From: Acidobacteriota bacterium
Lineage (GTDB): Bacteria; Acidobacteriota; Terriglobia; Terriglobales; Acidobacteriaceae
NCBI GenBank assembly: GCA_028872955.1
Contig: JAGWNX010000028.1
Location: forward strand, 1 to 39,426
DNA: 39,426 nt
Direction: 5' to 3'
Both the position numbers and the translations under genes were made by a program. Below the pieces are notes generated by a model. That model did not search any database. It was not told the origin of the DNA and was given only the letters and a program-made list of their open reading frames with translations. Numbering within the stretch: the first letter of the stretch is position 1; the number at the start of each line of letters is the position of its first letter. Below, piece by piece: positions 1-39,426 of this stretch.

Positions 1-654
1 GGCAATGCGGTCGGCTGGCGGTTCGCGGCTCCGGCGAATGAGAAGAGTGTTGCCATTCTGGTGCCGGAGGCAACGCCAGACCACGTGCGCATCCTGGCCT
101 ACAACCTGACCGACAAGCCTGTGACCGCCAGCATGACCGGCTGGGAGGTGGATCCTGGCACGTGGACTCTGACGCAGGGCACGAGCGCGGATGCCGAGCA
201 CCTGCCGGCGCCGGGCGATGCGCTGCAACAGAGTACGACGCGCAGCCTGCTGTTTGAGCGCAGCCGCAGCACGGAGGTGACCTTTGCCCCGCGTACGACG
301 ACCGTGCTGGAGCTGAAGTTGAGCAAGCCCGGTGTGCCGTACTGGTCGCGGCCAGACCTGGGGATTGGGCCGGATGACATTCGACGCTCTGGCGACAGGC
401 TGAGCGTGACGGTGCACAGCCTGGGCGCGGTCGATGCAGCGGCCTCCAGAGTGGTGCTGCGCGATCAGGCAGGCAAGGTGCTGGCGACGGCGCGCGTGCC
501 AGCGCTGAAGGCTCCGTTGGATCTGTATCCGAAGACGGCGACGGTGAGCCTGCGCCTGCCGCAGCACAGCGAACTGCACGGCCTGAGTGTGAGTGTGGAG
601 GGTGCGGGCAGCGTGCCGGAGATCACGGAGAACAATAACCGCGTCACGTTCTAA
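1..654 (+). CDS. C-terminal part of an exported protein with CARDB-like end domain (5' truncated)
   Basis: The reading frame is open from base 1 to the TAA at 652-654, so only the last 217 residues are visible and the start lies outside the window. The GTG at 61 is an internal codon, because the frame continues upstream with residues that fit the same fold. Two beta-rich modules can be seen: a first one (about residues 1-115) ending in a VTFAPRTTTVLELKL strand, then a second (about 120-217) that ends in SVPEITENNNRVTF. That ending is typical of CARDB-type immunoglobulin-like domains found at the C-termini of secreted proteins. The catalytic part, if any, is missing, so no substrate can be named. 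It ends 18 bp from the convergent stop of the substrate-binding protein gene. Presence of a CDS is certain; the domain name is a motif-based guess. Confidence 0.75.
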   Translation, partial: GNAVGWRFAAPANEKSVAILVPEATPDHVRILAYNLTDKPVTASMTGWEVDPGTWTLTQGTSADAEHLPAPGDALQQSTTRSLLFERSRSTEVTFAPRTTTVLELKLSKPGVPYWSRPDLGIGPDDIRRSGDRLSVTVHSLGAVDAAASRVVLRDQAGKVLATARVPALKAPLDLYPKTATVSLRLPQHSELHGLSVSVEGAGSVPEITENNNRVTF

Positions 655-672
655 TGCGCGGTGGTGTGCGCG

Positions 673-1650
673 CTATGGGCTCAGGAACTGCGTGGTGTAC
701 AGGCTGGCCGGGTCGATCTGTGTATGGGTGACCTTCAGGTCACTGAGCTGCTTGACCATGGCCTGCCAGCGGTCGGCCTGCAACTGGCCCAGGTGGCTGG
801 TGCCGGCCGTGGCGCCGTCGACAAAGTGGCCGTCGCGCAGTGCCTGGTAGCTGTACTGCATCAGCGCGGGGTCCAGCGCCGGGTTCAGCTTTTGAATCAT
901 GGCATGTGCGGGGCCGGAGTCCTGCAGGTAGTCCTGCCAGCCGCGCAGGGAGGCCTGGACGAACTTGCGTACCACCTCAGGATGCTGTTGCGCGTAGGTT
1001 GTGGAGGTGAAGAAGACGCGGTAGGGGTCGTAGCCGGTGTCGCTGATGAGCAGGGTGCGGAAGGGCACGCCGGCCTTCTGGACGTAGAAGGGCTCTGAGG
1101 TAATGAAGATCTGCTGGATGTAGTCGGGGTCTGCCAGGAAGTTTGCGACGCTCAGCGTTGCGGGCTTCTCCTTGACGGTGGTGAGTCCGTAGCGGCCAAC
1201 GATGTACTGGAACCAGGTAGCGCCGGGCATGATGGCGACGGAGTGGCCCGCGAGATCTGGAAAGCTGTGCACGTCGGAGGCGGCGTGGACCATGACGGCC
1301 TGCGGGTCATGCTGCATGGTGGCACCTACGGCGAGCAGCGGTTGACCATTGTCGACGGCCTGGACGATGCGATCGGAGGAGCTCATGCCGAACTCGGCTG
1401 CGCCCACGGAGACCTGCTTCTCTGGCGTGACATACGGGCCGCCGGGCAGAATCTGCACGTCGAGCCCGGCCTGGCGGTAGTAGCCCCGGGTCAGCGCAGT
1501 GTAAAAGCCGCCGTGCTCTGGCTGCGGATACCAGTCGGTCTGCAGCCGCACTACGATGAGCCCGCTGTCACTCTTCTTCCTGCAGCCGGCCAGGGTAAAC
1601 GACAGAGCTGCCACGACGCACCAGGTGAGGACCCGAAGAGTTGTACGCAT
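673..1650 (-). CDS. ABC transporter substrate-binding lipoprotein, NMT1/SsuA-like
   Basis: A 325-residue periplasmic binding protein. The N-terminus is a lipoprotein signal: a basic start, a hydrophobic stretch and the lipobox LAGC with the lipidated Cys at residue 23. The mature part begins VRLQTDWYPQPEHGGFYTAL and continues with YYRQAGLDVQI. This is the hallmark of the NMT1/THI5-like family, which binds thiamine-pyrimidine precursors, riboflavin, sulfonates, nitrate and similar small compounds. It lies 67 bp downstream of the amidase on the same strand. The matching ATPase and permease are encoded at 7512-9103 on the other strand, so one importer is split between two transcription units. 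No Shine-Dalgarno is seen before ATG 1650, but TAGCCT lies 6 nt upstream, so it may have its own leaderless promoter. The ligand is unknown; the neighbours suggest a nitrogen heterocycle, ureide or amide. Confidence 0.88.
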   Translation of the reverse strand: MRTTLRVLTWCVVAALSFTLAGCRKKSDSGLIVVRLQTDWYPQPEHGGFYTALTRGYYRQAGLDVQILPGGPYVTPEKQVSVGAAEFGMSSSDRIVQAVDNGQPLLAVGATMQHDPQAVMVHAASDVHSFPDLAGHSVAIMPGATWFQYIVGRYGLTTVKEKPATLSVANFLADPDYIQQIFITSEPFYVQKAGVPFRTLLISDTGYDPYRVFFTSTTYAQQHPEVVRKFVQASLRGWQDYLQDSGPAHAMIQKLNPALDPALMQYSYQALRDGHFVDGATAGTSHLGQLQADRWQAMVKQLSDLKVTHTQIDPASLYTTQFLSP

Positions 1651-1662
1651 GGCAGCAGGCTA
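1651..1662 (-). promoter_or_regulatory. Possible leaderless -10 element before the substrate-binding protein gene
   Basis: TAGCCT (1662-1657, minus strand) fits TANNNT and is followed by 6 nt and then ATG 1650. No Shine-Dalgarno is visible. I found no convincing -35 box at 16-18 bp. The same arrangement occurs before several genes nearby, which is the main reason to list it. Confidence 0.3.
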
Positions 1663-1717
1663 GCACCGCGAGCGGCTGCAGAAGCAGCTATAACGATTGT
1701 TTATCGAGCAGCGCAGT

Positions 1718-2983
1718 CTACGGTAATGCTTCCAGCTGCGCGGCAAAGGCCAGTAGTTCGGAGTCGCGGCCGCGCGGTGCTACCAGTTGCAGGCCTGCAC
1801 CGTTGGACTGCGGAACCGTGACCGCAGGCATGCCGGCCAGGCTGATGGGCGTGGTGTAGCGCAGGATGCGTTGGCGCGTCTGGCTATGATCTGCGCCTGC
1901 GGGCAGTTGGTGCAGGGGTGCACAGGGCAGTGCGAGAAAGTCGTAGCCTGTGAGCAGAGCATCCATCTGGCTGCGGAAGGCAGCGTGGCGCAGCCGCAGC
2001 GCGGCAACCGTGTCGGCACGGAGCGACTCGCCCCAGGCGAGGCGGTCTGCAATGGCAGGCTCAAAGACAGTGAAGTCCGCACGGCTGGCCAGGTGCTGCC
2101 GTTGCAGCGCTGCAGCCTCATGCGCTTGAATGGCGGCGAAGATCTCCAACGCGTCGTGCCAGAACGTTGGCGCGATGGGTTGCAGTGTGGCTCCGGCGCG
2201 CAGCAGCTGCTCGCGGGCAGCGGCATGGCCGGTGCGCACGACGGAGTCGGCGTCTTGCAGCAGGGCGCCGTCGACGAAGGCGATGTGCGGGGTGCGACTC
2301 CACCGCTCTGGCGGACGAATGCCGAGCAGGGCTGCGGCCAGGGCAGGGCCGTCGCGCAGATCGCGAAAGAGCAGGCCCAGAGTGTCAAAGGTGGGAGCGA
2401 GATGTCCGGCGCCAAGCCAGGAGCCCACGCCAACCGTGCTGCGGTAGCCTGCCAGGCCGCACAGCGCGGCGGGCACACGTATGGAGCCGCCGGTATCGGT
2501 GCCGATGGCGACGAGCGCGCTGCCCTGTTGCACGCTGGCTGCGGCGCCGCTGGAGGAGCCACCGGTGAGCCGCGTGGGGTCCTCGGGCTGCAGGCAGTCG
2601 CCAAAGTCGCGGCTCTCGCCGGTGATGCCGTAGGCGAGCTGGTGCAGGTGCGTCTTGCCCATCAGGGTGGCACCGCTCCGTCGGATCTGCTGCATCATCC
2701 AGGAGTCGCTGGTTGCGGGGGTGTCGTGCTCCAGGTAGAAGCGCGCGCCGCAGCTGGTGGGGAGTCCCGCAACGTCGAAGCAATCCTTGAGGGAGATGGG
2801 GATGCCGAACAGCGGTGCTGCGGTGTGGCTGCTTACCTGCGGCTGGACGAGCGTGAGGTACGCGTTGCGCGAGGCGTTGTCGTTTCGTCGTGCGGCTGCC
2901 TCACTGGCTACGCGAAGCGCCGTGGCGGGGTCTGCCTTGAGTAGGCCGGAGAGGAGCTGGAGAGGGGACGCCGGCTTTTGCAT
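1718..2983 (-). CDS. Amidase-signature hydrolase, AtzE/HpxY-like
   Basis: A 421-residue enzyme of the amidase signature (AS) family, which hydrolyses C-N amide bonds with a Ser-cisSer-Lys triad. The triad is intact: Lys66 in GIPISLKDCFD, the cis-Ser in GGSSSG (about 143-145) and nucleophile Ser167 in GTDTGGSIRVPAAL. The length matches a single AS domain, so the C-terminal extension of allophanate hydrolase (AtzF) is absent. The overall pattern, including RQRILRYTTPISLAGMP near the end, resembles the AtzE/HpxY group (1-carboxybiuret or oxalurate-type amidohydrolases). An AtzH/HpxZ-like protein is encoded at 9967-10353, supporting that reading. The small AtzG/HpxX partner is not seen in the window. 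It is the first gene of a leftward unit with the binding protein and is divergent from the deaminase operon. Probably cytoplasmic, as no signal peptide is seen. AS family is sure; the substrate is inferred. Confidence 0.9.
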   Translation of the reverse strand: MQKPASPLQLLSGLLKADPATALRVASEAAARRNDNASRNAYLTLVQPQVSSHTAAPLFGIPISLKDCFDVAGLPTSCGARFYLEHDTPATSDSWMMQQIRRSGATLMGKTHLHQLAYGITGESRDFGDCLQPEDPTRLTGGSSSGAAASVQQGSALVAIGTDTGGSIRVPAALCGLAGYRSTVGVGSWLGAGHLAPTFDTLGLLFRDLRDGPALAAALLGIRPPERWSRTPHIAFVDGALLQDADSVVRTGHAAAREQLLRAGATLQPIAPTFWHDALEIFAAIQAHEAAALQRQHLASRADFTVFEPAIADRLAWGESLRADTVAALRLRHAAFRSQMDALLTGYDFLALPCAPLHQLPAGADHSQTRQRILRYTTPISLAGMPAVTVPQSNGAGLQLVAPRGRDSELLAFAAQLEALP

Positions 2984-2995
2984 GCCTGCATTCTA
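2984..2995 (-). promoter_or_regulatory. Possible leaderless -10 element of the amidase gene
   Basis: TAGAAT (2995-2990 on the minus strand; 5 of 6 matches to TATAAT) is followed by 6 nt and then ATG 2983, which would put the transcript start at the A of the start codon. There is no Shine-Dalgarno before this ATG. A weak -35 (TTGATC) lies 19 bp upstream, longer than ideal. Confidence 0.4.
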
Positions 2996-3046
2996 CGTGC
3001 CGGGTGTGTGCGTAGATCAAAACGCCATGGCGGTAGCAAACTTCTC

Positions 3047-3081
3047 TTTAGCGCAGCGGCAGCTCCGTGGTATGTTGCGAC
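3047..3081 (+). promoter_or_regulatory. Possible leaderless promoter of the deaminase operon
   Basis: TATGTT (3071-3076) lies 5 nt before ATG 3082, with a weak -35 (TTTAGC, 3047-3052) 18 bp upstream. The region before the ATG has no Shine-Dalgarno. Together with the element on the opposite strand at 2984-2995 this gives a 98-bp divergent regulatory region (2984-3081). Confidence 0.35.
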
Positions 3082-3642
3082 ATGGGATACAACTCAGCGC
3101 GTGGCCGCGATCAAGCGGCCCAGGATGCCATTTGGATGGCAGAGGTGGTGCGCTTCACAGCGAAGTCGCTGAAGACTGAGCGCCCCGTTCCGTTTGGTGC
3201 CATCGTTGTTCACACCCGAACCGGAGACGTGCTGCAGCGCGGCCTGAATGCTGTGGCTCGAGAGAGCGATCCCAGCTCGCATGCGGAGGTGAGAACCGTC
3301 CGACTGGCGTGCCGCAAGCTCAAATCTCCTTCGCTCAAGGGCTACACGCTGTACTCCACCTGCGAGCCCTGCCCCATGTGCATGGCGAACCTGCTGTGGG
3401 CGGGCATCGATCGCGTCGTGTACGGGGCGACGATTGCTGACGCCGCCAAACACTGCCGACAGATCTACATCCCCGCCGCAGAGGTAGCTGAACGCAGCGA
3501 CATGACCTGTGAGGTGGTGGGGCCGGTGGAGCGCGACCTGGCGTATCAGACCCTGTTTACCCATCCCAGGATGTTGGCGGCCTTTCGCCAGTGGACGTCG
3601 CGGCGAACAGGCAAGCGCAGCAGCAAGGCAGGTGTCGCATGA
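3082..3642 (+). CDS. Cytidine/deoxycytidylate-type zinc deaminase (nucleoside or nucleobase deaminase)
   Basis: A 186-residue member of the CMP/dCMP deaminase fold. The zinc site and catalytic Glu are present: His67-Ala-Glu69 in SSHAEV, and the second motif PCPMC with Cys97 and Cys100. Spacing and the CEPCPMCMANLLWAGI context match the guanine deaminase/cytosine deaminase/tRNA-type branch, which removes an exocyclic amino group from a base-like ring and releases ammonia. ATG 3082 was chosen over an upstream GTG at 3067 because the protein starts close to the domain and a TATGTT box sits 5 nt before it. First gene of the rightward operon; its stop overlaps the next start (ATGA at 3639-3642), so translation is probably coupled. 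The C-terminal basic tail (after about 170) is not conserved-looking. In this setting it probably deaminates the imported compound or an intermediate; the exact substrate cannot be read from the sequence. Confidence 0.88.
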   Translation: MGYNSARGRDQAAQDAIWMAEVVRFTAKSLKTERPVPFGAIVVHTRTGDVLQRGLNAVARESDPSSHAEVRTVRLACRKLKSPSLKGYTLYSTCEPCPMCMANLLWAGIDRVVYGATIADAAKHCRQIYIPAAEVAERSDMTCEVVGPVERDLAYQTLFTHPRMLAAFRQWTSRRTGKRSSKAGVA

Positions 3643-5012
3643 CCGAGAGGGCAACGTTGCTGGCAGAGAAGCTGACTGCGGTGCTGGGGGATTCAGGGCG
3701 CGTGCTTACGAGCCCTGCGACAGTGGCCAGGCTCTCGCGGGACTTTTACTGGTACTCGCCGGTGTTGAAGCGCGAGCTGGAGACCAAGGTTGGTGATGTG
3801 GTGGTGCAACCTGTCTCTGTGGAAGAGGTGCGGGCGACGCTGCAGCTGTGCTACCAGCTGCAGGTGCCGGTGACCGTGCGCGGTGCGGGTACGGGCAACT
3901 ACGGACAAGCGATTCCCCTGGCTGGTGGAGTGGTGCTGGACCTGGCGTTGATGGACAGGATTGAGGCCATCACCCCGGAGGGCGTGGCGGTGTGCCAGCC
4001 GGGTGTGCGGCTGGGCGCGCTGGAGAATGAGGCACGCACCCAGGGCTGGGAGTTGCGCTGCTATCCATCGACGGTTGCCAAGGCATCGGTGGGCGGCTTT
4101 CTGGGTGGCGGCTCGGGTGGCATTGGCTCAGTGGCGCACGGCGGACTGCGTGACTTCAACACAGTGCGCGCGCTGGAGGTGGTGACGATGGAGCCGGAGC
4201 CGCGCGTGGTGCGGCATGAGGGCGAGGCTGTTCACGAGATTCTGCACGCATGGGGCAGCAACGGCATTATCACCCGCATCTGGCTGGCGCTGGTGCCAGC
4301 GGTGGAGTGGGCGCAATGCGTGGTGGCGTTCCCGAGCTTCGCAGCCGCCTTCGACTTCAGCGAGTCCATCGCTACCGACGAGCACTGGCAGAAGCGACTG
4401 GTGACGACGTTTGAGGCGCCGATCGCCTCGTACTTCCAGCCGATTCGCACCTACGTGGCTGCGAACGAGTCGAATATCTTTTTTCTGATCGCTCACGCTC
4501 AGCTGGATGCGCTACGAAGTGCGGCAGAGGCTGTTGGCGGCCACGTGGTGTATGGCGCAGCGTACGCCGGGCTGCGGGCCACGCCGCTGCTCTCCGACTA
4601 CACGTGGAATCACACCACGCTCTGGGCCATCAAGCACGATGCCAGCTGGACCTATCTGCAGTGCGGCTTTGACCCGGCGACCGTGCGTGAGCAGTTTGCC
4701 CGCCTGAAGGCGCGCTATGGCGAGGACTTTCTGCTCCACATCGAGTTTATGAAGAGTGGCAGCGGCGTGGTGATTCCGGGGGCGATTCCGCTGGTGCGGT
4801 TTACGACGGAGGAGCGGCTGAACGAGATGATTGACTTCTGCCGGTCGATTGGCGTGAGCGTGGCTAATCCGCACGTGAACAATGTGGAGGGCGGCGGGCG
4901 GTATCGGCAGGATCATGTGCAGTTCCTGGCCAAGCGGAGGTATGACCCGCGCAATCTGCTGAACCCGGGCAAGATGATCAGCTATCAGCCGGAGGAGGGA
5001 AGCGTGGCATGA
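3639..5012 (+). CDS. FAD-linked oxidase (VAO/PCMH flavoprotein family)
   Basis: A 457-residue protein with an N-terminal PCMH-type FAD-binding domain. The pyrophosphate-binding loop is visible as RGAGTGNYGQAIPLAGG (81-97), followed by the second glycine-rich segment VGGFLGGGSGGIGSVAHGGLRD (about 151-172). The C-terminus carries YDPRNLLNPGKM, the usual end of the FAD-oxidase C-terminal cap in glycolate oxidase subunit D/D-lactate dehydrogenase relatives. Such enzymes oxidise an alcohol, amine or hydroxy acid, reducing FAD. The start ATG 3639 overlaps the deaminase stop by 4 nt, and its own stop overlaps the creatininase start by 4 nt, so the three are translationally coupled. No signal peptide is seen, so it is probably cytoplasmic. 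Its substrate is unknown; the neighbours suggest a nitrogen heterocycle or a hydroxylated breakdown product. Confidence 0.88.
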   Translation: MTERATLLAEKLTAVLGDSGRVLTSPATVARLSRDFYWYSPVLKRELETKVGDVVVQPVSVEEVRATLQLCYQLQVPVTVRGAGTGNYGQAIPLAGGVVLDLALMDRIEAITPEGVAVCQPGVRLGALENEARTQGWELRCYPSTVAKASVGGFLGGGSGGIGSVAHGGLRDFNTVRALEVVTMEPEPRVVRHEGEAVHEILHAWGSNGIITRIWLALVPAVEWAQCVVAFPSFAAAFDFSESIATDEHWQKRLVTTFEAPIASYFQPIRTYVAANESNIFFLIAHAQLDALRSAAEAVGGHVVYGAAYAGLRATPLLSDYTWNHTTLWAIKHDASWTYLQCGFDPATVREQFARLKARYGEDFLLHIEFMKSGSGVVIPGAIPLVRFTTEERLNEMIDFCRSIGVSVANPHVNNVEGGGRYRQDHVQFLAKRRYDPRNLLNPGKMISYQPEEGSVA

Positions 5013-5803
5013 AGACCTGGATCCCTGATGCACGACAGTTTGCGTACCTGACCTGGAAGCAGGTGGAGGCGCTACCGAAGGACGAGACGCTGCTGGTGCT
5101 GCCGACGGCAGCGATTGAACAGCACGGCCATCATCTGCCGCTGGCGACGGACACGCTGCTGAACAACCTGGTGCTGGGCCACGCCTTCGCGCACCTGGCG
5201 CCGGAGTTGCCGATCTATGCCCTGCCACCGGTCTGTTATGGCAAGAGCAACGAGCATATCGGTTTTCCGGGCACGCTCTCGGTCTCTGCAGCCACGATGA
5301 TGGCCGTGCTACGTGATCTTGGCGCGAGCCTTGCAGCGTCTGGCTTCAAAAAGGTGGTGCTGTTCAACTCTCACGGCGGCAACACCTCCGTTGTGGATGT
5401 GATGTGTCGTGATCTGCGGGCAGAGTTTGGCCTGCGCACGTTCTATCTGTCGGGCATGGGTGGCGCCAAGCTGACGGGGTTGCATGCGCAGGAGCGCGCC
5501 TACGGGTTTCACGCGGGAGAGGTGGAGACGGCGCTGCTGCTGCACGGCACGCCCGAGCTGGTGCACACCGAGCAGTACACCAGCAACTACATTGCGCAGG
5601 TGAACTCGCCCGACGTGCTGCTGCCAGAGAACGGCCCTGCGACGTTTGCGTGGCTGACGCGCGATATTGCACCGAGCGGGGTGATGGGCGACCCACGGCC
5701 GGCCACGGCCGAGAACGGCGCCCTGTGGTTGCAGGCCGCCGCAGAGAAAGTGGCCGCGGCGCTGCTGGCGATGTATTCCTACACGAACAGGTTTCAGCCC
5801 TGA
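5009..5803 (+). CDS. Creatininase-family amidohydrolase
   Basis: A 264-residue, full-length member of the creatininase (creatinine amidohydrolase) family, metal-dependent enzymes that open cyclic amides. Family members also include FAPy deformylase (ArfB) and mycofactocin MftE. The expected metal-binding residues are present: Glu37 and His39 in AIEQHGHHLPLATDT, Asp48 in the same segment, His122 in NSHGGN and Glu171 in HAGEVETA. Coupled at both ends: ATG 5009 overlaps the oxidase stop (ATGA), and its TGA shares a base with the next ATG (TGATG at 5801-5805). Next to a deaminase, an amidase and a formamidase it probably opens a lactam, hydantoin or formamido-pyrimidine-like ring. Whether creatinine itself is the substrate cannot be told. 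The family call is firm. Confidence 0.92.
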   Translation: MKTWIPDARQFAYLTWKQVEALPKDETLLVLPTAAIEQHGHHLPLATDTLLNNLVLGHAFAHLAPELPIYALPPVCYGKSNEHIGFPGTLSVSAATMMAVLRDLGASLAASGFKKVVLFNSHGGNTSVVDVMCRDLRAEFGLRTFYLSGMGGAKLTGLHAQERAYGFHAGEVETALLLHGTPELVHTEQYTSNYIAQVNSPDVLLPENGPATFAWLTRDIAPSGVMGDPRPATAENGALWLQAAAEKVAAALLAMYSYTNRFQP

Positions 5804-7524
5804 TGAAGCGAGCGCGAGTGGAGTGCGGCGATGGCGTGACGGTGGAGCGCGGTGTGGCGTGCCGCATGTCTGACGGCTGCACGCTCTACTCTGACCACTA
5901 CTACCCGCCCCCGCACTTTACCCAGCCGCAGCCAGTCTTGCTGATGCGCCAGCCCTATGGGCGAGATATCGCCTCCACGGTCGTGTATGCGCATCCGGCG
6001 TGGTTTGCCGGCCAGGGCTACAACGTGGTGATCCAGGATGTGCGTGGGCGGGGCGACTCTGAGGGCGACTTCTATCCGTTTCGGCACGAGCAGCAGGATG
6101 GCGCGGAGACGATTGCGTGGCTGCTGACGCGTCCGGAGTGCAACGGCAGCGTGGGCATGTATGGGTTTTCGTATCAAGGAATGACACAATTTCTGGCAGC
6201 GGCTGCGCAGCCGCCGGGGTTGCGATGCATTGCGCCGGCGATGGCTGCGGCAGACCTGTGGGCGGGCTGGTTCTACCATCAGGGAGCGTTGCGGCTGGCA
6301 ACCACGCTTGGCTGGGGCATCCAGATGCTGCGTGCCGATGCGCGACGTCTGCAACTGGATGAGGCACATACTCAGCTGGAGGCCGCGTGGCAGAGCGTCC
6401 GCACGCAGCCGCAGGCCGCGCCCTATGGGGCGATTGCCGCCCTCAGCGATGCTCGCCTGCCCACGTATCTGCATGACTGGATGAGCCACGCGGAGCCGGG
6501 TGAGTACTGGGCGCAGCTCGACATCAGCACGCAGCTGGATCGCATTCAGGTGCCGGCACTGCACGTGGCGGGCTGGTATGACTTTTATCTGCAAGGCACC
6601 TGGGATGGCTTTCATGCGTTGTGCAAGCAGGCGGCAACCCAGGAGGCCCGCGAGCACCAGTATCTGCTTGCGGGGCCGTGGGTCCACATCCCCTGGGCGC
6701 AACGGGTAGGCGATGCCGACCTGGGCGCAGAGGCTGCCTATGACACGGATCGGCTGCTGCTGCGGTGGTTCAATCACTGGTTGAAGGGGTCTGGAGAGTT
6801 TGTCGGGGAGCCGCGCATACGGCACTTTGCGCTGGGTGCTACTACGGGAGCATCGCGCTGGTGCTGCACCACGCAACTGAAGCCGCAGGGAACGCACACT
6901 CTCTACCTGGCGAGCGACGGCCGCGCCAACTCTGCCAAGGGCGATGGAAGGCTTGAAGAGGCACCGCAGGCGACGGCTGCCGCGGATCACTTTGTCTACG
7001 ATCCGGAGGTGCCGGTGCTGGCCCCGGGTGGCATCCAGGCGCTGAGCGGACCGTTTGATCAGAGTGGAATCGAACAAGGGAACAACGTGCTGGTGTACAC
7101 CACGCCGACGCTGCAGTCGTCGCTTCATGTGTTTGGTGCGCCGCGGGTGACGCTGCATGCGGCCACCTCAGCCCCGGCGGCAGACCTGACCGCAAAGCTG
7201 GTGCGTGTGACGCCGCAGGGCCGTGCGGAGTTTGTGTGCGTTGGCATTGCGCGGTCCTCGCTCCTCTTCCGAGAGGCCGAGTACACCGCAGACCGTGTGC
7301 ATGCGTGGACGTTTGCGTTGGAGCCAACCTCCTGCCGCTTCGCTGCTGGCGACTGCATCCGACTGGAGATTGCTGGGAGCGCCTTTCCGCTCTATGACCG
7401 CAACCCGTCGAGCAATGTGCCGGCGCGCGAGGCCAGCCCCTGGAACTGGGCGCGCTCGACCCACACGGTTCGGCATGATGCACACCATCCCTCAAAGCTA
7501 GAGTTGCCCCTATGCCCGGAGTAG
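5803..7524 (+). CDS. CocE/NonD-type serine hydrolase (peptidase S15 family)
   Basis: A 573-residue alpha/beta-hydrolase of the X-Pro dipeptidyl-peptidase/cocaine esterase family. The catalytic triad is readable: nucleophile Ser123 in GFSYQG, Asp260 in GWYDFYLQG and His295 in GPWVHIPW. The C-terminal third (about 370-570) is the jelly-roll domain typical of CocE, ending in PLYDRNPSS. Family members cleave esters, acyl-amide bonds or proline peptides. No signal peptide is seen, so it probably acts in the cytoplasm on the imported compound. The start at ATG 5803 is fixed by the TGATG overlap with the creatininase; an open frame extends further upstream but lies inside that gene. Its end overlaps the ABC ATPase start by 13 nt. 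Hydrolase family sure; substrate unknown. Confidence 0.88.
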   Translation: MKRARVECGDGVTVERGVACRMSDGCTLYSDHYYPPPHFTQPQPVLLMRQPYGRDIASTVVYAHPAWFAGQGYNVVIQDVRGRGDSEGDFYPFRHEQQDGAETIAWLLTRPECNGSVGMYGFSYQGMTQFLAAAAQPPGLRCIAPAMAAADLWAGWFYHQGALRLATTLGWGIQMLRADARRLQLDEAHTQLEAAWQSVRTQPQAAPYGAIAALSDARLPTYLHDWMSHAEPGEYWAQLDISTQLDRIQVPALHVAGWYDFYLQGTWDGFHALCKQAATQEAREHQYLLAGPWVHIPWAQRVGDADLGAEAAYDTDRLLLRWFNHWLKGSGEFVGEPRIRHFALGATTGASRWCCTTQLKPQGTHTLYLASDGRANSAKGDGRLEEAPQATAAADHFVYDPEVPVLAPGGIQALSGPFDQSGIEQGNNVLVYTTPTLQSSLHVFGAPRVTLHAATSAPAADLTAKLVRVTPQGRAEFVCVGIARSSLLFREAEYTADRVHAWTFALEPTSCRFAAGDCIRLEIAGSAFPLYDRNPSSNVPAREASPWNWARSTHTVRHDAHHPSKLELPLCPE

Positions 7525-8318
7525 AGACACCCATCGCCGCACCTCCGTCGCGCCCCTACATCTGCTTTGACGGTGTAGCGAAGCGATACGCACAGCGTGG
7601 CGGAAGCGCGCCTGCCAGCATTCTGGAAGGCATTGACCTGACGGTGCAGGAGGGCGAGTTTGTCAGTCTCATTGGGCCGTCCGGCTGTGGCAAATCCACG
7701 ATGCTGAAGCTGGTGGCGGGGCTCACGCCAGTCTCGGCCGGCAGCATTCGAATCGAGGGTCTGACGCCGGAGAACGCGCGCGAGATCGTCTCGTTCATCT
7801 TTCAGGATCCGACGCTGTTGCCCTGGCGGACTGTAGAGCAGAATGTTGCGCTACGGCTGGAGCTGGAGGGTGTTACCCGCATTCGCCGTCAGGAGAAGGT
7901 GGCGTCGCTGCTGGAGTTGGTGGGGCTGTCGCATGCAGCAGGCTCCTACCCGCGCCAGCTCTCTGGCGGCATGAAGATGCGCGTCTCCATTGCGCGTGCG
8001 CTCTCCACACGGCCGCGTGTGCTGCTGATGGATGAGCCGTTTGCGGCGCTGGATGAGATCTCTCGCGATCGACTGAACGAAGAGATGCTCCGCCTGCAGG
8101 CCGAGCAGGGCTGGACGGCGATGTTTGTAACGCACTCGGTGGCAGAAGCGGTGTTTCTGTCGCATCGGGTGCTGGTGCTCTCGGCGCATCCTGGCAGAAT
8201 CGCCCACGAGGTGGCTGTGCCGCTGCCGTATCCCAGAACGGCAGAGACGCGCCTGACACCGGAGTTTGAGCAGGTGGTGGCACATGTAAGCCGCCTGCTG
8301 CGCGGAGTACACCGATGA
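7512..8318 (+). CDS. ABC transporter ATP-binding protein, SsuB/TauB/ThiZ-like
   Basis: A 268-residue ATPase subunit with Walker A GPSGCGKST (55-63), Q-loop FQDPTLLPWRT, signature LSGGM and Walker B VLLMDEPFAALD followed by the H-loop FVTHSVAEAV. The FQDPTLLPWRTV..NV pattern and the C-terminal LSAHPGRI are typical of importers for nitrate, sulfonates, taurine and thiamine-pyrimidine precursors, which agrees with the NMT1-like binding protein at 673-1650. It overlaps the upstream hydrolase gene by 13 nt and the permease gene by 4 nt (ATGA), so the transporter is co-expressed with the degradative enzymes. It works at the cytoplasmic face of the inner membrane. Confidence 0.94.
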   Translation: MPGVETPIAAPPSRPYICFDGVAKRYAQRGGSAPASILEGIDLTVQEGEFVSLIGPSGCGKSTMLKLVAGLTPVSAGSIRIEGLTPENAREIVSFIFQDPTLLPWRTVEQNVALRLELEGVTRIRRQEKVASLLELVGLSHAAGSYPRQLSGGMKMRVSIARALSTRPRVLLMDEPFAALDEISRDRLNEEMLRLQAEQGWTAMFVTHSVAEAVFLSHRVLVLSAHPGRIAHEVAVPLPYPRTAETRLTPEFEQVVAHVSRLLRGVHR

Positions 8319-9103
8319 AGAGACGCCTGCGGAGTGTCGCGAATGCCGCGGCGGTGCTGGCGGCGCTGCTGCTGCTCTGGCAGTTGCTGATCTGGGTCTT
8401 TCACGTGCCACGGTTCATGCTGCCCTCGCCGGTGGCCGTAGCGCGTGCCGTGGTGCTGCGGTTTGGCTCCCTAGCGCAATCCTTTGCCATCACGGCTGCT
8501 GCTGCGGCGGGTGGCCTGTTGGCGAGCATCGCGGCGGGGCTGCTGATTGCACTGCTGTTTGCGCAGTCGCCGTGGCTGCGCCGCATGCTGCTGCCCTACA
8601 CCATTCTGCTGCAGACTGTGCCGATTGTCGCCGTTGCGCCGCTCATCATCATGTGGTCGGGTGCCGGGTTGTTTGCCGTCACGCTCATCACCTTCATCAT
8701 CTGCCTGGCACCCATCATCGCCAACACGACGCAGGGACTCATCAGCGTGGACGAGAATATGGTGAATCTTTTCCTGATGCAGAGTGCAACGCCCTCGCAG
8801 ATTCTGTGGAAGTTGCGCCTGCCGCATGCGCTGCCGTCGTTCTTCACCGGCGTGCGCATCGCCAGCGGTGTCTCGGTGATTGGGGCGATCACGGGTGAGT
8901 TGTTTGCGGGCTCCAGCGCGGTGGGTCAGGGCGGCCTTGGGTACTCGATTACCTATGCGCTGGCACAACTGCAGACCGACTATCTGTTCGCGTTGGTCTT
9001 TGCGGCTACCATCCTGGGCTTCCTGTTCTACTTCATCGTGGTGTTTCTGGAGTATCACTTTCTGCATGAGTGGCACGATTCCGTGCGTGTCACCGAACCC
9101 TAG
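8315..9103 (+). CDS. ABC transporter permease, SsuC/TauC-like
   Basis: A 262-residue inner-membrane permease with about six hydrophobic segments. It starts with a basic N-terminus followed by a Leu/Ala-rich first segment. The cytoplasmic EAA-like loop is recognisable in the stretch with SATPSQILWKLRLPHALPSFFTG (split here: SATPSQILWKLRLP, then HALPSFFTG), which contacts the ATPase. The sequence type is that of BPD_transp_1 permeases of the SsuC/TauC/ThiX group. ATG 8315 overlaps the ATPase stop by 4 nt. It presumably pairs as a homodimer with the ATPase and the lipoprotein receptor from the divergent unit, as no second permease is encoded nearby. Confidence 0.92.
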   Translation: MKRRLRSVANAAAVLAALLLLWQLLIWVFHVPRFMLPSPVAVARAVVLRFGSLAQSFAITAAAAAGGLLASIAAGLLIALLFAQSPWLRRMLLPYTILLQTVPIVAVAPLIIMWSGAGLFAVTLITFIICLAPIIANTTQGLISVDENMVNLFLMQSATPSQILWKLRLPHALPSFFTGVRIASGVSVIGAITGELFAGSSAVGQGGLGYSITYALAQLQTDYLFALVFAATILGFLFYFIVVFLEYHFLHEWHDSVRVTEP

Positions 9104-9141
9104 CCCGGCTCTGCCGGAGCAGGCAATACAGGAGAAGCATC

Positions 9142-9963
9142 ATGTTGCGACTGGAGACCGAGACGGGCTGGTGGCTGGTGACGCACCCGGACCACGCGCG
9201 GCTGGCCGGGGCCTTTGCCCGGCAGTGGGGTAATACACAGTTCTGTCGTCCGGAGCCGCGGGAGCACGTGCTGCGCGGCATCGCAAGCCATGATGACGGC
9301 TGGGCCTTGCGCGATGCGACCCCGCAGATCACGCGCCAGGGACTGCCGTCGGCGTTCTCTGTCGAACTGGTTGGGAAGTACTCCGCGTTTGAAGAGATCG
9401 ATCTGCTGGATTACCTGAACGTGCGCGAGCGCGCGGTGGAGGTGGTGGCGCAACAGGACCCGTACGCTGGCCTGCTGGTCTCGCTGCATACCTACAACCT
9501 GCTTACGGAGCGCGCCGACCGAGCCACCATTCAGCCGGATCAGTTGCCTCTTCTGGATGCGTTCCTGGAGCGTCAGCGTGACGTGCAGCAACAGCTGCGC
9601 GCGGCCATCCAGGCGCTGCCCGGGCTGACGGCTGAGGATGTGGATGCGGAGCGCGTGCAGCAACACTTTCGCCTGCTGCAGGCTACGGACAACCTTTCGC
9701 TGCTGGCCTGCGTGGACGACGGGCGGCCGGGCTCTCTGCTGCATCCACTGCCCTGCAACGACGGCACCCAGGTTCCGGTCGCTGTTCAGCGAGTCGCACC
9801 GCGTTGCTTCCGCCTGGCTCCGTACCCGTTTGCCGCGCCGTTGCTGGAGTTTGCTCTGCCAGCACGGCACGTTGCGCAGAAGAGGTTTGCGAGTGCCGCA
9901 GAGCTGCAGGCGATGTTTGCGGCCGCGCCGATGGAGCAGGTGACCATTACTGTGAGGGCGTAA
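9142..9963 (+). CDS. DUF3891 family protein of unknown function
   Basis: A 273-residue protein recognised as DUF3891 from WLVTHPDHARLAGAFARQWG and HDDGWALRD near the N-terminus. Several conserved-looking His/Asp residues (THPDH about 13-17, the ASHDDGW motif about 48-54, SLHTYNLL) suggest a metal-dependent hydrolase of the HD type, but this is only an inference from residue pattern. ATG 9142 is preferred to a GTG at 9070, because GGAGAAG lies 4 nt upstream of it and the GTG would sit inside the permease gene. It is the last gene of the rightward operon, 38 bp after the permease, and ends only 3 bp from the convergent DUF3225 gene. Its linkage to a transporter and amidohydrolases is a useful clue to this uncharacterised family. 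Confidence 0.85.
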   Translation: MLRLETETGWWLVTHPDHARLAGAFARQWGNTQFCRPEPREHVLRGIASHDDGWALRDATPQITRQGLPSAFSVELVGKYSAFEEIDLLDYLNVRERAVEVVAQQDPYAGLLVSLHTYNLLTERADRATIQPDQLPLLDAFLERQRDVQQQLRAAIQALPGLTAEDVDAERVQQHFRLLQATDNLSLLACVDDGRPGSLLHPLPCNDGTQVPVAVQRVAPRCFRLAPYPFAAPLLEFALPARHVAQKRFASAAELQAMFAAAPMEQVTITVRA

Positions 9964-9966
9964 CGG

Positions 9967-10353
9967 CTAGCTGCTCGGCAGGAGCGAGACGTGGGCCGCG
10001 ACGATGCGCCAGCCCTCAGGCAGCCGCACCCAGGTCTGGCTCTGGCGGCCGCGAATCAGACGGCCGTTGGCCTCGCGTTCAAACTCCAGGGTGATGCTGC
10101 CGAAGTCCGTGCCAAAGGCCACGATGTCCTGACGCACGACGCGGCGTGCCAGCCCCACGGAAGGGCGAGCCTTGCGAAACGCCTCCAGCTCATCCATGCC
10201 ATAGAGGTTCTCCGTTGCCCCAAAGCGCATGACGTGGGGCGAGGCCCAGAACATTGCCATCAGAGTCTCTACGTCGTTGGTGACCAGCGCCTGCTCATAG
10301 CGGGGATAAAGGGCAGCGAGTTCTGCAACCGTGGCCGGATCGTTGATCTGCAT
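9967..10353 (-). CDS. DUF3225, AtzH/HpxZ-like NTF2-fold protein
   Basis: A 128-residue protein of the SnoaL/NTF2-like fold, closely resembling AtzH and HpxZ. Readable features are the N-terminal YEQALVTNDVETLMAMFW helix pair, then FGATENLYG, ARPSVGLARR and the C-terminal SQTWVRLPEGWRIVAAHVS, which are diagnostic for DUF3225. In cyanuric acid and oxalurate catabolism these proteins are encoded with the AtzE/HpxY amidases. The frame is open further upstream, but ATG 10353 has AGGAGA at a good distance and starts at the family's usual N-terminus. It follows the formamidase by 17 bp in a leftward unit, so RidA, formamidase and this gene are probably co-transcribed. It may act with the amidase at 1718-2983. 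No AtzG-like partner gene is visible. Confidence 0.87.
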   Translation of the reverse strand: MQINDPATVAELAALYPRYEQALVTNDVETLMAMFWASPHVMRFGATENLYGMDELEAFRKARPSVGLARRVVRQDIVAFGTDFGSITLEFEREANGRLIRGRQSQTWVRLPEGWRIVAAHVSLLPSS

Positions 10354-10370
10354 GGTATCTCCTGCATGGG

Positions 10371-11306
10371 TTAGAAGAGTTTGCGTGGGGGCAGGATGCG
10401 CTTGGCCAGCGAGGCGGAGACTGTGGTGAGCGGGCGATTGACCACCTGGCTCAGCTTCAGGTCCATGGCCACGCTGCACAGCAGATACGCGTGCACCGGG
10501 TCCATACCCCAGTGCTGGCAGAGCAGGTCGATCATGCGCGAGGTTGCAGCGCGCGCCGCAGCCAGCGCATCCTCGGCGGACTCAATCACCTGCCACACGC
10601 CGCCCTCGGTACTGGCGGGCTGTCGTGGCGTCTCCAGCATAGGCCCGGCCAGCGGCTGTTGCCGGTGCAGCGTAAAGCGCAGGGTGGCCTGGGCCGGGCA
10701 CTCCATGCCGTTGATGCAGACCTCGCCATCGCCCTGTGCGGCGTGCGCATCGCCGGCAGAGAAGAGCGCGCCGGGCACCTGGACGGGCAGGTAGAGCGTG
10801 GCGCCGGTGGTGAGTTCGCGCACGTCCATATTGCCGCCAAAGTTTCCCGGCGGGCGGGTGCGGAACTCGCCGGTCTCTGCGCGAGAGACGCCCATGACTC
10901 CGCAGAAGGGGCGCAGCGGCACGGCGGCTGGTGCCAGGGAGTAGCTGGTGTCGCCCTCCAGAGTCCAGTGAAAGAGCGCAGGCTCGCGGAAGCGTTCCTC
11001 CAGAAAGCCGAGCCCGGGGATGACGCTGGTCCAGGCCCAGCCCAGGTGCTTCACCTCCAGGATGTCGACCTGCAGCACGTCGCCGGGCTGTGCCCCGTGG
11101 ATTGCGATGGGGCCGGTGAGCGCATGGATCAACTCGCGGTCGATGTGCTGGAACTCTGCGGCGGTCATGCCGGGGCGAACCTGCCCACCGCTGGAGTCCA
11201 GGCAGTGCATCTCGACCGTATCCCCGGACTCGATGACCAGCCGCGGTGGCAGCAGGTTGTTCCAGCGGGAGTGGGTGGGCTGCGCTGCCAGCGTATGGAG
11301 CGCCAT
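10371..11306 (-). CDS. Acetamidase/formamidase family protein (FmdA/AmdA)
   Basis: A 311-residue hydrolase of the FmdA_AmdA family, which releases ammonia from small amides such as formamide or acetamide. Family marks are clear: GDTVEMHCLDSSGGQ near residue 30, the GPIAIHGAQPGDVLQVDIL segment, PPGNFGGNMDVREL and GDAHAAQGDGEV, which hold the metal-binding Asp/His residues of the family. Length is normal for the short bacterial form. It begins 2 nt after the RidA stop (TGA-cg-ATG) and is followed after 17 bp by the AtzH-like gene, so the three form one unit. It could complete the pathway by hydrolysing a small amide produced by ring opening. Family call firm, substrate inferred. Confidence 0.92.
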   Translation of the reverse strand: MALHTLAAQPTHSRWNNLLPPRLVIESGDTVEMHCLDSSGGQVRPGMTAAEFQHIDRELIHALTGPIAIHGAQPGDVLQVDILEVKHLGWAWTSVIPGLGFLEERFREPALFHWTLEGDTSYSLAPAAVPLRPFCGVMGVSRAETGEFRTRPPGNFGGNMDVRELTTGATLYLPVQVPGALFSAGDAHAAQGDGEVCINGMECPAQATLRFTLHRQQPLAGPMLETPRQPASTEGGVWQVIESAEDALAAARAATSRMIDLLCQHWGMDPVHAYLLCSVAMDLKLSQVVNRPLTTVSASLAKRILPPRKLF

Positions 11307-11308
11307 CG

Positions 11309-11773
11309 TCAGTAGCCCTCCCGCAGCAGCACGGTCATCTGGACCTCGACGATTGCATTACGCGGCAGGGCGGAGACACCCACCGCGGCACGGACGTGGC
11401 GGCCAGGCTCGCCGAAGACCTCGATCAGGAGATCGGAGGCGCCGTTGATGACCTTGGGCGTGTCGGCGAATCCGGGCACGGCGTTGACGTAGCCATTCAG
11501 CGAGACGATCGACTCGACGGCATCCAGCGAGCCCACCGCCTGCTGAATGACGGCTAACTGCGTGAGCGCGCAGCGGCGGGCGGCGGCGTAGCCCTCCTCT
11601 GGCGTGCGGTCAGCACCCACCGTGCCCGTCAGCACGCCCTGGTCGTCGGTGGAGATGACCCCCGAGAGAAAGAGGAGCTGCCCCACTCGCTTGGCAGAGA
11701 GGTAGTTGCCGCCGGCTTTGGCGGGTGCCGGCAGTGGCAGGCCACGTGCCGGGGAGTCCATATCTTTTTCCAT
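11309..11773 (-). CDS. RidA-family protein (YjgF/YER057c/UK114), long form
   Basis: About 154 residues in the RidA superfamily, whose members hydrolyse reactive enamine/imine intermediates or act as aminoacrylate-type peracid amidohydrolases. The pattern AGNYL..., QLLFLSGVIS, GTVGADRTPEEGYAAARRC and KVINGASDLLIEVFGEPGRHVRAAVGVSALP is that of the longer RidA subgroup, with the conserved GRHVRAAVG arginine (Rid active site). The start is uncertain: ATGs at 11833, 11800, 11773 and 11761 are in frame. ATG 11773 was chosen because homologues of this subgroup begin roughly there and a TAAAGT box sits 8 nt upstream. First gene of the leftward RidA-formamidase-AtzH unit. RidA beside an oxidase and a deaminase fits a route with imine intermediates. 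Confidence 0.9.
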   Translation of the reverse strand: MEKDMDSPARGLPLPAPAKAGGNYLSAKRVGQLLFLSGVISTDDQGVLTGTVGADRTPEEGYAAARRCALTQLAVIQQAVGSLDAVESIVSLNGYVNAVPGFADTPKVINGASDLLIEVFGEPGRHVRAAVGVSALPRNAIVEVQMTVLLREGY

Positions 11774-11787
11774 GTGGCCGTACTTTA
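11774..11787 (-). promoter_or_regulatory. Possible -10 element close to the RidA start
   Basis: TAAAGT (11787-11782 on the minus strand) lies 8 nt before ATG 11773, so the transcript would have almost no leader. No Shine-Dalgarno and no good -35 were found. Confidence 0.3.
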
Positions 11788-11821
11788 GCACGAACTCCAT
11801 TGACGGCCACCACTTTCGTTG

Positions 11822-11854
11822 TTGCGTCATCAAAGAATTTGGTTAGCATGAGGC
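11822..11854 (+). promoter_or_regulatory. Possible promoter of the cytochrome gene
   Basis: TTGCGT (11822-11827), a 16-bp spacer and TAGCAT (11844-11849) are followed by GAGGC and ATG 11855. The GAGG is too close to the ATG to be an ideal Shine-Dalgarno. This and the RidA element form the divergent region 11774-11854. Confidence 0.3.
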
Positions 11855-12751
11855 ATGGGAACAGGCAAAAGGGTGGTGACCGTGGCGGCAGCCACGCTGG
11901 GGCTCGTGTTTGCCTGGCAAATGCGAGATGCGGTGCGAGCGGCTACACCCCTGCCCGCCGTACACAGTACCCGGCAGCGCCCAGACGACCTGGAGCTGGA
12001 CGAAGTGCTGCCAGGTGCGAGTGAACCGGTGCGGAGGTTCGTGGCCTATGCGGATTTGCTGCAACTTCCTCAGGTAGCCGAAACGGTTACAAATGATGAG
12101 AACTTCACGGAGATGAACGTCCGCACGATTCATGTGACGGGCATTCCGCTGAGCGAGCTGCTGCACCTGTTCGGCGGGCCGGGTGCAGACATGGTCTCTG
12201 CGGTTGCCGTGGACGCCTACAGTGCGCCGTACCCTGCGGAGTACATCGCGGCACACCATCCGCTGCTGGTGCTGAAGATTGAGGGTCTGGAGCCAGCGGT
12301 CTGGGCCAAGCAGACGCACAATGAAGATCCCGGCCCGTATCTGGTGACGCAGGCAGACTTTGTGCCGTCGTATCACGTGCTGGCCCACCAGGAGCGCGCG
12401 CAGGTGCCCACGCAGGTGAATGTGCTGGTCTTCGCCGCAGAGAGCGAGGTCTTTGGCCGCATACTGCCGCCACCGCAGTACGGGCCGCAGTCTCCGCAGG
12501 TGCAGGGCTACCTGATCGCGCGTCAAAACTGCATCCGCTGCCATAACGAGGGAGCGACGGGTGGCAGCAAAGCCGGGCATAGCTGGCAGACTCTGGCGCA
12601 CGTCGCCACTCGCGACGCGGCCACGTTTGGCCGCATCATCGTTGCCCCGCGCAGCGTAAACCCACGGGCCCAGATGCCCGCGAATGCGCAGTACGATGCG
12701 CCCACCCTTGCCGCGCTTACGGCATACTTTCAATCGATCGCAACGAAGTGA
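11855..12751 (+). CDS. Exported monohaem cytochrome c with a sulfite-oxidase-like N-terminal region
   Basis: A 298-residue protein. An N-terminal signal-like stretch (about residues 5-30, hydrophobic and ending in a VRAATP region) points to export. The first part (about 45-205) contains VRTIHVTGIPLSELLHLFGG and a VAVDAYSAPYP segment that resembles the molybdopterin-binding fold of sulfite oxidase-type proteins. The usual cofactor-binding Cys is not evident, so it may not bind molybdenum. The C-terminal part holds a single c-type haem motif CIRCH (Cys226, His230) and a later Met in ARAQMPANAQY that could be the distal ligand. It probably carries electrons in the periplasm. It is followed after 6 nt by a DUF2165 membrane protein gene, which may anchor it or pass electrons to it. 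Confidence 0.82.
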   Translation: MGTGKRVVTVAAATLGLVFAWQMRDAVRAATPLPAVHSTRQRPDDLELDEVLPGASEPVRRFVAYADLLQLPQVAETVTNDENFTEMNVRTIHVTGIPLSELLHLFGGPGADMVSAVAVDAYSAPYPAEYIAAHHPLLVLKIEGLEPAVWAKQTHNEDPGPYLVTQADFVPSYHVLAHQERAQVPTQVNVLVFAAESEVFGRILPPPQYGPQSPQVQGYLIARQNCIRCHNEGATGGSKAGHSWQTLAHVATRDAATFGRIIVAPRSVNPRAQMPANAQYDAPTLAALTAYFQSIATK

Positions 12752-12757
12752 GGCGCC

Positions 12758-13261
12758 ATGATCTTTCGTCTGTCCAAGGTGATTCTGCTGGCAGCGATCG
12801 GCTTCTTTTACCTGCTGGTGGTCTTCAACAACACGACGGACTACAACTCCAACTATCAGTTTGTGCACCACGTGCTGATGATGGACTCGACCTTCCCCGG
12901 CAATGCCGGCATGTGGCGGGCGGTCAACAGCACCCTGGTGCACCATGTGTTTTACGACGGCATCATCAGCTGGGAGATGCTGACCGCAGTGCTGTGCGGG
13001 TGGGGCGTGGTGAAGCTGCTGCGCCACCTGGATGCCTCGCCCGCAGCGTTTCATCGGGCAAAGGATGTTGCCGTGGCTGCGCTGACGCTGAGCCTGCTGA
13101 TGTGGCTGGTTGCCTTCCTGTGCGTCGGTGCGGAGTGGTTCCTGATGTGGCAGTCGAAGACCTGGAACGGGCAGGACGCAGCGGCGCGGATGTTTGTCGT
13201 GGTGGGGCTGACGCTGATCTATCTGACCCAGCCGGAGCAGGCGCCACCGGAGCGTCAATAG
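12758..13261 (+). CDS. DUF2165 family small integral membrane protein
   Basis: A 167-residue protein with about four hydrophobic segments: near the N-terminus (about 5-24), around 70-85, 105-130 and 138-155. DUF2165 is recognised from NNTTDYNSNYQFVHHVLMMDSTF (in two parts: NNTTDYNSNYQF, VHHVLMMDSTF) and the WRAVNSTLVHHVFYDGIISWE segment. The family has no assigned function. GAGGCG lies just before ATG 12758, and the gap to the cytochrome stop is 6 nt, so the two are very probably an operon. The several His residues in the first external loop could bind a metal or haem, but that is only a possibility. Confidence 0.85.
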   Translation: MIFRLSKVILLAAIGFFYLLVVFNNTTDYNSNYQFVHHVLMMDSTFPGNAGMWRAVNSTLVHHVFYDGIISWEMLTAVLCGWGVVKLLRHLDASPAAFHRAKDVAVAALTLSLLMWLVAFLCVGAEWFLMWQSKTWNGQDAAARMFVVVGLTLIYLTQPEQAPPERQ

Positions 13262-13330
13262 GTCGTAGTTCGAACAAAATCACAGGGTTAGCGGTTGGCA
13301 GGCCGCGGTGGCCGACAGCGGGCTGGTACC

Positions 13331-13344
13331 GGGCTGCAAAGCCC
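13331..13344. terminator. Small GC hairpin after the DUF2165 gene
   Basis: GGGCT and AGCCC flank a GCAA tetraloop. There is no following T-run, so if it ends transcription it would not be a typical intrinsic terminator. Confidence 0.2.
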
Positions 13345-13346
13345 AG

Positions 13347-13383
13347 TTGCCGTGCGGCCATGGCATCCGGTAGCATCCTCGCC
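13347..13383 (+). promoter_or_regulatory. Possible leaderless promoter of the TIM-barrel gene
   Basis: TTGCCG (13347-13352), an 18-bp spacer and TAGCAT (13371-13376) stand 7 nt before ATG 13384, so transcription would begin at the start codon. No Shine-Dalgarno is present. Confidence 0.4.
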
Positions 13384-14256
13384 ATGAAAAAATCCTTCTC
13401 TCGCCGAAACTTCCTGCAAAGCTCTGCGCTGCTGGCTACTGCGGCCGCGCTGCCTGCCGGTTCCGCGCTTGCGGAAAGCCACCACACCAGCCATGCCACA
13501 CCGCCGCCCATCAAGCTGGGTATCGCCAGCTACACGTTCCGCAGCTTCAACCGTGCCCAGATGATCGACTACCTGAAAGAGCTGCACGTGACGACGGTGA
13601 ACTGCAAGGATGTGAAGGACCACATGCCGATGACGCCGCCAGAGGCCACTACGGAGGCGCTTGCTGCCTACAACGCCGCGGGCATCCAGGTGACGGCGCT
13701 GGGCACGGTCTACTTTCCCAAGGATGAGGATGACGATATCCGCGCCAAGTTTGAGTACGCCAAGCGCGCCGGGGTCAAAGTGATCGTTACGGGCGACCCG
13801 ACGCCCGCGACGCTGCCGCGGATCGAGAAGTTTGTGAAGGAGTACGACATTCGTATCGCCATCCACAACCACGGGCCAGAGGACAAGATCTGGAAGTCGC
13901 CGCTGGACGTGCTGAAGGCCGTGAAGGGTATGGATCCGAGGCTGGGCTGCTGCATCGACGTAGGCCATACTGAGCGCGCAGGCACGGACGTGGTGGATGC
14001 CATTCATCAGGCCGGTGCACGTTTGTTTGATGTCCACATGAAGGACTTGACCGACTTTACCTCGCGCGAGAGCCAGGTAGCCGTGGGTGAGGGCAAGATG
14101 CCGGTGCCAGCCATCTTCCGTGCGCTGCAGTCCATCGGCTACACCGGATATGTCGATCTGGAGTACGAGATCCACGGCGACGATCCGATGCCCGGCGTGA
14201 AGAACAGCTTTGCCTACATGCGTGGTGTGCTGGCAGGCATGGGGCAGGTCGGCTAG
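13384..14256 (+). CDS. Tat-exported xylose isomerase-like TIM-barrel protein (sugar phosphate isomerase/epimerase family)
   Basis: A 290-residue protein with a twin-arginine leader (SRRNFLQSSALLATAAALP, about 5-23), so it is probably moved folded to the periplasm. The rest is an AP_endonuc_2/xylose isomerase-like barrel. Metal-site residues typical of the family are visible in AIHNHGPED, CIDVGH, VHMKD and VDLEYEIHG. The start is ATG 13384; the reading frame is open far upstream (to 12748), but that part is out of frame inside the DUF2165 gene and is not coding. Members act as sugar isomerases, epimerases or lyases. The exported form is common in Acidobacteria and Bacteroidetes; no substrate can be assigned. 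It is separated by a strong hairpin from the convergent deacetylase gene. Confidence 0.88.
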   Translation: MKKSFSRRNFLQSSALLATAAALPAGSALAESHHTSHATPPPIKLGIASYTFRSFNRAQMIDYLKELHVTTVNCKDVKDHMPMTPPEATTEALAAYNAAGIQVTALGTVYFPKDEDDDIRAKFEYAKRAGVKVIVTGDPTPATLPRIEKFVKEYDIRIAIHNHGPEDKIWKSPLDVLKAVKGMDPRLGCCIDVGHTERAGTDVVDAIHQAGARLFDVHMKDLTDFTSRESQVAVGEGKMPVPAIFRALQSIGYTGYVDLEYEIHGDDPMPGVKNSFAYMRGVLAGMGQVG

Positions 14257-14292
14257 ACAGGCAGCAGGCTAAGCCAGACGTAGAGAAGACGG

Positions 14293-14337
14293 CGGCGGTG
14301 GTGAGGTGCCCTGAGCAGGGCAGCCTTGCCACCGCCG
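14293..14337. terminator. Bidirectional hairpin terminator between convergent genes
   Basis: CGGCGGTGG (14293-14301) pairs with CCACCGCCG (14329-14337), and an inner stem TGCCCT (14307-14312) pairs with AGGGCA (14317-14322). It lies between the barrel gene stop (14256) and the deacetylase gene stop (14346). There is no strong T-run, but position and stem length support a terminator for both. Confidence 0.6.
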
Positions 14338-14345
14338 TGTTGCGT

Positions 14346-17180
14346 CTACTGCGCGCGATGCAGTTGCGGGTTGCGGCCGATGCTCAGCAGGTTTGCCATC
14401 AGGCGGAAGCTGCCCGGCACCCCTTCGGGCATCTCGCGGAAGAAGGCGAAGGCCGTGTAGACGTAGACGCCCTTGCCGTAGTGGGTGTAGACGAGTCCAC
14501 CACGCTGCGGATCTTCGCCGGTATCGTGCATCTCCAGCGGAGCCCGGTAGCCGGAGTCCCAGGAGCGCAGAAAGCCGTGCCCGCGCTCCTCCACCCAGTT
14601 CTTGAAGTCATCGAGATTGATCCGGTTGGGCCAGTTCAGGATTGCGTCGTCGCGGTCTACGATGCTGCACTCTCCGTGCTCCTCCACCACGCGCTCGGGA
14701 TCGGAGGAGAGGCTAAGCGGAAGCGGCCCGTAGTTGTGGTCGAACTCGCCGGTCTGGTACTGCACCACGACGGTGCCGCCGTTCCTGACAAACTCCAGCA
14801 GGCGGCTGTTGGCGGTGCGCAGCTCCGGCCGCGCGGCGTAGGCACGAATGCCCAGTACGATGACGTCGTAGCGGGCCAGGTCTCCGCTGGTCAGGTCCTC
14901 TGCACTGAGAAACGCGGGATGCACGCCGAGGTTGGCCAGCGAGGCTGCCACGTCGTCGCCTGTGCCTGCGACGTAGCCCACGCGCAGCCCGGGCGCAACG
15001 GCGACATCCACACCGCTGGTGCGGTAGGCGGCGGGCTGGTAGTAGGGATACGGGCGCAGCGGCACATAGCCGGTCATGCTGTAGCCCTCAGCGTACTGGT
15101 GGCCCTGGTACGTGGCCGCAGCGGTAATGGTGTACGGCTGGGCGCGAACGTCGTGCGGGGTCACATCGAAGCTCACACTCTGCTCGTCGCCACTGTGTTG
15201 CAGGTGGAAGGCGGCCTGTGCGGGAGAGCTTGTCCAGCCCTGCGGCAGCGTAAGCGCAACACTGCCGGCGGCGCTGGCGTTGATGCTGCTGTGCACCTTC
15301 ACGTCCAGATGCAGGGTGCGGCTCTCCAGTGGCACTATGCCGGCGCTTGGCGCAATGGTGACCGAGATGGGTGGCACTACCAGCAACGGCTCTAGCACAG
15401 GCCCGGGCCCGGTGTAGCGGTGCACCGTTTGCACCGTGCCCACGGTCTCAATTGACTCGCCGGCGTAGACGAAGCGGACGGTTGCTGCCAGCGGATAGGG
15501 CGCCAGCGGCTCGCCCAGTGACGCAGGTTGCTGGATGTCGTAGTACGACTGCTCCAGGTTGGGCCGAGAGAAGTACGGCTTGGTGATGGCAGCATCCGCA
15601 GGCGCGGTCACATTCCACTCCATCTCGCGAGCGTCTCCGGCGCGCAGCTCGCCGGTAGCTTCGTGCTCTGCGGCAAAGCTCCAGGCCTTGCCGTCTGCGG
15701 CCTGCAGTGTGAGCGCAGCCACGGTGACGTTGAGCTTGCCTTGATTGGCCAGATGCGCGGCCACGCGGAAGCTCTCGCCCGGTGTCACGCTCTGCGCTGT
15801 GGGTACGCCGAGCGCGTCGCCAAAGGGCCCGCCGCCACCGCTGCCGCTGCGCAGGCTGGCGACTACGCTGAGTCCCAGCGCCTGCCCCAGTGCCGTGTTG
15901 AACTGTTGTTGCTTGGTCAGCAGCTCGTGCTGCAGGCTGTAGCGGGCGTCGGCCTGGAAGCTGGTGGCGTCGGCGGCTGCCAGCCGCTGCAGCAGCGCGC
16001 GGGTCTGGTGCAGGCCGCGGGCCAGGGCGGGCGCACAGCGCTCGGGTGCGTTTGCATCAAAAGCGGCAGTAGCGTCGTCGATATCCGCAGTCAGAGCGGT
16101 CAGTTGTTGCTGCCATGCGCGGCGCTGCGCCACGGGCACGTACTCTGCCAGGCTGGTCAGCGATGTGTCGATGCCATCGAAGAAGCTGGCTTCGTGCTGG
16201 GGCATCACCGACGATGTGCGTGTGGCGTACAGGTGGTAGGGCGCGTTATAGGGCTGTGCTAGCGGTGCGCCCACGCCGCCGTTCTGCGACTTCTGTTCCC
16301 CCAGGCCCATCCGTGCCAGGGCGAGATACGAGCTGCCGAGCAGCGGGTCAAAGGTGCCCTCCGGTACGGTGACGGTGGTCGGCGGAACGCCCTCGATCCA
16401 GGTGCCGTTGGTGTAGTTGCGGAAGCGCACAGGCTCCCAGTGGCCGGTTGCGTAGTCGTAGATGCCTTTCTCTCCGGTGCGCGCAAACGGAACGCGAGCG
16501 TAGACCTTCAGCGGAGTCCAGGGGCGCAGGCCGGCTGCGATCTGGTCGGGAAAGACGTTGGGATCGCCAGCCGCGTTGTAGGCCTCCTGGGCCATCTCGC
16601 CGGAGACCTGGTGCTGGCCGTGGCCGTCGGAGACATTGCCCGCGAAGGACGCCGTGAGCACCAGCGGCCGCTGCAGTCGCACGGCGCGCACGACGTCGTA
16701 GAGCACGCGGTCGTGGTCCCAGGTGCGCATGGCCTCGTCGATTGTCTTGGAGAAACCAAAGTCGGCGACCCGCGTGAAGTACTGGCGCACACCGTAGTAG
16801 CGATCTGCAGCGAGCAGTTCCTGGGTGCGGACCTCGCCCAGCTGATCCCAGAAGTCAGGAGACATGGCATTCTGTCCGCCTTCACCGCGGTTGAGCGTCA
16901 GCAAAGAGGTATCCACGCCCAGACCGCGACTCTCATAGGCCAGCATGCCGCCGTCTTCGTCGTCAGGGTGCGCGACGATCATCATCAGGCTGGCGCGGGT
17001 GTGCAGCTTCTTCAGGCTCTGCCACAGTCCTGCGCTGCCGCGATCCACCTGCAGCGGCGTGGCCTCGGCCTGCTGGGCCGACTGCTGGGCTGCGGCGGGG
17101 TAGAGGCTTCCGGTGCCGCTGCCAGCCCACAGCAGCAGCATGGCCGCACCCAGACGGCTTAGGTTTCTGGTTCTCTGCAT
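14346..17180 (-). CDS. Large exported PIG-L (LmbE-like) deacetylase with Ig-like and GATase-like C-terminal parts
   Basis: A 944-residue protein with a signal peptide (about 1-31, ending near YPAAAQQ). The PIG-L/LmbE zinc deacetylase domain covers about 60-310: the metal motif AHPDDEDGG begins near residue 69 and the second His motif is DGHGQHQVSG. These enzymes remove N-acetyl groups from sugars or related compounds. Beta-sandwich segments resembling NEW3-type domains follow, and the last about 220 residues contain VGYVAGTGDDVAASLANLG and YDVIVLGIRAYAA..., a class I glutamine amidotransferase-like Rossmann fold without an obvious catalytic Cys. The start ATG 17180 has AGGAGT upstream at good spacing; ATG 17225 has no such site. 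It is divergent from the APC permease. The exported location suggests it deacetylates extracellular or envelope amino sugars. Confidence 0.88.
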   Translation of the reverse strand: MQRTRNLSRLGAAMLLLWAGSGTGSLYPAAAQQSAQQAEATPLQVDRGSAGLWQSLKKLHTRASLMMIVAHPDDEDGGMLAYESRGLGVDTSLLTLNRGEGGQNAMSPDFWDQLGEVRTQELLAADRYYGVRQYFTRVADFGFSKTIDEAMRTWDHDRVLYDVVRAVRLQRPLVLTASFAGNVSDGHGQHQVSGEMAQEAYNAAGDPNVFPDQIAAGLRPWTPLKVYARVPFARTGEKGIYDYATGHWEPVRFRNYTNGTWIEGVPPTTVTVPEGTFDPLLGSSYLALARMGLGEQKSQNGGVGAPLAQPYNAPYHLYATRTSSVMPQHEASFFDGIDTSLTSLAEYVPVAQRRAWQQQLTALTADIDDATAAFDANAPERCAPALARGLHQTRALLQRLAAADATSFQADARYSLQHELLTKQQQFNTALGQALGLSVVASLRSGSGGGGPFGDALGVPTAQSVTPGESFRVAAHLANQGKLNVTVAALTLQAADGKAWSFAAEHEATGELRAGDAREMEWNVTAPADAAITKPYFSRPNLEQSYYDIQQPASLGEPLAPYPLAATVRFVYAGESIETVGTVQTVHRYTGPGPVLEPLLVVPPISVTIAPSAGIVPLESRTLHLDVKVHSSINASAAGSVALTLPQGWTSSPAQAAFHLQHSGDEQSVSFDVTPHDVRAQPYTITAAATYQGHQYAEGYSMTGYVPLRPYPYYQPAAYRTSGVDVAVAPGLRVGYVAGTGDDVAASLANLGVHPAFLSAEDLTSGDLARYDVIVLGIRAYAARPELRTANSRLLEFVRNGGTVVVQYQTGEFDHNYGPLPLSLSSDPERVVEEHGECSIVDRDDAILNWPNRINLDDFKNWVEERGHGFLRSWDSGYRAPLEMHDTGEDPQRGGLVYTHYGKGVYVYTAFAFFREMPEGVPGSFRLMANLLSIGRNPQLHRAQ

Positions 17181-17202
17181 CGTCACTCCTGGTGTATGAA
17201 TC

Positions 17203-17216
17203 TTATGGAAACATAA
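17203..17216. promoter_or_regulatory. Small palindrome between the deacetylase and permease genes
   Basis: TTATG-GAAA-CATAA is a perfect 5-bp inverted repeat within an AT-rich patch in a GC-rich context. It lies 23 bp before the deacetylase start and may be an operator or part of its promoter. No clear sigma-70 promoter could be set. Confidence 0.22.
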
Positions 17217-17284
17217 TCGCTTCAAGATAGGGAACGCATTGCGGACAGCCTGGGTGGCTCAGGGCTGCGGCGCGCACACCACCC

Positions 17285-18721
17285 ATGCGTGATGAGATGC
17301 AGCAAACCGAAGCCGCGAATCGCCCCCATCTGGAGCGTGGCCTGACTGCGTCGGCGGCCATGGCGCTCAACATTATCGACATGGTGGGCGTGGGGCCGTT
17401 TGTGACGCTGCCCCTGATTGTGGCTGCCATGGGCGGCCCGCAGGCCATGCTGGGCTGGGTGCTGGGGGCGATGCTCTCCATGTGCGACGGCATGGTGTGG
17501 AGCGAACTGGGCACAGCGTACCCGCAGGCGGGTGGTTCGTATGCGTACCTGCGGCACGTCTACGGTCCGCGCCTGGGCCGGCGGCTGTCGTTTCTCTATG
17601 CCTGGCAGCTCTTGTTCAGCGCGCCGCTCTCCATTGCCTCCGGTTGCCTGGGCTGTGCGCAGTATCTGGCCTACTTTGCGCCGCGGCTGTTGCAGCCCGT
17701 CGTTGCGACGAAGGCTCTGGGAGTGCCGGTGGTGCTCAGCGGCGAGTCGCTGCTGGCCATGCTGCTGTGCGTGCTGGCCGTAGCGATTCTTTACAGGCGC
17801 ATCCAATCCCTGGATAAGCTGCTGCGGGGGCTGGGCCTGGCTGTGCTGGGTGCCCTCCTGTGGATCATCGTTACCGGATTCACACACTTTCATCCGCAGT
17901 TGGCCTTCAGCTTTCCTGCCGGAGCCTTTCGCCTGCAACCGACGTTCTTCTCCGGGTTGGCCTCTGGCATGTTGCTCTCGGTGTACGACTACTGGGGCTA
18001 CTACAACGTCTGCTTTCTGGGGGCGGAGGTCAAACATCCGCGAACGACGATTCCGCGTGCCGTGCTCGGCTCCATCGCCATCGTGGGCCTGCTCTATCTG
18101 CTCATGAGCATCAGCGTGCTGGGCGTGTTGCCTTGGCAGTCGCTGGCCTCCAGCTCAGCGGCGGCACGCAGTTACGTGATGGCGGCGATGATGCAGCAGG
18201 TCTACGGAGGACGGGCTGCAGCGGTCATGGTGGTTCTGGTGGCGCTGGCGGCCTCCGCCTCCGTGCTGGCCCTGCTGCTCGGCTACTCGCGCATTCCGTA
18301 CGCGGCGGCCAGCGATGACAACTTTCCCCGGGTGTTTGCGCGCCTGCATCCGCGCCACCACATGCCGCATGTGGCCCTGCTGACCCTGGCAGGCATGACG
18401 CTGGTGTGCTGCCTGTTTCGCCTGCAGCAGGTCATCACCACGCTGGTCGTGGTGCGCATCCTGTTCCAGTTTCTGCTGCAGGGTGTTGCCGTATTGCTGC
18501 CGCAGCACCGACGTGCACGTCGCACCCAGTCGTTTCGGATGCCGCTGTATCCGTTGCCTGCGCTGTTGGCGCTGGGCGGCTTTGTCTTCATCCTGCTGCA
18601 TCGCCCACATATTCTGCGCGAGCTGCAGATCGCCGGGGTCATCCTGCTGGCGGGTCTGCTGGTGGATGGCTTGCGGCCGCGGTCTGCGCCGGGAGCGCGC
18701 GCGGATCGCACCCCGCATTGA
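17285..18721 (+). CDS. APC-superfamily amino acid/polyamine permease
   Basis: A 478-residue inner-membrane protein with about 12 hydrophobic segments. The first one has the family marks MALNIIDMVGVGPFVTLPL and the next AYPQAGGSYAYLRHVYG, both characteristic of APC transporters. YDYWGYYNVCFLGAEVKHPRTTIPRA in the middle (two pieces: YDYWGYYNVCFLG, AEVKHPRTTIPRA) is the conserved segment before TM7. Length is normal. The start may be ATG 17285 or ATG 17297; neither has a good Shine-Dalgarno. It probably takes up amino acids or peptide-derived amines by ion coupling or exchange. It is divergent from the deacetylase, and the TPR gene follows after 80 bp on the same strand. Confidence 0.9.
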   Translation: MRDEMQQTEAANRPHLERGLTASAAMALNIIDMVGVGPFVTLPLIVAAMGGPQAMLGWVLGAMLSMCDGMVWSELGTAYPQAGGSYAYLRHVYGPRLGRRLSFLYAWQLLFSAPLSIASGCLGCAQYLAYFAPRLLQPVVATKALGVPVVLSGESLLAMLLCVLAVAILYRRIQSLDKLLRGLGLAVLGALLWIIVTGFTHFHPQLAFSFPAGAFRLQPTFFSGLASGMLLSVYDYWGYYNVCFLGAEVKHPRTTIPRAVLGSIAIVGLLYLLMSISVLGVLPWQSLASSSAAARSYVMAAMMQQVYGGRAAAVMVVLVALAASASVLALLLGYSRIPYAAASDDNFPRVFARLHPRHHMPHVALLTLAGMTLVCCLFRLQQVITTLVVVRILFQFLLQGVAVLLPQHRRARRTQSFRMPLYPLPALLALGGFVFILLHRPHILRELQIAGVILLAGLLVDGLRPRSAPGARADRTPH

Positions 18722-18801
18722 CAAGGTACTGTGGCGGTAGCGCAACATAGAAGACACCGGTGCCTCGCCTGCCGGCTCTACGAACCTCAACTCTCCGCAG
18801 G

Positions 18802-20205
18802 ATGCCTTTGCCTAAACTCTCACCGTTCGGTTTGCCGTTGTTGCCCGCTTGCGCCGGCGCGTTGCTTGGCCTTGTGTGGCTGCCTGCCGTGGCGCATGCA
18901 CAAGCCGGGCAGGTACTGCAGGGTACGGTGCACAACACCAGCGGCCAGCCCGTGGGGCACGCGGTGGTGCATCTGCGGCAGCCTGCGACGCACACAGATC
19001 TGACCCAGACGACCGGCTCTGACGGTCACTTTCGCTTCGTCGTGGCAACCCAGGGTGCGTTCGAGCTGGAGGCAGCCACGGATGGCGCCGCCCCGGTCCG
19101 CAAGTCGCTCAGCCTTGCGGGCCAGCCAACATCGCAACCGGTGGACCTGGTGCTGGATACCGCGGCGCAGGGATTTCAGTTCGCTGACCAGCCGGAGTTC
19201 ACCGTTGCAGGCGTGACGGACTGGACTGCGGTGGGTGGCCATGGGTCAGACGCCACACTGCGCACCAGCGAGTCGTTGGCGCAGCAGACGGCCACCCTGC
19301 TGAGCGCTCCAGGCACGGCACGGCCCCCGGTGCCGGACGAGGCTGCGGCGCGCCGATCCATGGCTGCGTTGCTGGCGCAGCACACCGCCGATGGCTACCG
19401 CGGTGCGGGCGACCTGGCCGAGCAACTGGGCGATCCGCTGGCCGCCGTGCATAGCTACCAGCAGGCAGTACAACTGGCGCCCACGGAGCAGAATCAACTG
19501 GCGCTTGGGTCGGAGCTGCTGGTGCATCGCGCCATCTGGCAGGCGATCGAGGTGCTGCAGACAGCCGTAGCGGCGCATCCGCAATCTGCCCAGCTACAGA
19601 CCGCGCTGGGCGCTGCGCTGTTTGCCGGTGCGCGCTACCAGGCGGCGGCAGACCACTTGTGCCGTGCTACCGATCTGGACCCTGCGGGCAGCACCGCGTA
19701 TGACTTTCTTGGTCGCATGCAGGTCGCCACGCCCGATCCGTTGGCGTGCGTGGAGCCGCGACTGGCCCACTACGCAGCGACGCACCCTGACAGCTCAAAT
19801 GCCAACTACCTGTACGCTATGGCACTGCTGAAGAAGCAGGAGAAGCATCCGGACCCGGCCGTGCTGGCACAGGCGGAGGCACTGCTGCAGCGCGCCGTTG
19901 CGCAAAGCTCTGCCTGCGGCGAGGGCTATCTGCAACTCGGCATCCTGGCTGCGGCAAAGCGCGACTACGCTACAGCGATCCACGACTACCAGAGTGCCCT
20001 GGCCGCCCGGCCCGACCTGTACGAGGCTCACTATCGCCTGGCCGTGGCGTATGACCGCACCGGCCAGCACGACCAGGCACGGCAGGAGTTCGCATTGCAC
20101 GACGCCATCAAGCAGCAACAGACTGAGGCGACGGAGAAACAACGGCGCGAGGTCAAGCAGTTTCTGGTGGATGACCAGGCCGCACCCTCGCAGCAGCCGC
20201 ACTAA
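18802..20205 (+). CDS. Exported TPR protein with carboxypeptidase-regulatory-like N-terminal domain
   Basis: A 467-residue protein (counted from ATG 18802; a GTG at 18760 is less likely because it would lengthen the signal peptide). A signal peptide spans about 1-34, ending in AVAHAQA. Residues 38-105 (VLQGTVHNTSGQPVGHAVV to LAGQ) look like the CarboxypepD_reg fold. The remainder has several tetratricopeptide repeats, clearest in YLQLGILAAAKRDYATAIHDY and YEAHYRLAVAYDRTGQHDQA. A paralogue lies at 32587-34008: both share GSELL.HR followed by AI-V and end in a charged helix with EV.QF. Probably periplasmic or outer-membrane associated. It converges on the CRTAC1 gene with a 21-bp gap. Confidence 0.85.
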   Translation: MPLPKLSPFGLPLLPACAGALLGLVWLPAVAHAQAGQVLQGTVHNTSGQPVGHAVVHLRQPATHTDLTQTTGSDGHFRFVVATQGAFELEAATDGAAPVRKSLSLAGQPTSQPVDLVLDTAAQGFQFADQPEFTVAGVTDWTAVGGHGSDATLRTSESLAQQTATLLSAPGTARPPVPDEAAARRSMAALLAQHTADGYRGAGDLAEQLGDPLAAVHSYQQAVQLAPTEQNQLALGSELLVHRAIWQAIEVLQTAVAAHPQSAQLQTALGAALFAGARYQAAADHLCRATDLDPAGSTAYDFLGRMQVATPDPLACVEPRLAHYAATHPDSSNANYLYAMALLKKQEKHPDPAVLAQAEALLQRAVAQSSACGEGYLQLGILAAAKRDYATAIHDYQSALAARPDLYEAHYRLAVAYDRTGQHDQARQEFALHDAIKQQQTEATEKQRREVKQFLVDDQAAPSQQPH

Positions 20206-20226
20206 TGGCAGCCGCGCCTGCCGACC

Positions 20227-22008
20227 TCAGGTCTTTTTGTATTTGTAACTGCCGACGATTCCTTTGCCTTCGCGGATCGTCAGAATCTGGTTGGCCTCGA
20301 CGTTCTCAAAGCGTTCCAGCTTCTGCGTCGTCGGCCACTTCACCTCGATGGCATCGACCTTCTTCGCCATGCCCAGGCCAAAGTGCAGGCGAAGATCGCT
20401 CTGCGACATGACGCTGGTGCCGCTGTTCACTTCGTCCATTTGAATATGCTTGCCCAGGATGACCCGAACGCGCGCGCCGATGGCCGTGCGGTTGCACTGC
20501 GTGCCCTGTAGCTTGATCTTGATCCAGTTCTGCTGGTTGCCGCCCTGGTTGCGTAACAGCGAGGGCAGGTCGTTCAGGTTGAGCACCAACGCGTCCATGC
20601 AGCCGTTGTTCAGGTAGTCGCCAAAGGCCGCACCACGGCTGGAGAAGCGCTCCGCAATGCCCGGGCCCATCTGGGCCGATACGTCCTTGAAGGTGCCGTC
20701 GCCGTTGTTGTGATACACCAGTCGTGGATTCTTGAACTGCTCGCCGAAGTGGTACCGATCCACCTCCGGGTACACGTGTCCGTTGATCTGCATCAGGTCG
20801 GGCCAGCCGTCGTTGTCATAGTCCAGAAACCCGCAGCCCCACGCCACGTAGCGATTATTGACTCCGATGCCGGAGGGAAACGTGACGTCGGTGAAGGTGC
20901 CGTCGCCGTTATTGTGGTAGAGGTTGCAGGTGTCATCCACAAAGTTGGTCTTGAAGATGTCGAACCAGCCGTCGCAGTCGTAGTCTGCCACGGCCACGCC
21001 CATGCCCGCCTGCTCGTGGCCGTCGTCGTTGTAGGCGCAGCCCGCCTCGACGGCAATGTCGGTGAAGGTGCCGTCGTGGTTGTTCTTGAACAGGATGCTG
21101 GGTTGCGAGTCTACCGCGACGTAGATGTCTGGCCAGCCATCGTTGTCAAAGTCGTAGGAGACTGACGTGATGGAGTACCGCGGGCCCGGCTTGAGGATAC
21201 CTGCTTTGGCGGAGACATCGGTGAAGGTGCCGTCGCCGTTGTTGTGGTACAGCAGGTTGGTGTCGCCGGGCAGGCCGCGTGGCCCACACATGATGGGCAC
21301 GCCCTTCCACTGACAGAAGTTGGTCTGGCTCTCCGACGGTATCTTGTCGACGTCGATCTTAATGTAGTTGCACACAAACAGATCGAGGTGGCCATCGCGG
21401 TCGTAGTCCAGAAAGCTGCAGCCGGCACCCCAGCGGCCCTTGGCCTGCAGCAGGCCAGCCTTGGCGGTCACATCGGTAAAGGTGCCGTTGCCGTTGTTGT
21501 GCAGCAGCCGATTCTGGCCGAGGAAGCAGCAGAACAGATCGTCCCAGCCATCGTTGTCGTAGTCGCCCACACACACACCGGTCTGCCAGCCGACCAGGCC
21601 CAGGCCAGAGCCCGCCGTAACATCGGTGAACGTGCCATCGCGATTGTTGCGGAACAGGTGCGAGGTCGGAGCCTTGCCCGCCGGCCAGTCCGCGTCCAGG
21701 CGACTGCCGTTGGTCAGGTAGATGTCGAGCCAGCCATCGTTGTCGTAGTCAAAGAAGGCGATGCCGCTGCCCTTGGTCTCGATGATGGAGCGCTTGTGCT
21801 GCACGCCGCCCCACACGTTCTCCACGTTCAGACCGGCTTGCTGAGCCACGTCGATAAACTGCACGCCGCCAGTGGACTCCGGCGTGGTTGCGGCCTCAAC
21901 CACCAGGCTATTCTTCCATCGCCACAGGGGTGTGGCCAGTGACTCGGTCAACGCCGCGCCAAGCGTAATCAGCGTCGAGCCGAGAAATCTCCGTCGGGGC
22001 AGGTGCAT
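20227..22008 (-). CDS. CRTAC1-type FG-GAP/ASPIC-UnbV protein
   Basis: A 593-residue exported protein. A Tat-type leader (PRRRFLGSTLITLGAALTES) starts the protein. About residues 65-470 hold repeated calcium-binding-like FG-GAP/VCBS units; the DxDxDG type loop is seen many times (DYDNDGWLD, DYDNDGWDD, DYDRDGHLD, DFDNDGWPD, DYDCDGWFD), each followed by NNGDGTFTDV-like blades, so a beta-propeller is expected. The C-terminal part (about 500-575) with AIGARVRV, NSGTSVMSQ and LHFGLG is the ASPIC/UnbV domain. Such proteins are common in Acidobacteria and Planctomycetes and are thought to bind ligands or proteins at the cell surface; no enzyme activity is known. Last gene of a three-gene leftward operon; start ATG 22008 has GAGG 5 nt upstream. 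Confidence 0.93.
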   Translation of the reverse strand: MHLPRRRFLGSTLITLGAALTESLATPLWRWKNSLVVEAATTPESTGGVQFIDVAQQAGLNVENVWGGVQHKRSIIETKGSGIAFFDYDNDGWLDIYLTNGSRLDADWPAGKAPTSHLFRNNRDGTFTDVTAGSGLGLVGWQTGVCVGDYDNDGWDDLFCCFLGQNRLLHNNGNGTFTDVTAKAGLLQAKGRWGAGCSFLDYDRDGHLDLFVCNYIKIDVDKIPSESQTNFCQWKGVPIMCGPRGLPGDTNLLYHNNGDGTFTDVSAKAGILKPGPRYSITSVSYDFDNDGWPDIYVAVDSQPSILFKNNHDGTFTDIAVEAGCAYNDDGHEQAGMGVAVADYDCDGWFDIFKTNFVDDTCNLYHNNGDGTFTDVTFPSGIGVNNRYVAWGCGFLDYDNDGWPDLMQINGHVYPEVDRYHFGEQFKNPRLVYHNNGDGTFKDVSAQMGPGIAERFSSRGAAFGDYLNNGCMDALVLNLNDLPSLLRNQGGNQQNWIKIKLQGTQCNRTAIGARVRVILGKHIQMDEVNSGTSVMSQSDLRLHFGLGMAKKVDAIEVKWPTTQKLERFENVEANQILTIREGKGIVGSYKYKKT

Positions 22009-22041
22009 CGGAACCTCAGTGAGTGCGCAGGCACTGCAGTA

Positions 22042-24507
22042 TTAGAGTGTCTTATCCGCCAGCAGCAACGCAAACTGCAACAGCTGCATGCGCTGCTGGG
22101 GTGTCATGCTGGTGCCGGCTGCGGTTGCAGGCGTCTGCTGCAGCACCTGGGCGATGCGGTTCATGTCCAGGCCGCTGCGTGCGCCCGTGTCCTGGAAGCG
22201 TTCGAAGACCTCGCGCGCCTTGGCCACCTCGCCGCTCTCGTAGTAGAAGACGCCGAGTGTGGCGTAGCTGCCCGGCCACTCCGGCAGCACCTCCACAGCG
22301 CGTTCCAGTTGCGTGCCAGCGGTCTTGCTGTCGCCCTGGGCGGCGGCCACCAGACCCAGTCCCCACAAGATTTTGCCGGAGCCCGGGATGCGGCTCTCGG
22401 CATTGTCCAGCGTCGCCTTGGCCTCGGCCAGGTCGCCCTGCCGCAGTTGCAGCATAGCCAGCGAAAGATAGTTCTGGTCGCGGTCCGGGTTGCGCGCTAT
22501 TGCCGCCTGGTAGATCTGCCTGGCGCGAGCGGTCTCGCCCAGATGCGCATACACGTCACCCAGCAGTGCCTGCGTGGCGGCATCGCCCTGGCCTTCGGTA
22601 GAGATCTGCTGCAGCGCGGTGCGGGCCTCGTTGTAGCGACCCTTGCGGTACAACGCGTCGGCCAGGTCAAAGGCGGTGTCGTCGCCGGGCTGCACTTGCT
22701 CGGCGGCCTGGAAGACCGCAATGGCCTCGTCGTACAGCGCGTAGCGCGCCAGCAGCACGCCGGTGCTGGTTAACCCATGCGCATCGCCGGCCTGTGCCTG
22801 CACCAGCTGCTGCAGCGTGGTATGGGCCTCGTCCCGTTGTGCGGCCTGCAGCAGCGCATTCAGCCGGGAGTAGAGCAGCCCGGGCTGGCCGGGATGCAGC
22901 TTCAGTTGCTGATCAATCGCGCTCAGGTCCTGCTGGGCGCGGGCCTGCAGACCCATCTGCGATCGGCCTTCCACGTAGGCCATCAGATTGTCGTAGGGAT
23001 GCGCTTCATTCGACGCATCTTTCGAGAGTCGCTGAAAGGTTGCCAGGTCGGCCTGCGCGGCGTCGCTCTGGTGCAGGTTGCGCTCTGCAATGGAGAGCCG
23101 GTAGTAGCCGCGCGCGGGGTTCGGACTCACCTTGACAAAGTGCCGCAGCAGCGTAGCGGCGTCGGCAAAGCGGTGCTGCTCCATGCGGATGTTGGCCAGC
23201 TCCAGCATGGCCTCGGGGTACTCGGGCGACTCCTGCAGCACCTGCGCAAAGGTCTGCTCAGCCTCAGTGCTGTTGCCTTGCAGCTTGGCAAGGTAGCCAA
23301 GGTAGAAGAGGCAGGAGGCGTTGCGCGGCTGCAGTTTGCGGCAGCTGTTCAGCTCGCTGCGCGCCTCCTGAAACCGGCCCAGGTAGGCATGAGCCATGCC
23401 CAGATAGGCGAAGTTGCGCGCACTCTCCTGCTCGGCATTCAGCGCACGAAACGTCTCCACGGCTTTGTCCATATTCTCTGCGCGGAAGTAGGCCTCGCCG
23501 AGCAGCGAGCGAAGCTCGGGGCGTTGCGGCGCCAGCTTTGCCGCACGCTCGAGAAGCGGAATGGCATCCTCGAAGTACTGCTGCGCCATGCTGATGCGCG
23601 CCATCTGTTCCAGAGTCTGCGGCTGGTTTGGCGCCAGCTTGTCGGCGTGGGTGGCGGACTCCAGCGCGTCCAGGTAGCGGCTCTCCGCCAGGTAGATCTC
23701 GCTCTGCAGCAGCAGGGCGTCCGGTGCATCGGGGTGCAGGCGCAGAGCGTGCTGCACCGACAGCTCAGCGCGCGCGGTGTCGTGGTTGTGCAGGGCGGCG
23801 CGTCCCAGGTCCAACAGAATTTCGTACGACTCGGGCTGCAGCTCGGCGGCTCGTGCCAGCTCCAGCTCCGCTGCCTTGAACTGGCCGGAGTCGCCCAGCA
23901 GCACGCCCAGCGAGACGTGCAATGCAACATCGCCGCGCGACGCTGCCGAGACCTGCGTTGCCAGCGCCAGCGCTGCTGCGGTATGGCCCGCAACCAGCTG
24001 CGCACGAATCAGGTTGAGCTGGCTCTCACGGCTGGCCGGATGCACACGCTCAAACAGTGGAATGGCCGCCGCGGCGTCTCCACGGGCAAGCAGCAGCACG
24101 CCCAGATTGTAGTTTGCCGAACGGTCTGCCGGATTCGTGCGCAGCGCGGTGCGGAACTCGGCTTCGGCCAGCGAGGTCTGCCCTGTGGCGGCGTAGGCCT
24201 CGCCCAGGCTGCTGTGGGCCCCTGCTGCATTAGGAGCGAGCTGCACCGCCTTGCGAAACAGCAACACGGCAGAGGACTGGTCGCCGCTCTTCGCAGCCAG
24301 CACACCCAGCAGTCGATACGCCTCGCCATCTTGCGGGTTGCGTTTGATGCGATCTTCCAGCTGCCGTCGTGCCTCCTCAAGCTTGCCTTGCTCGATGAGC
24401 GCCGTGACGGTGCGTGTGCCTGCGGCGGGCTGCTGGGCAAAGGCGCAGGGCGCTGCCACTGCTGCCAGCAGCGTATACAGCAGGGCCGTTCTAGCGGTAC
24501 CGATCAT
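22042..24507 (-). CDS. Large exported TPR-repeat protein
   Basis: An 821-residue protein with a signal peptide (about 1-24, ending CAFAQQ). Nearly all of the rest is tetratricopeptide repeats: recurring G-Y-A-P patterns such as EAYRLLGVLAAKSGDQSSAV, AAGAHSSLGEAYAATGQTSL and RNFAYLGMAHAYLGRFQEA; I would expect around 18-20 repeats. No catalytic domain is visible. Upstream AGGA lies 7 nt before ATG 24507. It is 36 bp behind the CRTAC1-TPR fusion gene and 33 bp before the CRTAC1 gene, so the three are one operon. It probably works as a periplasmic scaffold or recruiting protein for the two CRTAC1 proteins and the TonB receptor encoded divergently. Confidence 0.9.
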   Translation of the reverse strand: MIGTARTALLYTLLAAVAAPCAFAQQPAAGTRTVTALIEQGKLEEARRQLEDRIKRNPQDGEAYRLLGVLAAKSGDQSSAVLLFRKAVQLAPNAAGAHSSLGEAYAATGQTSLAEAEFRTALRTNPADRSANYNLGVLLLARGDAAAAIPLFERVHPASRESQLNLIRAQLVAGHTAAALALATQVSAASRGDVALHVSLGVLLGDSGQFKAAELELARAAELQPESYEILLDLGRAALHNHDTARAELSVQHALRLHPDAPDALLLQSEIYLAESRYLDALESATHADKLAPNQPQTLEQMARISMAQQYFEDAIPLLERAAKLAPQRPELRSLLGEAYFRAENMDKAVETFRALNAEQESARNFAYLGMAHAYLGRFQEARSELNSCRKLQPRNASCLFYLGYLAKLQGNSTEAEQTFAQVLQESPEYPEAMLELANIRMEQHRFADAATLLRHFVKVSPNPARGYYRLSIAERNLHQSDAAQADLATFQRLSKDASNEAHPYDNLMAYVEGRSQMGLQARAQQDLSAIDQQLKLHPGQPGLLYSRLNALLQAAQRDEAHTTLQQLVQAQAGDAHGLTSTGVLLARYALYDEAIAVFQAAEQVQPGDDTAFDLADALYRKGRYNEARTALQQISTEGQGDAATQALLGDVYAHLGETARARQIYQAAIARNPDRDQNYLSLAMLQLRQGDLAEAKATLDNAESRIPGSGKILWGLGLVAAAQGDSKTAGTQLERAVEVLPEWPGSYATLGVFYYESGEVAKAREVFERFQDTGARSGLDMNRIAQVLQQTPATAAGTSMTPQQRMQLLQFALLLADKTL

Positions 24508-24543
24508 GCGAGTGTCCTACTCTTCTGGTCCTGAGGCAGCGCG

Positions 24544-27500
24544 CTAAGGTTGTAACGCATTCAGGAACGTTTGTGCGGCGCGATTCTCTGGCTGCCGCGC
24601 CAGCAGTTGTTGCAGTACCTGTACGGCGCCGGCTTTATCGCCCCGCATGGCCTGCAGCCGCGCCAGGTTCAGATACGACTGGTCGTAGCCCGGTACCTGC
24701 GCAATCGCCTTCCGGAACTGCTCCTCAGCCTCGGCCAGGCGCTGTGCGCGCAGCAGCAGAATGCCCAGGTTGTTCCGAGCCTCAGGATACGCCGGTCGGA
24801 TGCGCAGCGCGATCTGCAGGTAGCGCTCGGCTTGTGCGGAGTCGCCCTGCTGCGCGTACAACATGCCCAGGCTGTAGTTCACCTCGGGGTCATCGGGTGT
24901 CAGGGCCAGCGCCTGCTGCAGGTTGCTGGCGGCGCGTGCGAAGTCGCCGGTGCGGCGGTAGAGGTTGCCAAGATTCAGCAGCGCCACCGGATAGTTGGGC
25001 CGCTGCTGCAGCGAGGTCTCAAAGTCGCGGATAGCCTCACTCGTGTTGCCCGCGCGCGCCGCCATCATGCCCAGGTTATTCCACGCCTCAGGGTACTCGG
25101 GCCGCAGCGCCAGGGTCTTCTGCAGGTACTGGCGCGCGAGCGTGTCGTCGCCGCGGCGCAGGTTCAGAGTGCCCAGGTTGTAGTAACCCTCCGCGCTGTC
25201 GGGCTTATCCTTCACCACCTGCTCAAATGATGCGGCTGCCTGGTCAAGGTATCCGTGCTGGAAGAGCGCAACACCGTACGTAAAGTCGTTGCGTTCAAAC
25301 TCGCTGAGCAACACCTGGCCGGGAAACGGAAGCGCGCGTTGCAGGGATGTTCTGCGATCGGTCGCGAGGATGCGTGCATCCTCCAGCACGGAGACTCCAT
25401 CCACGTGGCCCTGGTACACCCGCACAATGCGCAGGGTGTCATCCAGCAGCAGCGCGGTGGGCAGGCCCAGGTCGCGGCGACGGTCAAACAGATAGCGGTA
25501 CAGGATGTTGTAGATGCCCGCCATCTGGCTGGTCGCGTGAAGCATCGGCAGGCGCAAGCCGGCGATTGCAGGCGGCGGCGCCTCATCGCAGCACACAACC
25601 AATGCGTTCAGCTGCTTCTGCGTGGCCAGTTGCCGGTCTAGCCGCCGTAACGCATCCAGTGCCCCGGCGGGTTGCAGGCTGCAGAGATACAACAGAGCCG
25701 GGTGCCCGCGCAGGCTCTCCAGGCTCACATTGCGGCCTGCGGAATCTGGCAAAGAAAAGGCCGGGGCAGCCAGCGGCTGCAACAGCCAGGTGGCCGCGTT
25801 TACCGGCAGGCTCTCTGCGGCCGGTGCCGGGCCCGCGTGCTGCAGGCGCGGCTGAGTCGGACGGTAGGCAACGGTAACAGCCTCGGGCGCGCCCTCCGTC
25901 AACTCGTAGCGATGACCCGCGGCAAGATGCTGCCACTGCTGCACTGTCCCTGAGGGCCAGCGAACCGTGACGCGCGTAGCCTGCGTGTGCTGTGCCAGGC
26001 CAAAGAAGATCTCCTTGCTGTGCTGCGCCAGAAAACCCGTGCCCGCCTGCACGAACTTGGTCTGCTTCAGTTCGCCTGCCTCCACCAAAATGCTTGCGCC
26101 AATGGCGTCGCGATTGCTGCGCGTACCCCGCAGCCGGACGCTAAGCACCTCGCCCAACTCCTCCATCGCATTGCGCAAGACGCGAACCTGCGGTGCATTC
26201 CGATTCTTAAGGATCACCTCGAGCCGTCCGTCGCCGTCGATATCGGCAAGCGCAAACGAGCGGCTGTCCTCCAGAAAGTCCAGCCCGACCGCTCCGGAGA
26301 TCTCGCTAAACGTCCCGTCCTGATGATTGACGAACATCACATTCCGCTCGTGCGAGTTCCAGGAGCGGTCGGCACGGATGAGCTCGTTGATGGCATTCCA
26401 GCCACGCTCATAGGCCAGGGAGGGCGTACCGTCCTCAGGAGAGTTGCCCACCACCTGCCGCCAGAAGAAGCTGGCCAGGTCCTCCCGCTCCGCTGCCGAA
26501 ATGTAACCGTTGGTGACGTAGAGGTCCGCAAAGCCATCGTGGTCAAAGTCCCAGAAGTCCGCCGACCACGACCAGCGGCCCATCTTGACCTGCGCCGCGG
26601 CACCCGCGTTCTCAAATATGCCACCACCAAGGTTACGATACAGCGCGTTGCCCTGAGCGTGGCGCTGGTACAGCACGCGCGTCGACTCCGGCGTGCCCTT
26701 GTGGAAGATCTCCTGGCTGGAGACACGTTGCCCGGCAGCCTCCCACATGCTGGAGATATAGACGTCCTGGCGGCCGTCGTTGTTGGTATCGGCCCAGCAG
26801 GCACTCATGCCAGCGCCCACATCTTCAATCCGCGACTCGCGCGAGACCATGCGGAAGGTGCCGTCGCCATGATTCTGGTACAGCTGGGACTTGCCAAAGT
26901 CATTGGCAATCACCAGGTCCATCAGGCCGTTGCCGTTGGAGTCGCCCCAGGCGCAGGCAAAGCTGTAGCGGTTGTTCTCCAGCTGCAGCCCTGCGGCCTC
27001 GGTCTTCTCTACAAAGCGCCCATTGCCCTCGTTGTGCATCAGCACGTTGGGTGGGCCGTTGCGCGCATCATAATATGGCACCGGGTAGTGATACTGGTCC
27101 AACCCCAGGTAGTACATGTAGCGGCAGAAGTAGATATCCAGCCTGCCGTCGCCATCGTAGTCTGCAATGGCCGCGTGTGTGTACGTGCCAGCGGGGGCTC
27201 CGGCAAAGGTGAAGGCATCCTTCTGCAGGGTGAAGGTGCCATCGCCCGCATTGCGAAACAGCAGCGGCCCGTTGCCGCACACCACCAGCAGATCCTGCCT
27301 GCCGCGATTGTCCAGGTCGGCAAAGAGCGCGCACGCCGTGTTGTCCAGCACGCCGACTCCGGCCCGCTCCGTCACGTCCTCAAAGGTTCCGTCGCCGCGG
27401 TTGCGATAGAGCCGATTCGGCAGGCCTGCCGGCTGGCACACGTACAGGTCATCCCTGCCATCGCCGTCAAAGTCTCCCACGGCAATGCCGTTGTTGCTAT

Positions 27501-28341
27501 AGATGTCGATGCCGAAGGCACCATCCATCACCGTGCGCCAGTAGTCCACTCCGTGCAGCAGCTGGCTCCGATACGAAGGAGCATCGCCCAGCACGGCCTC
27601 CGTCACATCGATAAATCCGGGACCCTGCAGGCTGGCGCGCGTCTCCGTTCCGGCCGTCCACTGGGAGACGCGCCACGCGCCCTCGCCAGCATGCCTCCAC
27701 TGCATCTGCCAGCTGCCGACTCGCTCCTCACGTCCAGCGTCGTGTTGCAGTACCAGGTCGTACCGCACCTGAATTTGTAACGTTAGCGGTACCGTAGACT
27801 CTACCTGCAGCCCGTAGATCTCAAACTCCGCAGTCGTGACCGGGTAGCCGGAGGGAAGCCACTCCGCCAGGGTGCGCAGCCACTCTGCCTGCGTCGGCAG
27901 CTGCTCGTGCGAGAACTCGTGCCGGGAGACTCGAACGCCAGCACTGGCGCGCAAGACCTGCTCTGCAAGCGGTTTCAGCGAGGCGCCGCGCAGGTCAGGC
28001 TCCAACGCCTGCTGCACGTGGTCAGCCCAGCCTCCGCCGCCGGTCAACGCTTCGCTCCAGCCGTTCAGCACGCGCTGCAGTTGCTGCGCATACAGTTCGG
28101 TCAGGTACTGGTCTGAGCCAGGCTCCACCAGGCTCAACACATCGGCCAGGGGCGAACGCTCCGGGTAGTGGGGAACGTAGCGGAACTCCTGCAGCAAAGG
28201 CACATGCGGCTGCTCACCCGAGCTGCCAGGCGACTGGCCAAACAACGGCGCAGCGCGCAGAAGAATCGACCCTGCCCCCAGCCCGCGAAGGAACCATCGG
28301 CGTGAAATTTCAGAGTTGAAACCGAGATCAGGGGTGTTCAT
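24544..28341 (-). CDS. Tat-exported CRTAC1-thioredoxin-like-TPR fusion protein
   Basis: A 1265-residue multidomain protein. Domain order, counted from ATG 28341: Tat leader (SRRWFLRGLGAG, about 13-24); unassigned alpha/beta region to about 275; FG-GAP/VCBS propeller about 284-707 with loops such as DFDGDGRDD and DYDGDGRLD; ASPIC/UnbV about 733-803 (NRDAIGASILVEAG, KEIFFGLAQ); a thioredoxin/redoxin-like domain about 855-1010; and TPRs about 1035-1265. In the redoxin-like part the position of the usual CxxC is LCSLQPAG, so the redox pair looks lost. The frame is open to 28419, but ATG 28341 gives a normal Tat leader. First gene of the leftward operon, divergent from the TonB receptor, so both may share the operator region 28342-28761. 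Likely periplasmic or surface located. Confidence 0.9.
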   Translation of the reverse strand: MNTPDLGFNSEISRRWFLRGLGAGSILLRAAPLFGQSPGSSGEQPHVPLLQEFRYVPHYPERSPLADVLSLVEPGSDQYLTELYAQQLQRVLNGWSEALTGGGGWADHVQQALEPDLRGASLKPLAEQVLRASAGVRVSRHEFSHEQLPTQAEWLRTLAEWLPSGYPVTTAEFEIYGLQVESTVPLTLQIQVRYDLVLQHDAGREERVGSWQMQWRHAGEGAWRVSQWTAGTETRASLQGPGFIDVTEAVLGDAPSYRSQLLHGVDYWRTVMDGAFGIDIYSNNGIAVGDFDGDGRDDLYVCQPAGLPNRLYRNRGDGTFEDVTERAGVGVLDNTACALFADLDNRGRQDLLVVCGNGPLLFRNAGDGTFTLQKDAFTFAGAPAGTYTHAAIADYDGDGRLDIYFCRYMYYLGLDQYHYPVPYYDARNGPPNVLMHNEGNGRFVEKTEAAGLQLENNRYSFACAWGDSNGNGLMDLVIANDFGKSQLYQNHGDGTFRMVSRESRIEDVGAGMSACWADTNNDGRQDVYISSMWEAAGQRVSSQEIFHKGTPESTRVLYQRHAQGNALYRNLGGGIFENAGAAAQVKMGRWSWSADFWDFDHDGFADLYVTNGYISAAEREDLASFFWRQVVGNSPEDGTPSLAYERGWNAINELIRADRSWNSHERNVMFVNHQDGTFSEISGAVGLDFLEDSRSFALADIDGDGRLEVILKNRNAPQVRVLRNAMEELGEVLSVRLRGTRSNRDAIGASILVEAGELKQTKFVQAGTGFLAQHSKEIFFGLAQHTQATRVTVRWPSGTVQQWQHLAAGHRYELTEGAPEAVTVAYRPTQPRLQHAGPAPAAESLPVNAATWLLQPLAAPAFSLPDSAGRNVSLESLRGHPALLYLCSLQPAGALDALRRLDRQLATQKQLNALVVCCDEAPPPAIAGLRLPMLHATSQMAGIYNILYRYLFDRRRDLGLPTALLLDDTLRIVRVYQGHVDGVSVLEDARILATDRRTSLQRALPFPGQVLLSEFERNDFTYGVALFQHGYLDQAAASFEQVVKDKPDSAEGYYNLGTLNLRRGDDTLARQYLQKTLALRPEYPEAWNNLGMMAARAGNTSEAIRDFETSLQQRPNYPVALLNLGNLYRRTGDFARAASNLQQALALTPDDPEVNYSLGMLYAQQGDSAQAERYLQIALRIRPAYPEARNNLGILLLRAQRLAEAEEQFRKAIAQVPGYDQSYLNLARLQAMRGDKAGAVQVLQQLLARQPENRAAQTFLNALQP

Positions 28342-28483
28342 GCCGCTGGCTTTCGTCGTACCTGCAACGTGTTGGCAGGATAGCATTCGCCGCTTCCGCG
28401 CCTGAAACGTGCCTGTCATACGGACGGTAAGCTCTTGGAAGATAGGCCTTTAGGGGGTGTTTATCGCCATCTACAACTTTCGG

Positions 28484-28513
28484 TTGACATGGCAGAAACA
28501 TTTCATGTACCGT
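28484..28513 (+). promoter_or_regulatory. Probable sigma-70-type promoter of the TonB receptor
   Basis: TTGACA (28484-28489), an 18-bp spacer and TACCGT (28508-28513). The -35 is perfect and the -10 matches in T-A----T. The GH42 gene has the same two hexamers with a 17-bp spacer, which supports both. A long leader of about 240 nt is implied. Confidence 0.45.
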
Positions 28514-28527
28514 TCTGTTTGCCTTTC

Positions 28528-28541
28528 TGTAACCGCTTACA
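28528..28541. promoter_or_regulatory. LacI-family-type operator 1
   Basis: TGTAA-CCGC-TTACA is a perfect 5-bp inverted repeat with a central CG, the usual form of LacI/GalR-family sites. It begins 14 bp after the proposed -10, where a bound repressor would block transcription. The regulator gene is not in the window. Confidence 0.55.
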
Positions 28542-28647
28542 CCAGAGGTGTGCATTCGGTGAATAGTTTCAGCAGGGGAATATCTCGGGCTGACAGATGG
28601 CGCAGGACGATCTCGTGGATTGCGGGCCAAGCACCCGAGGCTGATTC

Positions 28648-28661
28648 TGAAAGCGGTTACA
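28648..28661. promoter_or_regulatory. LacI-family-type operator 2
   Basis: TGAAAGCGGTTACA fits the LacI-family/cre-like pattern TGWAANCGNTTACA. It starts exactly 120 bp after operator 1, which would allow looping between two bound dimers. Confidence 0.5.
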
Positions 28662-28761
28662 AAGAGACACTCGCTCCGGACCGCAGCATTGGATCCGGGA
28701 AGTAGATAGTCAAGAACACGCAGTACCATGCATGGTTTGGAACATATTGGAGGATACTAAG

Positions 28762-31700
28762 ATGGGTCTTGATCGTAACGACCTAACTTGGCTTAGAAGA
28801 ATAGGTACGGTGGCTTTCGCCATTGCCTGCCTGCTCCTCGCTTTGCCAAAGTACGCAACCGCTCAGGTCGACGAAGGCGCGATCATCGGTACCGTTCAGG
28901 ATACGACTGGTGCAGTCGTTCCCGGCGCTACCGTAACGCTGCTTAACACCGACCAGGGAATCACCCTGGAGCAGACGACCGACAACTCGGGCGTCTACAC
29001 CTTTTCCCCCGTCCGCATTGGTCACTACTCTGTCACCGTTGTCGCCAAGGGCTTTGCCAAGACGACCCAGCAGAACCTGACCGTCAACATCGCGCAGCGC
29101 CTGCAGGTCAACGTGCAGCTCAAGGCTGGCGCCACGACGGAAGTGGTGGATGTCAGCACCGCTCCTCCGGCCCTCCAGACCGATGAGGCTTCTGTCGGCC
29201 AGGTCATGACCGAGCAGACCGTCAACAACCTGCCGCTCAACGGCCGTAACTTTACCTTCCTCGCCCAGCTCGGTGCCGGTACGCAGACGCCGCAGGCTGA
29301 TACCCGCGGTAACGCTGCATCGGGCGCCTTCTCGGCCAACGGCCTGCGTCCCGCGCAGAACAACTACCTGCTCGACGGTATCGACAACAACTCCAACGCC
29401 GTTGACTTCCTGAACGGCACCAACTTCATCGTTCTGCCTCCCGTGGACGCCATCTCGGAGTTCAAGGTGCAGACGGCTGACTTCAGCGCAGAACTTGGCC
29501 GTTCGGCCGGTGCCGTGCTGAATGCGACCATTAAGTCCGGTACCAACTCGCTCCACGGCGCAGTCTGGGAGTTCTTCCGTAACGACAAGCTGGATGCAGC
29601 CAACTGGTTTGAGGATCACGGCGGCATCAAGAAGGGTGCACTGCGTCAGAACCAGTTCGGTGTCTCCGCAGGCGGTCCCATCATCAAGAACAAGGCCTTC
29701 TTCTTTGCAGACTACGAAGGTCTCCGTCGCGTGCAGGGTACGGTGCAGAGCGGTACCGTTCCGACCCTCTCTGAGGTGAACAGCGGCTTCACGGATCTCT
29801 CCTCGCTGCTGCAGACCAAGACCCAGTCCGACATTCTGGGCCGTTCGTACAAGCTCGGCACTGTGTTTGACCCGGCCACCACGCGCTATGTGGCGCCAGG
29901 TGGCGTTGATACCGTGACTGGCCTTTCCAGCACCTCGGGTGGCTACGTTCGCGATCCCTTCAGCCTGACCAATCAGCTCCCGGCAAACCGCCTGGATCCG
30001 GTTGCGCTCAAGCTGCTCACCCTGTACCCCAAGCCAACCAACACCACGTTGACCAGCTCGAACTACTCGGTCAGCCCGAACATCTTCGAGCACCGCAACG
30101 CAGTTGATGGTCGTGTGGACTACAATCCCACGGCGAATGACCAGATCTACGGCCGCTTCAGCTACGTCGACGATCCGCAGTTCATCCCTGGCATCTTCGG
30201 TGGCGTCGCCGACGGCGGCGGCTTCCAGCAGGGTACTCAGACCGCGAAGTCCAGCCAGTCCGTGGTGGGCTACACGCACGAGTTCACTCCGAGCACCATC
30301 AACGTGCTGCACGTCGGCTTGAACCACCTGCACACCACCCGTTTCGGTCCGGTGGGCGCGCAGAGCGGTGTTCCGGCGCAGTATGGCATTCAGGGCATTC
30401 CGCAGGCCGCAGAGAACGGTGGTCTTCCTTCGATCGGAATCGGTGGTCTGCAGACGCTCGGCAGCAACGCCTTCCTTCCCTCGGACGAAGTCAGCCAGAC
30501 TCTGCAGATCACGGATGACTTTACCAAGGTCTACAAGTCGCACAGCTTCAAGGCTGGTGTGGAGTCGCAGCGCGTCAAGTTCTCGACCCTGCAGCCCGCC
30601 TTCTCGCGTGGCAATTTTGACTTCAACGGAACCTACACCGACATGCCGCAGCAGAACAACGGCAGCACGGGTCTGGCGCAGTTCCTCATCCTGCCGGCGC
30701 CGTCGACGGTCGGTGGAATCAACTACTCCGGCGGTGCGGACGGTGTGAATGCTTCGAACATCAACAAGACCTACGATGCTCGCAGCTACCTTGGTATCTA
30801 CCTCCAGGACGACTGGAAGGTAACTCCCAAGCTGACCCTGAACCTCGGTGTACGCTACGACTACTTCAGCCCGATCAACGAGACCAACGGTGGACAGGCC
30901 AACTTTGTCCAGAGCGGTCCTCCGAACGGCACTCCTACCTTCCTGATCCCGGCCTCGGGTAAGGACATTCGCACCCTTTCCACCAGCTTCATCCAGTTGC
31001 TCGCGCAGGACGGCATCACGCTCGAGCAGACGGATAAGTATGGTCAGGGACTGGTGCAGACGCAGAAGACGAACTTTGCACCGCGTCTCGGTTTTGCGTA
31101 CCAGGCAACTCCCAAGCTGGTTGTGCGTGGCGGCCTCGGCCTCTTCTTCAACTCGTTTGAGAACCAGGGCTACGGACCGAACATCGGTGAGAACTATCCC
31201 TTCGTCTTCAACTTCAGCTACTCCGGTCAGACTGCCAGCTCGGTTCCGGGCACGCAGGCTGTATCCCCCATCAGCTACAACACGCCATGGGCAGGCTGCG
31301 GTACGGCAGGTCCTGGTGGCACGGCAACCATCGGTGCAGGTCTCTCCTGCGTCGCCTTTACCCCGACGGCTGTCAATGCAAAGGGTCTGGGTCTGCAGGG
31401 CCTGCAGTTCGCTTATCAGACGCCGCGTACGCTCAGCTCGAACCTGACCGTGCAGTATGCGCTGACGCACAGCCTCTCGGTGCAGGCAGCGTATGTCTTC
31501 ACCCAGGGTAAGAACCTGCAGTCGGGTCTCGGTCAGAACCACGTAAGCGCGATTCTGCCGGCCGGTACCAACACCACCAGCAAGAGCGTTGCAGGCTCTG
31601 TTCCGTTCCCCGATTTCTCGTCCAACTCGAGCTATCAGGCGACGATCGGTCAGAGCAACTACAACGGCCTTCAGACCAAGATCGAGGAGCAGTTCGACAA

Positions 31701-32496
31701 TGGTCTGACGTTCCTGTTGGCTTACACCTACTCGAAGACACTCTCTGACGCTGGCGACCTGCTGAACGGTGGCAGCGTGGGTGGGTTCCGTGCGCCTGCG
31801 GTGCCGGGTCTCGGACCACAGTTTGACTGGGGTCTGGCAGACTTTGACATCCGTCATGTCGTCCACTTCAGCGGTGGCTACCAGCTGCCCTTCGGCAAGA
31901 ACAAGAAGTTCCTCGGCGATGTCTCACCGCTGGAGAACGCGTTTGTCGGCGGGTGGTCCACGAACTGGATCGCAACGTTGCAGGGCGGTCAGCCGATCAG
32001 CCTGGGTTGCCCCACGGGCACCACGGCAGGTACGGGCTGCAATGCGATTCGTGTGGCCGGCCAGAGCCAGAAGCTCGGTCGCTATACGGACTCGCAGGGT
32101 CAACCGAACTGGTTTGGCAATGCTGCGGCGTTCAATCAGCCTTGCCAGCTGGGTGCGGGTGGCACGCCAATCCCGAACTCGCCCACAGGTTGCGTTCCCC
32201 TCACGGGCAGCGCCGCTCTGGGTTTTGCTGGTCCGACAACGACTGGTCCTGGCTTCCACAACCTGGACTTCTCGCTGTTCAAGGCAATCCCCATCAACGA
32301 CCGCTTCAACGCGGAGTTCCGGTCGGAGTTCTTCAACATCCTGAACCACCCCAACTTCAATGCCCCCGGCTTCGGTGGCAACGGTGTTGTGGCCATCAGC
32401 GGTGCGACGAACTTCACCAGCCAGAACTTCGGCGAGATTGGATCGACGCGTAACGAAGAGCGCCAGATCCAGTTTGCTCTGAAGCTGTACTACTAA
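28762..32496 (+). CDS. Oar-type TonB-dependent receptor with carboxypeptidase-regulatory-like domain
   Basis: A 1244-residue outer-membrane receptor of the Oar-like group that is greatly expanded in Acidobacteria. Signal peptide about 1-34 (ends KYATAQV). Residues about 38-120 form the CarboxypepD_reg domain (GAIIGTVQDTTGAVVPGATV). The plug follows with NNLPLNGRNFTFLAQL, YLLDGIDNNSNAVDF and SAGAVLNATIKSGTNSLHG. The rest is a beta-barrel of alternating aromatic strands, ending FALKLYY, a typical outer-membrane insertion signal. ATG 28762 has GGAGGA 7 nt upstream and was chosen over an in-frame ATG at 28732. Codon use is more biased to optimal codons (GGT, CGT, CTC, AAC) than its neighbours, suggesting high expression. 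It imports a large nutrient, perhaps a glycan, using TonB energy. A terminator follows; two palindromes precede it. Confidence 0.96.
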   Translation: MGLDRNDLTWLRRIGTVAFAIACLLLALPKYATAQVDEGAIIGTVQDTTGAVVPGATVTLLNTDQGITLEQTTDNSGVYTFSPVRIGHYSVTVVAKGFAKTTQQNLTVNIAQRLQVNVQLKAGATTEVVDVSTAPPALQTDEASVGQVMTEQTVNNLPLNGRNFTFLAQLGAGTQTPQADTRGNAASGAFSANGLRPAQNNYLLDGIDNNSNAVDFLNGTNFIVLPPVDAISEFKVQTADFSAELGRSAGAVLNATIKSGTNSLHGAVWEFFRNDKLDAANWFEDHGGIKKGALRQNQFGVSAGGPIIKNKAFFFADYEGLRRVQGTVQSGTVPTLSEVNSGFTDLSSLLQTKTQSDILGRSYKLGTVFDPATTRYVAPGGVDTVTGLSSTSGGYVRDPFSLTNQLPANRLDPVALKLLTLYPKPTNTTLTSSNYSVSPNIFEHRNAVDGRVDYNPTANDQIYGRFSYVDDPQFIPGIFGGVADGGGFQQGTQTAKSSQSVVGYTHEFTPSTINVLHVGLNHLHTTRFGPVGAQSGVPAQYGIQGIPQAAENGGLPSIGIGGLQTLGSNAFLPSDEVSQTLQITDDFTKVYKSHSFKAGVESQRVKFSTLQPAFSRGNFDFNGTYTDMPQQNNGSTGLAQFLILPAPSTVGGINYSGGADGVNASNINKTYDARSYLGIYLQDDWKVTPKLTLNLGVRYDYFSPINETNGGQANFVQSGPPNGTPTFLIPASGKDIRTLSTSFIQLLAQDGITLEQTDKYGQGLVQTQKTNFAPRLGFAYQATPKLVVRGGLGLFFNSFENQGYGPNIGENYPFVFNFSYSGQTASSVPGTQAVSPISYNTPWAGCGTAGPGGTATIGAGLSCVAFTPTAVNAKGLGLQGLQFAYQTPRTLSSNLTVQYALTHSLSVQAAYVFTQGKNLQSGLGQNHVSAILPAGTNTTSKSVAGSVPFPDFSSNSSYQATIGQSNYNGLQTKIEEQFDNGLTFLLAYTYSKTLSDAGDLLNGGSVGGFRAPAVPGLGPQFDWGLADFDIRHVVHFSGGYQLPFGKNKKFLGDVSPLENAFVGGWSTNWIATLQGGQPISLGCPTGTTAGTGCNAIRVAGQSQKLGRYTDSQGQPNWFGNAAAFNQPCQLGAGGTPIPNSPTGCVPLTGSAALGFAGPTTTGPGFHNLDFSLFKAIPINDRFNAEFRSEFFNILNHPNFNAPGFGGNGVVAISGATNFTSQNFGEIGSTRNEERQIQFALKLYY

Positions 32497-32507
32497 TCTG
32501 ACCAACC

Positions 32508-32558
32508 ATAACCCCGGTGGGGCTCGAATCTTGGGCCTCTCCGGGGTTATCTTTGTTT
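32508..32558 (+). terminator. Intrinsic terminator after the TonB receptor gene
   Basis: ATAACCCCGG (32508-32517) pairs with CCGGGGTTAT (32541-32550), followed by CTTTGTTTT. It sits in the 90-bp gap before the next gene on the same strand, so downstream genes would be expressed by read-through or from another promoter. Confidence 0.85.
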
Positions 32559-32586
32559 TGCGGAGCTTTCCGCCCTGGAGGAACGT

Positions 32587-34008
32587 GTGCAAAGGATGAA
32601 CCGGTCTCGACTGGCGACTCTCAGCCTCGTCCTTCTGGGCACGTCTGCGAGGGCTGCTGCCCCGCCGAAGCACCCTGACCTGACAGCGCAACAGCAGTTT
32701 CAGGCAGCGGCCAAGGAGTACGACTCCGGCAACTATGCCGAGGCAGTCTCCAAAGTGCAGCCTCTGCTGGTGCACCAGCCGCACAGCTTTGAGGTGCAGG
32801 AGCTGGCCGGCATGGCCTACGCTGCGCTGGGCCAGGATAGCCAAGCCATTGAACATCTGCAGCTTGCCGTGCAACTAAGGCCTGCAGACGCCACGGCGCA
32901 CACCATTCTGGCGGCGAGCCTGTCCCACACCGGTCGAACCCAGTAGGCGGGCATAGAGCTTCGCAAGGCCCTCGCGCTGGAGCCGAATGACTACACGGCA
33001 AACCACAACCTGGGCGAGTTTCTGGCCCAGTCCGGGGATATGGGCGGCGCGCTCACCTATCTGGCTAAGGCGCAGCAGCTGCAGCCCCAGCAGTATGACA
33101 ATGGCTACGACCTGGCAATGGCGGACTTGATGACCGGCCACTTTGCCGAGGGACGGAAAGTGCTGCACACCTTGCTCGCGGTGCATGACACGGGTGAGTT
33201 GCACAACCTGCTGGCCCAGATTGAGGAGAAGGATGGCCAGTATGTGGTGGCGGCCAACGAATTTGAGCGGGCAGCGCACCTCGATCCATCGGAGAGTGCC
33301 CTGTTCGATTGGGGCAGCGAGCTCTTGTTGCATCGCACCTATGAGCCGGCAATTGATGTCTTCAAGGCAGCAGCGCAGCGCTATCCTACGTCGTCGCGCT
33401 TACAGATCGGGCTGGGCATGTCGTACTACGCACGCGGCTTGTACGAGGACGCGGTGAAGGCGTTGCTGGCAGCTGCGGATCTGGCTCCTGCGGATGCGCG
33501 ATGCTACCTGTTTCTGTCGCGCGCGTCCGATAGCTCGCCGTCGCAGGCGAATGAGGTGACCGACCGGTTTGCTCGCTATGCCAAGCTCCAGCCGCAGAAT
33601 GCGCTGGCGCAGTACTACTACGCCATGAGCCTGTGGCGCGGCGCGCGCGCCCAGGGCAACGTGGCGGATATGCAGCAGGTGGAGACGCTGCTGCTACGGG
33701 CCATCGCGCTGAACGACAATCTAGCCGAGGCGCACGAGCAACTGGGCAATCTCTACGCCGACCAGAAGCAGTATGAGCGGTCGATTCCGCAGTATCTGCG
33801 TGCCGTGGAACTCGACAACTCCCTTGCGGATGCGCACTACCGGCTCGGCACCGACTACGTCCACCTGGGGCACAAAGATCAGGCCGAGGCAGAGTTTGCC
33901 GTGTATCGAAAGCTCCGCGCAGAGCACCTTGCGGAGGTGGATAAGGAACGCTCGGAGGTCCAGCAGTTTGTGTATGACTCCAAGACACCCCCACCCGCGC
34001 GACCATAG
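32587..34008 (+). pseudogene. Exported TPR protein gene interrupted by an in-frame TAG
   Basis: One continuous frame from GTG 32587 to the stop at 34006-34008 is broken by a single TAG at 32944-32946, after residue 119 of what would be a 473-codon gene. Upstream are a signal peptide (about 4-24) and TPRs (YDSGNYAEAVSKVQP...). Directly after the TAG the frame continues with AGIELRKALALEPNDYTANH, a normal TPR helix, so the stop falls inside a repeat and there is no frameshift. The protein is paralogous to the one at 18802-20205. The start has GGAGGA 4 nt upstream of the GTG. Possibilities are a recent nonsense mutation, a sequencing error, read-through, or re-initiation at ATG 33040, which would yield a signal-less protein. 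It follows the receptor terminator and precedes the alkaline-phosphatase-like gene. Confidence 0.75.
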
Positions 34009-34071
34009 CCGCGAGCGGCGTTGGTGTCAGTTTGTGGTGCAACATGCGATGTACCGTTTGTGAGGCCAGTA

Positions 34072-35256
34072 TTGAAGAACTTCGAATCCAACCCGTCTCC
34101 CTTCTCCGGCGCTTCACCACGCGAGATCGCCGAGCGGCTTAGCCACAGCCGACGCGAGTTTCTGCGCGGCGCTGCCGGGCTCGCCGTAGGTGGCACGCTG
34201 CTCAGCGGCAGTCCGTTTCTGCATGGGCAGGCGGTGCAGAAGAAGCGCAAGGTCATCGTCATCACCTTTGGCGGCGGTGCGCGCGACCAGGAGACGTTTG
34301 CCACCGAGGGGCAGGAGAACATCCCCAACATGCTCACGAAGCTGGCACCGCAGTCCAGCTTCTTTACTCATGTCAGCAATCAGGGGATTCTGGGGCACTA
34401 CGTGGCTACGGCCAGCCTGGCCACGGGTGTGTATGAGACGCTCAACAACTTCTCTGCCGTGCCGCCGCAGCACCCCACCGTGTTTGAGTACTTCCGCAGG
34501 GATCTTCGTCGTCCGCTAAGCGATGCCTGGGTGGTGGCCCCGAGCAACGGCTTCAACCGAATTGGCGAGAGTGACAGCCGCGGCTACGGGCAGGGCCTGG
34601 GCGCGCGTGTCGTGCTGCCAAAGCATCTGCTCAGCGCAGCAACCTCGGGCAATGCGGTGGACTATGAGCACCTGCTGCACGACAACTACGAGAATCCGCT
34701 GTACACCCCTCAGATTGCTGGTGGCGAGGTGGAGTTGCAGCAACTGGAGAGCATTCTGAAGCTCTCGGTCGATGACTTTCTGGGCCATGCCAAGACGCTC
34801 TCCAGCCCAGACGAGCTCTCGGTCTATGTGGCCAAGCGGCTGATGCGTGAGGAGTCGCCGAGCCTGCTCTGGATCACCATGCACGACGTCGACATCGCGC
34901 ACTCCGGCACGTACTCGCTGTATGTGGATGCCATTCGCCGCACGGACCGGCTCTGCGCGGAGATGTGGCAGGCTGTGGAGGAGCATCCGGAGTACGCCGG
35001 AAGCACCACCATGCTGGTGCTGCCGGACTTCGGCCGTGACTCCGATGAGGACCCCGGTGGCAATGGCTTCCAGCACCACCGCACCGGCGACGCCGCCTCG
35101 CGTACCACCTGGATGATGGCGCTGGGCGCTGGCGTGCGGCAGGGCGTGCTGTACGACTCTCCCATCCAGTCCATCGATCTGGTGCCCACCATCGGCGCGT
35201 TGATGGGCTTTTCTCCGGCGCAGTCGCAGGGCCGCCCGGTCAAGGAGCTGCTCTAG
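34072..35256 (+). CDS. Tat-exported alkaline-phosphatase-superfamily (sulfatase-like) protein
   Basis: A protein of about 394 residues. A Tat leader (SRREFLRGAAGLAVGGTLL, about 24-42) directs export. The body starts KKRKVIVITFGGGARDQETF and contains the AP-superfamily-like metal region TTMLVLPDFGRDSDEDPGG followed by FQHHR and ends SIDLVPTIGALMGFSPAQ...GRPVKEL, the usual C-terminal pattern of phosphoesterases and sulfatases. The sulfatase Cys/Ser-x-Pro-x-Arg signature is not present, so activity as a classical sulfatase is unlikely; a phosphoesterase or inactive relative is possible. TTG 34072 was chosen because GAGG stands 6 nt before it; GTG 34060 is an alternative. It lies 63 bp after the interrupted TPR gene and its stop is 2 nt before the next start, so the latter two are coupled. 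Confidence 0.8.
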   Translation: MKNFESNPSPFSGASPREIAERLSHSRREFLRGAAGLAVGGTLLSGSPFLHGQAVQKKRKVIVITFGGGARDQETFATEGQENIPNMLTKLAPQSSFFTHVSNQGILGHYVATASLATGVYETLNNFSAVPPQHPTVFEYFRRDLRRPLSDAWVVAPSNGFNRIGESDSRGYGQGLGARVVLPKHLLSAATSGNAVDYEHLLHDNYENPLYTPQIAGGEVELQQLESILKLSVDDFLGHAKTLSSPDELSVYVAKRLMREESPSLLWITMHDVDIAHSGTYSLYVDAIRRTDRLCAEMWQAVEEHPEYAGSTTMLVLPDFGRDSDEDPGGNGFQHHRTGDAASRTTWMMALGAGVRQGVLYDSPIQSIDLVPTIGALMGFSPAQSQGRPVKELL

Positions 35257-35258
35257 CT

Positions 35259-36467
35259 ATGCTGCCCAACGAACTTCAAGCCAGGCACTTCGGCGCGTAT
35301 CCAGCTCAGGCACAGCATCTCGCGCTGCAATCTCTTGCGCTGCTGCAGTCGCTGCCGCTGGCCTTTCTGCCCGGCCTGCTGCGCGAGCTGATCGACTACG
35401 ACTATCGTTTTCCGGCAGAGCGGCGGGCGATCGAGCGCGAACTTAACCAGTTACAGATGCTCTCCGCACCGCAACGCCAGCAGTGGTTCCAGGGCTTCAG
35501 CGCGCTCACGCTCTCAGACTCGCTGGAACAGTTTGACTGGGTGAATCACCCGGCGCAGTTCATGGAGCAGGAGTCGGCGCACCTGTGGACGACGCACCAG
35601 CTGGATGCCTTTCGTGCCGCAGCAACGCAGTATGGTGATCGCCTGCAGGCGTCCCTGCCACCCGAGCAGCTGCCCACGCAGCGGGTAGGCATTGCTGTGG
35701 TCGGGCGCGATGTTCAGGCCTACAACGGTGCGCTGTTCCGCAAGCTGCGACCCCACGGCACGCTGTTTACGCAGGTAGACCCTGCAGGTGGCCTGCAGGC
35801 AATCCTGGACTTTGCCGCGCAGCGTGCGGCGGCGCATGCTGAGCCGTATGCGCACTGGTACATCGATGGCGGCACAGCAGCCACCAGTGCGGCGGCGCTC
35901 ACCCATGTGGAGTACCGCGCCCTGGACCCCGTTCGCAGCGCGCTGCTTGCCTATATGCAGTCGCAGATTGCGCGGCCCGGCATGGGGCCAGAGGAGTTGC
36001 GCACGAACCTCGCGCGCCTGTTGCCCACCGATCTGGGCATGAGCGCGGAGGGCGATCCCGTGCTGGATCGCTTCCAGGTTCGGCTGTTTACTGAGGGCTC
36101 GGGCACGCAGATCTTCTCCACCACCTTTGCCCAGTGGGCCACGCGGGAGGCGCTGCGCCGCGCCCAGCCGCTTACGCTGCTGGTGCGTTATGCCCCGCGC
36201 CAGCGCCAACGGCCCATGAATGAGATGCTGGATGCCAGCAAGCCGCCCGCTGAGGTGGATCCGGTGGGCTCGCTGCGCGACGCCGATATGGCAGCCTACT
36301 ACCACTGGATCAATCAGCAGCGGTTGAGTGGAGCAGATCGCTCGGTCTTTCTCGTCTGGTTTGAGGGGCACAACCAGGCGCTGGTGGTGGCGCCGACCCT
36401 GCCCGGTGGCAGCCAGTCCAACTCGGCAACTACGGTGGCCAAGCTGCTGACGCTGGCAACGACGTAA
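35259..36467 (+). CDS. Conserved-looking protein of unknown function paired with the AP-superfamily gene
   Basis: A 402-residue protein that I do not recognise. There is no signal peptide and no membrane segment. The N-terminal third is mostly helical and Gln/Leu-rich (RELIDYDYRFPAERRAIERE, about 46-65); the middle has a beta-rich part QRVGIAVVGRDVQAYNG and PYAHWYIDGGT; the end has RSVFLVWFEGHNQALVVAPTLPG. It is 2 nt behind the preceding stop, with AAGGAG 12 nt upstream of ATG 35259, so co-expression with the exported AP-like protein is almost certain although it appears cytoplasmic. It ends before a bidirectional terminator. It is clearly a real gene by codon pattern and spacing. Confidence 0.8.
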   Translation: MLPNELQARHFGAYPAQAQHLALQSLALLQSLPLAFLPGLLRELIDYDYRFPAERRAIERELNQLQMLSAPQRQQWFQGFSALTLSDSLEQFDWVNHPAQFMEQESAHLWTTHQLDAFRAAATQYGDRLQASLPPEQLPTQRVGIAVVGRDVQAYNGALFRKLRPHGTLFTQVDPAGGLQAILDFAAQRAAAHAEPYAHWYIDGGTAATSAAALTHVEYRALDPVRSALLAYMQSQIARPGMGPEELRTNLARLLPTDLGMSAEGDPVLDRFQVRLFTEGSGTQIFSTTFAQWATREALRRAQPLTLLVRYAPRQRQRPMNEMLDASKPPAEVDPVGSLRDADMAAYYHWINQQRLSGADRSVFLVWFEGHNQALVVAPTLPGGSQSNSATTVAKLLTLATT

Positions 36468-36496
36468 GCAACGCTCCCAACACCGACGGGCACAAG

Positions 36497-36537
36497 GCGA
36501 ACGGGCCAGCGGCAGTCTTGCCCGCTGGCCCGTTCGC
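36497..36537. terminator. Strong bidirectional hairpin terminator
   Basis: A perfect 16-bp inverted repeat: 36497-36512 (GCGAACGGGCCAGCGG) against 36522-36537, with a 9-nt loop. It lies between the convergent unknown-function gene (stop 36467) and the GH42 gene (stop 36556). Confidence 0.85.
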
Positions 36538-36555
36538 TCCGTAGCGCTCTGTGGA

Positions 36556-38661
36556 CTATCGTGCGTCCAGTACCGCAACGCCGTACTGGGGCAGGGTTAC
36601 GGAGTTCACGCTGCCGCCGTTCAGCACATCCTGCATCGGTCGGGGCAGCGGGACTTTCTGGCTATCCTTTGCGAAGTTGACCAGCACGTAGACCGTGCCG
36701 CGGGCGTCCTCGCGCGGGTAGACGTCGACTCCCTCGGGCACGTTGCTCAGGCGCGGCTTGACGCCGCTCATGCTGGTCATCCACGCTGCTGCTTTGGTCA
36801 GGCTGGCGTCGTCCAGCCAGGCGCCGATGTAGGTGATGCTGCCCTTGCCGACCTTGCGTGTGATGGCTGCGGGCTGTCCGTCCAGCCAGCCATTGCTCTT
36901 GCCGTAGCGCAGCAGCACCTGAGTGTCTGGTGCGCTGGTGCTCAGCAGCTCAGCCCACAGCTTGCTGGTGCCGTTGCCCCAGGCGCCGCTTACGCTGATG
37001 GGGTCGGTCAGGGCATAGTACTGCTCCACGCGCCCGCCCAGCAGGCTGGTCAGCGGCCCAGGCTGGCGGCTGGTCTGCAGGCTGTTGTCTTCATCCTTCA
37101 TGCCAGTGCGCTGGCCCAGCACCAGGTTGCCGCCCTGCTGCACGTAGTCGATCAGGTTCTTTGCTTCGGCATCCGACAGGACGTTGAGCCCCGGCGCGAC
37201 GACCAGCCGGTACTGGCTCAGCGGAGCCGTCGGCTTCACAATGTCGATCGATTGCGAGAGGGCACGCAGCGGCTTGTAGTAGCTTACGATCTCGTCGACG
37301 GGGTCGAATCCGGCGTTGTGGCGCTGCCAGTTGATGGCCCAGCGGCTATCGTAGCTGTGCAGAATGGCGACCTCGCTGTGTACGCTGGTGCCGGCCAGCA
37401 CCGGTGCAGCCTTCGCAAACTCCGCACCCACCTGCGCGACCTCGCTGTACAGCGGTATGGGCTCGCCATCGGCACCCAGCAGCGTGCCGTGGTACTCCTC
37501 CTGGCCATTCAGCGCGCTGCGCCACTGCCAGTAGCTCACGGCGTCAGCACCGTGGCCAATGTCGTGCCAGGCCATGGCGCGTACCTCGCCTTTGTCCAGC
37601 GCGCTGTTCACCTTGGCCCAGTTCACAGTGCCGGGCTGGGTCTCCATCACCCAGAAGTTCTTACGCAGGAAGCCGCGCGTCAGGTCGTGGGCCGCGCCGT
37701 TGCGGGCCGGGTCCAGGTGGCCGGTGCCGACGTAGTCGTCCCATGAGGCCAGGTCCAGATCCTGGCTGACGGTGTAGTGGTCGTAGCCGTCGAACCAGCC
37801 CATCATGTTGGTGGTAATGAACTGATGCTCGCTGTTCGGCCGGATCACCTCCAGCTGGTTCTTCTGGTAGGCGCGCCACATGTCGCTCACAAATCGCTTC
37901 CAGCTCAGCAGCAGTCCGGGGTTGCCATAGTTGGTCTGAATCGGGATCTGGTTCCAGTCCGAGTAGGTCTCGCTCCAGTAGGAGGTGGTCCAGCGGGCAT
38001 TCAGGTTATCCAGCGTGCCGTAGCGGGCCTTCAGCCACTGCTGGAACATGGCCTTCGTGGCGTCGTCGTAGGAGAGCGCCGCGTATTCGTTGTCGATCTG
38101 CCAGCCGATCACCCACGGGTTGTGTCCAAAGCGCTTTGCCATCTGCAGGGCCATGGCCCGGGTCAGCTGCAGGTACTTCGGGTTGGTCCAGTCAAACTGC
38201 TCGCGGTTGCCGTGCTGGTCCTTGCGACCGTTCTCTTCGGTGCGCAGCGTCTCAGGGTACTTCTGCGTCAGCCAGGCTGGCGGCGCGGCGCCGGGTGTGC
38301 CCAGTACGGTGTAGATGCCATGTCGGCCGGCGGCTGCGACGGCGCGATCCAGCCAGTCCAGGTCGTACTGGCCCTCGCTGGGCTCCATGCGGCTCCAGGC
38401 GAACTCGCCGACGCGCACCATGCGGATGCCAGCCTTCTGCATCAGCTCCAGGTCGCGGTCCCAGCGGCTCTCTGGCCACTGCTCCGGATACCAGGCCGTG
38501 CCCAGCACCAGCGCGGGCGGGGGAGCCGGTTGCGCCTGGGCCGCGCCAGTGGCAGCGCCGGGCGCGGCCACACCGGTGGCGGCATGAGCGGCGGGGGAGG
38601 TGAGGGTGAGCGCTGCAGCCAGCAGGCAGCCGGCCAACGCACGTGGCAGAGTGGGTGTCAT
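36556..38661 (-). CDS. Secreted GH42 beta-galactosidase
   Basis: A 701-residue glycoside hydrolase family 42 enzyme. Signal peptide about 1-27 (ends PAAHAA), then an Ala/Pro-rich linker to about 50. The catalytic TIM barrel begins LVLGTAWYPEQWPESRW; the acid/base Glu192 is in WQIDNEYA and the nucleophile Glu340 in FWVMETQPG. The trimerisation domain (HSEVAILHSYDSRWAINWQRH as two parts: HSEVAILHSYDSRW, AINWQRH) follows, with the small C-terminal beta domain at the end. Length matches the family. The frame is open to 38856, but ATG 38661 is the one placed at the signal peptide. It should release galactose from beta-galactosides outside the cytoplasm. It has a promoter candidate and an operator-like palindrome upstream similar to those of the TonB receptor, so a shared regulator is likely. 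Confidence 0.94.
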   Translation of the reverse strand: MTPTLPRALAGCLLAAALTLTSPAAHAATGVAAPGAATGAAQAQPAPPPALVLGTAWYPEQWPESRWDRDLELMQKAGIRMVRVGEFAWSRMEPSEGQYDLDWLDRAVAAAGRHGIYTVLGTPGAAPPAWLTQKYPETLRTEENGRKDQHGNREQFDWTNPKYLQLTRAMALQMAKRFGHNPWVIGWQIDNEYAALSYDDATKAMFQQWLKARYGTLDNLNARWTTSYWSETYSDWNQIPIQTNYGNPGLLLSWKRFVSDMWRAYQKNQLEVIRPNSEHQFITTNMMGWFDGYDHYTVSQDLDLASWDDYVGTGHLDPARNGAAHDLTRGFLRKNFWVMETQPGTVNWAKVNSALDKGEVRAMAWHDIGHGADAVSYWQWRSALNGQEEYHGTLLGADGEPIPLYSEVAQVGAEFAKAAPVLAGTSVHSEVAILHSYDSRWAINWQRHNAGFDPVDEIVSYYKPLRALSQSIDIVKPTAPLSQYRLVVAPGLNVLSDAEAKNLIDYVQQGGNLVLGQRTGMKDEDNSLQTSRQPGPLTSLLGGRVEQYYALTDPISVSGAWGNGTSKLWAELLSTSAPDTQVLLRYGKSNGWLDGQPAAITRKVGKGSITYIGAWLDDASLTKAAAWMTSMSGVKPRLSNVPEGVDVYPREDARGTVYVLVNFAKDSQKVPLPRPMQDVLNGGSVNSVTLPQYGVAVLDAR

Positions 38662-38742
38662 CACAGCAGGAGGTCTCCTCGGCAGAGTGTGGTGCCCGCC
38701 CACAGCGGCGCAGCGGCGCGGGCGCGTCCCGGGCAGGCATAG

Positions 38743-38758
38743 ATGTAACTGTTTACAT
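38743..38758. promoter_or_regulatory. LacI-family-type operator before the GH42 gene
   Basis: ATGTAA-CTGT-TTACAT is a perfect 6-bp inverted repeat, nearly the same as operator 1 of the TonB receptor (TGTAA-N4-TTACA). It lies 36 bp downstream of the proposed GH42 -10 and 81 bp before the GH42 start, in the region shared with the aquaporin gene. Confidence 0.55.
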
Positions 38759-38794
38759 TCGCGGCGAGATTTCTTCTCTCCAGCCCGCACTGGA

Positions 38795-38823
38795 ACGGTA
38801 TTCTCCTCGGTGGACGCTGTCAA
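38795..38823 (-). promoter_or_regulatory. Probable promoter of the GH42 gene
   Basis: On the minus strand TTGACA (38823-38818), a 17-bp spacer and TACCGT (38800-38795). These hexamers are identical to those proposed for the TonB receptor, and both are followed by TC. Confidence 0.45.
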
Positions 38824-38869
38824 TTCGCTTGCACTCCGAGGACGTTTCGCGTACACCTGTGGGGCGCAT

Positions 38870-38883
38870 CGATAGCGCTAACG
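38870..38883. promoter_or_regulatory. Second palindrome, near the aquaporin gene
   Basis: CGATAGCGCTAACG is palindromic at 12 of 14 positions with a core TAGCGCTA, a different sequence from the TGTAA-type sites. It lies 47 bp before the aquaporin ATG and may be an operator for it. Confidence 0.3.
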
Positions 38884-38930
38884 CGGGCCGCTCTGCACAG
38901 CGCGGCCATCTCTCGCGAGGTCTACGCACC

Positions 38931-39426
38931 ATGTCTCACTCGCTCGTCTCGCCCTTTATGGGAGAGTTTCTTGGCACTGCGGTGCTCATTTTGCTGGGCA
39001 ACGGCGTCGTAGCCGGCGTGCTGCTCAAGCGCTCCAAGGCAGAGGGCGCCGGCTGGATCACCATTACCGCAGGCTGGGGCCTGGCCGTCTTTGCCGGTGT
39101 CTTCACCTCCACGGCCTGGGGCAGCAGCGATGCTCACCTGAATCCCGCCATCACGATCGCGTCTGCGGTGCAGACAGGCGACTACGCCAAGCTCGGCGTC
39201 TATCTGCCGGCGCAGGTGCTGGGTGCGATGCTCGGCGCGTTCCTGGTGTGGTTGCTGTATCTGCCGCACTGGCGGGTGACGGAGGACGCGGATGCCAAAC
39301 TGGCCTGCTATTGCACGGGCCCGGCCATTCGACGGCCCTTTGCCAACTTTGTGGCAGAGGTGATCGGCACGTTCGTGCTCTACTTCGTGATTGCAGCCAT
39401 CACCTCGCGGGCAGCGGGTGGCGAAC
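38931..39426 (+). CDS. MIP-family glycerol facilitator/aquaporin (3' truncated)
   Basis: The frame is open from ATG 38931 to the end of the window, giving 165 residues of an expected 240-290. It begins MSHSLVSPFMGEFLGTAVLI; the EFLGT motif and the first half-helix motif DAHLNPAITIA (containing NPA) show it to be a MIP channel. Four hydrophobic segments are visible so far. The HLNPA form and the length of the loop before the next segment favour the glycerol-conducting GlpF branch over water-only aquaporins, but the second NPA and the selectivity filter lie outside the window. GAGG is 10 nt before the ATG. It is divergent from the GH42 gene with a 269-bp intergenic region containing two palindromes. 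Confidence 0.88.
   Translation, partial: MSHSLVSPFMGEFLGTAVLILLGNGVVAGVLLKRSKAEGAGWITITAGWGLAVFAGVFTSTAWGSSDAHLNPAITIASAVQTGDYAKLGVYLPAQVLGAMLGAFLVWLLYLPHWRVTEDADAKLACYCTGPAIRRPFANFVAEVIGTFVLYFVIAAITSRAAGGE

Follow-up and report, generated by a model that had tools for sequence, protein, structure and literature searches.

A conserved acidobacterial gene cluster as a candidate operon for the uptake and ring opening of a nitrogen heterocycle

Genes and features of the locus

The window, that is, the whole stretch of 39,426 nucleotides analysed here, carries twelve adjacent genes between positions 673 and 11773, as the first-pass annotation had described, and each of the twelve proteins scores above a curated Pfam cut-off. 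A cytochrome c-type gene and a DUF2165 gene, lying past the end given in that annotation, accompany the cluster:

673-1650, minus strand: NMT1/ThiY-type periplasmic binding protein of an importer (Pfam NMT1, 129.8 bits)
1718-2983, minus strand: amidase-signature amidase (Pfam Amidase, 205 bits; GGSSSG and TDTGGS)
3082-3642, plus strand: zinc deaminase of the CDA fold (Pfam dCMP_cyt_deam_1, 76.6 bits; 1wkq, E 3.9e-18)
3639-5012, plus strand: FAD-dependent dehydrogenase (FAD_binding_4, 102 bits; PDB 6v42, E 1e-110)
5009-5803, plus strand: creatininase-family amidohydrolase (Pfam PF02633, 234.9 bits; metal-ligand motifs)
5803-7524, plus strand: CocE/NonD serine hydrolase (Peptidase_S15/PepX_C; TIGR00976, 392.6 bits)
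7512-8318, plus strand: importer ATPase (ABC_tran, 116 bits)
8315-9103, plus strand: importer permease (BPD_transp_1, 92.8 bits)
9142-9963, plus strand: DUF3891 protein (Pfam DUF3891, 157 bits)
9967-10353, minus strand: HpxZ/AtzH-like accessory protein (NCBIfam HpxZ, 162.2 bits)
10371-11306, minus strand: FmdA/AmdA accessory amidase (FmdA_AmdA, 181.8 bits)
11309-11773, minus strand: RidA-type accessory protein (YjgF_endoribonc, 84.2 bits)
11855-12751, plus strand: protein with a C-terminal cytochrome c motif, CIRCH (Cytochrome_CBB3, 24.5 bits, short of the cut-off of 27)
12758-13261, plus strand: DUF2165 small membrane protein (208 bits)

The six genes from the deaminase to the permease run head to tail with overlaps of 1-13 bases, an operon-like arrangement. 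Profile scans (Pfam, NCBIfam) of 19 window proteins place the creatininase, CocE, FmdA/AmdA, RidA, FAD, DUF3891 and AtzH-like proteins above cut-off in the families first assigned to them, with CocE far beyond the CocE_NonD cut-off (66.3 bits) and HpxZ beyond that of NF033625 (135 bits). Motif inspection, which took in the deaminase, creatininase, CocE, amidase and ATPase and left aside FmdA and RidA, found the motifs of all five intact: the zinc motifs HAE and CEPCPMC in the deaminase, EQHGHHLPLATD, HGGN and HAGEVET in the creatininase, GFSYQG in CocE and Walker A in the ATPase.

The importer had been described as NMT1/SsuABC-type; its NMT1 part stands, while the SsuA label fails (19.1 bits against a TIGR01728 cut-off of 163.5), and import of aliphatic sulfonates is rejected on the same score. 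The best PDB match of the binding protein is 4nmy (E 1.9e-16), whose ligand is not named, followed by 3ix1, which binds formyl-aminomethyl-pyrimidine (E 2e-10); the solved relatives that carry names are 3ix1 and THI5/THI13. The amidase, called AtzE-like, belongs to the Amidase family but not to AtzE (168.6 of 425.75 bits for TIGR02715, 179.3 of 461 for NF006631). The deaminase, called CMP/dCMP-type, does fall in the dCMP_cyt_deam_1 family, its closest solved relative being instead the guanine deaminase 1wkq.

The FAD enzyme is a homologue of PDB 6v42/6v43, with at least 7991 matches among the 8000 candidates scored from a database of 5.8 billion proteins, a figure that describes the superfamily; the few organism names among its 120 best matches are acidobacterial. 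The creatininase-family protein passes the superfamily test by its PF02633 score and metal-ligand motifs, and lies under every curated cut-off that it touches (MftE, 130.5 of 172 bits; creatininase TIGR04448, 104.4 of 235; IolN, 53.9 of 245). Members of this family may cleave other bonds, as does IolN, which opens dehydro-inosose.

In DUF3891, residues H50, D51, H116 and D183 are invariant and D17-H18 almost so among 20 sequences, some partial, and by this motif the protein is possibly an HD-type metal-dependent hydrolase. With its predicted structure (pLDDT 92.8) as query, Foldseek returned nothing at E<=0.001 and VIA nothing convincing, and no paper on it was found in open-licence PubMed Central.

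Conservation and variation of the cluster

The first-pass annotation had proposed that the same gene set be sought in other genomes. Loci were picked by their FAD protein, as the best 80 of at least 581 confirmed relatives, so that the sample favours near relatives; by title they are mostly Acidobacteriota and Verrucomicrobiota (names being the submitters'), and some come from the same genomes as L031-L044, such duplicates being included in the motif counts. Many loci stop at contig ends, and presence counts are therefore lower bounds. The names of families C2, C3, C5 and C16 derive from one representative each.

Among these 80 best loci a core of deaminase, FAD enzyme, creatininase, CocE, ATPase and permease is near-invariant, and its conservation there and across 14 related stretches rejects a chance neighbourhood. 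Relative to the FAD gene, and counting testable loci, the deaminase lies within 1.2 kb upstream in 78/78, the creatininase within 1.3 kb downstream in 75/75, CocE downstream in 67/68, the ATPase downstream in 59/60, the permease likewise in 54/55, and the binding protein within 9.9 kb upstream in 51/51. Acidobacterial strains with the full core include Silvibacterium bohemicum S15 (L053) and Bryocella elongata DSM 22489 (L079). The other genes vary: the amidase occurs in 52 of the 80 loci, and in 43/67 it sits no more than 3.5 kb ahead of the FAD gene; DUF3891 occurs in 44 of 54 testable loci, and the ten that have none after the permease are all of verrucomicrobial type (a type assigned by FAD score, the verrucomicrobially titled L094 falling in the other group). 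HpxZ, FmdA (closest solved structure 2ii1) and RidA, present in at least 29, 30 and 22 of the 80 loci, respectively, form an accessory block. The refuting result named in the first-pass annotation, a set not conserved in other genomes, did not come about. The original proposal of one import-and-breakdown pathway is strongly supported for the core, by this conservation and by the smaller proteobacterial core described below, but not for all twelve genes as a single unit, since the accessory block, DUF3891 and the amidase are variable.

Beyond position 11773, the cytochrome c-type gene is found in 11 of the 14 related stretches, two others ending short of its position, and CxxCH in all 20 cytochrome c-type sequences scored (duplicate genomes included); DUF2165 is found in 13 of the 14.

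A smaller core of importer, FAD enzyme and creatininase occurs on plasmids of Alpha-, Beta- and Gammaproteobacteria, together with a different deaminase and RidA and without the remaining enzymes. The FAD gene was found in 141 plasmid records, of which 15 regions were opened (14 annotated); a deaminase stands beside it in 14 of the 15. A tblastn comparison of ten proteobacterial regions found no counterpart of CocE, the amidase, DUF3891, HpxZ or FmdA. In Agrobacterium F2 the importer, FAD enzyme and creatininase occur with no deaminase, Haematobacter has no creatininase, and Ruegeria has no NMT1-type importer; the full route is therefore not universal. In Ruegeria a DUF2165 gene is annotated near the FAD gene, with no tblastn match to that of the window. 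The binding-protein homologue of Rhizobium johnstonii 3841 lies at L127:10884-11900.

The deaminases themselves differ. That of the Rhizobium cluster is an amidohydrolase (PRK07583, 699.5 bits against a cut-off of 403), and Verrucomicrobiota have an additional relative of 8-oxoguanine deaminase (L109) between two binding-protein genes, which reaches 506 bits for NF006055, below the cut-off of 532, and whose best PDB relatives are the amidohydrolase 3hpa and the 8-oxoguanine deaminase 7ww2; a relative of it (34% identical) adjoins the core on a Klebsiella plasmid. Among the 120 homologues listed for the Rhizobium deaminase one carries the label pterin deaminase (P0331, UniRef), as does one of the 120 Variovorax-like homologues listed (P0160, NCBI), and nearly all the others that have a name are labelled cytosine deaminase or amidohydrolase.

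Substrate class, proposed steps and alternatives

The first-pass annotation saw only a few members shared with each of the hpx, atz/trz, creatinine and hydantoin clusters. The scans speak against membership of the hpx, atz, creatinine and rut systems, which is rejected, cut-offs not being reached or key genes being absent among the 19 window proteins. Like hpxWXYZ, the oxalurate/ureide cluster of Klebsiella, the window has an HpxZ homologue above cut-off and an amidase-signature amidase, but it has no HpxW match and adds the importer, deaminase, FAD enzyme, creatininase and CocE. In the Rut pyrimidine pathway RutA is a luciferase-like monooxygenase, RutC is RidA-like and RutR is the regulator; the window has a RutC-like RidA, the Salipiger region a YcdC/RutR-type TetR regulator (PF08362) and the Rhizobium region a flavodoxin-like reductase, but no luciferase-like RutA is present among the 19 proteins, and ring opening is here assigned to the creatininase-family enzyme. 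Creatinine degradation shares the creatininase family and its metal motif, but the creatininase cut-off is missed and no creatinase or sarcosine oxidase match was found among the 19; atz/trz cyanurate breakdown shares the amidase fold and an AtzH-like protein, but with AtzE cut-offs unreached and no AtzD-type match in the same set.

From the genes and their conservation we infer, as somewhat the better bet, a nitrogen-scavenging operon that imports and, by ring opening, catabolises a nitrogen heterocycle bearing a 2-amino-4-oxo-pyrimidine (guanine- or pterin-like) unit. The heterocycle is supported by the pyrimidine-binding relative 3ix1, by the varied deaminases and by neighbouring or co-occurring purine genes, and the 2-amino-4-oxo unit by the fact that three kinds of deaminase, of two folds, suit such a ring. 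Each of the 14 cluster-bearing genomes of the genus has OHCU decarboxylase, of the urate pathway, whereas in the genus as a whole 43 of 62 genomes have it (29 of 48 without the cluster; Fisher p=0.003, not phylogeny-corrected), and two acidobacterial loci that were mapped have a block of Mo-hydroxylase, UraD and ureidoglycine-aminohydrolase next to the cluster; such blocks are few, convergent and not in the same operon, and in the source genome a different contig carries the urate genes.

The steps would be as follows: (i) the NMT1/ThiY-like, pyrimidine-type ABC importer would take up a heterocycle with a cyclic guanidine of this kind; (ii) the deaminase would release the exocyclic amino group as ammonia, leaving a cyclic ureide; (iii) the FAD dehydrogenase would oxidise the ring, probably at a carbon adjoining nitrogen, and pass its electrons to a lineage-specific partner, which in the window's lineage would be the cytochrome c/DUF2165 pair, the cytochrome c-type protein being a possible acceptor, and in Proteobacteria flavodoxin-like, 2Fe-2S or PDR-type proteins; (iv) where present, RidA, possibly an enamine/imine deaminase, would hydrolyse the imine or enamine so formed; (v) the creatininase-family enzyme would open the cyclic amide; (vi) and finally, CocE, FmdA, the amidase acting with HpxZ, and perhaps DUF3891 would break down the resulting ureido-acid and amide pieces, yielding ammonia, CO2 and a small acid.

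An unlikely alternative is that no cyclic guanidine is involved, the FAD enzyme and the creatininase-family hydrolase opening an oxidised ring and the deaminase acting on a by-product; the lack of a deaminase in Agrobacterium F2 would agree with this, as would a creatininase protein below the MftE, creatininase and IolN cut-offs, but a deaminase adjoins the FAD gene in every testable locus and in nearly all the plasmid regions. Still less probable is the salvage of guanine or 8-oxoguanine by deamination and then the urate pathway, with the FAD enzyme and creatininase handling a side product, e.g. hydantoin. The closest solved deaminases (guanine deaminase for the window; 3hpa and 7ww2 for the extra verrucomicrobial gene) and the co-occurrence with a urate-pathway gene speak for it; against it, neither base needs an FAD enzyme or a creatininase ahead of urate, the urate genes of a relative look complete and separate from the cluster, and the alignment of the window deaminase to 1wkq ends short of the region of the substrate-contacting aspartate, a residue that, with the zinc motifs HAE and PCxxC (both present in the window protein), marks the guanine deaminases of CDA type. 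Most doubtful is catabolism of the thiamin pyrimidine (4-amino-5-hydroxymethyl-2-methylpyrimidine, HMP), in which the deaminase would remove the 4-amino group, the FAD enzyme oxidise the hydroxymethyl, the creatininase open the ring and FmdA of the accessory module free ammonia from the acetamide holding the 2-methyl carbon: the named binding-protein relatives (the thiamin-pyrimidine binder 3ix1, THI5/THI13) and the cytosine deaminases, acting on a 4-amino group, that both deaminase folds also include are in its favour, as is the presence of FmdA, but the extra deaminase seen in Verrucomicrobiota and on the Klebsiella plasmid is an 8-oxoguanine-type enzyme, for a 2-amino-4-oxo ring, and none of the 14 annotated plasmid regions has a gene labelled as one for thiamin biosynthesis.

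Pteridines and the place of the cluster in nitrogen turnover

Within the preferred reading of a 2-amino-4-oxo-pyrimidine substrate, a tentative and, taken whole, rather improbable extension is a complete pathway of pteridine catabolism, in which deamination of imported pterins would give lumazines, to be oxidised by the FAD enzyme and opened by the creatininase-family enzyme with release of ammonia, draining also to the purine route in genomes that have a Mo hydroxylase and the urate pathway. Tetraoxypteridine isomerase has been known since the 1960s. The proteobacterial clusters resemble pterin/folate deamination systems in having amidohydrolase deaminases, two of whose homologues are labelled pterin deaminase. 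Bacterial pterin/folate deamination is described for Arad3529 and for Variovorax sp. F1, and the gene-level work on bacterial pterin breakdown considered here ends at deamination (PMC9513972). A link between the Variovorax pterin deaminase and the cluster is unproven, since no protein with the start derived from the published primer is among the 120 Variovorax-like homologues listed.

Multi-term searches of open-licence PubMed Central returned no description of the cluster (one may exist in print elsewhere), and for pteridine breakdown off-topic papers only. If true, the pteridine pathway would assign genes to bacterial pterin breakdown past deamination. The cluster would also assign functions to DUF3891, DUF2165, HpxZ and many proteins now called cytosine deaminase, and a near-invariant operon shared by soil acidobacteria, verrucomicrobia and rhizobial plasmids would mean that organic nitrogen is turned over by a widespread route so far unrecognised.

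Layout and protein families of the cluster

The gene cluster is real and conserved. The twelve genes that the first-pass annotation had claimed between positions 673 and 11773 of the window, within a host genome of 3.48 Mb in 207 contigs, were each confirmed in place by Pfam, and the catalytic motifs are present in the five enzymes that were checked. From the deaminase (3082) through the permease (9103), six genes overlap by 1–13 bases, and a gap of 38 bases separates the permease from DUF3891; the binding-protein and amidase genes lie upstream and diverge from this run, while those of HpxZ, FmdA and RidA lie downstream in convergent orientation. Multi-term queries of the open-licence PubMed Central literature found no published account of this gene set.

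The binding protein is NMT1-type, its solved relatives being 4nmy and the pyrimidine binder 3ix1; the SsuA label once suggested for it did not reach the curated cut-off, nor did the amidase reach those of AtzE, to which it had been likened. The FAD protein is closely related to the FAD/FMN-containing dehydrogenase of PDB 6v42/6v43 (E 1e-110), the deaminase has a guanine deaminase as its nearest solved relative, HpxZ lies above its own curated cut-off, and the creatininase-family protein falls below every curated subfamily cut-off tested.

In DUF3891, alignment showed H50-D51, H116 and D183 to be invariant and D17-H18 nearly so, residues that we take to resemble the HD-hydrolase signature; a structure search with its confident predicted model gave no clear match. 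The family is present in 30 of 150 genomes (the window's own counted). It was also seen without the cluster in haloarchaeal plasmids, in Peribacillus and in other genomes of the class (L129, L130, L131 and the two DUF3891 stretches L045 and L046), and its activity therefore need not be bound to the pathway.

Conservation among relatives and on plasmids

The earlier proposal was of an undescribed import and breakdown pathway for a nitrogenous small molecule; the search for the same genes in other genomes found the set conserved, and the claim was not refuted. Of 150 genomes (the window's own among them), 14 carry the FAD gene, all from the window's genus. The regions around strong DUF3891 matches in 14 other genomes (L031–L044; 13 from the same genus, the other from a different genus of the family) carry the same block in both orientations, with the binding protein and the amidase flanking it on either side. 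Contig ends interrupt the block in L032 and L033; CocE, ATPase and permease are missing beside it in L044 (Granulicella rosea, the same locus as L060), and the amidase was not seen in L041.

At 11855–13261, a cytochrome c-type protein and a DUF2165 membrane protein, absent from the first-pass finding, are conserved beside the cluster in most of these stretches (11/14 and 13/14, respectively). After the cluster, 13354–17225 encodes a TAT-signal TIM-barrel isomerase-like protein, whose gene recurs in one of the 14 (L042), and a 959-aa PIG-L deacetylase-like protein.

An FAD alignment against 84,980 species genomes confirmed at least 581 relatives, of which the best 80 were kept, and position counts take in only those with enough flanking sequence. 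Among these testable loci of the best 80, the deaminase lies 5′ of the FAD gene in 78/78 and the creatininase 3′ in 75/75, followed downstream by CocE (67/68), ATPase (59/60), permease (54/55) and DUF3891 (44/54); upstream, a binding protein lies within 9.9 kb in 51/51 and the amidase within 3.5 kb in 43/67. As lower bounds, HpxZ was seen in at least 29, FmdA in at least 30 and RidA in at least 22 of the 80, HpxZ and FmdA in none of the 25 loci of verrucomicrobial type. Two recurrent families, named from their representatives, are a large outer-membrane receptor (C2, 21 acidobacterial-type loci) and a TonB receptor (C3, 21 verrucomicrobial-type loci). One locus (L054) is titled Rhodanobacteraceae, yet its length and gene positions match those of a 55,227-base contig of G006, a genome of the window's acidobacterial genus; L102, L108 and L109 are MAGs titled Akkermansia muciniphila, labels that may be wrong.

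A homologue of the FAD gene is carried by 141 plasmid records, and 15 of the regions around it, 14 of them annotated, were examined. Both the creatininase (exception, Haematobacter) and the amidohydrolase deaminase (exception, Agrobacterium F2; the Klebsiella copy found by tblastn) accompany it in 14/15. Nine of the ten regions compared with the window have an NMT1-type importer that matches its own (exception, Ruegeria), and the remaining five carry a binding-protein, ATPase and permease set by annotation. Identity to the window proteins is 33–43% for the FAD protein and 35–38% for the creatininase; the window's CocE, amidase, CDA deaminase, DUF3891, HpxZ, FmdA, RidA and DUF2165 had no match in the ten regions (E 1e-5, >45 bits), so that the plasmid RidA (12/14 annotated regions) and DUF2165 are known from annotation. 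In Ruegeria the annotation places a DUF2165 gene close to the FAD gene. Redox partners vary with lineage in Proteobacteria, in part by annotation: flavodoxin-like reductases, 2Fe-2S proteins, a PDR-type reductase, and TauD or 2OG-Fe(II) oxygenases.

Deaminases and the proposed substrate ring

The deaminases of the cluster are of three kinds in two folds: the CDA type, the PRK07583 amidohydrolase and a relative of 8-oxoguanine deaminase. The last is an addition in 14 of the 25 verrucomicrobial-type loci and one of acidobacterial type (L059), flanked in the mapped loci by two binding-protein genes. Two relatives of 8-oxoguanine deaminase next to the core are:

L109:3843-5225, Verrucomicrobiota, with additional genes for NMT1-type binding proteins, and the core cluster, next to it
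L139:1913-3331, Klebsiella 1.04 Mb plasmid record, adjoining the core and one further gene for an NMT1-type binding protein

As family precedent, each of the three includes enzymes known to act on a 2-amino-4-oxo-pyrimidine ring (guanine, 8-oxoguanine, pterins); cytosine deaminases also occur in both folds. Among 120 listed homologues each, one of the Rhizobium deaminase (P0331) and one of the Variovorax-like deaminase (P0160) bear the source label pterin deaminase, other named rows being cytosine deaminase, or cytosine/creatinine deaminase or amidohydrolase. The PRK07583 “cytosine deaminase” name may be wrong; single source records name members pterin deaminase. An equivalog of that name sits inside the Rhizobium cluster (L127:13641-14954). 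Folate and pteroate are reported to be deaminated by an Arad3529-type amidohydrolase, whose gene in Variovorax paradoxus has an endoribonuclease gene downstream of it (PMC9513972); the deaminase protein of that paper was not found among the 120 listed Variovorax-like homologues.

A possible purine link and the reading of the cluster

The OHCU decarboxylase of the urate pathway is present in 14/14 cluster-bearing genomes of the genus versus 43/62 genus members (Fisher p=0.003, ignoring phylogeny). In one relative this pathway is complete and separate from the cluster, with the following genes:

allantoinase, decarboxylase, HIU hydrolase, urate oxidase, allantoate amidohydrolase and ureidoglycine aminohydrolase

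L050 and L126, both mapped acidobacterial loci, carry Mo-hydroxylase genes together with a ureide or UraD gene adjacent to the cluster, in convergent orientation. Ureidoglycine aminohydrolase was identified in L050, and each of the two has a member of the family identified in the other (XdhB/UraD; ureidoglycine aminohydrolase); L051 has some of these families in common. The open frame at L126:1181-2620, matching XdhB (the xanthine dehydrogenase FAD subunit, below cut-off) and the OHCU decarboxylase UraD (above cut-off), appears to be an XdhB–UraD fusion. Four further loci have Mo-hydroxylase families of this kind close to the cluster, the sole representative scanned (L073) being PaoC-like but below cut-off (489.8 vs 1180 bits), and paoABC genes stand at the border of the Rhizobium cluster. 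These neighbours are no more than suggestive of a purine link.

The best reading of the cluster is that a small molecule would be imported, deaminated, oxidized, opened at a cyclic amide and made to release ammonia. With moderate confidence we infer that the substrates belong to the class with a 2-amino-4-oxo-pyrimidine type of ring; that the substrate would be a pteridine is the boldest reading.
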